Positions 1-47,410 of a DNA stretch of 47,410 nucleotides are shown piece by piece (the stretch's first letter is position 1; the number at the start of each line of letters is the position of its first letter). The notes below the pieces were generated by a model. It was not told the DNA's origin, did no database searches, and saw only the letters and a program-made list of their open reading frames with translations. Made by a program: the position numbers and the translations under genes. This DNA is from a virus. The stretch is taken from positions 1 to 47,410 of IMG/VR virus record IMGVR_UViG_3300047408_000099; one strand, given 5' to 3'.

Positions 1-207
1 TTTTCCGCCCTGTGCTTGCACTGCGGCGGCCAGTGGTTGGTAGATGCCGCGGATGACGACGAGCTTAGTCATCTGGAAGGTTCTTGTATGGACTGTCAGG
101 CCGACAGTGATGCCGAGAAGCCTCTGCTGTTCACTTGCCTGGTGTCTGTGAAGCCATCGACGCTGCCGAAGTTGCCGAAGCATTGGCTGGTGTCCGATGA
201 GGAGTAA
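1..207 (+). CDS. C-terminal part of a small cysteine-containing protein, open at the left edge
   Basis: The reading frame is open from base 1, so the true start lies outside the linear window. It ends at 207 and overlaps the start of the SNF2 helicase gene by 11 bases, as in a translationally coupled operon. The visible part has a CLHCGG pair and a CMDC pair about 23 residues apart, a plausible four-cysteine zinc-binding fold. An internal TTG at 16 could start a shorter protein, but I see no ribosome binding site for it. The frame matches exactly the open frame at the right edge of the window, so this is probably the end of the gene starting at 47198. Function is unknown; a small DNA- or RNA-binding zinc protein would fit. 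Confidence 0.6.
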   Translation, partial: FSALCLHCGGQWLVDAADDDELSHLEGSCMDCQADSDAEKPLLFTCLVSVKPSTLPKLPKHWLVSDEE

Positions 208-1594
208 ATCAGAACTGCGGCCGTATCAGAACCGGATCGCCAGTGCGCTTTACGAAACCGACGAGAAGATCGCGGTGGCGCGGCCGGGCGGCGGCAAGAC
301 CATCGCGGCGTTGACCGCGATCGAGGAGCTGATCCGTGACAAGCATATTCGCCATGCTTTGGTGATCGCGCCGAAGCGCGTCGCGCGCATGGTCTGGCCG
401 GACGAGATCAAGCTGTGGGCGCACACCCGCGGGCTGTCCTACCAGGTGCTGACCGGCACACCGCAGCAACGCAAGATCGGCTTGGCCGAAGCGCATGCTG
501 GCATGTTCAACATCACCATCGTCGGCATCGACATCACGGATTGGTTGGTCAGCCAGGTGTCGTTGCTGCCGGACGATTCGCGGTTGTTCGATCTGTTGGT
601 CATCGATGAGGTGTCGAAGCTGCGCGATCCTTCCGGTGTGCGAGCTCGGATGCTGCTCAAGCACGCCAAGCGTTGGCGCATGGTCTGGGGTCTGACCGGC
701 ACGTTACGGCCGTCCGGTGCCGAAGATCTGTTTATGCCGGCCACGGTGGTAACCCGAGGAAAGCTGTGGGGCCGGTCGTTCTACAGCTGGCGCAAGGCTC
801 GGTTTTACCCGCTCGATTACCAGGGCTACACATGGGCGCCGCTGCCGGGTGCGGAGGAAGTTATTAACAAGGAGATCGCACCGCTTTGCGTCTCCCTTCG
901 CGACGACGAGCTGCCGCAGCTCCCACCGCTTTCGATTCAGTTTGATAGGGTCGAGCTGCCGGCCGCCGCCCGCAAGCAGTATGACAGCATGGAGGATCAG
1001 CTGATGCTGCGAGATGGCGACGATACTGTCATCGCCAAATCGGCTGCGGTGGCGACTGGCAAGCTGGCGCAGATCGCCAACGGATTCGTCTATGACGAGG
1101 GTACAACGACCATCATCCACTCGGAAAAGGAGCAGTGGGCACAGGACAGTATCGATGGCGCGGCAGGGTCGGTGCTGTTCATCTACGAATACCGCGAGGA
1201 TCTGGAAATGCTGCGTCGGCTGCTCGGCGAGGATCTGCCGTATCTCGGTGACGGGGTCACCAACACTGCATCGGATCATAACATCACCCAATGGAATGCG
1301 GGGAAGCTGCCGTTCATGGCCATGCACCCCGCCAGTGGCGGACATGGTCTGAATCTTCAACATGGCGGCTGCGATATGGCCTGGATCTCCCCGACCTGGT
1401 CGCCAGAATTGTGGGAGCAAACGATCGCCCGGCTACATCGTTCCGGGCAGACCAAGCCGGTGGTGGTCCGCGTCTGTACGGCAGCCGACACAGTCGACCA
1501 GATGAAGATAAATCGCGTTCATGAAAAGATGACGGCGCAGCAAGCGTTCGAGCACTACCTGCGCCGTCACCAAGAAGTAAAGGAGGACGTCTGA
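197..1594 (+). CDS. SNF2-family DEAD-like helicase / ATPase
   Basis: This 465-residue protein has the motor of superfamily 2 SNF2 enzymes, which translocate on double-stranded DNA with ATP. Seen in order: a Walker A loop GGGKT at residues 31-35, a DEAD-box variant IDEVS around 136-140, motif III GLTGT near 165-169, and a C-terminal motif VI, QTIARLHRSGQ, near 408-418, whose arginines contact ATP. It is short for the family and lacks accessory domains, as in many phage versions. It ends the rightward replication operon with the DNA polymerase and nuclease genes, so a role in replication or recombination is likely. It converges on the leftward gene at 1599 with only four bases between. The ATG overlaps the preceding stop region. 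Confidence 0.93.
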   Translation: MRSKSELRPYQNRIASALYETDEKIAVARPGGGKTIAALTAIEELIRDKHIRHALVIAPKRVARMVWPDEIKLWAHTRGLSYQVLTGTPQQRKIGLAEAHAGMFNITIVGIDITDWLVSQVSLLPDDSRLFDLLVIDEVSKLRDPSGVRARMLLKHAKRWRMVWGLTGTLRPSGAEDLFMPATVVTRGKLWGRSFYSWRKARFYPLDYQGYTWAPLPGAEEVINKEIAPLCVSLRDDELPQLPPLSIQFDRVELPAAARKQYDSMEDQLMLRDGDDTVIAKSAAVATGKLAQIANGFVYDEGTTTIIHSEKEQWAQDSIDGAAGSVLFIYEYREDLEMLRRLLGEDLPYLGDGVTNTASDHNITQWNAGKLPFMAMHPASGGHGLNLQHGGCDMAWISPTWSPELWEQTIARLHRSGQTKPVVVRVCTAADTVDQMKINRVHEKMTAQQAFEHYLRRHQEVKEDV

Positions 1595-1598
1595 ACAC

Positions 1599-1871
1599 CT
1601 AGACTGTAGCAGCTTTCTCAAGGTTCATCACCAGTTGCTCGTCGAAAGCATTCTTGGTGCTGATCTTGTGGTTAACCAGGGTGTCCGCGATTTGCTTGTT
1701 GAGATCGAACAATTGATCGCGGGTAACGGCGTACCGGATATGTTTGGTGCCGTCGTTGAGATTGAGGATGGGGTCTTCGCTTTCGGGGAGGGTTAGATAA
1801 ACAAAACGCAGTCCTGGTTCCTTGTGCATGGTGGACCTCTTGGTTCGTCGCTTACGTTTTGACTGAACCAC
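1599..1871 (-). CDS. Conserved-looking small protein of unknown function
   Basis: A 90-residue ORF at the end of the leftward small-gene cluster. The first possible start is a GTG at 1871 with a GGAGG nine bases upstream; an ATG at 1829 also has a good AGAGG site and would remove a very basic 14-residue leader (KRKRRTKR). The rest is an ordinary mixed sequence with no motif I recognise; 'DLNKQIADTLVNH' looks helical. It is separated from the zinc-ribbon gene by about 30 bases and probably shares its transcript. It ends four bases from the convergent helicase gene, with no terminator visible between them. Confidence 0.65.
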   Translation of the reverse strand: MVQSKRKRRTKRSTMHKEPGLRFVYLTLPESEDPILNLNDGTKHIRYAVTRDQLFDLNKQIADTLVNHKISTKNAFDEQLVMNLEKAATV

Positions 1872-1900
1872 TATCGGAGTCCTCCTTCAATGCTTGCTGG

Positions 1901-2131
1901 TCATAACAGAATCTTTCCGCTGCCGGTGACCATGAGATTCATGCCGTTCTTTTTGATGTCTGTTATTTTATTGCATTCTTCACAGCTTCCGGTCGTGTGA
2001 AAGACGTTCGGTTCGTCAATGGTCTGCTTGGCGCCGCAGTGTTCGCAGTTGAACTGTTGATAGACTTCTGCACCTTTGCCAATCCAGTGATTGGCATTCG
2101 ACAAGATGTCGTCCCAGGGATAAGTTTTCAT
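1901..2131 (-). CDS. Small zinc-ribbon protein
   Basis: A 76-residue protein with CEHCG and CEECN pairs about 20 residues apart, a typical zinc ribbon that could bind nucleic acid or another protein. The start is placed at the ATG at 2131 because it overlaps the stop of the upstream gene (AAATGA), giving a protein beginning MKTYPWDD. A longer frame begins at 2170 but would overlap the neighbour by about 40 bases. It belongs to the leftward series of coupled small genes between 3845 and 1599. The specific role is unknown. Confidence 0.78.
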   Translation of the reverse strand: MKTYPWDDILSNANHWIGKGAEVYQQFNCEHCGAKQTIDEPNVFHTTGSCEECNKITDIKKNGMNLMVTGSGKILL

Positions 2132-2394
2132 TTGATAGACTCTAGGGCGCGTTTGGCGATAGCTGGGCATTCATCAGCGTCGACGTCGGTCTTGTCTGCG
2201 ATCTCTTTCAGTGCCTCGCGTATCTTTTCGTTCTCGTTTTTCTCGTCACGCCAGCGGCCTTCCCAGTAGCGTTCGGCGCCCTCAAGTTTAAGCTTTGCGC
2301 GCAGCCGCACCACTTCATCGGCTAGCAGCGCAAGGGTTTTTACGTCGACGGGAATGATGGCGTTCGGTGCGAGCAATTTATCAATATCGGTCAT
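2128..2394 (-). CDS. Small acidic coiled-coil-like protein
   Basis: An 88-residue protein coupled at both ends: its start overlaps the methyltransferase stop and its stop overlaps the zinc-ribbon start. The middle (about residues 18-68) is charged and helical ('LADEVVRLRAKLKLEGAERY' then a lysine- and glutamate-rich stretch), suggesting a coiled coil. I recognise no domain. The tight coupling argues that it is translated with the methyltransferase and may be an accessory small protein. Confidence 0.75.
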   Translation of the reverse strand: MTDIDKLLAPNAIIPVDVKTLALLADEVVRLRAKLKLEGAERYWEGRWRDEKNENEKIREALKEIADKTDVDADECPAIAKRALESIK

Positions 2395-2957
2395 GCTTTA
2401 TCCCGGTGCAGCCACTGCATCTCTGGTTTGCCAGTATACCCATGCTCGAATACCAGCCAGCAATAATCGCTCTTGCCGCCGCCCACCTTGCCGCCGGCCG
2501 TGATGACATGGCCCGGTGGCATCGACGGCCGCGGGGTCAGCAACCAGACGCGGCGCAGCGGTGTATCGGTTAGCCACCGTGCCGCGTTCAGCCGCGCGGT
2601 CGGGAATATCACTGCGGTCTTGCGGCGTGAGTGGACTTCGGCAGCGAGCACGAACCGCATCATGCTCTCAAACGGCGGGTTGCAGACGATGTTGTCGTGC
2701 ATCCGGGTCTGCTCGAAGAAGTCTTCCACTGGATAGCCTTCGCCACGATCGACGCTGTCGGCGCCGGTCGCCTTGTAGTCGGACTTCTCGGCCATGTTGA
2801 CGATGCGGCCCAAGCCGCAGCACGGATCGTGGATCTTGCCTTCAAAGTCTTCGACCTCGAACAGTCGTTTGGATGTCCACAGCGGTTCGACGTACCATTC
2901 GTCGGTGCGGGGATATGCCGGGCTATGCGCGGCAACGTGGGTCCAGGGCTGGCTCAT
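2391..2957 (-). CDS. Phage DNA methyltransferase (N6-adenine type, SAM-dependent)
   Basis: A 188-residue class I methyltransferase. The SAM-binding motif I is DPCCGLGRI at residues 44-52, followed by an acidic residue after the second strand (TGADSVD). The catalytic NPPF tetrad lies at 93-96, the motif IV form of amino-methyltransferases acting on adenine in DNA. No separate target-recognition domain is seen, so it is compact, like phage Dam-like enzymes. It probably protects phage DNA from host restriction or marks it. There is no cognate endonuclease beside it, arguing against a restriction-modification pair. Start and stop overlap the flanking genes. Confidence 0.87.
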   Translation of the reverse strand: MSQPWTHVAAHSPAYPRTDEWYVEPLWTSKRLFEVEDFEGKIHDPCCGLGRIVNMAEKSDYKATGADSVDRGEGYPVEDFFEQTRMHDNIVCNPPFESMMRFVLAAEVHSRRKTAVIFPTARLNAARWLTDTPLRRVWLLTPRPSMPPGHVITAGGKVGGGKSDYCWLVFEHGYTGKPEMQWLHRDKA

Positions 2958-3301
2958 TTCACATCCTCATCCCAGACCATCTTGCCGTCGATCCAGGTGC
3001 CGTTGACTGGATCGGTCACTTCGGTGGCGCGGACCTCTCGCGCCGTAATCCAGCGCGTCATCAGATCGTGGGCATAAGCCTCTGCTTCGGCTCTGGTTTC
3101 GAGCCGCACCGCGTTGTCGTACCACTTCGGGTCGTTGTTAACGCGCACCTCTGGTTTCCATGACATGGTGGTTTTCCTCGGTGGTCTGCGGCGCCCTTTT
3201 AGCGCCGCTGAAATGTTCTTGCGGTGCTGATCGGAAAAAGCGCGACCGATCAACGCGGTTGAAAGGTTCTTGCGATGCTGTTCTGAGAAAACGCGTGGCA
3301 T
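2954..3301 (-). CDS. Small protein with N-terminal NUMOD3 repeats
   Basis: A 115-residue ORF in two parts. Residues about 6-36 hold two copies of a 15-residue motif (SEQHRKNLSTALIGR and SDQHRKNISAALKGR) matching the NUMOD3 DNA-binding repeat usually found on GIY-YIG or HNH homing endonucleases. The remaining 70 residues (from MSWKPEV) are an ordinary small phage protein with no nuclease motif. The ATG at 3301 forms a TGATG overlap with the upstream stop, supporting the long form. An internal ATG at 3166 has its own GAGG ribosome site, so a short form lacking the repeats may also be made. This could be an in-frame remnant of a homing endonuclease or a repurposed DNA-binding tag. Confidence 0.7.
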   Translation of the reverse strand: MPRVFSEQHRKNLSTALIGRAFSDQHRKNISAALKGRRRPPRKTTMSWKPEVRVNNDPKWYDNAVRLETRAEAEAYAHDLMTRWITAREVRATEVTDPVNGTWIDGKMVWDEDVK

Positions 3302-3618
3302 CACTGCGGCCCGCCGATCACGTGATCCTCGACCCGGGCGACCGCGATCTCCATGGCGCGGATCGTCTCTTCGCCTTCGGTGACCAGGCGCATGAACGTC
3401 GACATATGCGCCTCGGCCCGGGCCCGGGCTTCGATGATGGTCTTCTCCAATGAATCCAGCTGCTCGCGCATCCCCGTGACCCGGGACATCGCATGAGCAT
3501 GAACGTCGGCCATGGCGGCCGCAGCCCTGTTGATAACCTGGTCCGCCACGGCCAAGGATTGGGTCGACGGTTCGGTCAGCTCGTCGGCCAGTTTCTGCAG
3601 TTTCTCGCCTTCGTTCAT
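3301..3618 (-). CDS. Coiled-coil protein of unknown function
   Basis: A 105-residue, almost entirely helical protein rich in Ala, Glu and Arg, with heptad-like spacing through 'MREQLDSLEKTIIEARARAE'. The start at 3618 (MNEGEKLQ) is chosen because its ATG overlaps the stop of the regulator gene (GATGA); a longer frame would begin at 3657 inside that gene. It is the second gene of the leftward early cluster. I cannot name a function; it could oligomerise or bind a partner through its coiled coil. Confidence 0.75.
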   Translation of the reverse strand: MNEGEKLQKLADELTEPSTQSLAVADQVINRAAAAMADVHAHAMSRVTGMREQLDSLEKTIIEARARAEAHMSTFMRLVTEGEETIRAMEIAVARVEDHVIGGPQ

Positions 3619-3845
3619 CGCTTTTTCCTCTTCCTGGGGGCTACCCGCATGGGCCACAGATAGTCGGGAGCGTCGGCGCCGATCTCGGCGAGCTCGTCCT
3701 TGATTAACCTGTAAGTATCTGCCGGGAATTGCCTATCCGCCCGCCAGTTATAGACGCCGTTGATTGAGGTTCCGGTCAGTTCCGACACCATGTCGATGCC
3801 GCCGAGCGCGGTGATCACTTCAGCCGTGGTTTTGAGATGTGTCAT
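3615..3845 (-). CDS. Small helix-turn-helix DNA-binding protein (Cro-like)
   Basis: This 76-residue protein begins with a compact helical domain. Residues 8-33 ('EVITALGGIDMVSELTGTS' then INGVYNW) fit a helix-turn-helix of the YdaS/carph-isopro type used by Cro-like phage regulators. The tail is basic (RKRKKR), suited to DNA contacts. It is the first gene of the leftward cluster and faces the rightward gene at 3919 across a 73-base AT-rich region with an inverted repeat, the classic place for an autoregulated switch. I infer that it controls the divergent early promoters. Confidence 0.75.
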   Translation of the reverse strand: MTHLKTTAEVITALGGIDMVSELTGTSINGVYNWRADRQFPADTYRLIKDELAEIGADAPDYLWPMRVAPRKRKKR

Positions 3846-3918
3846 GAACCAGACCTAATTCAATCTTTTTGAGAATTCAAGCGTTGCTTCTCAGAATGTT
3901 TGATTTATAGTCGATTCG
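3846..3918. promoter_or_regulatory. Divergent AT-rich control region with candidate operator and promoter
   Basis: This gap separates the leftward HTH gene from the rightward gene at 3919. An inverted repeat TGAGAA...TTCTCA spans 3870-3893, with a smaller TTGAgaatTCAA dyad at its left end. On the plus strand TTGCTT (3884-3889), 16 bases, then TATAGT (3906-3911) resembles a sigma-70 promoter. The -35 lies inside the inverted repeat, so a bound regulator would block it. A leftward promoter is expected but I cannot place its -10 confidently. Confidence 0.5.
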
Positions 3919-4083
3919 ATGGACTCAGAAGCCGAACTACGCGAGCTGATGTTGACCGATGCCAAGGTGTATCGTGTCCGCAATCAAATTGCGGAACATG
4001 ATCCGCAGGCAAAACCGAAGGCGCGTGCTAAAGTCGTTGCGGTCAAATCAGACGATCGCCCAACAGAGGAACCACACCAATGA
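3919..4083 (+). CDS. Small charged protein, possibly leaderless
   Basis: A 54-residue ORF (starting MDSEAELREL) filling the space between the divergent control region and the secreted-protein gene. Its stop overlaps that gene's ATG (ATGA), which supports translation. No Shine-Dalgarno site precedes the ATG. The candidate promoter -10 box ends only 7 bases before the ATG, so the message could be nearly leaderless. The N-terminal half is predicted helical and the C-terminal half is rich in Lys, Ala and Pro. Function unknown. Confidence 0.55.
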   Translation: MDSEAELRELMLTDAKVYRVRNQIAEHDPQAKPKARAKVVAVKSDDRPTEEPHQ

Positions 4084-4736
4084 GCCGACTTCTTAGCACC
4101 GCCGCGGCGGTGCTGTTTGCTGCGTTCGCCCTGGCGTTGCCGGCGCGAGCTGACATTATCCTCGACACCACTGGCCAGGGTGGTACCGGCAACAACGTGA
4201 TCTTTTCCAGCGTTGCCAGCTCCAACCTGATCCTTGGCAAGCTCAACGGTCAGAACGACGAGGTCGTTCGCTTCCGTGACATGTCCGGTAACGGTGCCTT
4301 CAGCGGCGCTGCCAACGGCAATGACATCAAGATCGTCAACACCTCCGATCTCGATATCACGGTCTTCGACAAGACTGACCTTATCCAGCTGCTCACCACC
4401 AGGGATATCTTCTCGATCAAGGGAAGCGGCACCCTGTTTCTTCGGGTGACCGCCCTGGAGGCCAACGGCACGTTCCAGGACTTCAACTTCAGCAACGTGC
4501 TGGGGAACGGCCAGAACGGTTTTGACCTGAAGGCGATCAACGGCGAGCGGATCTTCGACGTTGACCTCCGGGTCGTTGGTGGCACCATCACCGACTTCGA
4601 ACACTTCCGTATCGATGTGGCGCCGTCTGTTACTGCGGTGCCATTGCCGATCGCCGGCGCTGGCGTTCCAGGCATAGTAGCAGCGTTGTGTGGTTTGGTT
4701 GCGTTGCGTCAGCGGCGTCGGCGTAGTGTAGCCTGA
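4080..4736 (+). CDS. Secreted protein with PEP-CTERM-like C-terminal sorting signal
   Basis: The 218-residue product has an N-terminal signal peptide (basic MSRLL, hydrophobic core to about residue 21, cleavage near PARA-D). The soluble body of about 160 residues is rich in Asn, Asp, Gly and Thr and looks beta-stranded. The C terminus has the order expected of a PEP-CTERM-type signal: a proline motif (VPLPIAGAG), a hydrophobic helix, then an arginine cluster (RQRRRR). In bacteria such signals are recognised by exosortase-type machinery and sort proteins to the surface. No exosortase is present here, so the host would have to supply it. It has an AGAGGA ribosome site and an intrinsic terminator follows. 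It looks like host-derived cargo (a moron) altering the infected cell surface; that role is inferred. Confidence 0.8.
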   Translation: MSRLLSTAAAVLFAAFALALPARADIILDTTGQGGTGNNVIFSSVASSNLILGKLNGQNDEVVRFRDMSGNGAFSGAANGNDIKIVNTSDLDITVFDKTDLIQLLTTRDIFSIKGSGTLFLRVTALEANGTFQDFNFSNVLGNGQNGFDLKAINGERIFDVDLRVVGGTITDFEHFRIDVAPSVTAVPLPIAGAGVPGIVAALCGLVALRQRRRRSVA

Positions 4737-4762
4737 TCATTGCTTGGTCGATCAGGTGAACG

Positions 4763-4799
4763 GGGCCGCAACTCCAAGCACGGATGTTGCGGCCCTTTT
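4763..4799 (+). terminator. Rho-independent terminator after the secreted-protein gene
   Basis: A perfect 10-bp stem (GGGCCGCAAC at 4763-4772 pairs with GTTGCGGCCC at 4786-4795), a 13-base loop and a TTTT run form a textbook intrinsic terminator 26 bases after the stop at 4736. Confidence 0.9.
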
Positions 4800-4818
4800 A
4801 ATTGCGGGGAGTGCGCTG

Positions 4819-5007
4819 ATGAAAACGAGAGACGAGCTAGACGAAATGCTGGCCGTCGATGTTCTGAGCGACCCCGCTGTTCTCGATGGGCTTTCACCTC
4901 ATCAACGTCAGGTCGCGGAAGCTTGGCTTAAGCAATGCAACGATAGGCGCGGCATTCCCGAGTGGCCGCACAACAAGCGGGACGATGACGATCGGCGCGG
5001 AGATTAG
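4819..5007 (+). CDS. Small hydrophilic protein with RRGIPEWPHNK tail
   Basis: A 62-residue protein. The start at 4819 (MKTRDELDEM) has a GGGGAG ribosome site and lies just after the terminator; a longer frame from 4744 would run through the terminator and is rejected. The first 40 residues look helical. The C terminus carries RRGIPEWPHNK followed by an Asp/Arg-rich tail. The DNA for that motif recurs at 5830-5865 with 32 of 36 bases identical. Function unknown. Confidence 0.65.
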   Translation: MKTRDELDEMLAVDVLSDPAVLDGLSPHQRQVAEAWLKQCNDRRGIPEWPHNKRDDDDRRGD

Positions 5008-5163
5008 ATGCGCGATACCCACGCTCCAGGATGGTATGTGCTCAGCTTCGGAGCCTGTTGGTGGGTCACGATGGGAAGATACGTTCTGCGAATTGGCAAA
5101 CCGTGGAGCCGATACCGATACGCTTGGCGTCCGCTGCTGTCGTTCTTCCGCTGCTACAAATAG
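5008..5163 (+). CDS. Small aromatic- and arginine-rich protein
   Basis: A 51-residue ORF beginning immediately after the stop of the previous gene, so it may be translated by re-initiation. It is rich in Trp, Tyr and Arg. Residues 8-25 (GWYVLSFGACWWVTMGRYV) are hydrophobic enough to contact a membrane, though a full span is doubtful. No match comes to mind. Only context and lack of an alternative gene here support it. Confidence 0.4.
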   Translation: MRDTHAPGWYVLSFGACWWVTMGRYVLRIGKPWSRYRYAWRPLLSFFRCYK

Positions 5164-5179
5164 GAGAGGTTTAGGGCAA

Positions 5180-5401
5180 ATGAAAAAGCTAACGATGAAG
5201 CAGATCGAAGCCCTTCAATTGGTGAAGGAACGCCACATTGGGGGCGACTGCTATCGGTGTGTTTGGCGGTTCACGGACGGCAATAACACCTACACCTCCC
5301 AGGTCCGCGCGCTCGAAAGGGCGGGGCTGGTCAATGTGATGTACTTCGAAAACAACGAGTGCGCCGTCAATCTAACCGACGCTGGACGGGCAATCGCTTA
5401 G
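5180..5401 (+). CDS. Small winged-helix-like protein
   Basis: A 73-residue protein starting MKKLTMKQIE with a purine-rich site (AGGAGAGG and TAGGG) upstream. The order of elements, a helix (KQIEALQLVKE), a second helix (SQVRALERAGLV), then a hairpin ending in LTDAGRAIA, is typical of small winged-helix proteins that sense or bind DNA. A longer open frame from 4886 overlaps two other genes and is not credible. It sits in a run of rightward early genes and could be a regulator. Confidence 0.7.
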   Translation: MKKLTMKQIEALQLVKERHIGGDCYRCVWRFTDGNNTYTSQVRALERAGLVNVMYFENNECAVNLTDAGRAIA

Positions 5402-5410
5402 GAGAGGGCA

Positions 5411-5584
5411 ATGCAGACGATCACGGATGCTGCGGTTGAGAAGGTCGCGCGGGCAATAAATGCCAAGGCCGCCGAACTAGAGGGTTCGGAGGATATTTTT
5501 GATACCGGCAGCGACCAACAGCGTGCCTTCATCATGGCGTTAGGTCGCGCGGCCATCGAAGCAATGCGCGAAATGGAAATGTGA
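5411..5584 (+). CDS. Small helical protein of unknown function
   Basis: A 57-residue ORF starting MQTITDAAVEK, 10 bases after the previous stop, with GGAGAGG directly upstream as a strong ribosome site. It is largely alpha-helical, alternating Ala-rich and charged segments and ending EAMREMEM. No domain is recognised. Good spacing, a strong ribosome site and same-strand neighbours make it likely real. Confidence 0.65.
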   Translation: MQTITDAAVEKVARAINAKAAELEGSEDIFDTGSDQQRAFIMALGRAAIEAMREMEM

Positions 5585-5617
5585 CGCTTATGCGCCCTCA
5601 ACACCACGGAGGATCAT

Positions 5618-5800
5618 ATGCAGATTGAGACGCTAGAAGGCGATTTCGTAATACGCGGCTCTTACAAGGACATCATCCGCGCGCACTTCACCGAGGACAG
5701 CCTGATCGTCACGATGGGGCCGCAAGTCGTCGTTGCGGGGCTGGAGGAAGCGAAAGCCCTGCGAGACTGGATCGACCGCAGATCGAATGAGCCGTATTGA
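5618..5800 (+). CDS. Small protein of unknown function
   Basis: A 60-residue protein with a clear GGAGG site seven bases before its ATG. It begins with alternating hydrophobic and charged residues suggesting a small beta sheet (IETLEGDFVIRGSYKDIIRA, then LIVTMGPQVVVAG) and ends in an amphipathic helix containing LRDWIDRR. I recognise no family. It is part of the rightward early series. Confidence 0.7.
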   Translation: MQIETLEGDFVIRGSYKDIIRAHFTEDSLIVTMGPQVVVAGLEEAKALRDWIDRRSNEPY

Positions 5801-5826
5801 CCGCCGCAGAGTGAGAGGGACCAGAG

Positions 5827-5874
5827 ATGGATAGGCGCGGCATCCCGGCATGGCCGCACAACAAGACGCGCTAG
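5827..5874 (+). pseudogene. 15-codon ORF repeating the tail of the gene at 4819
   Basis: ATG followed by codons for DRRGIPAWPHNKTR and a TAG. The 36 bases at 5830-5865 match 4942-4977 at 32 positions, so this is a duplicated fragment of the 3' end of the 4819 gene. It may be a remnant or a micro-peptide; its stop lies in the stem of the following hairpin. Confidence 0.4.
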
Positions 5875-5901
5875 CCCCGGCGTTCTAAGCGCCGGGGCTT
5901 C
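5873..5901 (+). terminator. Strong hairpin, probable terminator
   Basis: AGCCCCGGCG (5873-5882) pairs perfectly with CGCCGGGGCT (5890-5899) around a seven-base loop. Only a short TT follows, so termination may be partial. It closes the run of small genes from 4819. Confidence 0.6.
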
Positions 5902-5974
5902 ATGTAGGCCGTCGATGTAGTCCCAAGGCTGGTTCGTGACGTCCTGACGCTCCGCCAACTGATAGGTAGACAAC

Positions 5975-6178
5975 ATGACAGGCGATCCGTCGATCTATAA
6001 GGCCTCAGAGCCGTGCCCGCGATTGGTCTATGCGTGGGAGGGAGAGGTTGCCGCACTGAAGGCTGAGATCACGCGACTCCAAAGCGCACTGGATACTTGT
6101 CGGGAGCTTCGTGAATATGACGCCGCCGAGATCGAACGGCTACGCGCCGTTAACAGCAGTTTAATGGAGAAGTTATGA
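5975..6178 (+). CDS. Small coiled-coil protein
   Basis: A 67-residue protein whose second half is a leucine-rich heptad region ('EVAALKAEITRLQSALDTCR', continuing through IERLRAVNSSLMEKL). Its stop overlaps the next ATG (ATGA), and it begins a three-gene coupled operon (5975-6620). It follows a 74-base gap after the hairpin at 5873. Function unknown; the coiled coil suggests dimerisation. Confidence 0.72.
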   Translation: MTGDPSIYKASEPCPRLVYAWEGEVAALKAEITRLQSALDTCRELREYDAAEIERLRAVNSSLMEKL

Positions 6179-6411
6179 GCGAATTCAAATTGTACCGGCG
6201 TAAGAACTTGGCCGAGATTCGGCCTTACGTTGAAGGTGAGGGTATGGTCGGCGTCAGCGTTGCCGCGGTCGACAAGGCGACCGGCTCGCCCAAGGTCGGC
6301 GACATGATCGCGCGCAATCCAGCAAACCATAACGACAAGTGGCTGCTGGCGAAGCAGTACTTTGAAGACAACTTTGAGCCGGTCGATGCCGCACCGGATA
6401 AGCTGAAATGA
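6175..6411 (+). CDS. Conserved-looking small phage protein
   Basis: A 78-residue protein (MSEFKLYRRKN) coupled by four-base overlaps to both neighbours. The phrases 'VSVAAVDKATGSPKVGDMI' and 'NHNDKWLLAKQYFEDNFEPV' resemble small uncharacterised proteins common in tailed phages, with a compact beta domain followed by an aromatic helix. No enzymatic motif is visible. Function unknown. Confidence 0.78.
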   Translation: MSEFKLYRRKNLAEIRPYVEGEGMVGVSVAAVDKATGSPKVGDMIARNPANHNDKWLLAKQYFEDNFEPVDAAPDKLK

Positions 6412-6620
6412 GCACCTGGGACGACAAGCCGAACAGCTACGCGCACGCGATCGAGCAGATGATGGCGCTGAAGGATGAGGTGCTCCAGGCCAAGGCCGAG
6501 AGCAGCGCCAAGCGTGTTGTCATCGTCCGCTTGCTGAATGCGTTATCCGAGATTGAGAATACGCCCGACTGCCCGCCGGCGATCGTTGACATCATTCACA
6601 AGGCGATCGTGGTGACGTGA
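6408..6620 (+). CDS. Small helical protein of unknown function
   Basis: The 70-residue last gene of the rightward operon starting at 5975. It is helical throughout (AHAIEQMMALKDEVLQAK, then KRVVIVRLLNALSEIE) with a C-terminal CPPAIVDIIHKAIVV segment. It converges on the end of the late operon, with a palindromic element between. No family recognised. Confidence 0.7.
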   Translation: MSTWDDKPNSYAHAIEQMMALKDEVLQAKAESSAKRVVIVRLLNALSEIENTPDCPPAIVDIIHKAIVVT

Positions 6621-6638
6621 CGGGGCCAGGTTGAAAAT

Positions 6639-6655
6639 CCTAAAAAAATTTTAGG
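6639..6655. terminator. AT-rich palindrome between convergent operons
   Basis: CCTAAAAAAATTTTAGG forms a seven-bp stem with a three-base loop, readable on both strands. It lies between the last rightward early gene and the end of the late transcription unit, where a bidirectional terminator is expected. A nearly identical copy with matching flanks occurs at 26467-26485. The all-AT inner stem makes it weak as a classical terminator, so a protein-binding role is possible. Confidence 0.5.
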
Positions 6656-9600
6656 CTACCAGCCGCCTCCGCCAATAATCGGCATAGAACTCGAGCCGCT
6701 GCCGAAGTCGAAGCCACCGCCCCAGTCCAGCCCGGCACCGATGTTGCCGCCGCCACCACCCCAGCCCCAGCCGCCCAGCGTCTGCATCGGTATCGGTGAC
6801 AGGCCAGGCGCGCCGAAGCTTGAACGGTTCGCTGCCGCGGTGTCGAGCAACGGCGTCGAGTAGGTGCTGTTCTCGATCGGCGGCAGCATGCCCGCGGTGG
6901 CGATGGCGCCGCCCTGACTGGACACCATGCCCGGTATGGCGCCGGTTGGCACCGAACTCAAACCTGCAGGCGCCAGCGACAGCCCGCCGCTGGATGCGGG
7001 TCCGGCGGGCTGCGCCGGCAGCACCGGCAACGCATCCGCCGGTGTCGACGTTGGCGGTGCATTCGGCGCTACCCGGTCTTGATCCTTGAAGGCATCGGTC
7101 AGGGCCTTGGCAATCTCCGGCGTCATCGCCGGCTGTTGACCCTGCGGTTGCTCGGAGATCCGTGACGCCTCGTCCTGGTGCAGCTTCTCCGCGGCGGCGC
7201 CGGCCGCCTCGACCGAATCGAACTTGCCGAGATGCTTGCCGGTGTCGCGGTAGCGTTGCTCGGCCTCGGCATTCGACATGATCTTTCCGCCCTCGGGCGG
7301 CACGGTCGGGACGTTGACCTCCTTGCCTTGGTCCTCGATGCCGATCGTTCGCACGGTCGAGATCGAGCCGTCCTCGTTCTGCACCGGCTTCTGCTGCAGC
7401 GGATCCAGGGTCGGCGCATTGGGGTCTACCGCTGGCGTGGTCCGGCGCGCGGCACTGAAGTCGGTGGCATCGGAGGTGCCAAGGTCGCTGCGCTTGCCCG
7501 GCGCTACCGCCTTCGGTGGCCCTTCCTGGATGGCCTGGTCGAACTGCTGCGGGGTGACGCCGGCCTTGGCCAGGTTCTTCTTGGCCTCGGCGGCGACCGT
7601 GCCGCCGATCATTGGCGTGTTGATCGCCTCGCGCAGGGTCTTGTTGGCGATAAAACCAGGAATGTTGCCGACCTGGCTGGGGTCACCCTTCCTGACCAGG
7701 TCGATGACCTTCATGTCCAGGTAGGCATGCGCCGGGTTGACGGCCGGCTTCGGCGGCGCTGGCGGCGCCGGCTTAGCCACCGCAACAGGGGGAGCTGCTA
7801 CGGGGGGTGGCGCCGGCGCCGCCGCTGCCGGTGCTGCGGTTGGGGACGCGGCCACGGGAGCTGGGGCTGGAGCAGGGACCGGCGCCGGTGCGGGCGCCGG
7901 TGCGGGTGCGGGCTCTACCGCAGCCGATACCGGCGGCGCGTTGGTTGGCGTCCCTGGCTCCAGAGGATTGTCTTGTGACGGTATATCACTCGGCGCCAGC
8001 TCGGCAGGATCATCTTGCGAAGGCACGCTATCCACAGGCGGGGTATCCAGCGTGGCGGTCGGCGATGGAGCCCACGGCACCTTCTCCGGTGCCGGTGGCA
8101 GCGCATCCTTGGGCCCGGCAACCTGTGGAGCAGGCTGTGGAGAAGGCTGTGTGTCGGCTGTGGACGGTCCGAGCGACGCCACTTTGGCCGGCGCGGCCGC
8201 AGCCGCGGCCGGTGCTGTCTTGGGCGGGATGGAGTTCGCGATCGTCGCCGGATTGCTGAGCGCGACCTTGCGCGCCTTGTCCCACTGGGCATCGGTCAGT
8301 GGATATTCTTTTGATGAATCGGTTTCGTAGCGCGCCATCGCCTTGAGGAACTTGAGGCCGTCCGGCGACGCTAAAAACTCAGGCGTGATCCTGGTGTTGC
8401 GCGAAATCCCGGTGCGCTGCTCGATGATCGGTGCATAACTCTCACCGTGACCGACCCATTGGCCGATCATGTCCTGCATGGTCTTGCCGGAATACAGCGG
8501 TGACTGCGCCATCTTCTGGATGGCACCGGCGGCGCCGGCTTCCTTGTTGGCATACACCGCCGGGGTGTCGTGCTGGGTGATCTGGATGCCCGGCTTGCCG
8601 CCGTGCGCGCTGGCGTAGGCGTCGTGCCACATATTGAAAGGATTGTTGAACCGCTCGCCGGCTGGGATCGACTTGTTCTGCAGCGTCGCCAGGTCGGGGT
8701 GCTCGCCGGCGTGCAGTGACACTGCGCCGCCCGGCCCTGCGGCCGGCGTCGCGGTCGGGGCTGCACCTGCGGCGGGCGCTGCCGCACCAGCTGCCGGGGC
8801 TGGCTGAGAGAATGGTTGCCCTTTGTAAGCCGGGTTGGCTTGGACGTGCGGGGCGTCGCCTTTGACCGGGAAGTGCAGGCCGTACTGGTCCTGGTTGCCG
8901 GCGTACAGCCACTTCCTGAAACCACTATCCGGCAGGTCGCCGGCGCCGCCGTGCTGGTGCTGGGAGCCGCCCGGCCTGGCGGCGATGCCGCCGGTGCCGG
9001 CTTCGTACTTGTCGCGGTAGATCTTCTGGACGTCTTCGCCGCGAGAGAACTCGCCGTACTGGGCCTTCTGTCCTGGGTTCTGTTTCTCATAGGCCTCGCC
9101 GGCGGCGCGCAGCCGTGCCGCGAGCTCGGGGTCGATCTGCTTGTAGCCGCCGGCCTGGGTCAGCGGCGCGTCAACGATCTTGCCGTCCTTCAGCACGCTG
9201 TGGTGGCCGCCGCGCTCTTGCAGGTAGGCCAGGTCGGCCTGGTAACCGGGGCCCGCGGCTGACGGCGCCATCGGTGCATTCAACCTGGCCCGGTTAGCGC
9301 CTGGCCCAGGTCGGTATGGTCCCTGCGTCGGTCCGGATCCTTGTCCGACTGGCGGCTGCGCCTGTTGATTCTGTTGCACGCGCTGCAGCGCGCTGGTGGT
9401 GGCGGCGTTGAGACCACCCAGAAGGTTGCCGTACTCGTCGCCGCCGCTGTGCTGCGGCTGCAGCGAAGCGTGCAGCTGTCCGGTCAGCGGCGCCACCTTG
9501 AGCGGGTTGGCCTCGTCGACCTTGATCTTCCCCGGCCCCGATCTGAGCAGGTTCTCCACCACTTGGGTGGTCTGGCTCGGCGGTGTGCCTGGCGGCACGA

Positions 9601-9727
9601 TGCCGAGGTTGATGCCGAGCGCGTGCATCGCTGCCGTGGTGTCGGCGCCGAACATCGGCGTCTTGCCGGCGATCATGGCCTGCTTACTCTTCTCCCGCTC
9701 GAGCGCCATCTCGTCCATGTAGGCCAT
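6656..9727 (-). CDS. Large virion protein with M15 peptidase and lysozyme-like domains
   Basis: This 1023-residue protein is the last gene of the late operon. Residues about 165-296 carry the signature of M15 zinc peptidases cutting peptidoglycan stem peptides: SQHQHGGAGD at 255-264 fits SxHxxGxAxD, with likely zinc ligands His257, Asp264 and His294 and acidic Asp291. Residues about 355-490 contain FNNPFN and resemble lysozyme-like domains of phage structural proteins. A long Ala/Pro linker (about 500-665) leads to a third region around 785-850 (TVRTIGIED, VNVPTV, TGKHLGKFDS), a module seen in phage virion proteins. The C terminus is glycine-rich. It probably rides inside the particle and opens the cell wall during DNA entry, and may also serve in lysis since no separate endolysin is seen. 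Confidence 0.82.
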   Translation of the reverse strand: MAYMDEMALEREKSKQAMIAGKTPMFGADTTAAMHALGINLGIVPPGTPPSQTTQVVENLLRSGPGKIKVDEANPLKVAPLTGQLHASLQPQHSGGDEYGNLLGGLNAATTSALQRVQQNQQAQPPVGQGSGPTQGPYRPGPGANRARLNAPMAPSAAGPGYQADLAYLQERGGHHSVLKDGKIVDAPLTQAGGYKQIDPELAARLRAAGEAYEKQNPGQKAQYGEFSRGEDVQKIYRDKYEAGTGGIAARPGGSQHQHGGAGDLPDSGFRKWLYAGNQDQYGLHFPVKGDAPHVQANPAYKGQPFSQPAPAAGAAAPAAGAAPTATPAAGPGGAVSLHAGEHPDLATLQNKSIPAGERFNNPFNMWHDAYASAHGGKPGIQITQHDTPAVYANKEAGAAGAIQKMAQSPLYSGKTMQDMIGQWVGHGESYAPIIEQRTGISRNTRITPEFLASPDGLKFLKAMARYETDSSKEYPLTDAQWDKARKVALSNPATIANSIPPKTAPAAAAAAPAKVASLGPSTADTQPSPQPAPQVAGPKDALPPAPEKVPWAPSPTATLDTPPVDSVPSQDDPAELAPSDIPSQDNPLEPGTPTNAPPVSAAVEPAPAPAPAPAPVPAPAPAPVAASPTAAPAAAAPAPPPVAAPPVAVAKPAPPAPPKPAVNPAHAYLDMKVIDLVRKGDPSQVGNIPGFIANKTLREAINTPMIGGTVAAEAKKNLAKAGVTPQQFDQAIQEGPPKAVAPGKRSDLGTSDATDFSAARRTTPAVDPNAPTLDPLQQKPVQNEDGSISTVRTIGIEDQGKEVNVPTVPPEGGKIMSNAEAEQRYRDTGKHLGKFDSVEAAGAAAEKLHQDEASRISEQPQGQQPAMTPEIAKALTDAFKDQDRVAPNAPPTSTPADALPVLPAQPAGPASSGGLSLAPAGLSSVPTGAIPGMVSSQGGAIATAGMLPPIENSTYSTPLLDTAAANRSSFGAPGLSPIPMQTLGGWGWGGGGGNIGAGLDWGGGFDFGSGSSSMPIIGGGGW

Positions 9728-11949
9728 CAGCGCACCGGACGGTTCTGTTGCTGCTCAGCCTGGATGGCGGCGAGGGCTGCTCCCAATTGATTGATGCCAC
9801 CCGGTCCTTGGCCGCCAGCCAGGGCGTTCCGCACGGTCGGGCCTTCCAGGATGCCGCCGAGGAGATGGCGAACGGCCGGCATGCCGAGCACGCCGGCGAT
9901 CCGTCCGGCCAATTCACCCGGCCAACCGGCAATGGCGCCGCCGGCCCGGCCGAGGGTTTCCTGACCGACCAGCATCCGGCCGACGCTTTCGTTCTGACCG
10001 CCGACGCTGCGGGTCAGACCGTTTTGTTGCGGAGGGATGTCCAGCGCGCGCGCCAGGCCGACCTGGTCGGAGACGTTGGCGAGCTGGTCGCCGAGCGAGA
10101 TCGCCCGCGATTCCGGCTCCATGCCGGTGTAGTGCTCGGCGTACTGTGCCGGCCGGCGAGCGCCGCCCTGTGGATTGTTTATGGTCTGGTTGGCGACCAG
10201 CCGCATCTGATCACCTAATATTTCACGGACGAGAGGGTGCCCGGTGGCCTCCAAAATGCCCGGTACATTGGGGTTTTGGTAGCCGCTGTTCAGGTAGCTG
10301 TAGGCTCTGGCCGGATCCTCGTTGATGTAGCGTTGCAAGGTGGGGTAATCGCCAATTGGTCCACCCGGCGTGGCCGGCGTGGTGCGCTCGATCGCGCGGG
10401 TCATGTCGTTGACGTTGTTGAAATTGCGCGGATCGACGCCCTGACGTACCGCGGCTTCGCGCATGACATCGGTGGCCGGCGGGTAGAGTTCCGCAGTCGC
10501 CGGCTGCCGAGCGCCGCCGCGTTCAATTGATTTGCCGAGTTCGGTGCGGAAGCCGGCGAAGTCTCCGTATGGCGCTGTATCTGACATCCGCCCGCCGGTG
10601 CCGATTGGCTGCTGGATCGGATCGCCGCCGGCATTGCGAGTGATCAATGGTGGTAGTTCGTCGGTGAGCCGCTGATCGATCGCTAAGCGTTGTGTCGGCA
10701 TGAGCCTGGCATTCGGATCGGTCATTATGCTGTAGCCGCGCTCGCGCACTGGATCGACCGCCACCGGCGTGTCGGCGCCGATCCGGTCCGTCAGCGCACT
10801 CTGCCGGGCGTCGCTGGCCGCGCGCAGTGATTCCGCGCTCTCGCCTGCGGCCTGGCTCAGCTTGGCGCCGATCGTGCCCTCGGTCGGCTGTGCCGCAGTG
10901 GACCCGCGTTCTACCGCCGAGCGATCGGCAGCGGCGCCGATTTGGTTGCGGGCGTTGCTGCGGGCCTCCTGAATGACATCGGCAGCGCCAGCCTGGCCGG
11001 ATCGCTTCTGTTCGAGGCGTAGAATGGATTCATTGCCGAGCATGCCGGCGGTCGGGGTGACGCCCTGGCGCGCCGCGGCGGCGGCAATCTGAGGCGCGTC
11101 GGCGCGGCCTTCGCCGGCGTAGAGCTGATGGATGATCGACTGCGCGGCCGGCTTTGCCGCCAGGACCGAGCCGCCGAGCAGGGAGCCGATGTACCGGCCG
11201 GTTTCTTCGTCACCGAGGAGCTTGCCAATCTGCGCGCCGCCCTCACCGCCGTAATGGCCGGCCACTGTCGGGACCACCGTCGGCGCCGCCATGCGGGCGG
11301 TCGTGCTGATGATCGGTATGGCCTTGCCAGTCGTGGCGGCGGTCACCCGTGCCGCTTGCAGGGGGCCGGTCGCCGCGCCGGCGCCGCCGCCAAGGAACGC
11401 GCTGCCGCCCGCTTCTAGGAGTTGCCGGGCCAACCCGGCATCGGCCGGCAGCGCCGCCGTACCGGAGTTCGCCAACATCTTCGGCGTGACATATTCGGCT
11501 TGTGATTTTGGGCTGCCGATGAACCGTGCGCCGGCGTTGTAGCCGCCGATGGCGAGATCGGGGATGCCGCCGATCGCACCAGCGACAACCCGGCCGATGG
11601 TGTTGTCGGCGTTGTACGGATCCGAGGTCAGGCGCTTGGCCGTCATCAGGTCGTCGATGCTTGGTACGTTCTCCGACCCCGGCACAGGTTTCGGTTCTGG
11701 CGCCGCCTTGCCGTTCCACCAGTCGGAAATCGAGCGATCGGTGTCATTGATGCCGAGTCCCGCCTTGGCACGGCCCCATAGATCTTCGGTGAAGCTCTTG
11801 GCCGATCCCGCCGGCGGCGGTGGGGCTGAAGGCTTGTCAGGGTGCAGCGCCCGGTAGGCGTTCGCCATGTGAACGTAGTCGGACGTACCCTCCTTATCGG
11901 GGTTGTCCCGCAGCCACGCGCCGACGTCTTCAAACTTGGGTTCGGCCAT
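9727..11949 (-). CDS. Putative internal virion / DNA-ejection protein
   Basis: A 740-residue protein between two other large structural genes, joined to the next by a TGATG overlap. The N-terminal 90 residues are charged with a Pro-rich stretch. Residues about 110-270 are Gly- and Ala-rich with several hydrophobic segments ('VVAGAIGGIPDLAIGGYNAG', 'SAFLGGGAGAATGPL') that could enter a membrane. The middle is helical and polar, and the C terminus again has Gly-rich hydrophobic stretches. No enzyme motif is seen. Length, position and membrane-seeking segments fit ejection proteins that form a channel across the cell envelope. This is inference by analogy with T7 gp15/gp16 and P22 gp16/gp20. Confidence 0.62.
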   Translation of the reverse strand: MAEPKFEDVGAWLRDNPDKEGTSDYVHMANAYRALHPDKPSAPPPPAGSAKSFTEDLWGRAKAGLGINDTDRSISDWWNGKAAPEPKPVPGSENVPSIDDLMTAKRLTSDPYNADNTIGRVVAGAIGGIPDLAIGGYNAGARFIGSPKSQAEYVTPKMLANSGTAALPADAGLARQLLEAGGSAFLGGGAGAATGPLQAARVTAATTGKAIPIISTTARMAAPTVVPTVAGHYGGEGGAQIGKLLGDEETGRYIGSLLGGSVLAAKPAAQSIIHQLYAGEGRADAPQIAAAAARQGVTPTAGMLGNESILRLEQKRSGQAGAADVIQEARSNARNQIGAAADRSAVERGSTAAQPTEGTIGAKLSQAAGESAESLRAASDARQSALTDRIGADTPVAVDPVRERGYSIMTDPNARLMPTQRLAIDQRLTDELPPLITRNAGGDPIQQPIGTGGRMSDTAPYGDFAGFRTELGKSIERGGARQPATAELYPPATDVMREAAVRQGVDPRNFNNVNDMTRAIERTTPATPGGPIGDYPTLQRYINEDPARAYSYLNSGYQNPNVPGILEATGHPLVREILGDQMRLVANQTINNPQGGARRPAQYAEHYTGMEPESRAISLGDQLANVSDQVGLARALDIPPQQNGLTRSVGGQNESVGRMLVGQETLGRAGGAIAGWPGELAGRIAGVLGMPAVRHLLGGILEGPTVRNALAGGQGPGGINQLGAALAAIQAEQQQNRPVR

Positions 11950-11950
11950 A

Positions 11951-13714
11951 TCACGGTGTCCCTAACAGCTTCCTGTCGAGCGCGGCCTTGTCCTCCGGCG
12001 ACAACGGCGGCTTAGACCCAGTCGGCACCGCCGCGGCCGCGGCTGCAGCCGCCTCTTTCTTATCGCCTTCCATGCTGTCGGTCCGGCCGCTGCGGGTGCT
12101 GACGTAGCTGGCGTCAGGCGGCCGCAAGGTCAGCATCGGCGGCAGATATTTATTGTAATCAACCTTACGATCGGTCAGTTGCACGGCGTGTTGTTCATAG
12201 ATCGGTTTGATGTTGGCGTTGTGCTCGATCATCGCGGCGTGGACCATGTTCCACAGCTGCATCCGCACTTCCGGTGGCAGTCGGGCTTCACCCTTCAAGC
12301 TCTGCAATTGACCGATGAACCGATCCATAATGCCGCCGGTCTGGCGAACGTTCGCGACTTCGCCTTCGCGCACCACTGACGGCGGATCGAGGATCTTTGC
12401 GGCGCCGACGATCATCGCCAGGTCGGAGGTTTGGTTATTTAACGGCACGTTGCCGATGAAGGTGGCGTAGCCGGTCTTGGCGTTCTCGTAGGAATGAATG
12501 ACCGGGTTTTTCAGGTAGTCGGCGACCACCGGACGCGGATCGCCTTTTCCGATCGAGCCATCCGACGCCGGTACCGGAGCCGGCACCGCCGGCGCGCCCG
12601 TTGTGGCAGGCACGGTTGGTGGCACAGCCGGCGCCGTCGTCGGTGCCGTCGTCGGTGCTGTCGTAGCGGGTACCGTAACCGCGCCAGTCCCGCCGCCGCC
12701 GATCTGTTGGCGAGAGGCGCCTGGCCGGCCGTCGACATGGTCGAGCGTGTCGATCAGCCAGGCGCCGGGTCCGGTCGTTGGCAGCGGCATCTTGAAGAAC
12801 GGCCGCGGTATGGTCTGGCCGGTTTCCTTGTTGGTGTCCCAGTGAATCTCACTCTGCCAGCCGGCATCCCGCATGGCGCGGGCGTTATTCAATTCGGCGT
12901 TGGTTACCGTTTCACCTCTGGCCGCCTTGGCTTGGATCGTCGCCGCCAGCTGGTTGAAGTTATTCTGCGCGATCGGCACGGACTCGATCGGATTGTCGGC
13001 GCCAACCTTGCCCTGTGCAGCCTCGACCAAGCTGTCATTCGGACCCAGCTGAACCGGCGTTCCGTCAACCTTGGTGCGGCCGCCGGTGAGTGACGCAAAC
13101 GATTCTCCAGTGGCCCGGCCGTTTCTGTAGATCGTGAAGTTCTGCGCGTTCGGGACTTTGGTTTCATCCGAGGTCGGAAACCGGCCAGTGGTCTGGAATT
13201 GCAGTCGCGCGCGCTCGCGCGGGTCAGCCGGCGCGCCGCCAGCCGCCACCTCGGCGTGCGCTCCCTGCGTCGCCCACTGCGAAGGATCTTTCAAGAGTGT
13301 TGCCCGAAGTCCGGTGTCGGCCGCCGCTCTCCTGGCCTGGGCCGCGGCCAACGCCCGCGGGTCTATGAACTGTTCTGTCGACGGATATGACGGCAAGAAT
13401 GCTTGATTGGGTGGTGCGCTAGGATCCGGCGCATCAGCTGGATTGACCGGCCCTTGCGGTTGAAACTGAATCTCGCGGGTGCTCGTCGGCACCGAGGCTT
13501 CGGGAATAGCGGCCGCGTTGGTTTCGGCAGCTTTCTTGGCGGCGTTCCACCGCTCGGTATCGCGGGCGCGATCCTCGCGCGCCTTCAGGATCTCTTCGAC
13601 CTTGCCGGCGTTGCTCAACGCCACGCCAGGCGCGGCGGTGAGGCCCTTCATCAAGCTGGAGGCGAAGTTACCGGCCCAAGGATCCTGTTGGAATTGAACG
13701 AAGTCCGAGCCCAT
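11951..13714 (-). CDS. Putative virion protein, internal or tail-associated
   Basis: A 587-residue protein beginning MGSDFVQFQQDPWAG. After a helical, charged N-terminal 75 residues come mixed regions and a low-complexity Thr/Pro/Ala stretch near residues 340-390 (TTAPTTAPTTAPAVPPTVPA). The C-terminal 150 residues are more ordinary and helical ('VRMQLWNMVHAAMIEHNAN'). Its place between the gp14-like gene and the large ejection-type proteins suggests it is packaged in the virion. I recognise no catalytic motif. Confidence 0.6.
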   Translation of the reverse strand: MGSDFVQFQQDPWAGNFASSLMKGLTAAPGVALSNAGKVEEILKAREDRARDTERWNAAKKAAETNAAAIPEASVPTSTREIQFQPQGPVNPADAPDPSAPPNQAFLPSYPSTEQFIDPRALAAAQARRAAADTGLRATLLKDPSQWATQGAHAEVAAGGAPADPRERARLQFQTTGRFPTSDETKVPNAQNFTIYRNGRATGESFASLTGGRTKVDGTPVQLGPNDSLVEAAQGKVGADNPIESVPIAQNNFNQLAATIQAKAARGETVTNAELNNARAMRDAGWQSEIHWDTNKETGQTIPRPFFKMPLPTTGPGAWLIDTLDHVDGRPGASRQQIGGGGTGAVTVPATTAPTTAPTTAPAVPPTVPATTGAPAVPAPVPASDGSIGKGDPRPVVADYLKNPVIHSYENAKTGYATFIGNVPLNNQTSDLAMIVGAAKILDPPSVVREGEVANVRQTGGIMDRFIGQLQSLKGEARLPPEVRMQLWNMVHAAMIEHNANIKPIYEQHAVQLTDRKVDYNKYLPPMLTLRPPDASYVSTRSGRTDSMEGDKKEAAAAAAAAVPTGSKPPLSPEDKAALDRKLLGTP

Positions 13715-13722
13715 GATTCACC

Positions 13723-14409
13723 CTACATGCTCGCGGCAAGTTTGTTGCCGAGCCCGGCGCCGGCGATCTGGGCGCCGACTTGTGACAGGCCGCCCGCGGA
13801 TCCGCCACTGTACTGACTAATCTTGATCGGCTCGACCGCCTTGATGACGTTGTAGGCCGACAGCCCACCAGCGCGCTCGTTGCCGGCCAGACGGATGTCC
13901 TGGCCTGCAGTATTGAAAATGGTATTCGCGCGGTTGGTCAGACCATACTGCGAGCCGCCGTAGGATTGCACGTCGGCGAGTGCAGCGATGCGCTTCTTGG
14001 CCTCGATCGCGGCTTGCTGGATGTGGCCCTGGATGGCGTTCTTGGAGTAGTCCGAGCCGCCCTCTTGGCCTGAGAACATCGCACCGGCGAGCGCGTTCGG
14101 ATCGCCCTTGGCTTGGTTGGCCAGATCCTCCGGCGTGATGTCTTTGGTTAAGCGCGCGGCTTCGTTCTCTTGCGCCGCGGTCTGCTTGGTTGCGGTCAGC
14201 TCATCGAGCGAGCCTTCGCGTGCGGCCTCGGCGTTGCGCCGCAGCGCCTCGTCGCGAGCGGTAAACTCCTGCGATTGCTTGCGCTGGTAGGCGACCCATT
14301 GATCATTGGCAGCCGACTGCTGGCTCGCCATGTCGGCCTGTTGCTGCATGTTGTACAGCGACATGCCGACCGAAAAGCCCAGGCCAATGATCGAGATTGG
14401 GTCGCACAT
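13723..14409 (-). CDS. Internal virion protein (T7 gp14-like position and N terminus)
   Basis: A 228-residue protein starting MCDPISIIGLGFSVGMSLY, a short hydrophobic leader often seen on internal virion proteins of short-tailed phages. It is followed by a long Ala/Gln/Glu-rich helical region (residues about 25-105) and a glycine-rich C terminus. In T7-like phages the comparable protein (gp14) is ejected first and forms the outer-membrane part of the DNA channel. Size, leader and place just before the larger ejection-type proteins support the same role. The assignment is by pattern, not by alignment. Confidence 0.65.
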   Translation of the reverse strand: MCDPISIIGLGFSVGMSLYNMQQQADMASQQSAANDQWVAYQRKQSQEFTARDEALRRNAEAAREGSLDELTATKQTAAQENEAARLTKDITPEDLANQAKGDPNALAGAMFSGQEGGSDYSKNAIQGHIQQAAIEAKKRIAALADVQSYGGSQYGLTNRANTIFNTAGQDIRLAGNERAGGLSAYNVIKAVEPIKISQYSGGSAGGLSQVGAQIAGAGLGNKLAASM

Positions 14410-14411
14410 GG

Positions 14412-15056
14412 TTAGCTCTGTTGGATGCTCTGCGATCCGGTTTCGCGGCCGGTCCTGGCGGCGAGCTGTCGGTTGGCCTCGGACTGTCCGAGCGCAGGTG
14501 TTATGGCCGAGCCGAGACCAATCGCGATCGGCTTGAACATATCACCGAGCGCGGTGAGGTTCGGCTGCTGCAGTTGGGCATTCGCGGCCGAGCTCGCGGC
14601 CGTGTTGGCGGCAACGGTCGGATCCTCGGTGGCGTACAGCTGATTGTAGGCTTGCTGCTGCTGGGCCGCGATCGATTTACGCAGCTCGGCTGTATCGGTA
14701 TCGGCCTTGGCGCGCAGGCCCGCTTCGTTGACGCCCTGCTGATTGGTCAGCTTGCCCTGCACCCAGCCGGCGGCGCCGGAGCGTAACAAACCAGCACGGG
14801 CTAGATCTGCTTCCGAGGTCCGCTTGGCATCGGAGTACTGGGTTTGCAGCTGCGGCAGCGTGTAGTCCAGCTCGGCCTTCTTGTACTTGTCGTAGAACGG
14901 ATCGCCGAAGTTGTCGTTGCCGAAGATATTATCGATCGCGGTCTTGCCCTGGTTGAGCCTGGCCTGGCGCAGGTTCTCTTTGTCCCGCGCCTCCTGGGCT
15001 TGCTGCATCTGCAGCGCCACGGCTTGGTTGTTTGATGGTCCGCTTTTGCCACCCAT
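14412..15056 (-). CDS. Putative virion protein of the MGGK series (largest member)
   Basis: A 214-residue Gln- and Ala-rich, mainly helical protein with long stretches such as MQQAQEARDKENLRQARLNQ. It starts MGGKSGPSNNQ, sharing the MGGK beginning with the next three upstream genes. An AGGTGA ribosome site precedes the ATG. The helical composition resembles internal virion or head-tail proteins; a hydrophobic stretch near the end (MFKPIAIGLGSAITPAL) could touch a membrane. It likely functions with the gp14-like neighbour. Confidence 0.62.
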   Translation of the reverse strand: MGGKSGPSNNQAVALQMQQAQEARDKENLRQARLNQGKTAIDNIFGNDNFGDPFYDKYKKAELDYTLPQLQTQYSDAKRTSEADLARAGLLRSGAAGWVQGKLTNQQGVNEAGLRAKADTDTAELRKSIAAQQQQAYNQLYATEDPTVAANTAASSAANAQLQQPNLTALGDMFKPIAIGLGSAITPALGQSEANRQLAARTGRETGSQSIQQS

Positions 15057-15065
15057 AGCATCACC

Positions 15066-15428
15066 TCATATCTGCGTCGTTGTCATAGTGGGATCGTCGG
15101 CTTGTGTCTTCTTGCCGTAGTCAGCCCAGAAGCCTGGCGGCGTCAGCACGGCCTTGGCCGCCAAAGCGCCGGTGTCATCCTTGGTGGTACTGGTACCAGA
15201 CGTGCTCTCGGTCGGCAGCGCGTTGGGATCCGGCTTCGAGGTATCCTCGGCCGGCTTTGCGGTGGCATCGCGCGCTGCCTTCTTGACGTTGATGTTGTCC
15301 TGCATGCCCGACATGTCGAGCGGCGCAGTGTTCTTCAGCGTCGCTTCAGCGTTAGCCAAAGTGTCGAGCCCCGTTGTGTCAGGAGGCTGCTGATAGTAGT
15401 TGCCGCCGCCACCGCCCTTGCCTCCCAT
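15066..15428 (-). CDS. Small MGGK-series protein, disordered
   Basis: A 120-residue protein with a glycine run after its start (MGGKGGGGGNYYQQPP), then a polar, Asp/Thr/Lys/Pro-rich sequence with little predicted structure, ending in TPPGFWADYGKK. It is one of four adjacent genes with the same MGGK beginning in the structural operon. Function unknown; probably a minor virion component. A short gap with TGACATG separates it from the next upstream stop. Confidence 0.58.
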   Translation of the reverse strand: MGGKGGGGGNYYQQPPDTTGLDTLANAEATLKNTAPLDMSGMQDNINVKKAARDATAKPAEDTSKPDPNALPTESTSGTSTTKDDTGALAAKAVLTPPGFWADYGKKTQADDPTMTTTQI

Positions 15429-15429
15429 G

Positions 15430-15822
15430 TCACACCTGGCCTGTTAGTGTTGAGCTATCGCTCGGCGTCTTTGTCTTTAACGGATCCGAGAACGTCGTTG
15501 GATCGGTGATGGTCTGCGCCAGGACGTTGCCGGTCGGCGCATCCTGCGTGGTCGACAACGAACCCGTGATCTCATGCCCCGGTGAGATCGGCGTGATGTC
15601 GTCGCCTGGTGTGGACTCGGGTGTTGGCGATGGCGCCGGTGGCGCTTCAGGCTCCGGTGCCGGTGCTGCTTCAGGTGCAGCCGCGGCCGCGGGCGTCGCG
15701 TCCTGAGGATAGCTTGCTTCCGGCGCACCGAAGAAGGCGTGTTGGATATTCTGATTGGCGGCCGCAACCGCTTCATCCTGCGACAATACGTTTCCGCCAG
15801 GACTGCGTGACTTGCCACCCAT
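15430..15822 (-). CDS. Small MGGK-series protein, paralogue of the gene at 15822
   Basis: This 130-residue protein starts MGGKSRSPGG, has an Ala/Pro/Glu-rich middle (residues about 40-75), then a segment 'DITPISPGHEITGSLSTTQD' followed by GNVLAQTI. That segment aligns with PISAGVEIPSTMQVTKD and GNTLAQTV in the neighbouring gene, so the two are duplicates that diverged in the linker. Its start overlaps the upstream stop (TGATG). Likely a minor structural protein; specific role unknown. Confidence 0.6.
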   Translation of the reverse strand: MGGKSRSPGGNVLSQDEAVAAANQNIQHAFFGAPEASYPQDATPAAAAAPEAAPAPEPEAPPAPSPTPESTPGDDITPISPGHEITGSLSTTQDAPTGNVLAQTITDPTTFSDPLKTKTPSDSSTLTGQV

Positions 15823-16130
15823 CAGATCTGGCCTGTCTTTAAGGCGTCAGGTGCCAGCACAGTCTGTGCCAGCGTGTTGCCGATCGGTCGGGTCGGGTCT
15901 TTGGTAACCTGCATCGTGCTTGGGATCTCTACGCCGGCCGATATCGGCGAGACGTTGTCGGTGTTGTCTGGCGGCGGCGGTGGCGGCGGTGGTGGCGGCG
16001 GGGGTGGCGGCGGCGGCGCCGGCTCTTCAGGCGGTGGTGGTGCTGGATCGTTCGGCTTCAACAAGCTCGCCAGAGCGTTGTTGGTATTGTCCACCGGCAT
16101 CTGCTGTTGCGATCGGCCCTTGCCACCCAT
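15822..16130 (-). CDS. Small MGGK-series protein with 16-proline run
   Basis: A 102-residue protein starting MGGKGRSQQQ. It contains 16 consecutive prolines encoded at 15969-16016, preceded by PPPPEEPAP, then a conserved-looking C-terminal part (SPISAGVEIPSTMQVTKD, GNTLAQTV) shared with the next gene. The run would stall ribosomes without elongation factor P, so the host must supply it. Both ends overlap neighbours by TGATG, supporting expression. The proline arm may act as a rigid spacer; function unknown. Confidence 0.6.
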   Translation of the reverse strand: MGGKGRSQQQMPVDNTNNALASLLKPNDPAPPPPEEPAPPPPPPPPPPPPPPPPDNTDNVSPISAGVEIPSTMQVTKDPTRPIGNTLAQTVLAPDALKTGQI

Positions 16131-16639
16131 CAGAGTTTCTTTCTGAAGATCATGCCGACCGGCTCGGCGCCGAAGTGTCGACCGACCATGTTCATGAGGG
16201 AGTTCTGCTCCTTCATGCCGCTGCAGATTGGGAAGTTCATCACCTTGCAGCCGTCGGCACGGGCCAAGGTGATGACGGTTTCGATCAGTCTGCGGCCGAG
16301 GTCAGTCCGCCTATACTTTGGTATCGTGTAGGTCTCATCCATCACCGCCAGCGGTTCCGAAAACACGCTGAACACGTGGTAGGAGCAGACCCCCACCATA
16401 TCTTCGCCCTCCATGGCGAGGACGTACATGGCGAACTGTGTACCTATGGCAGCGCGGAGGTACACCTCGGTCCGATCGCGGTGGTACCTAAGATATTCCG
16501 ACCACTTCGACAGCTCGAAGAACGTGCCAAGGAAGTCAGCGACCATCGCTGCGTCCTTAGCTTCGCCCATGCGGATGTTAATGTGCGGAGTACGCACAGT
16601 CCGCTTGGGCCTTTTGAGTTCGGTCACCGTCATATTCAT
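16130..16639 (-). CDS. GNAT-family N-acetyltransferase-like protein
   Basis: A 169-residue protein with the GNAT fold order: strand and helix (INIRMGEAKDAAMVADFLG), central strands (MYVLAMEGEDMVGVCSYHVF), 'DETYTIPKYRRTDLGRRLIE' as the acetyl-CoA pyrophosphate-binding motif A (R/QxxGxG/A equivalent, here RRTDLG), then motif B helices. Its start region overlaps the previous gene by about 60 bases; starts at 16639 and 16633 are both possible and an AGGTGG lies upstream. Located among structural genes, it may modify a virion or host protein, or be a structural use of the fold. Confidence 0.72.
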   Translation of the reverse strand: MNMTVTELKRPKRTVRTPHINIRMGEAKDAAMVADFLGTFFELSKWSEYLRYHRDRTEVYLRAAIGTQFAMYVLAMEGEDMVGVCSYHVFSVFSEPLAVMDETYTIPKYRRTDLGRRLIETVITLARADGCKVMNFPICSGMKEQNSLMNMVGRHFGAEPVGMIFRKKL

Positions 16640-17096
16640 CGGCTAGCCACCTGTACGAGACGAAGTCTTCGCCCTCAGTGCCGTAGCCGGTCAGCGTACC
16701 TTCGGCCTTGGCACCAATAAGCGACATGAACCGACGAACATCGTCACGATGTCGCATCGCCACCGCCTCAACACGGTGTATCCCAATGTCGACGAGCATC
16801 GGCAGCACGAACCCCCGTATCTGCCGCACCATTGGTAACACAGCGCGGCCCCAGTTATGAGTCCCGAACGCATATCCAGCCGCCACACCCGTGCGTTTCA
16901 GCACCGCGCCCCAGATCGAGATCGGGCCGCAGTCGTAATCCCAGGCGCAAAACGCAAACAGGCTGTAACGCATCAGCTGACCGGGCAGCCGGTCGAGGTC
17001 GGTGCCGGCCGAGCGCATCTCATCGCGGTCGGCGTCGCGCAAGCTCAGCACCACCGCGTCGATCATGGCGATGTTGGCTATGCTGATGCGGATCAT
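16578..17096 (-). CDS. T7 gp13-like / GNAT-like virion-associated protein
   Basis: A 172-residue protein. The start at 17096 (MIRISIANIAM) is fixed by its overlap with the stop of the tail gene (GGATGATCC); a longer frame to 17297 lies inside that gene. The order 'DAVVLSLRDADRDEMRSAG', then FAFCAWDYDCGPISIWGAVLKRTG, a GTHNWGRAVLP segment and a late helix RHRDDVRRFMSLIG resembles the degenerate acetyltransferase fold of podovirus gp13 / DUF2833 proteins. I expect an internal virion or assembly role rather than catalysis, because the acetyl-CoA loop is not obvious. Its 3' end overlaps the next gene by 62 bases. Confidence 0.65.
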   Translation of the reverse strand: MIRISIANIAMIDAVVLSLRDADRDEMRSAGTDLDRLPGQLMRYSLFAFCAWDYDCGPISIWGAVLKRTGVAAGYAFGTHNWGRAVLPMVRQIRGFVLPMLVDIGIHRVEAVAMRHRDDVRRFMSLIGAKAEGTLTGYGTEGEDFVSYRWLADEYDGDRTQKAQADCAYSAH

Positions 17097-18529
17097 CCGC
17101 TTTCTCCGACCTGGTAATGCACCACCATGTTGGACAGGGTCTGCGGACCTGTCGCCTGTGACCGCAGCCGCAACGACATGTGCGTGGTGCGGGCGTGTAT
17201 CTCCTGTTTGCCTTGCAGGAAGGTCGGACCGTTGAACTCGCCAATGACGTCCTCGACCGTGGGGTCTTCGATGTTGAACGCCGCCGATACTTCCCACGGA
17301 ACGCCGGCGCAGGTGGCGTCGAGGCCGACGAAGGTCTTGAAGGTGGCGACCTGCTCGCCGGCATGAAAAGGGAAGATCAGCTCGACCGGGCAGTCATCGT
17401 AGACCGGGCCAACATCGGAAATGCCGCCGTAGGAATAGACCTGGTTGGCATCGTCGCGGACAATCACGCGGTTCTGGTGGATGCAGGCGGCCGTGATCAC
17501 AAAGCCGGCGTCGTACTCCGACCAGGCCGTGATCTTCGGACCTGGAAATGCACTCAGCACATAGATCTTCGACGTCAACGGCGCATCAGGCGTGCTCCGG
17601 GATCCGGCCATGATGATCCAGAACCGGCCGGTGACGGGTTGCAATAACGCAATGGTGCCGCTCATCCAGTCCTGGCCCATGGTGCGGAATAAATCCTGCA
17701 GCAGCGGATCGAGCGGCGAGCCGATGTCGGACACCGCCGCGGCCAAGCTCGAGTTTCTTGCGCGCAACGAGCGCACGCCGGACTGCGACATGTACATCAC
17801 GTCGCCAGAGCCGTACTGCATGACGCTGCGCCAGGCGGTGGTGCCGGCCTGGCGCAAGGTTTGGACATACTGATTCTTGGTAAAGTCCGGATCCATGATC
17901 CATAGTTGGACCGCAGTGCTGCTGAAGATGGCGAGCTTGTCGTAGTACACCTCCAGCGCCACGCTATCGGTCATGTCGCTGTCGCCCATCGACAGGTCGA
18001 TGAAGTTGGTCGGATTGGGCTCGGCCAGGCCGGACCAGTCGCCGGCGTTGCCGATCGCCGAGAAGTAGAGAATGCTCTTCTCCACCGTGTACATCTTGTT
18101 CTTGTAAGTTCGGCAGTAGAAGCCTCTGGCCAGCGGCAGGTCGACGCCGTCGTAGAAGCGGCCGACCGTGCCGGCGGCGTCCTTCCACAACAGCACGAAC
18201 ACTTTGTTGTCGAACAGATCGTAATCGATGATTTCATGGATGGTCGGCGTGGCCTGCCCCAGCACGCCCACCGACCAGGTGCCGGACGGCGGCTCGACCA
18301 CATAAGGGCCGGTCGGGCCGAAGGTGTAGAGCTTCTGGTTGACTTCGACGATGCCTTTGCTGGTTGGGTCGCACGACCAGAACGGCACGAACGCCATGCG
18401 CTTTTCTATTTCACCGCCCGGCGTCACATGACAGTTGGTCATACGGCGTAGCGTGCCGGCCGGCGCGGTCAACTCAGACCGACGCAGATCCAATCCGGCA
18501 GCGAAGTCGGTGATGGTAAAATATGGCAC
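17093..18529 (-). CDS. Tail nozzle-like / head-completion protein
   Basis: A 478-residue, mostly beta protein with repeated short blade-like phrases (KLYTFGPTGPYVV, NKVFVLLWKDAAG, NKMYTVEKSILYFSAIG), suggesting a propeller-type fold. Such proteins form the tail nozzle or stabilise packaged DNA in short-tailed phages (T7 gp12 or P22 gp10 class). It directly follows the adaptor gene, the usual order of these two. The length is close to P22 gp10 and shorter than T7 gp12. I cannot decide between the two families from the sequence alone. Confidence 0.72.
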   Translation of the reverse strand: MPYFTITDFAAGLDLRRSELTAPAGTLRRMTNCHVTPGGEIEKRMAFVPFWSCDPTSKGIVEVNQKLYTFGPTGPYVVEPPSGTWSVGVLGQATPTIHEIIDYDLFDNKVFVLLWKDAAGTVGRFYDGVDLPLARGFYCRTYKNKMYTVEKSILYFSAIGNAGDWSGLAEPNPTNFIDLSMGDSDMTDSVALEVYYDKLAIFSSTAVQLWIMDPDFTKNQYVQTLRQAGTTAWRSVMQYGSGDVMYMSQSGVRSLRARNSSLAAAVSDIGSPLDPLLQDLFRTMGQDWMSGTIALLQPVTGRFWIIMAGSRSTPDAPLTSKIYVLSAFPGPKITAWSEYDAGFVITAACIHQNRVIVRDDANQVYSYGGISDVGPVYDDCPVELIFPFHAGEQVATFKTFVGLDATCAGVPWEVSAAFNIEDPTVEDVIGEFNGPTFLQGKQEIHARTTHMSLRLRSQATGPQTLSNMVVHYQVGESG

Positions 18530-18541
18530 CGACCCTCTCCA

Positions 18542-19330
18542 TTAGCCTGGGATGTAATCGATGTAAGGCACACGGTACGTGCGCTTATCGGGGTCGTGAC
18601 CGCCGCGCTGGTTGCCGCCCATATTGTAATTGGCTCTCTTATCGGCGCCCTGATCAGCCAGGAGCCGGCGCAGGTAGTTCTGCGCCTTGGTCAACTTCAT
18701 GGGCGCGGCTTCACTCTTGCTGGTCGCCAAGGCTTCCGCCGCGGCGAACATCACGATGGCTTTGGAATCCAGGACACAAGTATCGGTCGGCGCGACCAGC
18801 GGGGATAACGGGGCCTGGCCCTCGAACCGCAACACATAACTGACCTTCGGCGTGTTGGTATTATCCGGCGGCGTCGGCAGCAATTGGAATTGACCGACCG
18901 GGTTGGTGATCGGCACCGGACCTGTGGTGTTGATCGTCACCACATTGCTCCAGCGCAACGGCGCGCCGGTCTTGACCGGACCGAGGTGCATCATGAACGG
19001 CTTGATGCCGTAGACCAGCGGCGTCCAATGCGACGCCGAGATGATGTTCCCGACATCATCCTTGGTGACCTGCGCGATGTAGACCTGGACGATCTGATCG
19101 AACGCCATTTCCTTTGGGTAGGTGTAGATCGATTGCAGACCGACCAATGGCACGTCGGTCCAGATCTTGAGATGCTGCCAATTGTAGGCGTCCCACAGCT
19201 CGCGCTGCTGGCGTGCCAATAAAATATCAATGGTGTCCTGCGCCTGTATCCCCTGGTTGGGGTTGAGCGACGTGCCGGTTTCGGCACGCAGCTCGCGGCG
19301 CAGCTCTAAGAGCGTAACACCCAGCGGCAC
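18542..19330 (-). CDS. Head-to-tail adaptor (gp11 / tail tubular A-like)
   Basis: A 262-residue protein. Its N-terminal helices (TLLELRRELRAETG, then 'DTIDILLARQQRELWDAYNW' and QHLKIWTDVPLVGLQSIYTYP) match the recurrent pattern of phage adaptor proteins that form a ring under the portal. The middle is beta-rich and the C terminus helical (AQNYLRRLLADQG) with a glycine-rich tail. Its position after the capsid and before the nozzle-like gene fits. It shares a one-base stop-start overlap with the upstream gene. Confidence 0.77.
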   Translation of the reverse strand: MPLGVTLLELRRELRAETGTSLNPNQGIQAQDTIDILLARQQRELWDAYNWQHLKIWTDVPLVGLQSIYTYPKEMAFDQIVQVYIAQVTKDDVGNIISASHWTPLVYGIKPFMMHLGPVKTGAPLRWSNVVTINTTGPVPITNPVGQFQLLPTPPDNTNTPKVSYVLRFEGQAPLSPLVAPTDTCVLDSKAIVMFAAAEALATSKSEAAPMKLTKAQNYLRRLLADQGADKRANYNMGGNQRGGHDPDKRTYRVPYIDYIPG

Positions 19331-19788
19331 TAGCCGGCGTCCTTATGCTCCGGCGGCGGCGGCGGTGACCGGCGGCCGCGCGGTGAAGGTCTGAAGATCG
19401 GTTCGAGGTTGGGCTCGGCGCTGCCAACCGCATCCTCGTCATCAACAGCACCCGGCGGCGCCACCACAACGGAAGGCTTGCCCTCTTCGTAACGCGGCAG
19501 GTTGACCTCTTCGGTCATCATGTAATCCATGCGGAACGCCCGCCCCGGAAAACACGCTTCGACAATACGATGGCCGTAGATGCCCGCCAGCCGGTTCTTC
19601 TCCTGGGTCGGCCACACTTCGCCGACGCCGACCGGCATGATGTCCATGACGTTCTCGTCGCCGTGCATCGCCTGCAACACTTGCACCTCCGGCCAGGTCA
19701 CCGGATTGTGCTCGCCGTAGATCACGGTGTGGCAGTTCTGACCGGCCAGGTTGATCTTGCAGGTGCAGTACTGGATCTGTTTGGACAT
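19330..19788 (-). CDS. Small structural-region protein with disordered tail
   Basis: A 152-residue protein with an excellent AGGAGG ribosome site. The first 100 residues look folded (YCTCKINLAGQNCHTVIYG, with three Cys, then PEVQVLQAMHGDENVMDIMP). The last 50 are acidic then Pro/Arg-rich (RGRRSPPPPPEHKDAG) and probably disordered. It lies between capsid and adaptor genes, where head-closure or minor capsid proteins are common, but no motif identifies it. Confidence 0.7.
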   Translation of the reverse strand: MSKQIQYCTCKINLAGQNCHTVIYGEHNPVTWPEVQVLQAMHGDENVMDIMPVGVGEVWPTQEKNRLAGIYGHRIVEACFPGRAFRMDYMMTEEVNLPRYEEGKPSVVVAPPGAVDDEDAVGSAEPNLEPIFRPSPRGRRSPPPPPEHKDAG

Positions 19789-19803
19789 AGTCCCTCCTGT
19801 TGT

Positions 19804-19856
19804 GGCCGAGGTGACAGCGGCCCAATCTTGCGGAGTAAACCGCTACCACCCCGGCC
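19804..19856 (-). terminator. Long imperfect stem-loop just after the capsid gene
   Basis: Bases 19804-19820 and 19840-19856 are inverted repeats matching at 14 of 17 positions, with a 19-base loop, seven bases beyond the capsid stop at 19864. There is no T-run. It may slow transcription or protect the capsid mRNA end, giving high capsid output; that is inference. Confidence 0.5.
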
Positions 19857-19863
19857 GTTTCGA

Positions 19864-20982
19864 TCAGGTAATATCCATGACGAGAGCGCCATTGAGGCGT
19901 CGCGCACAGAGCTGCCCGGTCGAAGTGAGAGCGCGATAGATGACGTACTTGTCTGGTGTGCGCTCGGGTGAGTGCTGGTGCCGCCACTCGTCTTGCATGG
20001 CAACCAGGTAGATGTCGCGCGAGTCAAACCAGTAGCAACGCTTGCTCTTGCCGAGCTGGTCCAGCGTCGGGTCGTATTCGAAGTCGGTGCCGGCATAAGA
20101 AATCTGCCCGACACTGACGTCCTTGGCACCGGAGAAGCCCTGCATGCTGTAATTGCCGTTGGCACGCAGCTCGCCTTCCAAGGCGCCGAGCCAGTCCGAT
20201 CCGCAGAAGCCGGTGTTCGGCTTGGCACCATAACGGGTGAGCTGCCGGTACTCCTTCTGGAGCAACGTGATCAGCGCCCCGCCGTTGGCGGCCGCAGACG
20301 TGATAGGACCGCCGCCCCAGGCTGCCAGTGCGGGTGTCGTGCCGACTGCGGTTCCCATGGCGGCGGTGTAGGCGCGGTTTCTCCACCACACCTTCTGGGC
20401 GCGGTTGATACCGGCCACAATGCCTGTGCTCGGATCATCGGTGACCAGTGCCGCCATGCCGGCAAGGGCTTTGGCGTCAGTGGCACCGTTGGTCCACAGC
20501 AGGTTGTTCATGCAGCGGGCGTACTGCTCGCTGACATCCTGCAACGCATCCTGCAGCAGGCCGACCAGGACGGTGTCGTCGCGGCCGGAATGCTCGGACA
20601 CATCGTCCATGTTGCCTTCATCGGTGACGGTGATGCCGTCGGATTTCAGCTCACTGTGCGTGAGCATGATGCCGATGTGGTGCTCCTTCCAAGGAAACAC
20701 CGCTTGGGTGAGGTTCGCCGGCGTATAGTAGGTGACCGGATCGGCCAGCTCGTAGCCTTTGAGCTGATCGTCAGTGCCAGGCGCGGCAGTGTTGCCGAAA
20801 TCCCCCTTAACGCTGATGATAATATTCCCCTTACCCCCGGGGAAGGTCTTCTTCTTGCTCTCCATCGCGGCGAGCAGTGGCTTCTCTTGGATGGCCTCTT
20901 GAAAGGCCGTCCCCTTGTTCATCCACCAATCAAGCGCAGCCGTAGTGATATGCGCGAGCAGTGGCGCGGTATAAACAGGCAT
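19864..20982 (-). CDS. Major capsid protein
   Basis: A 372-residue protein in the canonical place, after terminase, portal and scaffold and before the adaptor. The first 45 residues are helical ('LDWWMNKGTAFQEAIQEKPL'). The body has the mixed helix-sheet pattern and large size expected of HK97-fold capsids, including a helix with DALQDVSEQYARCMNNLLW that fits the spine helix. The end is strand-rich (IYRALTSTGQLCARRLNGAL). No cleavage site is apparent. A GAGAGG site precedes the ATG. The assignment rests on order, length and composition. Confidence 0.82.
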   Translation of the reverse strand: MPVYTAPLLAHITTAALDWWMNKGTAFQEAIQEKPLLAAMESKKKTFPGGKGNIIISVKGDFGNTAAPGTDDQLKGYELADPVTYYTPANLTQAVFPWKEHHIGIMLTHSELKSDGITVTDEGNMDDVSEHSGRDDTVLVGLLQDALQDVSEQYARCMNNLLWTNGATDAKALAGMAALVTDDPSTGIVAGINRAQKVWWRNRAYTAAMGTAVGTTPALAAWGGGPITSAAANGGALITLLQKEYRQLTRYGAKPNTGFCGSDWLGALEGELRANGNYSMQGFSGAKDVSVGQISYAGTDFEYDPTLDQLGKSKRCYWFDSRDIYLVAMQDEWRHQHSPERTPDKYVIYRALTSTGQLCARRLNGALVMDIT

Positions 20983-21000
20983 GGCAGCAGCCTCTCATGA

Positions 21001-21984
21001 TTAGAGGCGCGGCGCTCCTTCGCGAGCAAATCGGACTGCTTCCAGCAGTGTCGTTGCCTCGGGCGCTACGCCTGCGGTTCGACCCGTGCTGCTCGGAACC
21101 CTCGATGTTGGCCGTCGCTGACCAGTCCACTCTTGGTATTGCTTGGTAGCGCGGCGATACGCCTCTTCGGCGATCTGAATGCCATGCTCCGGCGACCGTG
21201 GTGGACCCTTCTCCTGCACTAGTGCCATCATCGCAGTCTGAACAGCGTTTTTCTTCGTCGCGTAGTGCGGATCCGATCGCTCGATTTGCGCTTCCCAATT
21301 GTTGACGGCTGCTGCCACCCTGTTAGCTAACACTTCCTTTGCCGACGTATTCTGGTGCTGTTGCAACATGGCCTGACTTTTGACCGCGTTGGTTTGCGCC
21401 ATTGCTTTGTCCATGCGCTCTCGCGAGTACAAGGCCGCAGCTTGTGTCGTCATATGCCCAGCGTTAACCGACTGCTGCAGATCCGGTGGCAGTGATATGC
21501 CGAGGTACTCCTCGCAAAGCTTCATGTAGGGTTTGACCCCTTCATAGAACTTCACGAAGTCGCCGCGGCGCATCGCCGCCATCAACTCCAAGCCGAACAG
21601 GAAGTCGTCCTGTCCGATGTCATGCGAGCGTAAATACTCGGTGACCTTGGCAGCCATGGCTGCATCGGGGGTCAGACGCTTGATCTCGCTCGCTAGCTTA
21701 TAGCGTTGCGATTGCAGCTTCCTGATCCGACGCTGGGCAGTCTTGGAAAGCTTAGCTATCTCTTCAGGTGTCGCTTCTTCCGGCAACTCCGGTTCGCTAT
21801 CGCGAGCGGACTTCCTTGCGACCCGGGGTGGCGAATCCCCATCGTTGGCGTCCATGTAATCGCCGCGGAGCTCGCCGCGGTTGGATACATCTAGCAGACT
21901 GCCAACATCGCCTACGTCAGTACCTGGCGAAGGTACAGTGTCGAGCGACTCTACCTCGGTGGGTAGTTTGTCGTTCTCTGCCAT
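21001..21984 (-). CDS. Putative scaffolding protein
   Basis: A 327-residue, highly charged helical protein directly before the capsid gene. It has an acidic, Pro/Ser-rich N terminus (about residues 1-75), a basic helix (KTAQRRIRKLQSQRYKLAS) and a long helical body ending in a basic, disordered tail. This is the make-up of capsid scaffolds, which bind the capsid and leave or are cut before packaging. The start at 21984 (MAENDKLP) is preferred for its GGGAG site; a start at 22005 falls inside a small hairpin. Confidence 0.75.
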   Translation of the reverse strand: MAENDKLPTEVESLDTVPSPGTDVGDVGSLLDVSNRGELRGDYMDANDGDSPPRVARKSARDSEPELPEEATPEEIAKLSKTAQRRIRKLQSQRYKLASEIKRLTPDAAMAAKVTEYLRSHDIGQDDFLFGLELMAAMRRGDFVKFYEGVKPYMKLCEEYLGISLPPDLQQSVNAGHMTTQAAALYSRERMDKAMAQTNAVKSQAMLQQHQNTSAKEVLANRVAAAVNNWEAQIERSDPHYATKKNAVQTAMMALVQEKGPPRSPEHGIQIAEEAYRRATKQYQEWTGQRRPTSRVPSSTGRTAGVAPEATTLLEAVRFAREGAPRL

Positions 21985-21997
21985 GTTGAATTCTCCC

Positions 21998-22013
21998 GGT
22001 GCCATGCGGCACC
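21998..22013 (-). promoter_or_regulatory. Small hairpin before the scaffold ribosome site
   Basis: GGTGCC-ATGC-GGCACC is a six-bp stem with a four-base loop, six bases upstream of the GGGAG site on the transcript. It hides the upstream ATG at 22005 in its loop, favouring the downstream start, and may tune scaffold translation. Confidence 0.35.
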
Positions 22014-22045
22014 TTTGTTGTGTTTACGTCAATTCAGTTGCCGAG

Positions 22046-24661
22046 TCACGCACCGGGCATACCCGGCATCTTGACTTGACCCGGCATCGGATGCGGTCGA
22101 CCTGGCGGCGCTCCGTCGAGTGTGGTCTGCGCGTCCGGCGCGCTCGGTGGCGGACCCGCTGCACCACCACCCGGCGCGTTGACGGCTCCCTGCGGCCCCA
22201 TCGAAGCTCCTGGACCTGCGCCGGCGCCGGGCGCGGTGGGTCCAGCGCCGGCACCCGACATCGCGCCATTCATGGCAACGATGGAAGGTAGCGCCGACTT
22301 GAACGCCTCGGTGAGGTCGAGGCGATCGTCCAGGCGCCGCAGCGTCTCCTTGGCAAGGAATTCGGGATCGATGCCAGGGAGCTGGATCAGTAGCGGCATC
22401 AGCCGCTGGGCGTTGGAGATCTCCTGCGCCTGGTTTGGCCGGCCCATGGAGCCGGCTTCGATCTCCAACAGGATCTCGTTGGCAATGTCCTGGGCGATCG
22501 GCTCGGCCGGCCACACCGCGCCCGGGCCGACGATCTTCTTGACCCGCTCCTGGCTCATCTCGCGCAACATGATCTGGCCGCCGTTGCGGGCCAGCTGGGT
22601 CAGCAGATCGTTCAGGTCATCGATATTAGAACCCATGCTGGTCATGCGCGAGCCCTCGGCGATCTGGGCTTGGGTCGCGGTGGTGTTGCTGGTACCGCCC
22701 AGGTTGGCCTCTTGGATGCCAGTGGTCCGCAGAATGTCTTCGTACACCGGACTGACTTCGTAGAGGTTAGGATCCACTCCTGGGCCGGCGTAAGGCTGCA
22801 GCAGCTGTTTGATATCTTGGTTCGGCTGCAACGCGTTGAGTTCGATCACCGCGTTGGCTTCGCGGTTGGTGATCTTCAGTAGGTCTTCTTCATCCAGCGC
22901 GCCCGACACCGCGGCGATAAACGGCCGGCCAGCGATGCGCTGCTCTTTCAGACCTTCGCGGCAGCGATTGTATTCGAGCTGCATGTCGCGCATCAGGCGG
23001 ACATCCGATGGCGGGTAGAGCTCTTTCTCGTCTTCGACGCTGTTAAATAACAGTCCGTACCAAGGATAGAACCGCTCGTTGTAAATCTCCGGCTGCACCG
23101 GATCTCTCAGGAACTCGCGGTAGCCGTCGCAAACCACATACACAAGACCATCTTTGCGGTTGTAGATCTCCCACACCAAAGCGTTCGGCTCGCCGCGGGT
23201 CTTTTCCTTGTGCTTCGACCAATCCGCCGGCGCGCCCCTGGAATCCTCTTCGTCGTAATCAGAGCCATACTCAGTGCAATGGCCGCGAACATCGACGTTG
23301 TAGATCTCCTCGATCTCATCGACCGACAGCAGGTACTCCTCGCAGACCCAATCGGCCGCCACCCAATTGCGGATGTCTATGCACTTGATATCGGGAATGA
23401 TCCTGGTCGACATCGGAAAGTCAAAGGTCAGCCCCTCGCGGACCACCGCGCCGGTCTGCTGAGACAGCGCCTGCACCAGCAGTCTGATCTGCTCGGCCTC
23501 CTGGTCGTTCTCATCGGTAATATCATCGGTGGCATCGGCAGCCAGGCGCTGCAGCGTGGAGAGCTGCTCGTTGGCGTCGGCAATGCCCTTTTCCGCGTCC
23601 GGTCGCGCCTGCATCACGCGCTCATAGCCGAGCTTGACGTAAGCGACGCCATTGGTGACGGCGCGACGCACCGTCATCTTCAACATGCTCTTGAACGGAT
23701 GTGGCTGGTTGTCGACCTCGTAGGCGTACATCAGCTCCATGGTCCGAGCCAGCTTGTCCATCATGATGTTTTCATTCTTGACGCGGGCAGCGTCCATCAT
23801 AATGTCCATGCCGCTGCCGACCGCTTGCGCGACCATCGGCGAACCTGGCGGTACCATGTTGTTGGCGGCAGCGCCGGCCGCGGCCTGGCCGAGCTGGTCG
23901 CCGAGCCGCTGCGGCTCTTGCATGGATCCGGGTATTGGACCAGCGCCCATGCCGGGCATGGTGGCGCCGCCGAGCGCCGCGCCAGTCTGGCCCGCTATCG
24001 AATTCATCGACGGCGACGGCGCCGTGGCCGGGTTCGGCGGCGTGCCGCCGGCCATCAGCATGCCGATATCCGGCGGTTGGCCGGTCGCCATCGGCATCAT
24101 GCCCTGAATGGTGCTGCCGGCGGCGCCGGTGACCTGGCCCATCAAGCCGGGCGGCATGGCGCCGGCCATGCCAGCGGCCGGACCGCCGGGCGCCATGGCG
24201 CCCGAGGCTTGGGCCTGCTGCATCATCATGGCGGCAGACTGCATCAGCTGGTTCAAGGTGGTCTGTGATTCATCCCAGCTGGTGGCATTCAGCCGCGGCC
24301 GCTTTTTGGCGACCGCCTTGGGGTTCTTGGCATACAGGAAGGCCGTCTTCTGCGCGACCAGGCGCAACGTGAGATTGGCGACGTACCGCTTGTCCTGGTC
24401 GCTTTTCGACCACTGCTTGCCGAAGGCAAACGCTTGATCTTCGCGCATGCGATCGAAGCTAGGCTTCCAGTACCGCTTGGCCCGCTTCACCTTGCGGGTC
24501 CAGTCCGCCACCAGCTTGCGCCGCCGATCGGGCGGCTCCGGGTTGGCGCGGGGAATAGTGTTTGGTTGGCCGGTGGTCGGGTTGATGTCCGGTTCACTGG
24601 ACTTCTCGTCGAAGGCGCCGGCGAACACATCCATCATGGAGCTCTGGAAGGTGTCTACCAT
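22046..24661 (-). CDS. Portal protein with large Met/Gly/Pro-rich insertion
   Basis: An 871-residue portal following the terminase gene with a seven-base overlap. The ring of portals forms the DNA entry vertex. Recognisable parts are the N-terminal helices with RRKLVADWTRKVKRAKRYW, the clip and stem region (NWVAADWVCEEYLLSVDEIE), 'WYGLLFNSVEDEKELYPPSD' and 'VRLMRDMQLEYNRCREGLKE', and a C-terminal helix region (LEIEAGSMGRPNQAQEISN), in the style of P22-like portals. Unusually, residues about 140-285 form a low-complexity stretch dense in Met, Gly, Pro and Ala, and the last 80 residues are similar. The insertion splits the domain before ARVKNENIMMDK. Confidence 0.88.
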   Translation of the reverse strand: MVDTFQSSMMDVFAGAFDEKSSEPDINPTTGQPNTIPRANPEPPDRRRKLVADWTRKVKRAKRYWKPSFDRMREDQAFAFGKQWSKSDQDKRYVANLTLRLVAQKTAFLYAKNPKAVAKKRPRLNATSWDESQTTLNQLMQSAAMMMQQAQASGAMAPGGPAAGMAGAMPPGLMGQVTGAAGSTIQGMMPMATGQPPDIGMLMAGGTPPNPATAPSPSMNSIAGQTGAALGGATMPGMGAGPIPGSMQEPQRLGDQLGQAAAGAAANNMVPPGSPMVAQAVGSGMDIMMDAARVKNENIMMDKLARTMELMYAYEVDNQPHPFKSMLKMTVRRAVTNGVAYVKLGYERVMQARPDAEKGIADANEQLSTLQRLAADATDDITDENDQEAEQIRLLVQALSQQTGAVVREGLTFDFPMSTRIIPDIKCIDIRNWVAADWVCEEYLLSVDEIEEIYNVDVRGHCTEYGSDYDEEDSRGAPADWSKHKEKTRGEPNALVWEIYNRKDGLVYVVCDGYREFLRDPVQPEIYNERFYPWYGLLFNSVEDEKELYPPSDVRLMRDMQLEYNRCREGLKEQRIAGRPFIAAVSGALDEEDLLKITNREANAVIELNALQPNQDIKQLLQPYAGPGVDPNLYEVSPVYEDILRTTGIQEANLGGTSNTTATQAQIAEGSRMTSMGSNIDDLNDLLTQLARNGGQIMLREMSQERVKKIVGPGAVWPAEPIAQDIANEILLEIEAGSMGRPNQAQEISNAQRLMPLLIQLPGIDPEFLAKETLRRLDDRLDLTEAFKSALPSIVAMNGAMSGAGAGPTAPGAGAGPGASMGPQGAVNAPGGGAAGPPPSAPDAQTTLDGAPPGRPHPMPGQVKMPGMPGA

Positions 24662-26232
24662 CCCTGCAAACTCCTGCCGCGTTTCTCACGCCCTTCGCGC
24701 CGGCGCGTGTTCTCAATCATCTCGCGGAATGTGCCGGCTACGACCTCTGGCTCCGCCGGCTTGTTGCGGGTGCGACCGTGCATCTTCGCCAGTCCTAGCC
24801 CAATAAGGCTCATGGTGTCGACCAGATCATCCTTGGAACCGTGCGGAAACTTCAAGATCTGATCGAGCGCATCCGACCACCAACGGGTAAAACCAGGGAA
24901 GTGAACCATCCGCATCGCCGTGCGGGCCTGGATCGCCTGCGAACGCTGCTGCTTGTCAGCGGCCGGATTGATCGGGTCGATGGCGCAGAACACCTGCTTC
25001 TCGCGCATGCGCCGGCTCAGGAACGGACCGATACTCTTGGTGATGCTGCCGCCCTCGGCCCACCAGAACTGCGGCTTATACTTACGCATAAGCGAGATCA
25101 TACTTTCGACTGCCTCATGCGAATCCATACGCTTCCAAATAATGTCCGGCATAACCCAAATGTTGTCTTTCTCATCCACGCCAACAATCATCAGGCATGT
25201 TTTATCGGCCACTCTCGCAATCGACACGGCATGGTCCGACGCGCCATAAAACCGAAGCTTATGAAACGGCGGGATATCGTCCATCCGGTTGTAAGTGACG
25301 ATATCCTCAGACTTGAAGAACGCCCCTTCTTTAGGGCCCGGCCGGCCCTGATACAGCGCAGCAAAGCCACGCGGATCGGTGGCACGGATGTCCTCCAAGT
25401 ATTGCTTGGTAAAACGCTCCGGCCACAGCGGCTCGCCTTCCAGACGACCGAGCGGATCGCCAGGCTCGGCCAGCGCCGGCAGATCGATCTTGCGCCAGGC
25501 CTTGGCCTCTTCAACATTGAAATAGGGGTTCATCGGATCGGTCAGCCGACCGACGAGATCGTCTTCTGACCATCTAGTCTGGACAATGACGATAGTGCCC
25601 GTTGAGTCCATGAGCCGGGTACGGAGCACTTGATTATACCAGCTCCATAGTTTCTCACGAACGATAACGGAGTCAGCTTCAGTTCGGTCCTTAATAGGGT
25701 CATCAAGAAGTATGCAGTGACCTCCGCGTCCAGTGATCGAGGAACCACGTCCAACAGAGAAGACGATCCCATCGCGCGTCGTTTGAACTCGGTCAACCGC
25801 ATTGGCGCCTGTCTTGATCTCTACTTCCGGGAAGACCTGACGGTACTCAGGTGTTTCCATAATGTCGCGTACCCGTCGACCCAAATCCCAGGAGTAGTGC
25901 TCGTTATAAGTCGCCACAATGATTGAGCGGTCTGGGTGTCGGCCGACGTACCAGGCGGGAAACATAGCGGAAGCGAGAGTTGTTTTTCCGAACCTGGGTC
26001 CGACATTGATCATCAACCTCCGATAATCGCCGCGCTCGACCTCCTCCAGCGACTTGGCGATGAGACGGTGAAAGCCCTGCGGCTGGTACAGCGACACGCC
26101 GACGTCATCGTCGGCGTTGGGATCCGGCATCATCAGCTGCGTGAACGCGATCAGATCGTCGCGGGCCGCGAGGATCGCACGCTTACGTTTCAGCAGCTTG
26201 AGTTGAATGTCCTCGTCAAGCCTCATCGACAT
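24655..26232 (-). CDS. Terminase large subunit
   Basis: A 525-residue packaging motor. The ATPase part has Walker A GPRFGKTT at residues 78-85, Walker B ILLDDP at 174-179 with the catalytic acidic residue following, and the coupling motif VIVQTRWSEDDL near 215-226. The C-terminal RNase H-like nuclease has an aspartate in YGASDHAVSI, a strand pair (CLMIVGVDEKDNIWVMP) and a late acidic cluster (SKDDLVDTMSL). The enzyme cuts and pumps DNA into the prohead through the portal encoded next. Length is normal. The start at 26232 (MSMRLDED) overlaps the small gene upstream. Confidence 0.95.
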   Translation of the reverse strand: MSMRLDEDIQLKLLKRKRAILAARDDLIAFTQLMMPDPNADDDVGVSLYQPQGFHRLIAKSLEEVERGDYRRLMINVGPRFGKTTLASAMFPAWYVGRHPDRSIIVATYNEHYSWDLGRRVRDIMETPEYRQVFPEVEIKTGANAVDRVQTTRDGIVFSVGRGSSITGRGGHCILLDDPIKDRTEADSVIVREKLWSWYNQVLRTRLMDSTGTIVIVQTRWSEDDLVGRLTDPMNPYFNVEEAKAWRKIDLPALAEPGDPLGRLEGEPLWPERFTKQYLEDIRATDPRGFAALYQGRPGPKEGAFFKSEDIVTYNRMDDIPPFHKLRFYGASDHAVSIARVADKTCLMIVGVDEKDNIWVMPDIIWKRMDSHEAVESMISLMRKYKPQFWWAEGGSITKSIGPFLSRRMREKQVFCAIDPINPAADKQQRSQAIQARTAMRMVHFPGFTRWWSDALDQILKFPHGSKDDLVDTMSLIGLGLAKMHGRTRNKPAEPEVVAGTFREMIENTRRREGREKRGRSLQGW

Positions 26233-26443
26233 GCTTGTACTTTGCCATCGGCGTGTCCGGCAGCGTCTTGATCTTGGCGCGCGGCGCCGAGCTCATGGTG
26301 TTGGGCTCGACCGGCGTCGGCTGCGGGCCCTTCACCGGACTGGTGTGATGCGTGAAGGTGTCCTGGGTCTTGGATACCAGCGGCGGCGCCTTGGCCGGCG
26401 GCGGCGGCTTGATAGCAACGGTCTTGCCGATCTTGGAAGCCAT
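26216..26443 (-). CDS. Small proline- and lysine-rich protein
   Basis: A 75-residue protein immediately before the terminase, overlapping its start by 17 bases. It is rich in Pro, Lys, Thr and Ala (KPPPPAKAPPLVSKTQD) and looks disordered. Small terminase subunits often sit here, but it lacks their helical DNA-binding domain, so I do not call it one. It could be a short adapter for packaging or simply a small late protein. A palindromic element lies just upstream. Confidence 0.6.
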   Translation of the reverse strand: MASKIGKTVAIKPPPPAKAPPLVSKTQDTFTHHTSPVKGPQPTPVEPNTMSSAPRAKIKTLPDTPMAKYKHVDEA

Positions 26444-26466
26444 GGTGAAGTTCCCTTAAGTTGAAA

Positions 26467-26485
26467 GCCTAAAAAAATTTTAGGC
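26467..26485. terminator. Second copy of the AT-rich palindrome
   Basis: GCCTAAAAAAATTTTAGGC, flanked by TTGAAA on the left and ACC on the right as at 6631-6660, and by CTTAAG on both sides. It lies in the 46-base gap between two leftward late genes, so it may separate two late transcription units or bind a regulator. Confidence 0.5.
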
Positions 26486-26489
26486 GACC

Positions 26490-26660
26490 TTAAGCGTGTA
26501 TGACAAACCCGAAAGCGTGCCACCCCAACAAAAACAGCAAGATGAAGAACAGCACGTTATTGGCATGCAGCCAAGGATAGCCGCCAGGGCCGTATACCGA
26601 ACCGAGCCAGCTGACGAACCAAAGCACCATCAAGACCCAGAACAACAGACCTATGCTCAT
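26490..26660 (-). CDS. Small two-helix membrane protein, holin candidate
   Basis: A 56-residue protein with two hydrophobic spans (about residues 3-21, LLFWVLMVLWFVSWLG, and 35-53, VLFFILLFLLGWHAFGFVI) joined by a short turn with YGPGGYPW. Both termini could lie on the same side, as in class II holins. The start at 26660 has an AGGGAGGG site; an earlier ATG at 26684 is less likely. It lies beside a lipoprotein gene, suggesting a lysis role, but no endolysin gene is adjacent. Function inferred from topology only. Confidence 0.6.
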   Translation of the reverse strand: MSIGLLFWVLMVLWFVSWLGSVYGPGGYPWLHANNVLFFILLFLLGWHAFGFVIHA

Positions 26661-26671
26661 GGTAGCCCTCC

Positions 26672-26884
26672 CTAGTCGAGACAAGCGTCAGTGCGATAGG
26701 TGGTGCTGCGGGTGCGGCCGAGCACATTGACATCAGTGACGCGGCGCTCGGTGTTGACCGTGCCGCCGCGACATTTCGCGACCACTGGTGCAACGATCGG
26801 CTCTTCGTCGACCCAAGCCAAGCGGCCACTGCGGCAGCTCACCATCAGCATGGCGATCACCACCACTGCGGCAAGCCGCGTCAT
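26672..26884 (-). CDS. Small putative lipoprotein
   Basis: A 70-residue protein beginning MTRLAAVVVIAMLMVSCRSG: a basic start, a hydrophobic core and an MVSC lipobox, so the cysteine at 17 may be lipid-modified after signal peptidase II cleavage. The mature part is short, with two further cysteines (VAKCRGG and DACLD) that could pair. It could be an outer-membrane spanin subunit or a superinfection-type lipoprotein. Its neighbour is a two-helix membrane protein. Confidence 0.6.
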   Translation of the reverse strand: MTRLAAVVVIAMLMVSCRSGRLAWVDEEPIVAPVVAKCRGGTVNTERRVTDVNVLGRTRSTTYRTDACLD

Positions 26885-26893
26885 GTCTAGCCT

Positions 26894-27196
26894 TTAGCGC
26901 CGGCTCTGGCCGCCGGCTATGCTCATATCAATCATATACCGAGAATTGTCATCGAGAACCACCGGCCGGCCTGGACTGATCGGGGTGCCGCTCGATGGTG
27001 GCGATACCCAATGCGATTCCAATGCTGGCGCACCAAGCTGGTCATACTTCACCTTGGTGTCGTAAGCACGATTGAACGCATCAGCAGAATGCACCCGCTC
27101 ATTGAATAGGTTGAGCGGGCCTTGCGACGGCGGCGTCGAAGTTACCGTGGCGTCGGGGTCAACCGCGGTGGTTGACCCCGTTGGAATATCAGTCAT
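26894..27196 (-). CDS. Small late-region protein of unknown function
   Basis: A 100-residue protein rich in Pro, Ser and Thr. Its start (MTDIPTGSTT) overlaps the preceding stop (AAATGA), so it is coupled to the upstream gene. The centre 'LNLFNERVHSADAFNRAYDT' may be helical; the rest looks disordered. It could be a minor virion protein or decoration. No motif is recognised. Confidence 0.6.
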   Translation of the reverse strand: MTDIPTGSTTAVDPDATVTSTPPSQGPLNLFNERVHSADAFNRAYDTKVKYDQLGAPALESHWVSPPSSGTPISPGRPVVLDDNSRYMIDMSIAGGQSRR

Positions 27197-27591
27197 TTAC
27201 GGTGCGGTTCTTTTTGATCCGGTCGATTGCGCTGCTGTGGATCCGGATCATTTGGATCATCTGGTGGCATATTGGGGTTAAGTGGACTGTCGGGCGGCTG
27301 GCCCATCGGGTCGCCGTCTTGTTCCTGCTTGGCCAGCTCGACCGGATCAGAAGTGATCGGCTTGTCAGCAGACCGTTGCTCCGGCGTGGTGCCAGCTTGC
27401 CGCGTTCCGGTTGGGTGCGACGGCATAGAGCGAGGTGGGCCTTTGTCCGCTTCCCTGTGATCTCGACGCTGGTCTGGACGAGGGTCGTCGTCGTCGGTTT
27501 TCTTGTTAGACATCTTGGACTTCCTCTTCTTCTTTGGCCGTGCTCGGGCGGTTTTCTTAGCCGCCCGCTTAACAAGCTTACGCCTCTTCAT
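27193..27591 (-). CDS. Small, extremely charged protein
   Basis: A 132-residue protein with a very basic first 30 residues (KRRKLVKRAAKKTARARPKK), then acidic and Pro-rich repeats (DDDDPRPDQRRD, PPDDPNDPDPQQRN). It is almost surely disordered and could bind DNA at one end. An internal start MSNKKTDDDD near residue 27 is possible. Stop-start overlap with the next gene supports it. The competing frame 27189-27575 is less likely because it lacks coupling. Confidence 0.55.
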   Translation of the reverse strand: MKRRKLVKRAAKKTARARPKKKRKSKMSNKKTDDDDPRPDQRRDHREADKGPPRSMPSHPTGTRQAGTTPEQRSADKPITSDPVELAKQEQDGDPMGQPPDSPLNPNMPPDDPNDPDPQQRNRPDQKEPHRK

Positions 27592-27600
27592 AACGTCCTC

Positions 27601-28284
27601 CTATGCTCCCGGCCCCAGGTATGCACCCGGATTGCCGGTGTTCGTCCAAATGTTGCGGACGCTATCCCAAGTCCCGAACGACAGAATGTATCCACCGCCA
27701 TCCCAACAATAACCGGCACGCTGACCGTTAGCACTGCCCTGACCGACGTCGCCACCAGAGCGGCCCTGACCATCACCGATATAGCCGCCGGAATATTCGC
27801 TGCCGTCCGGTGCCCGACCGAAGCCCGGATAATGATTGCCGCCCAAACCGGGGTTTACGCCGGCGCCACCACCGCCGCCATTGCCGGCGTTTCCATTACC
27901 GCCGCCGCCGCCGCCGTAGATCGTGCCGTTGTTCTGGATCTTGACGTAGTTGCGAAGGTACAGCGCCGTGCCGCCAGGTTCTGCCGCCGTTGAACCGGAA
28001 TAACCCCCGCCGGCGCCGCCGGCGCCGCGGATGTGGCCGTTGTTGACCAAGATGATCTCGAAATCAGCCGGAAAGTTGCTCAGATCGAGCGCCGGCGCGT
28101 AGTAAGCGCCGGAGAACACATACGAACTGATGGTGAAAACGACGACCTGCTTAGCCGGGTAGGTGTTGTAGTAGGCGTCGTGCAACGCTCGTAAATTGGT
28201 ATTTGCGCTGTAACCGACGTCGATATAGCGCGGCTTCAGCTTGGCAATGATCGGACCGCCCGAGGTGATCAGGCCGGGCAGCAT
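27601..28284 (-). CDS. Glycine-rich tail-tip adhesin candidate
   Basis: A 227-residue protein with a beta-rich N terminus (IDVGYSANTNLRALHDAYY, VVVFTISSYVFSG) and a C-terminal half full of glycine runs (GTIYGGGGGGNGNAGN, GGGGGAGVNPGLGG, GGYIGDGQGRSGGDVG). Interleaved polyglycine loops are the hallmark of gp38-like tail-fibre tip adhesins, where loop sequences set receptor choice. Its position directly after a fibre gene fits a separate tip protein. The assignment is by composition and position. Confidence 0.65.
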   Translation of the reverse strand: MLPGLITSGGPIIAKLKPRYIDVGYSANTNLRALHDAYYNTYPAKQVVVFTISSYVFSGAYYAPALDLSNFPADFEIILVNNGHIRGAGGAGGGYSGSTAAEPGGTALYLRNYVKIQNNGTIYGGGGGGNGNAGNGGGGGAGVNPGLGGNHYPGFGRAPDGSEYSGGYIGDGQGRSGGDVGQGSANGQRAGYCWDGGGYILSFGTWDSVRNIWTNTGNPGAYLGPGA

Positions 28285-29495
28285 CAGGACATCCCCGCTC
28301 CGAAGAAGCAGTGGATGAAACTGGCGTTCTGCACCGAATACGACATCACATCGATGGCGCCGGCATTGGGCGAAAAGGTCGGTTTAACGCCAAGCGGAAA
28401 CTTGTAAGCCGCACCCCAGCTGCCAACGTTGCAGCCAGCGCCGCCGATGGTGAAATAGATCATGCCTTTTTGACCGGGTTTGGCATTGAGCGGATTGTTC
28501 AGCACGCAGCCACCGGCATTGAGCTGCCAGGTGAAATCGATGCCGGCGTTGAAATCCGGTTGCACGTTGGCGGCGGCCGGCAACGCCACGGGCGTCGCCG
28601 CCGCCCAGGCGGTCGCCGGCGAAACCAACTTGCCCGCAGCCAGCGCATCATTGCTCAAATACTCAGCCGCAGTGGCGGCCACCAGCTTGCTGTCGACGTA
28701 GTCGCGGCGCACTGCATAGGCGCCACCAGCCACCGTGGCCGGTAACGTGAGCGGACCCGTCATGGCGTCGGAACCGTCGATCGCCACCTTCTTACCGATG
28801 TTGCTCTGCAGCGTCGCATCGGCCGTGCCGAAGTCGGTCCTGACAGCGTCAACGTAATCCCGCCGTGCCGCCTGGCCGCCTTGGCCGGGCGCGGCAGCCG
28901 TCGGCAGGACGAGCTGTCCGGTCATGGTCGAGCCGGCGATCGCCACCTTCTCGCTATCGAGTTCGTTGATGGCGTCCTGCACCTTGGTGGATGAGATATT
29001 GCCACCCGGCGTGTTGGGCTGGTTGCTGATGGTCGCCGCCGAAACATTGCCGGTCACCACGTTAGAGATCTGCTCATCGACGTATCGCTTGTGAACGGCC
29101 TCGTTGTTGGCGATCGGATCGACTGTGCGTAGATACAGCGATCCGATCATGGTGCCGCCGTCGAGCAGCAGATATCTGGACAACGTCACCGCGTCGGCAT
29201 CGACACCGGCGATCGTCTCGAAATTGGCCGCATTGAACGGCGCCGGGCCGTGGACCGCCTTGCAACGGTACAAGTAGCCGCCCTGGGTCACATAATCGCC
29301 GGTCGCGTAGATACCGCGAGCGTCGAACACCCGCACCGCCAGGATCGGCAACAATGCGCCGAGCGCGGCTGGATCGGCATCGCCGGCGGTGAGCTGCCGA
29401 TTCGCAGTGTTGATCGCCAGCTCGCCCGGCTCGATGGTCGGCGGAAACGTCGTCGCCGGATTATAGATCCGACGCGAACGGATATGTGCTGGCAT
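28284..29495 (-). CDS. Tail fibre protein with C-terminal adhesin-like domain
   Basis: A 403-residue fibre beginning MPAHIRSRRIYNPATTFPP, a common N terminus of attachment proteins, with TIEPGELAINTANRQL. A chitin-binding-like motif follows (ARGIYATGDYVTQGGYLYRC). Several 'RRDYVD' repeats occur, like the KQYVD repeats of other fibres. The C-terminal 130 residues align by eye with the end of the fibre at 32443 (TAAEYLSNDAL, LNAKPGQKGMIYF, KFPLGVKPTF). The start at 29495 directly follows the preceding stop; the frame from 29597 lies in the neighbour. Confidence 0.82.
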   Translation of the reverse strand: MPAHIRSRRIYNPATTFPPTIEPGELAINTANRQLTAGDADPAALGALLPILAVRVFDARGIYATGDYVTQGGYLYRCKAVHGPAPFNAANFETIAGVDADAVTLSRYLLLDGGTMIGSLYLRTVDPIANNEAVHKRYVDEQISNVVTGNVSAATISNQPNTPGGNISSTKVQDAINELDSEKVAIAGSTMTGQLVLPTAAAPGQGGQAARRDYVDAVRTDFGTADATLQSNIGKKVAIDGSDAMTGPLTLPATVAGGAYAVRRDYVDSKLVAATAAEYLSNDALAAGKLVSPATAWAAATPVALPAAANVQPDFNAGIDFTWQLNAGGCVLNNPLNAKPGQKGMIYFTIGGAGCNVGSWGAAYKFPLGVKPTFSPNAGAIDVMSYSVQNASFIHCFFGAGMS

Positions 29496-29496
29496 G

Positions 29497-29901
29497 TCAG
29501 TCCCTCTTGCGTCGGCTCGAACCTCGCGCGGCGCCCGCGGCGGTGAAGGTGAACGGCAGCGTATCACTGACTTGGTTGCCGGTCCGCACCGCCACACCGA
29601 TATCCTTGGCTTCGCTGAAGATCGACGGCTTGACGCCAGTTGAGCATTCCGTGTCGCTCAACAGCTTGGTCGGCTCGTCGTGACCATCAAACACGATGCG
29701 GGTGACCTCATTGAAGTTGGTGCCGGTCACCACCAGGTCGAAATCGGGATCGCCCAACGCACAAGTGTCCGGCGTCAACGCACTGATGGTCGGCGGCTCG
29801 ACAATCGCGGTGACCGGGTCGACGTCGGATACGACGCTGACTCGGGCCGGACCAACGACCGAAAGGATTTCATTGCCTTCGATATGATAGTTCGTCGCCA
29901 T
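29497..29901 (-). CDS. Small Ig-like (IPT/TIG) domain protein of the tail-fibre cluster
   Basis: A 134-residue protein. Residues about 37-105 read as an IPT/TIG immunoglobulin-like fold: PTISALTPDTCALGD, then FDLVVTGTNFNEVTRIVFDG, a pattern of strands typical of this family. The end is basic (RGSSRRKRD). Ig-like domains on phage particles often bind cell-surface sugars weakly. Its location between fibre genes suggests a particle-surface or fibre-associated role. Confidence 0.75.
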   Translation of the reverse strand: MATNYHIEGNEILSVVGPARVSVVSDVDPVTAIVEPPTISALTPDTCALGDPDFDLVVTGTNFNEVTRIVFDGHDEPTKLLSDTECSTGVKPSIFSEAKDIGVAVRTGNQVSDTLPFTFTAAGAARGSSRRKRD

Positions 29902-29903
29902 TT

Positions 29904-30107
29904 TCAGTCTCCACGTTTGGGTGAACAGAGTTGGATCAAATCCGAGATCAACTTATCACGCCGCAAGCCGTGCTCGTTGACCGAATACAGCAGTCCCGAC
30001 GTCATGATCAGGAACAGCACGTTGACCACGACCAACGCCAGCGCCAGCGGACGATCCTTGAGACCGTCGGCAACGGAGCTGATGATCTTGCCGGTGGTCT
30101 GGATCAT
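29904..30107 (-). CDS. Small single-span membrane protein
   Basis: A 67-residue protein with one hydrophobic helix (about residues 20-42, PLALALVVVNVLFLIMTSGLLY), a polar N terminus and a C-terminal charged tail. Its start overlaps the preceding stop (ATGA). Such proteins in tail-fibre clusters are sometimes holins or antiholins; this is a guess from size and topology. With the two-span protein at 26490 and the lipoprotein at 26672, the late region encodes three envelope proteins. Confidence 0.6.
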   Translation of the reverse strand: MIQTTGKIISSVADGLKDRPLALALVVVNVLFLIMTSGLLYSVNEHGLRRDKLISDLIQLCSPKRGD

Positions 30108-32443
30108 CGCGCCCTCGCATATTTGAACGGCGCTTCGGCAAAGGCGGCGAAGATATAGAGGCCGCCAGCGGCGTTTATATTTGCACCAGCAGTTCGCGGT
30201 TTGAAACCGTTTGCGAGCATATCAAAGCTAGGCCCCCCACCAATGCTATTCTCTGCACCGGATGCTTCCGCGAGGAGATAATTAGACACGACATTGAAAG
30301 GATCGCGGGCTGTGTCGCTGATGACCCAACTGCCTACGGCATCTGCTCGCTTCGACATGATCCAGCGCGGCCTGAACCCGCACCAAACGAACGGCCCATC
30401 CGCGCTGCCGTTGCCGACATACTTGCCAAAGGTGCTGAAGCCCGGCACCGCTGCAAACAGGTATGCAATGCAACTCAGCCCAGTGCCGCCCATGATGGTG
30501 TTGGGCGCAGTAAAATCCGTTGCAGTCGGCTCGTTAAGCCAAATTCCGTTGGAAAGCACGACGGCGTTCGGGTTGTGCAGATTGGCGTAATAATCGCCCA
30601 TGATCGCGCCAAAATCTTTGTGAGTAACCTCCCATCCATTGCCCGGCGCATTGCGCGCCTTCGCAATGATCATCGCCGGTTTAACCCCGAGCGCATGAGG
30701 AACACGCGAGTTTGATGCTGTGAAGGCGACGACATCAACGCCCGGCAGCGCGCCCTTCTTCCACAGCCACTCAACTAAGGTGCGCCCGACACCATCCCAG
30801 GCAGTGGTTGAACCATAGGAGTATCCGTTCGACAGAAAGGCAAGCTGACCCAGATTTGAGGTGTCTTCTGCATTGGTCAGATCAGAATAAAGAGCATTCG
30901 CCGGGCCGCGAACGCTGTCGTACCAGAGGTTGCTTGCAGCAACGTTGCGGGCCTTGCTCCAGATAAAGTCAGGCTGGAAGCCGAGATCGGTGACGCTGCC
31001 GCCAGTACCTGCGCCCGTACGAAGACGAATGTCCATATACTGCTTCGGCAGCTTGATCACCGGGTCGGGCAGGTTCTGGGTGCAGAGCGCCTTAGAGCCA
31101 GCAGGCGCTGCATATCTAAATGGCTGCTGGCCGAAGTTGGTATATTGCTGCGAGCCACCGACACCGTGGACTGCAATCCAAGGAAACACAGTGCCGGTGA
31201 TGCCGGTGAACGCTGGGCCTTGCGACACGCCGTTCAGGTAGAACGTCAATGTGCCAGCGTTGATCCTGACGCCCATGACGTTGGTGTTGCCCCACGCCCC
31301 CATGTAGGGGGCCGCGGTAACGCCGGGACCGAACTTTGTCCCGCCACTGTGAACCACCCAATTCTCGAGATTTGACTGGTAGTCTGTGTTTACGTTGGCG
31401 TTGGCGGTGGCGATGCCGATGATGGAGTTGGTGGTCTGCCCGATATAGCTTTCAAAATAAAAGTCGGCAGCAGCATCGACGCCGATGGTGCCAGCCGAAC
31501 CGCGCCACACATCTTCCGCTGAAGATACAGCCAAGTTTCCCCAATACATCGGCGCTGACGACTTGGCCGCATTGAGCGTGCAGTAGTTGCCATGCAGCAC
31601 ACCGCCACTGTCCGCATAGTTGGTTGGTGTGTCGAGCAGACTGTCGTTGCTGTGATCAGCGGCGATGCTGAAATTGGCGGGCGTGTAATTGTTGCCGTTG
31701 CCGCTGGTGTCCTTGCCGAGCGTGGTGGTGGTGACGTTGCTGTTGTCAGCAAAGTCGAGATGGAAGCCGTTGGTGCCGTAAGTGCCGGTGTAGGCCTTCG
31801 GGCCCCACACGCCGGTCACCGGATCGAACTGACCGAAAGATGACGGGTCGAGTGCCTGTCCGTCGATGAAATAATTCTCAGCAAGATAGCCGAGATAGTA
31901 CCCACTGAGATAAGACCCGTTCCACAAGGTCGAGCCGATGTCATGTTCAAACGTGTAGTTGATGAAGGTACTGTAGTTCAGCGCCATTTCTGTTGTGGTT
32001 ATGGTCCCAGCCCCGACACCATTGACCCAAAGCTTAAAGCGCAATCCTGCTGCCGCTGTCGTGTCGATAGCTGCGACCACATGATACCAAGCGGCTGGAT
32101 CGCGAAATAAACCAACCGTGCGATAGCTGCCTTCGTCAACAGCACCAGAACCGTAAGACCCAAAAAACAATTGGTTGGCGTTTGGACTAGCTTCCCATCG
32201 AAGAACTGTAACAACACCAGCCGCTGTTGCATTGCCGTTGCAAAAAATTGGTCGAAAGTCACTAACATCTATTGGCGGTTTGACCCAGCCAGCCCAAGTG
32301 TACTTCTGGCGATTGCCAATCACAGTGAACGTGCGTTTCAGATACGCGCCACCCCGAAACCGCAGCGACCGCGCGATCCGATAACCAGCAGCAGCACCGC
32401 CTGCTGCACTCAAGCCGAGCGATGGGATCGTTGCCGGCAACAT
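30104..32443 (-). CDS. Tail fibre / receptor-binding protein with lectin-like domains
   Basis: A 779-residue protein. Residues about 20-215 look like a concanavalin A-type lectin/LamG fold (RFRGGAYLKRTFTVIGNRQKY, WYHVVAAIDTT, FKLWVNGVG). About 300-450 resembles a SPRY-like domain (FYFESYIG, VMGVRINAGTLTFYLNGVSQG). About 470-770 has repeated phrases (GFQPDFIWSKARN, GVKPAMIIAKARN, GFRPRWIMSKRAD), the internal repeats of DUF7483-type phage proteins. All point to glycan recognition. The end overlaps the small membrane gene start. It is likely a distinct receptor-binding protein. Confidence 0.82.
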   Translation of the reverse strand: MLPATIPSLGLSAAGGAAAGYRIARSLRFRGGAYLKRTFTVIGNRQKYTWAGWVKPPIDVSDFRPIFCNGNATAAGVVTVLRWEASPNANQLFFGSYGSGAVDEGSYRTVGLFRDPAAWYHVVAAIDTTAAAGLRFKLWVNGVGAGTITTTEMALNYSTFINYTFEHDIGSTLWNGSYLSGYYLGYLAENYFIDGQALDPSSFGQFDPVTGVWGPKAYTGTYGTNGFHLDFADNSNVTTTTLGKDTSGNGNNYTPANFSIAADHSNDSLLDTPTNYADSGGVLHGNYCTLNAAKSSAPMYWGNLAVSSAEDVWRGSAGTIGVDAAADFYFESYIGQTTNSIIGIATANANVNTDYQSNLENWVVHSGGTKFGPGVTAAPYMGAWGNTNVMGVRINAGTLTFYLNGVSQGPAFTGITGTVFPWIAVHGVGGSQQYTNFGQQPFRYAAPAGSKALCTQNLPDPVIKLPKQYMDIRLRTGAGTGGSVTDLGFQPDFIWSKARNVAASNLWYDSVRGPANALYSDLTNAEDTSNLGQLAFLSNGYSYGSTTAWDGVGRTLVEWLWKKGALPGVDVVAFTASNSRVPHALGVKPAMIIAKARNAPGNGWEVTHKDFGAIMGDYYANLHNPNAVVLSNGIWLNEPTATDFTAPNTIMGGTGLSCIAYLFAAVPGFSTFGKYVGNGSADGPFVWCGFRPRWIMSKRADAVGSWVISDTARDPFNVVSNYLLAEASGAENSIGGGPSFDMLANGFKPRTAGANINAAGGLYIFAAFAEAPFKYARAR

Positions 32444-34578
32444 TATTTATAGTCCGCCGCGAAGCTGCACAGCAGTGTCGGCGTACTGTTCAAAACAACA
32501 TACGAAACCGCATCGATTGCGTTCGGTGTCGTGGTCAGCGTCGGCTTGGTGCCGCCGGGAAACTTGAAGTTGGCGGCCCAGCCGTTGACGGTGCGTCCGC
32601 CGGTCGCGTCCTGCACCAGATACATCACGCCCTTCTGCCCCACCTTCGTATTGAGGGGGACGATGCCCCGGCTTGGTTGCCCCAGCGGGCCGAGCGAAAG
32701 AATGAAATCGCTGGCAGTGGCAAAATCCAGCATCATCATGCCGGCGTCCGCGATCGCGGCAGGCGTAGCCGCCGTCCACACCGCACCCGGCGTCAGCATC
32801 TTGGTCGGCGCAGAATTGCTGACGAACTCAGCCGCGGTCGCCGCGGCCGGCGCCGCCTTGCTGTCAACGTACTGTTTGGTAGCGGCCTCTAGGTTGTTAG
32901 TTGGATCAGCAGGGAGCTGGATCGGTACTGCTGTTTGAATGTTCGCCGTGCCCAGGCTCATCTTCTGGACGCCGCCGACAGTGAAGCCGAGATTGGCGAC
33001 GGTGCCGAAAAGACCAGTCGTGTTCGTGCCAGTGCATATACCGGGCGCGGACGCTAATCCTGCCGGTCCCCAAATCGGAACTGAAGTATTAAACTCCGTT
33101 GGACTGATCGTCCCCCGCAGCGTGCCGTTGACGCTAAAGCCCACATAACCGGCGTTACCGACAAGGCCATTCTGGGTGCCACCAATTTGCAATCCAGGGG
33201 CCGTCGCGTTGCCAGATGGCAATGCCAACGGCCCGGTCATGGTGTCGCCGGTCTTCAGAACTTTGGTCGGATCAGCGCCCGACTTGCCGTCGACGTACTG
33301 CTTGGTGGCGGCCTGCAGGTTGGCGGTCGGATCGGCCGCCAGCATCAATGGCTGAAACGCGGTGATCGCGGCGGCTTGCCAGCTCCACACCTTCGCGCCG
33401 TTAACGGCGAAGGCATAATTATTAACACTCTCGCGATAGATGCCTGCGCTGCTGTCAGCAGTAAACGAATAACCTGGACTGCTCACGTTGCCGCTAACAC
33501 CACGGATCGGCAAAGACATTTGCAATGAACTCGACGCAAGGTTCATCACTGTGGTGCCATTGGCGACGAAGTACAGCAAATTAGACGTGCCCCAGAGGCC
33601 CGTGCCGAAAGACCCGCCGAAATTAATCGACGGAGCCGCAGTACTCCCCTGCGGAAGGGCCAACGGCCCGGTCATGGTGTCGCCGGCCTTGGCAACCTTG
33701 CCGGTGACATCCGCAGCCGCAGCGTACTCAATCCACGACTGCCAGACCCCCGAGAGCCTGATGCGGGTCCAGAATTTTCCGGTGATCAGATCGTGATATC
33801 GCTGCCCGACATAACTTGCGTCACCAGCGTAATTCTCGGCCAGCATGTAGCCCTGTCCCGTTGTTCCAGGAGGGCCATTGGTGACGCTGTTGCAAACATA
33901 CGAAGCAGGATCAGTAACACCATCAAGGTTCGTTCCGGAAAGTATAATCCCCTTTGTCAACTTGGTGGCATCGGCAGCATCGACGTACTGCTTGGTGGCG
34001 GCGTGCGTGGGTAGCGTTGGCGCGGTGTCGATAAAGACATTGCCCGTAACCTCAATGTCCGCACCGAAATTAACAAAGGCGTAGACCGTGCCGCCGTTGA
34101 CGGCATCGAGGACCGGCCACCAGGCGGCACCATTGCCACTGTTGTAACGACCGTAAGCCGTGCCGTCGGGCGGCACGTCAGGAATGCCACCACCGCCGCC
34201 GCCGCTCGCCGCCGGCACCCAACCGGCGTCCTGGCGCGAGTATGGCGTGCCATTGCTCGGCGCATCGGTGACGAGACCGGGAAGGCCCGGATCACCCTTG
34301 TCACCTTTGTCGCCTTTGTCGCCTTTGACGCCTTGAATGCCTTGCGGACCCTGCGGACCGACGCCGCCGTCGACGCCGTTGGTGCCGTTGGTGCCAGGAT
34401 CGCCCTTGTCGCCCTTGTCGCCCTTGTCGCCCTTGTCGCCCTTCGGCCCGCCGCCAATCGAGAATGCGGTCGGCACCACTTCGTTGACCGAAGCCGGCCC
34501 AGTCGCGGTGATCACCTCGCCGTCGACGTCGGGATCAATAACCGGAATCCAGGTGGCGACGCGAAGGTTCTGGCTCAT
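32443..34578 (-). CDS. Collagen-like tail fibre with repeated KQYVD motifs
   Basis: A 711-residue fibre; the start at 34578 (MSQNLRV) overlaps the preceding stop. Residues about 44-102 are collagen-like G-x-y repeats (GDKGDKGDKGDPG and GPQGPQGIQG), forming a triple helix. Then come repeat blocks holding ATKQYVD and MTGPLALP, typical of trimeric fibre shafts, and a C-terminal domain (AEFVSNSAPTK, LNTKVGQKGVMYL, KFPGGTKPTL) homologous to the end of the fibre at 28284. The homologous tips point to two alternative or stacked fibres sharing a receptor-binding fold. Confidence 0.88.
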   Translation of the reverse strand: MSQNLRVATWIPVIDPDVDGEVITATGPASVNEVVPTAFSIGGGPKGDKGDKGDKGDKGDPGTNGTNGVDGGVGPQGPQGIQGVKGDKGDKGDKGDPGLPGLVTDAPSNGTPYSRQDAGWVPAASGGGGGGIPDVPPDGTAYGRYNSGNGAAWWPVLDAVNGGTVYAFVNFGADIEVTGNVFIDTAPTLPTHAATKQYVDAADATKLTKGIILSGTNLDGVTDPASYVCNSVTNGPPGTTGQGYMLAENYAGDASYVGQRYHDLITGKFWTRIRLSGVWQSWIEYAAAADVTGKVAKAGDTMTGPLALPQGSTAAPSINFGGSFGTGLWGTSNLLYFVANGTTVMNLASSSLQMSLPIRGVSGNVSSPGYSFTADSSAGIYRESVNNYAFAVNGAKVWSWQAAAITAFQPLMLAADPTANLQAATKQYVDGKSGADPTKVLKTGDTMTGPLALPSGNATAPGLQIGGTQNGLVGNAGYVGFSVNGTLRGTISPTEFNTSVPIWGPAGLASAPGICTGTNTTGLFGTVANLGFTVGGVQKMSLGTANIQTAVPIQLPADPTNNLEAATKQYVDSKAAPAAATAAEFVSNSAPTKMLTPGAVWTAATPAAIADAGMMMLDFATASDFILSLGPLGQPSRGIVPLNTKVGQKGVMYLVQDATGGRTVNGWAANFKFPGGTKPTLTTTPNAIDAVSYVVLNSTPTLLCSFAADYK

Positions 34579-35981
34579 GGCAGATCCTGTTGCACGTGCG
34601 GGCGATACCACACGGCCCAAAGCTTGCTGTCGACCGGCGGCGGTGCAGACATCGTTAAAACGCTGCCGATCGCAGTGTAGTCGACAGTGGGCTCTTGGAT
34701 GACGCCATCCAATGAGACTTGCAGTTGCGAGCCGGTGCCGATTTCGGTCGGTGTCGAAGTGCTGCTGGCCGGGTCGATGTAACTCAGATTGAAAGAAACC
34801 TGCGAGCCGTTCGGCGTCAGAGTCTCAATCTTGAACGCGTCAAGTGCCGCAGAATTCACCTTGTCGCCGGGAATCAGCAGATCCCATTGCACGCTGGAGC
34901 CGGCCGGCACGCTTTCGATCAAACTCATGGATTGGTTCGGATTGTCGATGGTGAAATCGACATCGGGGACCAATCTGACGCCGTTGACGTGGACGTCATG
35001 ACCTTCGGTGGTGAAAGACGGCTGCACGCCGTTGTTATCGTCGCCGGAAAACGTCACTTGGCCTGCGGCCGCGGTGTAATAGAATCTGGCGAGGTATCCG
35101 GCCGTGACATTCGGATTTGGCGGCGTCCATTGCGCGCCGTTCCAGAACAAAACCTGCGGCGGATGGCTGGAAGTGTCGTAATAGAACGATCCTGGCGCGA
35201 TCGGATTGGGATAAGCCTGGCCGGTGATCGGATTCACGCCGCCAGGGATCGGTGGACTATCGGAAGGGCCTAAATAGTAAAATCCAACGTTGCCAACCAG
35301 GTTTTGCGCGTACAGCGCCCACCATTTTGCCGACCAAAGGCCGGCCACGCCGCCTTGAACCGGCTGATAATACAGTCCGTGACCAAACGGATGGTTTTGG
35401 ATGTACGCCGGCGCCGCATTGGGGTCGACGACGGGCCCAGCGAGGTACTCGGCCCACTGCGTCGCCTCGTTTCGCGCCGCAATGGCGTTGTCGGATTGGC
35501 CTTGGCTGTGATTGGCCCAACTTTCGGATTCGATCGCGGCAGATTCGGCCCGATCGGCCGAATTGGTCGCGTCGGAAATGGAATCCAGCACGGTGACCTT
35601 GCCGTGACTGACCGCGGACAGCGAAATCGCGGCACTGACGGCGGCCGCTTCGGCGTCGCGGGCCCGAAAATCGACATCGCGACCGGCGTTGACGACGCGA
35701 CCGACCGCTTCGACGGCATTTTGCGCCGCCATCAGCACGCGCTGTTCGACAGAATCCATTTCCGAGCGGCTGTGTTTGAGATCGACCTGTAATTGCTCGC
35801 GGCCGACGCTGTTGCTCTTCAGTTTGCCGTCGTCGCGGCGGATTTCTTCCAAGGCAAGCTGCGTGGAATGGATCGCCTCGACCAGATTGTGGATCTGAGC
35901 GTCGAGCAAGTCAGCCTGAACCAGGCCGCGCGGGCGATCGGAGAACAGGATCTTCTGCTGGGGCCGAACGATGGCTGGCAT
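34575..35981 (-). CDS. Tail fibre N-terminal/attachment protein (T7 gp17-like start)
   Basis: A 468-residue protein beginning with helical coils (PQQKILFSDRPRGLVQADLL then 'LDAQIHNLVEAIHSTQLALE') and an Ala-rich helical stretch (residues about 75-190). It then becomes beta-rich with a shaft-like order (PFGHGLYYQPVQGG, GNVGFYYLGPSDSPPIPGG). The final third has 'VTFSGDDNNGVQPSFTTEG' and WYRPHVQQDLP. It is the first gene of the late leftward region, so it probably anchors other fibres to the tail. A 54-base gap separates it from the divergent gene. Confidence 0.75.
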   Translation of the reverse strand: MPAIVRPQQKILFSDRPRGLVQADLLDAQIHNLVEAIHSTQLALEEIRRDDGKLKSNSVGREQLQVDLKHSRSEMDSVEQRVLMAAQNAVEAVGRVVNAGRDVDFRARDAEAAAVSAAISLSAVSHGKVTVLDSISDATNSADRAESAAIESESWANHSQGQSDNAIAARNEATQWAEYLAGPVVDPNAAPAYIQNHPFGHGLYYQPVQGGVAGLWSAKWWALYAQNLVGNVGFYYLGPSDSPPIPGGVNPITGQAYPNPIAPGSFYYDTSSHPPQVLFWNGAQWTPPNPNVTAGYLARFYYTAAAGQVTFSGDDNNGVQPSFTTEGHDVHVNGVRLVPDVDFTIDNPNQSMSLIESVPAGSSVQWDLLIPGDKVNSAALDAFKIETLTPNGSQVSFNLSYIDPASSTSTPTEIGTGSQLQVSLDGVIQEPTVDYTAIGSVLTMSAPPPVDSKLWAVWYRPHVQQDLP

Positions 35982-36035
35982 GATACGTTGCCTTCAGTGA
36001 TTGGCCTTGGTCTTTATCGCATGAAAGGAACCAAC

Positions 36036-36587
36036 ATGCTATCAGACGCAGCAGCACTGGCGCTGTCCGGCCTCGAACACGGCGCGAAGTTCAACACCAG
36101 CCACACCACGGCTCGAGAATTGATCGCGGCCGGCTACGCCAGCGACGATTGGGGACAGCTCGGCCTGACCGAGGCCGGCCGGATCTATCTGCGCCGCGGC
36201 GCGCGGCGCATTCACATCAATTGCGATGACGAACAGGTGTCGGACATGTCCGTGCACATGATGCGAATTCCACCGGACGCGCAGATCGACCGCGAGCCGG
36301 TGTCATGGTGGAAAAACCGGGCGATCGAACGCGCCGGCGGCGCAGTCATTGACCCGATGGCGTCGCCGCAACATGTGCATCCGAATTTGGATGATTCGGA
36401 AAACTCGGAAAACACGGAGCCGCTCGTCATGCTGCCGGAGCCGCCGCCGCAGCCGCTGCCGATCGCAGAGTCGCGCAGATACGAGATGCTGCGCGCGGCC
36501 GGCGTCGCCTCGGGTAAGACTGGGATGTGGGTGGACGAGCGGTGGGTCGAGGAATTCATCCGCGCGTTGGATGGACCGTCCGCATGA
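36036..36587 (+). CDS. HTH-like protein of unknown function
   Basis: A 183-residue protein with an AAAGGA site seven bases before its ATG (MLSDAAALALS). Residues 1-55 resemble a winged-helix (LEHGAKFNTSHTTARELIAAG, then LGLTEAGRIYLRRGA). The middle is polar and Pro-rich, and the end has a helix (RYEMLRAAGVASGKTG) with WVDERWVEEFIRAL. It could be a regulator near the late promoter, as it starts 54 bases from the late operon. Its stop lies inside the first unit of a tandem repeat. Confidence 0.68.
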   Translation: MLSDAAALALSGLEHGAKFNTSHTTARELIAAGYASDDWGQLGLTEAGRIYLRRGARRIHINCDDEQVSDMSVHMMRIPPDAQIDREPVSWWKNRAIERAGGAVIDPMASPQHVHPNLDDSENSENTEPLVMLPEPPPQPLPIAESRRYEMLRAAGVASGKTGMWVDERWVEEFIRALDGPSA

Positions 36588-36624
36588 TCCACATCATGCG
36601 CCCGCATGATCCGCATCATCCGCA
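36581..36624. repeat. Two tandem 22-bp direct repeats
   Basis: CGCATGATCCACATCATGCG.. at 36581 and CGCATGATCCGCATCATCCG.. at 36603 agree at 19 of 22 bases. Each contains the small dyad ATGAT....ATCAT. The first unit overlaps a stop codon. Possible binding site for a packaging or replication protein. Confidence 0.6.
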
Positions 36625-36855
36625 TTGCGGAGCGTGCGGATGGACAGGTTGAAAACGTAAAAAACTTGCCACGCAGCATTGCGGCCGCGGGCGCTCCCTC
36701 GAACCGGCCCCGCCAGGGGGCGGTAGCGATAAGCCCTTGATAGTGCAGGCAAATCCCTCTTGCGACTCCTAAGCAAAAGCAAACCGCGGTGCAATGGTGG
36801 TTTGCCCGCGCGCCGCGGCGACATACTAGGGCTGGTGTCCTGCAAAACTCTTAAG
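36625..36855. other. Non-coding gap with a weak terminator and a short AT-rich element
   Basis: A gap of about 230 bases. It holds CAGGTTGAAAA followed by GTAAAAAA (36646-36663), resembling the start of the palindromic element at 6631. A leftward weak stem (GCCGCA / TGCGTGGC) is followed by TTTTTT. CCGCCAGGGGGCGG (36710 region) is a small dyad. A shadow ORF of 83 codons covers most of it but has no support. Confidence 0.4.
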
Positions 36856-37113
36856 TTATGCAGGTTTGCGAAAGCGCCGAATCGCGGAGTCTAATTCGGC
36901 CGCGGTCATGTCGGCGCCACGCGGCGCCGCGCTTTCGTTTTCTTCCTGGAAGTATTGCAGTAACGTGCGGCCGGCCGATGCTTTCGCGGCGGCGCTTGCT
37001 TCGCTATCGGCTAGCACGCTCAATAGCGCCTCTTTCACTATCTGTTTGAGTGTTGCCGTGGTTTTTAAACCGTCGGGCATGCTCTCGGCTCGCGGCGCCT
37101 TTCCGTTCTGCAT
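36856..37113 (-). CDS. Small helical protein, small-terminase candidate
   Basis: An 85-residue protein (MQNGKAPRAE; starts at 37080 or 37188 are alternatives). The body is helical and charged ('LKQIVKEALLSVLADSEASA', then AGRTLLQYFQEENES), ending ADMTAAELDSAIRRFRKPA. Small terminase subunits and related DNA-binding packaging proteins have this short-helix, Ala-rich make-up. Its N-terminal part overlaps the HGG-motif gene by 110 bases in another frame, which is unusual. It could be a packaging partner of the terminase at 24655. Low certainty. Confidence 0.5.
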   Translation of the reverse strand: MQNGKAPRAESMPDGLKTTATLKQIVKEALLSVLADSEASAAAKASAGRTLLQYFQEENESAAPRGADMTAAELDSAIRRFRKPA

Positions 37114-37285
37114 TGGCTTTCGCTTCCCTTGCCCTATTAATCGATTGCACCAAAGGCCCGCCGTGATACCTGCAGACCGGCGCGCCAACCATTGCTAGGT
37201 GGCCACATTGCTTTCCGCTGTGGCGCGCTATGGCGCTACATATGCGACGGTTAGGCCTTCCCTTGGTCAATCGAGCTCGCATCAT
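37004..37285 (-). CDS. HGG-motif small protein with cysteine pairs
   Basis: A 93-residue basic protein. Residues about 10-41 have RICSAIARHSGKQCGHLAM, then GAPVCRYHGGP, the C...C...CRxHGG arrangement of a common phage and plasmid family of unknown function. The start at 37285 (MMRARLTKG) fits the usual family N terminus; the longer frame from 37432 covers the divergent gene's leader. The C terminus is basic and overlaps the next gene's start by 110 bases. The cysteines and histidine probably bind a metal. Confidence 0.65.
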   Translation of the reverse strand: MMRARLTKGRPNRRICSAIARHSGKQCGHLAMVGAPVCRYHGGPLVQSINRAREAKANAERKGAASREHARRFKNHGNTQTDSERGAIERASR

Positions 37286-37340
37286 TGCGGCTTTCCATGC
37301 CGCATTGCCCGATTGCGGCCGCGGTTTATTTTTCAGATTA

Positions 37341-37387
37341 TTTGACAAAATCCGTTGACTCCTTATGCCGATTGGCACAATTATAAA
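37341..37387 (+). promoter_or_regulatory. Candidate promoter for the GP88-like gene
   Basis: TTGACA (37341-37346) and TTGACT (37354-37359) precede an AT-rich stretch CAATTATAAAA (37377-37387). With a 17-18-base spacer from TTGACT, AATTAT is the best -10. It lies upstream of the ATG at 37425 and is one of the few AT-rich stretches here. Confidence 0.4.
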
Positions 37388-37424
37388 ACCGTCGAAACGA
37401 ACACGCAAACAGGACACGCAAACC

Positions 37425-38075
37425 ATGCTCATTAAGGAAGCTTTAGCGATCGCGGGCCCATTGGGCTATCCCTCCAAAATGCCCGGTACCTCATACGACA
37501 TTAGCGCCAAAGCATGCATTACCGGCGCCAAGCTTAACCTAGTTGAGGGCTCAACTTGCCACGGATGCTATGCGCTCAAAGGGAATTACATTTATCCAAG
37601 CGTTAAGATGGCCCATGAAAAGCGAATCACTGGCCTTGCCCATGCACAATGGGTTGACGCAATGGTGACCCTGTTACGCGCCGCGCATAAACCACGCAAA
37701 GTTGGTTTACCTTTGCCGGCATATCATCGTTGGCATGACTCCGGCGATTTACAATCTGAAACGCACTTGGCGCGCATTTGTGAGGTGGCAGAGCGCACGC
37801 CCGAGCTCAAACACTGGTTACCGACTCGCGAAATCGGAATCCTGACACGTTACGTCAAATCGGGCGGTCGCGTTCCTTCCAATCTTACAATTCGCGTTAG
37901 CGCCACCATGATTGACGGCAACGCCCCTAAAGCCTGGCCCATAACGTCAACGGTACACGCGGCCGCGGCGCCAATCGGCCATGTTTGTCCGGCGCCCAAA
38001 CAGGACAACAATTGCGGCACATGCCGCGCATGCTGGTCTTTGGATATGCCGAACGTCTCTTATCACAAGCATTGA
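37425..38075 (+). CDS. GP88-like cysteine-rich phage protein
   Basis: A 216-residue protein (start 37425, MLIKEALAIAG, with AGGA upstream) resembling the phage 'gene product 88' family. It has SKMPGTSYDISAKACITGAK, then STCHGCYALKGNY (C45, C48) and a second Cys set near the end (GHVCPAPKQDNNCGTCRACW). The middle is helical and basic. Family members occur in phages of actinobacteria and others with no known activity; the cysteines may hold a metal or iron-sulphur cluster. It has its own promoter-like region and is followed by a hairpin. Confidence 0.75.
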   Translation: MLIKEALAIAGPLGYPSKMPGTSYDISAKACITGAKLNLVEGSTCHGCYALKGNYIYPSVKMAHEKRITGLAHAQWVDAMVTLLRAAHKPRKVGLPLPAYHRWHDSGDLQSETHLARICEVAERTPELKHWLPTREIGILTRYVKSGGRVPSNLTIRVSATMIDGNAPKAWPITSTVHAAAAPIGHVCPAPKQDNNCGTCRACWSLDMPNVSYHKH

Positions 38076-38083
38076 TTGCAGCT

Positions 38084-38110
38084 TATGCCGCGGGCTTGCC
38101 CCGCGGCATA
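38084..38110 (+). terminator. Strong GC hairpin after the GP88-like gene
   Basis: TATGCCGCGGG (38084-38094) pairs perfectly with CCCGCGGCATA (38100-38110) across CTTGC. There is no T-run. It shares the GCCGCGGGCTTGCCC core with the terminator at 38511, suggesting a duplicated element. Confidence 0.55.
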
Positions 38111-38146
38111 TGCGGCAATCATGCCGATAACAGAAAAGGAACGAAC

Positions 38147-38434
38147 ATGTCAGATACGAAACAAGCTTTCGCCGAGATACGGCTAAACTTCGATTCCGGT
38201 GATGCTTGGGGCTCCGCCATGGCATGGTGGTTTGCCGTAGCAGATGCATTAACCGACAAGGCGCCTGACCTAGTGCCAACGGAATGGCAATTTAGACAGT
38301 CGCCATTCGGCTCCGACAAATCACAGTATGAATATGAAATAGCGGCCGAATGGAACACCGCAACGCTGATCCGTTTGGGCAATGCCCTATCCCGCTATGC
38401 CGCACGATTAAAAGCCGCCGGCCTCGATTACTGA
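38147..38434 (+). CDS. Small soluble protein of unknown function
   Basis: A 95-residue protein (MSDTKQAFAEI) with an AAAAGGA ribosome site. It contains aromatic residues (AWGSAMAWWFAVADAL) and an ordinary mixed C-terminal half ('IRLGNALSRYAARLKAAGLD'). No motif is recognised. It lies between two related hairpins, so it may be a single-gene transcript. Confidence 0.7.
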   Translation: MSDTKQAFAEIRLNFDSGDAWGSAMAWWFAVADALTDKAPDLVPTEWQFRQSPFGSDKSQYEYEIAAEWNTATLIRLGNALSRYAARLKAAGLDY

Positions 38435-38468
38435 AACCATGGGCGAGCCGACCAAACGCGCGCGTCTT

Positions 38469-38492
38469 CATGGTCATAGCGTTATGACCATG
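38469..38492. repeat. Perfect 10-bp inverted repeat
   Basis: CATGGTCATA (38469-38478) and TATGACCATG (38483-38492) with a four-base loop, 34 bases after the gene at 38147. No T-run follows; a protein-binding site or RNA hairpin is possible. Confidence 0.5.
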
Positions 38493-38510
38493 TAAACCAT
38501 AGAGCTCAAT

Positions 38511-38541
38511 AAACCGCCGCGGGCTTGCCCGCGGCGGTTTC
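38511..38541 (+). terminator. Strong GC hairpin terminator
   Basis: AAACCGCCGCGGGC (38511-38524) pairs perfectly with GCCCGCGGCGGTTT (38527-38540), a 14-bp stem with a TT loop. The stem ends in a T-run. Works for the rightward gene at 38147 and could read on the other strand too. Confidence 0.75.
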
Positions 38542-38662
38542 GTGACTCGTGCTTACACTAGGATTAGCGGCTCGCCCATGTGCGACCCGCTAGACCTGGT
38601 CGACGGTACCTCACGCCACGTCAAATCGCTCTGTTTGAAATCAACATCGCAAAGGAACCGAC

Positions 38663-39040
38663 ATGTCAAAGACCCATACCTTCTCTATAAATCAAGCCAT
38701 CGCCGCCCAGAACAGATCCGGCCGTGGCCACATCGATGCGACCGAAGCCAGGAATATTCACAGACTATTAACCGGCCGGCACGGCAACGCGCCAGCCGGC
38801 GGCGGCGCCCTGGAGATTCCAGCAGCAGGGCCAGGGGGTGAAATCGCCATGTCCAAGGAACGCTTCGTGCAGGGGTTGGCCCGGCTGGGTTACAACGTAT
38901 CGACCGCCCACCGCCTATTGGGCATCGGCAGGACCACGATCTACCGCATGAGCAAAGGCACCTCGGCCGTGCCCGAAGTGGTGTGCCGCCTGATCGACAT
39001 GTACGAGCGGTTCGGCGTACCGCCGGAGCATAAACGATGA
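38663..39040 (+). CDS. HTH protein, probable transcription regulator
   Basis: A 125-residue protein with an AAAGGA site. The second half (from MSKERFVQGLARLG, an internal ATG at 38849 with its own GGGGGTG site) holds a helix-turn-helix: YNVSTAHRLLGIGRTTIYRMS, with GRTTIYR as the recognition helix, then PEVVCRLIDMYERFG. The first 60 residues are polar and Gly-rich. Two products may come from the two starts. Likely a DNA-binding regulator of the nearby replication or late promoters. Confidence 0.75.
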   Translation: MSKTHTFSINQAIAAQNRSGRGHIDATEARNIHRLLTGRHGNAPAGGGALEIPAAGPGGEIAMSKERFVQGLARLGYNVSTAHRLLGIGRTTIYRMSKGTSAVPEVVCRLIDMYERFGVPPEHKR

Positions 39041-39126
39041 CCGACCGCGACGTCATGATCGTGCTGTTTGTGATCGCGGCGGTGTGCGCCGCGGTCCTGA
39101 TTTCAACGATCCTATGGTGGCCCTAG
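39037..39126 (+). CDS. Tiny single-span membrane protein
   Basis: A 29-residue ORF (MTDRDVMIVLF) coupled to the HTH gene by an ATGA overlap. It is almost entirely one hydrophobic helix (VLFVIAAVCAAVLISTILWW) and ends WWP. It is too short for the usual gene finders but its coupling argues for expression. It overlaps the convergent zinc-ribbon gene by four bases. Role unknown. Confidence 0.5.
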   Translation: MTDRDVMIVLFVIAAVCAAVLISTILWWP

Positions 39127-39383
39127 GTCTCGACCGAACGTAGATGATTGCCGGGCCGGTACCAGTGACGCTCCACTGCCGGCTCGCGCCACCACAACTC
39201 GGTACGATCGCCGCGGCTTTCGATCTCCAGAAGCAACGCGGCACCACACTCCGCGCAGCCGAACATGGGCGCAGCCACACCCTCCAGCCGTGACAACATA
39301 CCCTCATGGAGCACCTTGTCCGATCCACACTTAGGACACAGCAATCCATGCGACTCAGTCAAATCCAGGAACTTCATCTTCAT
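39123..39383 (-). CDS. Zinc-ribbon protein
   Basis: An 86-residue protein with CPKCG and CAECG pairs 27 residues apart, a zinc ribbon. The N terminus MKMKFLDLTESHG may start at 39383 or 39377. The C-terminal half is charged and aromatic (RTELWWREPAVERHWYRPG). It points leftward, convergent with the small genes at its 3' end. It could bind DNA or RNA; specific role unknown. Confidence 0.7.
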   Translation of the reverse strand: MKMKFLDLTESHGLLCPKCGSDKVLHEGMLSRLEGVAAPMFGCAECGAALLLEIESRGDRTELWWREPAVERHWYRPGNHLRSVET

Positions 39384-39446
39384 AACCGTAACATCCGTTG
39401 TTCAACCTATGGTGAGTAGTCGATGGGTGTAGTCGTTGGTTGGTAC
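39384..39446. other. Short non-coding stretch before the inverted repeat
   Basis: This 63-base stretch precedes the left arm of the inverted repeat. It contains no ORF or clear promoter; TTGTTCAACC and several TGG/TTGG words are present but nothing I can name. Confidence 0.3.
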
Positions 39447-39580
39447 GAACAATGATATCAATGGCCCCCCATGAATGGCTAGAGCCCCTGAAAAATCACC
39501 CCTCAACCCTATTTTTTAAGATTTAGACAGAGGAGTAAATGCTCTTGGCAGTTCATGGGCGGCCGTTGATATCATTGTTC
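39447..39580. repeat. 29-bp near-perfect inverted repeat flanking a 76-base AT-rich centre
   Basis: Bases 39447-39475 (starting GAACAATGATATCAATGG) and 39552-39580 (ending TGATATCATTGTTC) match as inverted repeats at 27 of 29 positions. Each arm has the eight-base palindrome TGATATCA at its core. The centre (39476-39551) is AT-rich with a T-run (TATTTTTTAAGA). The element lies 19 bases from the stop of the primase-helicase gene. A replication origin, a paired regulator-binding site or a recombination site would fit; there is no proof. Confidence 0.65.
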
Positions 39581-39598
39581 GGCGGACTGAAAACCTAG

Positions 39599-42019
39599 CT
39601 ATTTCACGTTTTCCCCCTGTTTGTTCTCACTTAAGGCCTTCGCAGCAGCAACCCGTTTTGGTAACTCCACACTCATCAAACCGTACACCGATTTACGAAC
39701 ACCGCCGATAAGCCACAGTCCGTCCGCCCGGTCATTATTACGCACTGGCACATAGCCGCATGCATCAAATCTATGGTGAATCAACTTTAGGTTGGCCCTG
39801 TTTTTCAGCCACATATACAGGCTCCCTTCGCCTGGATCGTTGGCGCAGGCCTCTGTGACCATATCCAAAGTGATGACCGTGGGCGGTACCATAGAGCCGT
39901 CAGCCTGACGTTCACCCAGCCTGTCGATGGCGTCCCATATCCCCGGCACCTCCGCGGCCACACTGCCGTCGACCATGCGCCAGAACGCCGGCGTCTTGTC
40001 CGGCGGCACCTTCGCATCGAAGTCAGATAAATCGTACTGCTCCAGGTACGCCACCACATCGTCGATGCCACCGGCCGCATACCACGCCCACATTCCGGTC
40101 CAGTAGTCGGGATCGAAGTCATCCTTGGTAGCCTCAGTGCCGCACACATAGTGCCGGCGATCGGTCGCCGGCAGATACAATCCGTCGCTAGGATAATTGG
40201 TAGTGATAATAACGCCGGTGACGTTCACCACATAATACTGCGGCACATACTTCACGTTGACCCGCACCATGTCCGGCGGCGCCGCCAGCATCGTTTTCAT
40301 GGTTTCGTACATCTTGAATTTGTTGACGTCGCCGAGGTCGCGCGCTTCTGAGATCCGTAGCACCGTCGACTTCATGTAATCGTTGTTGTTCGATGTGATG
40401 TCGTGCGGCGATACCTCCTTAAAATTCCACGGCCCAACGCCGTACTTGACCGGCGCCAGTATGGTGTCCTTGCCAATGCCTGGCGAACCCGTCAGCACCA
40501 GTGCGTGGTTGATCTTGACTTCGGGCCGCTGAATACGATGCGCCAAGAATTTGATGATATGATCGGCGTGATCCGGGTAGATTTCCCACACCAGCTCAAG
40601 CCACGGCTTCACCCGCTTAGCATTGCCATTAACCCGCCGCGGTGGCTGGTACATGTTGTAGATCGAGGCGCCCGGCAACGGTTTCAGTCCGCCTTCCAGC
40701 GTCACCTCACCCTCGATTAATTCGGGGTGGCCGGGCATCCAGGATATTTGCGCCACTGGCCGGTGCATATCCAGCCACACCGATGGCGGCAGTAGCACAT
40801 CCACCGTCTCGAATTCGTCCGGCCCTTTCGGGTCGGTTTTATCCTTCTTTTTAAGCTTCTTTTGTTCGGTGCCGACCTTGACCTTGGGCAGCGCCGCGTT
40901 GACGCCGGCCGCCTGCCACATCTCGCCTGTATGTCGGAGTATGTAGTTGTGTGTAGGCAGGAACGCATAAAAGTCCGTGAGCTTCAGCGTCGCTTGCGTC
41001 TTGACGCGAAACCCCGGCCCTTTAATCCCTGCAGCCGCGGCATCTGCCGCGAATTCGCTAAGTAGATTTATAAAGTCATTCGAGCTGGTTTCAGGATCGG
41101 TTATTTCATATTTCACCCGCGCTGTGTCGATCAGCTTCTTCACATCCTTGTCGCCATAACCTTCACGGCACGCCGGTGCACACCTCTCATAAATCTCGGC
41201 GTCGGTCTTGAACTTCTTCACCATCGAAGCCACGACCGAGCGCATGTTGTTGTGCCACTGCCGATCGCCATTGCGGTCGATATCGTTGGCGGTCGCCACC
41301 AGCTCGTCCAGGTCCGCTTCGGTGTGACCTGGTGTTGCCTCGGGTTCGGCCGGCCCTGTTTGCTCCTGTCTCTCCTTCCAGGGTTTCTGCGGCGCCCCGA
41401 TCGCGCCGGCGTCCAGATCATCACAGCCATCGATGAAGTAGCCGCCGTCGACCACCTGCACACGATGATGTGGATTGCGCTTGACGCTGCCAAAGTAATA
41501 CGACTGCGACTGCGTGAACGATTCCGCGGTCGCCCCACCACCGAGCACGCCATTGATGCGAGCCGCCAGTCCGTAGCGTTCCGACACCGGCAACGCCTCT
41601 GCGGTCGGCGCCATGATCCGCCACTTCTCGACCGCCACCCCATCCTCGTTGGCTACCAGGTGCGACGGCGTGGTGTAGATCAAACAGCGGATATCCGCGG
41701 CGTGCATCAGCTGCACCGCCCGGTCGAAGCTTATCTTGCCGCTGTCATGCTCGACCTCGACGCCGGTGATCATCTGCATATTGGCGTCGTGGCGCAACGA
41801 GCCTTTGGTGGTTTTGATGTCACCAAAGATGGCAAACTTGAACCACGGCAGGCGCCGTTTCTCGATCCGGTTCTCGTTCTGCACCACGATCGCCAGATCG
41901 GGCAGCGTAAGCTGTTCTTCCCGCTTGGTTTTTGCCGCGGCATTGTCAAAGAATGTGACGGTAACCTGGTGGACCCCGGTCTGGTATTGCCGCGGCAGTT
42001 TGTTGTCGGTATCTGTCAT
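39599..42019 (-). CDS. Primase-helicase (D5 / VapE-like)
   Basis: An 806-residue protein. The C-terminal part has a P-loop NTPase: GSPGIGKDT at about residues 510-518, an acidic Walker B candidate around ISEARDLGDVNKF, a region with VTGVIITTNYPSDGLYLPA and the arginine-bearing ATDRRHYVC. The N-terminal region (about residues 1-300) holds the likely priming part and a segment HTEADLDELVATANDIDR. This architecture belongs to the D5/VapE primase-helicase group in many phages. The start at 42019 (MTDTDNKLP) has an AAGGAG site; the longer frame to 42094 is unsupported. It probably unwinds and primes replication with the polymerase at 44633. Confidence 0.85.
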   Translation of the reverse strand: MTDTDNKLPRQYQTGVHQVTVTFFDNAAAKTKREEQLTLPDLAIVVQNENRIEKRRLPWFKFAIFGDIKTTKGSLRHDANMQMITGVEVEHDSGKISFDRAVQLMHAADIRCLIYTTPSHLVANEDGVAVEKWRIMAPTAEALPVSERYGLAARINGVLGGGATAESFTQSQSYYFGSVKRNPHHRVQVVDGGYFIDGCDDLDAGAIGAPQKPWKERQEQTGPAEPEATPGHTEADLDELVATANDIDRNGDRQWHNNMRSVVASMVKKFKTDAEIYERCAPACREGYGDKDVKKLIDTARVKYEITDPETSSNDFINLLSEFAADAAAAGIKGPGFRVKTQATLKLTDFYAFLPTHNYILRHTGEMWQAAGVNAALPKVKVGTEQKKLKKKDKTDPKGPDEFETVDVLLPPSVWLDMHRPVAQISWMPGHPELIEGEVTLEGGLKPLPGASIYNMYQPPRRVNGNAKRVKPWLELVWEIYPDHADHIIKFLAHRIQRPEVKINHALVLTGSPGIGKDTILAPVKYGVGPWNFKEVSPHDITSNNNDYMKSTVLRISEARDLGDVNKFKMYETMKTMLAAPPDMVRVNVKYVPQYYVVNVTGVIITTNYPSDGLYLPATDRRHYVCGTEATKDDFDPDYWTGMWAWYAAGGIDDVVAYLEQYDLSDFDAKVPPDKTPAFWRMVDGSVAAEVPGIWDAIDRLGERQADGSMVPPTVITLDMVTEACANDPGEGSLYMWLKNRANLKLIHHRFDACGYVPVRNNDRADGLWLIGGVRKSVYGLMSVELPKRVAAAKALSENKQGENVK

Positions 42020-42062
42020 CTGTTGCTCCTTTTTGGGTTGTTCCCCTGGAGGGGTCGCGCAC

Positions 42063-42404
42063 CTAGGGATGGGTGGACACGGCCGGAAGGGCATTTCGCC
42101 CCCTTCCGGCCGTTACGTTTTCCAGCAGCGCGTCAATATCCGCCGAGTTTTTGATCAGCACAACCACTGCCCCTAGTACGGTGTAGTCGTAGGCATACTG
42201 CCGCTGGTGTTGGGTGGTGCGGCCACCCCGCGGCCGCTTCAATTCCACGAATATGATTCGGCCGCCCGGGAACAGCAACAGCCGGTCGAAGAAGCCGCGC
42301 GACCCAATCACCGTCACCTTCTCGCAGCGGCCGCCGGCCGCCAGCACCCGCTCTCGCAATTCACGCTCGATCTTGCTCTCTCTCACAGATAATTTGACAG
42401 CCAT
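42063..42404 (-). CDS. VRR-NUC-type nuclease
   Basis: A 113-residue protein. The VRR-NUC fold of PD-(D/E)XK nucleases is visible: RVLAAGGRCEKVTVIGSRGF, GFFDRLLLF with Asp40, GGRIIFVELKRP with Glu54 and Lys56, and a following Gln (Q65). The family includes Holliday-junction and replication-repair nucleases in phages. The start at 42404 (MAVKLSVRES) is preferred over 42509, because the longer form overlaps the divergent nuclease gene. It lies between primase-helicase and DUF2800-like genes, fitting a role in DNA processing. Confidence 0.82.
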   Translation of the reverse strand: MAVKLSVRESKIERELRERVLAAGGRCEKVTVIGSRGFFDRLLLFPGGRIIFVELKRPRGGRTTQHQRQYAYDYTVLGAVVVLIKNSADIDALLENVTAGRGRNALPAVSTHP

Positions 42405-42456
42405 GTTGAAGTGTGCCTTCTGTTGTGGATTCAACTGAACCGAACACGAGGATATC

Positions 42457-43713
42457 ATGTCTCGACATTCCAACCTGATCGGCGGATCCACCGCCGATCG
42501 TCTGCTCAATTGTCCTGGATCGTTTCAGCTGATCCAACGCATCCCTGAGATGGCCGACCGGCCGTCCGAATACGCCAACTACGGCTCGGCGATGCACGCG
42601 GTGATGGACCGTCTGGTCGAGAGCTATGCCGACGGCTTTCCGACCAGCAAGGATCATACGATCGGCTTGGCTCGCGAGTTGCTCGGCGAGACTTTCTACG
42701 ATCGTGTGCTTGAGCAGCACCACCTCGATGATTCGATCATCCCTGCGATCGATACCTTGTACGAGTTGATGCGCATCTACGGCGGCGGCTTCGCCGTGGT
42801 CGCCAATGAACTGAATGTTAAATTCCCCAGCATCCCCGGCGCTTACGGCACTTGCGATTTGATATTGGCCAATAAGAAAGTGGTGCTGATGAACGATTGG
42901 AAGTTCGGCGCCGGCATCCCTGTTACGGCTGTGATCAAGGACGACACCGGCGAGCGCGTCAATCCGCAGTTGCTGTTCTACTTCGCCGCCGCCATCAACT
43001 CGCTGCCCAGCGCAGTGTTCAAAAAGAAGAAGTACGCGGTTGCCATCATTCAGCCGCGCACCGACGAGCCGCTCACCCACACTATTATTACCCGCACCGA
43101 AATCGACATGTTCGTCGAGGATGTCGACGTCGCCATCATCAAGGCGCTCGACAAGGATCCGCCGTTGACCGTCGGCGACCACTGCCGCTGGTGCCCGGCG
43201 CGGCCGTTCTGCCCGCGGCACACCGAACCGCTGTTTGAATTGACTCAGCTTGGCGCCGCTCCAGCGCGGCCGCTGGAGGTCGACACCGACGATGGCGACT
43301 ACGGTGAGTTTCTCGCCAAGGCCAAGGTGCTGGTCGACCTGGCGGCTGATTATAAGAAAGCCGTCGACGAGCAGTTGCACGCCTATCTGGAGGCCGGCGG
43401 TACCGTGCCGGGCTGGAAGCTCAAGCTGAAAACCAAGTTGCGCCAGTGGGTTGATGAGGGTGTTGTTATCCCCACACTGGTCAAGCTCGGTTTCACCGAG
43501 CCCGATATTTTGCAGCACAAGCTGCAAACATTCGCCCATGTCGACAAGGTGGCAAAGCGGCTCGGCGTCAAGATCCCTGACCATTTGCGGGTTGCACCCG
43601 AGACCGACGAGACCGTCATTGCGCCCGAAAGCGACCCCGCACCGAAGATCGATCGTAAACAGGCGGCGCTGGAATTCAGCCAAGCCTTAAAAGAATTGCG
43701 CCACGGCACCTAG
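42457..43713 (+). CDS. DUF2800-like PD-(D/E)XK nuclease with Fe-S-type cysteines
   Basis: A 418-residue protein with GAGG before its ATG. It begins 'STADRLLNCPGSFQLIQRIP' with Cys19. The nuclease core has GTCDLI (Asp134) and NDWKFG (Asp147, Lys149), the D...D/ExK signature. Near residues 245-255 comes CRWCPARPFCPRH. One N-terminal Cys plus three C-terminal Cys is the 4Fe-4S arrangement of Cas4, AddB and Dna2 nucleases. Phage members of this group sit beside a polymerase, SSB and helicase, as here. It likely processes DNA ends. A small hairpin (43728-43749) follows. Confidence 0.83.
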   Translation: MSRHSNLIGGSTADRLLNCPGSFQLIQRIPEMADRPSEYANYGSAMHAVMDRLVESYADGFPTSKDHTIGLARELLGETFYDRVLEQHHLDDSIIPAIDTLYELMRIYGGGFAVVANELNVKFPSIPGAYGTCDLILANKKVVLMNDWKFGAGIPVTAVIKDDTGERVNPQLLFYFAAAINSLPSAVFKKKKYAVAIIQPRTDEPLTHTIITRTEIDMFVEDVDVAIIKALDKDPPLTVGDHCRWCPARPFCPRHTEPLFELTQLGAAPARPLEVDTDDGDYGEFLAKAKVLVDLAADYKKAVDEQLHAYLEAGGTVPGWKLKLKTKLRQWVDEGVVIPTLVKLGFTEPDILQHKLQTFAHVDKVAKRLGVKIPDHLRVAPETDETVIAPESDPAPKIDRKQAALEFSQALKELRHGT

Positions 43714-43777
43714 TCGTGCTGCAATACCCGGGCCGGCTCACCTGCCCGGTCAATGTAACTGAACAGGAACTACGAAC

Positions 43778-44557
43778 ATGAATGATATTGTTAAAGGCTC
43801 TTTCGGCTCGACCGCTCTCTCGAACGAGCTGGCCGATCGTCTGCTCGCCGGCATCGAGGACTCGCAAGCGACGACCCTCGTTGCCGGCGGCGGCAAAGAT
43901 CTGATCAAGCTCAGCAAAGGCGACGGCACCTGGAATATCGGACAGTCCGATACGCCAATGCAGGTCGGCTCGAAGTGGCTGATCAACATTCTCAGCATCT
44001 GTCACGGCCACATCTGCTGGTCCAACTATCAGGGCACCCGCAAGAATGAGCGCCTCGGCGAGGTCATGGTCCCCATGTCCGAGCCGAAGCCGAAGCGGCC
44101 GGATCCGATCGATGGCTTTCCGTTCGCGGAGCAGCGGTCGTTCGAAGCTGTGTGCTTGAACGGCGAAGACGCCGGCACCGAGGTGCAGTTCAAGAATGGT
44201 TCTGTCGGTACCATGAAGGGCTTCAAGAAGCTCGAAGACGCCATCAAGTCGCAGTTGAGAACCAACCGCGCTTATCCTTGTCCGGTCATTCAATTCAAGT
44301 CCGACAAGTACAAGCACACCGATTACGGTTGGATCTTCAATCCGATCTTTGAGGTGGTCGACTGGTCCGATCTGCAGGGCAACCTGCTGTCGGCCAACTC
44401 GACGGCGAAGATTCCGAACCCGAGGCCGACCGCGGCAACGGCAGGTAAGCCTGCCCGCGTTAGGGCGGTTCCGGTCGAGGATGTCGATGATGTCGAGGAT
44501 GTTGCGGAGCCCGTTCCCCAGCGTCCCGCACAGCGTCGCCGGCCGCCGGTGGGCTAA
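43778..44557 (+). CDS. Probable single-stranded DNA-binding protein (DUF2815-like role)
   Basis: A 259-residue protein, with CAGGA as ribosome site. The middle shows strands with aromatic residues (WNIGQSDTPMQVGSKWLI, CHGHICWSNYQGTRKN, EVMVPMSEPKPKRP, then 'YGWIFNPIFEVVDWSDLQGN'), a composition like OB-fold SSBs. The C-terminal 60 residues are disordered and acidic then basic (VEDVDDVEDVAEPVPQRP), reminiscent of the acidic tail of SSBs. In other phages a DUF2815 protein sits between the DUF2800 and DNA polymerase genes, exactly here. Function is inferred from place and make-up. Confidence 0.65.
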   Translation: MNDIVKGSFGSTALSNELADRLLAGIEDSQATTLVAGGGKDLIKLSKGDGTWNIGQSDTPMQVGSKWLINILSICHGHICWSNYQGTRKNERLGEVMVPMSEPKPKRPDPIDGFPFAEQRSFEAVCLNGEDAGTEVQFKNGSVGTMKGFKKLEDAIKSQLRTNRAYPCPVIQFKSDKYKHTDYGWIFNPIFEVVDWSDLQGNLLSANSTAKIPNPRPTAATAGKPARVRAVPVEDVDDVEDVAEPVPQRPAQRRRPPVG

Positions 44558-44582
44558 TTCCCCTGCATCTCCCCACCAACTC

Positions 44583-44608
44583 CCCCAGGCCCGTCTCCGG
44601 GCCTGGGG
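44583..44608 (+). promoter_or_regulatory. Perfect hairpin before the polymerase gene
   Basis: CCCCAGGCCCG (44583-44593) pairs with CGGGCCTGGGG (44598-44608) across TCTC. It lies 24 bases before the polymerase ATG; no T-run, so a regulatory or processing hairpin. Confidence 0.55.
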
Positions 44609-44632
44609 CGCTCCCATCCCGGATGCACCACC

Positions 44633-46777
44633 ATGACTGAGCTGACCTTCAACACCCACAATATCTGTTGGTTCGATTTCGAAACCAAAAGCGGCGAGGA
44701 TCTCCAGGCCGCCGGCGCCACCCGTTACGCTTGCGATCCCGATGCCAAGGCCATGATCCTGACCTATGCGATCGGCCTTCGTCCGGTTTGCATCGTTACT
44801 GCGCCGGTGCCCGGTGAGGCTCTGACCTGGAAAATGCTGCCTGACGATTTCCGCGGTTTTTACGAAACCGCGCTGCTCACCGGCGAGGTTAAGTACGCCG
44901 CGTTCAACGCCGGTTTTGACCGCGCCATCTGGAATTGGGCGGTGCCGGGCGCGCCACCGATCCACCCTCACATGTGCATCGATCCTTCGGTCCAGGCCAC
45001 CGTGGCCGGCCTGCCACCCGACCTGGCGGGCGCCTGCAAGCAGGCCGGTGCCATCCACAAGATCGAGGGGGCGCAAAACATCGCGTTGTTTTGCGCCCCC
45101 GATGCTGTCGGCACGCCGGAAACCCATCCGGCGGAATGGGCGGCGTTCTGCGCGTACGCCAAAGGCGATATCGAATCGATGCGGAGCCTGTTCAGGCGAA
45201 CCCGCCAGCTGCCGTTGCGGGAATGGCAAGAGTACTGGGCCATGGAGGCCATCAACGATCGGGGGATCCGGGTCGACGTTACGTTCGCCACCAAGGCCGA
45301 TCGGCTGACCCAGGAGGCCAAGGTCTATAACGGGCTCGAGTTGCGCCAGCTGACCGGCGGCGCGGTGATCGGTGTCGGCAACGTCAAGGCGCTGACCGCC
45401 TGGTTGATCAACCGCCTGCCGCTGGAAGGCATCGAGATGCTGACCCGGCAGGAGGAAGAGGAGGACGAGGACGGCACCATCACCCGGCCGGCCAAATACT
45501 CTTTGACCCGGCCCCGGGTCGAGAAGTTGATCCCGTATTGCCACGCGATCGGCGATCACACAGCCGAGCGCGCGCTGCAGATAAGATTGTACGGCGGGTC
45601 GACCACACCGGCCAAGTATCGCAAGATTCTCGACCAGGAGGTCGATGGCGCAATCTACGGGCAATACGTTTTCAACGGCGCCCCCCAAACCGGCCGCGCG
45701 TCCAGCCGCGGCGTGCAGATCCAGAACCTGTCACGGGCTTTCCTGCCCTACGAGCATGAGGCGATCGAGGCTGTCCTGGACGATATTGAATACGCCAAGT
45801 TCGCCGTGCTCGGCGACACCACGCCTGTTGCCAGAAAGCTGGCGTTGCTGATTCGTCCCGCTTTCGTTCCCAACATAACGAATCAGTTCGTGGTCAGTGA
45901 CTTTGCCCAGATTGAGGCGCGCATCCTGCCGTGGCTGGTTGGTCCCAAGAGTTTGGGCGCCCTGCAGCGGCTGCAGATCTTTCGCGACGTCGACAATGAT
46001 CCCTCGGTGCCGGACATCTACACCCGCAGTGCCGCCGATATCTCCGGCGTGCCTGTGGCGGAAATCGACAAGATGCTGCGGCAGCGCGGTAAGGTCGCCG
46101 AGCTGGCGCTGGGCTTCGGCGGCGGGGTCGGCGCCTTGGCCGCAATGGGTGCCAGTTACGGCCTCTACCTGCCGCCCGACGAGGCCAAGCAGGTGGTCGA
46201 GCGGTGGCGCAAGGCCAATCCCTGGTGCGTCCGGTTTTGGGGCAAGCACAGCGCCGACACGTCTTACGGCCTGTGGGGCGCCGCCAACCGCGCCATGGAG
46301 CAGCCCGGCAGCACCCAGACCGTTGGCCGGGTGTCTTACACCTTCGCGCCGCGGATCCTCGGTGGCACGCTGTTCTGCCAGTTGCCGTCCGGCCGCTTCA
46401 TGTCGTACCGCGGCATTCGCTACGAGACGGTCGAGGACAAGGACGACGACGGCAAGGTCATCGACAGGCGGACCGAGCTGCGGTTCTGGAAGGGCCACAA
46501 CCGCGCTCACATTTGGCACGGGACGTTATGCGAGAATATCGTCCAGGCCACCGCCGCTGACCTGCTGCGCGGCACCCTGGTGCGATTAGAACAGGCCGGT
46601 TTAGGTGCGCGGCTTCATAGTCACGATGAATGCCTCATCGAATGTGCCGAGGATGATGTGCCAGGCGCTGCGATCATGCTGCGCGATGTGATGCGCCGGG
46701 GCTTCGACTGGACTGACGGCCTGCCGCTGATGTCCGAGGAAGTGGTGCTCTCATATTATTCAAAATGGGAGGCGTGA
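44633..46777 (+). CDS. Family A DNA polymerase with 3'-5' exonuclease
   Basis: A 714-residue enzyme that copies the phage genome. The proofreading domain begins with WFDFETKSG (Asp15, Glu17). The polymerase part has motif A VVSDFAQIEARILPWL (Asp423), motif B with RGKVAELALGFGGGVGAL (Lys487), and motif C RLHSHDECLIEC (His664-Asp665-Glu666). Length is typical for phage PolA-type enzymes without a 5' nuclease domain. The gene lies between the SSB-like and DUF2786-like genes. The start follows a hairpin; the GCACCACC before ATG is a weak ribosome site. Confidence 0.96.
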   Translation: MTELTFNTHNICWFDFETKSGEDLQAAGATRYACDPDAKAMILTYAIGLRPVCIVTAPVPGEALTWKMLPDDFRGFYETALLTGEVKYAAFNAGFDRAIWNWAVPGAPPIHPHMCIDPSVQATVAGLPPDLAGACKQAGAIHKIEGAQNIALFCAPDAVGTPETHPAEWAAFCAYAKGDIESMRSLFRRTRQLPLREWQEYWAMEAINDRGIRVDVTFATKADRLTQEAKVYNGLELRQLTGGAVIGVGNVKALTAWLINRLPLEGIEMLTRQEEEEDEDGTITRPAKYSLTRPRVEKLIPYCHAIGDHTAERALQIRLYGGSTTPAKYRKILDQEVDGAIYGQYVFNGAPQTGRASSRGVQIQNLSRAFLPYEHEAIEAVLDDIEYAKFAVLGDTTPVARKLALLIRPAFVPNITNQFVVSDFAQIEARILPWLVGPKSLGALQRLQIFRDVDNDPSVPDIYTRSAADISGVPVAEIDKMLRQRGKVAELALGFGGGVGALAAMGASYGLYLPPDEAKQVVERWRKANPWCVRFWGKHSADTSYGLWGAANRAMEQPGSTQTVGRVSYTFAPRILGGTLFCQLPSGRFMSYRGIRYETVEDKDDDGKVIDRRTELRFWKGHNRAHIWHGTLCENIVQATAADLLRGTLVRLEQAGLGARLHSHDECLIECAEDDVPGAAIMLRDVMRRGFDWTDGLPLMSEEVVLSYYSKWEA

Positions 46778-46778
46778 G

Positions 46779-47201
46779 ATGGCCGGCACTACCGCGGCTC
46801 GGCCGATTCCGCCGGAGATCCGCGATCAGCTCAACAAGCTGTTGCTGGTGCTCGGTTCTACCAGCGAGGGCGAGAGCGCGTCCGCAGCTGGCATGATCAC
46901 CAAGCTGCTGAAGCGTCACGGTTTGGATTGGCACGATGTGGTTGGCTCGATCGGCCAGGTGGCACGATCGGCGCCACCACCGCCACCACGTAAAACGAAA
47001 ACGTATACCCGTCCGCAGACCATGACCGCTGCCGAGTTGCAGGCGCTGGTACATTTGATCCTCCGCAGTCCGCTCAACAATCGAGCGCGGCACTTCCTGG
47101 CCGGCATGGTCGACCGTGCGCAGATCTACGGCTCGGTGCAGTTTTCCGACAAGCAATGGATGTGGCTCCAGGATCTGGCGCGGCGGGCTGGTGCGATATG
47201 A
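46779..47201 (+). CDS. DUF2786-like small protein
   Basis: A 140-residue protein starting two bases after the polymerase stop with GGGAGG upstream. Residues 8-45 read IPPEIRDQLNKLLLVLGSTS, then EGESASAAGMITKLLKRHGLDW, the helix pair of DUF2786-type domains, found in phage and bacterial proteins of unknown activity. A helical C-terminal half follows (LQALVHLILRSPLNNRARHF, with WMWLQDLARRAG). Its stop overlaps the next start (ATGA). Likely an accessory replication protein. Confidence 0.75.
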   Translation: MAGTTAARPIPPEIRDQLNKLLLVLGSTSEGESASAAGMITKLLKRHGLDWHDVVGSIGQVARSAPPPPPRKTKTYTRPQTMTAAELQALVHLILRSPLNNRARHFLAGMVDRAQIYGSVQFSDKQWMWLQDLARRAGAI

Positions 47202-47410
47202 GTAAAGGCAACGATTGGAGGACTAATTTGATGGGCTATAAAAAATTCAGCCAGACAACCAGTGGATGGGAAATATCCGAAAATATCGACGCGCCATCAC
47301 CACTGCGATGGCGGGCGACACATCCTCAATTCGGTACGCGGTATTACGAAACGCACGATGAGGTGTTTCCTGATGTGGCTGAGTTCATGTTTAAGATCGC
47401 CGCAAGCATA
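47198..47410 (+). CDS. N-terminal part of a small protein, open at the right edge
   Basis: This frame starts at 47198 by overlap (ATGA) with the previous stop and runs through the right edge without a stop, giving 71 codons. A second start at 47231 (MGYKKFSQTTS) has a strong GGAGG site and may be the true one. If the ends of the window are joined, the frame continues directly into 1-207 for a protein of about 139 residues (FMFKIAASI joins FSALCLHCGG). The visible part has 'SGWEISENIDAPSPLRWRAT' and a YYETHDEVFPDV segment; function unknown. Confidence 0.7.
   Translation, partial: MSKGNDWRTNLMGYKKFSQTTSGWEISENIDAPSPLRWRATHPQFGTRYYETHDEVFPDVAEFMFKIAASI

Follow-up and report, generated by a model that had tools for sequence, protein, structure and literature searches.

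Whether a phage may pass a protein of its own through the exosortase sorting of its host is the question raised by a gene in IMG/VR virus record IMGVR_UViG_3300047408_000099, the whole stretch of which (47,410 bp) was analysed and is called the window here. Sorting by exosortase to the surface or exopolysaccharide has been proposed for PEP-CTERM proteins (PMC1569441). The explanation that we consider probable as a whole is that the gene represents one variant of a phage surface-display cassette, which would rely on exosortase-class sorting by the host, exchange its bodies and alter the cell surface.

The gene, its protein and the contig

The ORF at 4080-4736 (+), from ATG to TGA, encodes a protein of 218 aa (P0001), in which a signal peptide, a beta-sandwich domain, VPLPIAGAGVPG, a membrane helix and RQRRRR follow one another, with a strong terminator behind (Table 1). 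After the domain of 157 residues comes PSVTAVPLPIAGAGVPGIVAALCGLVALRQRRRRSVA; VPLP occupies residues 187-190, GAGVPG residues 193-198 and RQRRRR residues 210-215. In an AlphaFold2 model built with 48 homologues (mean pLDDT 88.5), residues 25-180 form the beta-sandwich and residues 195-217 a helix, and the linker at the VPL motif is disordered. P0001 has the signal peptide expected of a PEP-CTERM-class exosortase substrate, as judged from the sequence, family conservation and a helix in the model, as well as the PEP-CTERM-class order of Pro motif, transmembrane helix and terminal basic cluster.

Table 1. Features at the P0001 gene and elsewhere in the window (window coordinates)
Feature	Position	Strand	Evidence
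ORF of 188 aa with NPPF motif, MTase-like	2391-2957	-	Reading by eye; no Pfam match
Divergent ORF of 76 aa, small HTH regulator-like	3615-3845	-	Reading by eye; no Pfam match
Weak sigma-70-like promoter match 5' of the 54-aa ORF	3869-3897	+	9/12 consensus positions; 1 found vs 0.4 expected
ORF of 54 aa overlapping the P0001 start codon (ATGA), probably co-transcribed	3919-4083	+	Sequence; comparable ORF lies before the gene in each of the two G010 sister phages
P0001 CDS, predicted exported protein with C-terminal tag	4080-4736	+	At least 101 IMG/VR relatives; body dN/dS 0.02-0.24
P0001 signal peptide, residues 1-24 (MSRLLSTAAAVLFAAFALALPARA), likely cleavage after ARA	4080-4151	+	Sequence; family-wide presence; AF2 helix 2-17
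P0001 ectodomain, residues 25-181, beta-sandwich, swapped "body"	4152-4622	+	AF2 pLDDT mostly >90; weak CBM-like/jelly-roll fold matches; replaced in sister phage L188
Putative P0001 C-terminal sorting signal, residues 182-218: AVPLPIAGAGVPG, TM helix 195-217 and RQRRRR	4623-4733	+	Sequence, AF2; L188 DNA identity resumes at codon 182
Intrinsic terminator	4762-4799	+	dG -26.8 kcal/mol, z -4.6, UUUU tail; inside the 94%-identical block common to window and L188
Terminase large subunit	24655-26232	-	phrog_38, E 3.5e-100

The initial annotation had described a gene for a protein with a clear signal peptide, followed by a textbook terminator, and both are confirmed, the former by the ORF, the sequence and family conservation and the latter by the stable fold and its UUUU tail. 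It had also described a VPLP-type motif with a helix and an arginine cluster; this layout stands, but the motif is not VPLPA: it reads as P-x-P-x-x-GAG-x-PG (called GAG type below), and P0001 gave no match to the PF07589, TIGR02595, NF035944 and TIGR03370 models even at E 10. The GlyGly-CTERM model (TIGR03501) gave no match at E 10 either. Considering that P0001 has no PEP-CTERM model match, the protein taken alone proves little on sorting.

Signal peptide, domain and tripartite C-terminus are retained in homologues down to ~43% identity, and this retention together with the low dN/dS of the body (0.02-0.24) excludes chance as the source of these features; the P0001 domain is under purifying selection. 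No relatives of P0001 were detected among named phages and plasmids, and none by sequence in the PDB. The fold matches, which include FlaA1 and CBM29, are weak (TM-score about 0.3-0.45), too weak for any ligand to be assigned to P0001.

Besides the terminase, the window encodes DNA polymerase, helicase, exonuclease, primase and tail proteins, which identify the contig as that of a phage. It is very unlikely that the contigs are bacterial or chimeric and that the genes are those of hosts: IMG/VR contigs are uncultivated and one of them (G010, see below) joins two sister genomes, but the terminase (3.5e-100), helicase, DNA polymerase, primase and tail genes of the window, the terminases or virion proteins detected in the majority of the other contigs tested, the occurrence of the gene on many independent contigs and the lack of a close bacterial homologue among 85k species genomes all argue against this. 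No integrase of family PF00589 was found in the window or its sister contigs. Two further regions of the window may be mentioned. A GNAT acetyltransferase (PF00583, 2e-8) lies at 16130-16639 (-) amid genes without known function or structure, and three large consecutive ORFs (1023, 740, and 587 aa) at 6656-13714 (-) have almost no PHROG match. The 740- and 587-aa ORFs are just 32-36% alike between close sister phages, and may therefore be fast-evolving virion proteins.

Three signal types on one domain and on unrelated bodies

At least 101 relatives of P0001 were found in IMG/VR, 80 of which were fetched, and signal (tag) types were compared in a set of 48 aligned homologues. The GAG type was observed in 31, the canonical PEP-CTERM type in 13 and the VPLPA type in four. 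The domain is conserved throughout (such as EHFRID... near its end) while the tail varies, from P-x-P-x-x-GAG-x-PG in the GAG type to VPE.STW..MILGF..GVG...RKRR in the PEP-CTERM type. About nine tag switches were placed on a maximum likelihood tree of the domain alone, and at least six GAG switches are forced by well-supported branches. PF07589 matched 13 of the 48 homologues (best 5e-8), PEPxxWA-CTERM also matched 13, and homologue L074 lies above the curated NF035944 and TIGR02595 cut-offs. The profile search proposed in the initial annotation was negative for P0001 itself but positive for its homologues, some of them above curated cut-offs. In three homologues (L027, L028, and L031), a hybrid tail was observed, in which VPGPVAG is followed by VPEPGTW..M..IGF and a long extra C-terminus (EFRW...). 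It is possible that these hybrids are intermediates of a signal switch, with one tail laid over another.

Additional tagged proteins were identified by scanning the fetched phage DNA for a signal peptide plus a tripartite tail, and the combined set comprises 91 distinct proteins in ten body groups mutually unalike by BLASTP; four of the five bodies with at least two members carry more than one tag type. One of these proteins (L049, positions 7027-7599) is an FxDxF family PEP-CTERM protein with 76.6 bits against NF038126 (cut-off 50) and 26.1 bits against PF07589 (gathering score 20.7). The same FxDxF body recurs with a GAG tail in L002 and L080, and the L002 protein, which combines this body with the GAG signal, matches NF038126 at 0.00044, which is below the cut-off. 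A second body family, for which the AF2 model is only moderate (pLDDT 70), occurs at 22 phage loci with GAG, PEP and VPLPA tails, and one member (L219) exceeds the VPLPA-CTERM (TIGR03370) cut-off.

When tag types were assigned by motif patterns written for this analysis and the list of 12 phages with at least two tagged proteins was curated by hand, 11 of these phages had a single tag type, compared with 4.5 expected by shuffling (p about 3.5e-5). Phages with two or three such proteins also show what is expected of this substrate class, namely unrelated proteins of one genome that are alike in the C-terminal region only, a relationship also observed between L188 and the window. The sole mixed case is the 80-kb phage G008, which has two members with the P0001 domain (L012, positions 4950-5594, and L131, positions 10891-11550), one with the GAG and one with the PEP type. 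There is strong support for the claim that the phage encodes a secreted protein whose sorting signal is PEP-CTERM-like, since in other phages this domain is joined to canonical PEP-CTERM or VPLPA signals and unrelated domains share a signal within one phage or at the locus of sister phages. Homologues that would reveal an ordinary membrane anchor were looked for and not seen.

Body exchange at the locus and its spread among phages

Phages related to the window were located through a neighbouring gene, the 188-aa ORF serving as the query for the slot of the cassette. In one of them (L188), about 780 bp of DNA ending at the start codon are 87% identical to the window, the body has no detectable DNA similarity, and identity resumes at 94% from codon 182, where the signal starts, through the terminator. 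Between the two sister genomes of G010, homology reaches into the codons of the signal peptide, is lost over two unrelated bodies and returns at the signal. The same pattern of kept ends and replaced body was observed between L192 and L193. A more distant relative of the window (L191) has an FxDxF PEP-CTERM protein in the corresponding slot, and this protein is above the NF038126 and NF035944 cut-offs. The locus is a body-swapping cassette with a fixed tag, whose ends persist while its middle is replaced. Such swapping of the body with the tag retained in related phages suggests that phages use host sorting machinery to alter the infected-cell surface.

G010 itself (IMGVR_UViG_3300021082_000020, L133-L137) is 94,958 bp long and consists of two sister phage genomes of ~47 kb end to end, which are 74-90% identical in blocks. 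This arrangement is probably an assembly join that inflates the size of the contig.

The spread of the cassette was examined by comparing 15 phage records carrying the gene with the window, only part of the contig being compared for some. Two are close relatives and some share replication genes only, while four (G001, G009, G015, and G036) have no gene in common with the window at E 1e-5 except that of the tagged protein. Considering that G001 and G036 have integrase genes and that the window and its sisters have none, the cassette extends over more than a single lifestyle or lineage. An interpretation of G001 as a Mu-like phage with host flanks was rejected, as its transposase looks like that of an insertion element and an integrase gene is present on the same record. 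The replicative helicase of G001 is 58% identical to one in a plasmid remnant of Microvirga ossetica, a weak hint of Hyphomicrobiales hosts. The remnant on that plasmid (L233, positions 18191-22206) is a prophage-like replication region with a DUF1376 protein and a DnaB-like helicase.

Among known systems, PEP-CTERM/exosortase sorting of Gram-negative bacteria (EpsH, XrtA-type; PF07589, TIGR02595, and NF035944 for the signal, PF09721 for the enzyme) resembles what we observed in having a signal peptide and unrelated bodies that share only a Pro motif, a helix and a basic C-terminus, and several phage homologues lie above its curated models. However, the present genes are phage-encoded with no exosortase on the contig, and the GAG motif of P0001 is outside existing models. 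The P0001 system probably works like PEP-CTERM sorting, an assignment that comes from the homologues and the layout and not from P0001's own model scores. VPLPA-CTERM (TIGR03370) is similar in the VPLP at the signal start of P0001 and in L219, which is above the cut-off, but the motif in the window continues as IAGAGVPG. The FxDxF family (NF038126) provides the bodies of L049 and L191, both above its cut-off, which differ from that of P0001. No report of phage PEP-CTERM proteins was found in the open-access full-text literature, subscription journals and preprints being outside this scope, and their novelty is provisional; a Microcystis paper concerns host genes.

Host enzymes, origin and possible role

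An exosortase was present in 35 of 289 sampled Alphaproteobacteria (12%) and in none of 47 phage records. No close bacterial homologue of P0001 was detected in 85k species genomes (38 pattern matches, none a relative), and the only bacterial relative of the domain found is L085 in G348, a distant PEP-CTERM protein of like layout, which matches the complete profile at 9.6e-8 but is marginal when only the domain is used (0.004 for a nominal million sequences). G348, one of the 35 exosortase-positive genomes, encodes two exosortases. These results imply that the protein class is likely to have come from bacteria; recent transfer from a host, for which the initial annotation had proposed a comparison, is not supported.

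No convincing GAG signal was detected in 289 Alphaproteobacteria or 399 Pseudomonadota, in which the scoring of only 20-28 candidates per genome limited the sensitivity of the short profile. A scan for bacterial GAG tails with A2 gave 46 unconfirmed pattern matches, and tblastn of a 30-aa GAG consensus against plasmids and phages gave no match, perhaps owing to the low-complexity filter. The matches in the 289 and 399 genomes were mostly due to chance, such as L181 (the end of a membrane protein) and L234 (a receptor-like protein), and L118 is an ordinary VPLPA-type protein. The one bacterial protein with a GAG-like C-terminus (L095) is short and secreted, and ends with PMPGPIAGAGLPLLLIGGAYLLLRRRRR and a short tail; its genome (G529) has no PF09721 exosortase, which may indicate either a different sorting enzyme or a simple anchor.

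Two alternatives bear on these observations. First, the GAG C-terminus might be a mere tail anchor, so that the protein would stay unprocessed in the inner membrane facing the periplasm. This is consistent with the lack of a model match for the GAG type, with the lack of a GAG-bearing exosortase host among the sampled bacteria and with the GAG-like tail of L095 from a genome without a PF09721 match, but it leaves unexplained why P-x-P-x-x-GAG-x-PG is conserved on unrelated bodies, why true PEP-CTERM or VPLPA signals replace it on the same bodies and why tags agree within a phage, and we regard it as unlikely. Second, the GAG type might be read by a C-terminal sorting enzyme other than an exosortase, for instance a protease resembling rhombosortase or an enzyme not yet described. 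The GlyGly-CTERM/rhombosortase system (PMC3237569) does have a tripartite C-terminus with Gly at the helix start, which the Gly-rich motif recalls, and G529 combines a GAG-like tail with the lack of PF09721. However, the P0001 family has a preceding Pro motif like that of exosortase signals and exchanges with PEP and VPLPA signals, and the 48 homologues show no GlyGly-CTERM among their listed NCBIfam matches (25 of 27), which makes such an enzyme improbable.

For the preferred reading, namely exosortase-class sorting of an exchangeable phage protein, the following course may be proposed. P0001 would be exported via Sec by the signal peptide read from its sequence and, judging from sequence and model, its C-terminal helix would anchor it in the inner membrane. 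A host exosortase-class enzyme would then recognise the P-x-P-x-x-GAG motif, remove the anchor and pass the freed domain on to the surface of the cell or its exopolysaccharide. The domain is exchanged between a signal peptide and a sorting signal that phages retain, with recombination across these conserved ends as the probable process, and the signal type changes between phages, probably with the host. A broader proposal, to which we give even chances, is that many unrelated soil phages keep such an exosortase-dependent display cassette with its signal tuned to the host enzyme, and that the GAG signal (P-x-P-x-x-GAG-[LIV]-PG ... RRRR) is an unmodelled class with its own cognate enzyme.

The likeliest benefit would be an altered surface of the infected cell. 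Phages are known to encode surface proteins for superinfection exclusion and lysogenic conversion, such as T5 Llp, P22 SieA, and Cor. P0001 would resemble these as a phage-encoded envelope protein and in the proposed benefit, but its putative C-terminal sorting signal and cassette-exchanged bodies set it apart. Considering the absence of an integrase and the fast-exchanging displayed domain, interference with other phages fits best as the benefit, and blocking superinfection by competing phages is a plausible role, if somewhat short of an even chance. A change in EPS or biofilm comes next and appears rather doubtful. Similarly doubtful is an interpretation in which the sorting is right but the protein is a component of the exopolysaccharide or floc matrix that changes host aggregation instead of blocking superinfection. 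In bacteria, floc formation involves PEP-CTERM proteins (PMC9850573), exosortase loci adjoin EPS genes (PMC1569441), and the weak CBM-like fold similarity points the same way, whereas the lack of an integrase in the window and sister contigs means that any benefit would have to act within one lytic cycle, and the bodies are exchanged in the manner of exclusion or antigen genes.

Descriptions of exosortase sorting present it as a path by which bacteria reach their surface and exopolysaccharide. Should phages feed proteins of their own into this pathway, it would be a target in phage-host and phage-phage conflict, and the signal type would be a sequence readout of the hosts that a phage can use. 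The natural swaps, in which one body has different signals or one signal has different bodies, are ready pairs for testing both recognition and the function of the displayed domain, and behind the GAG signal there may be an exosortase, or a related enzyme, for which no model exists.
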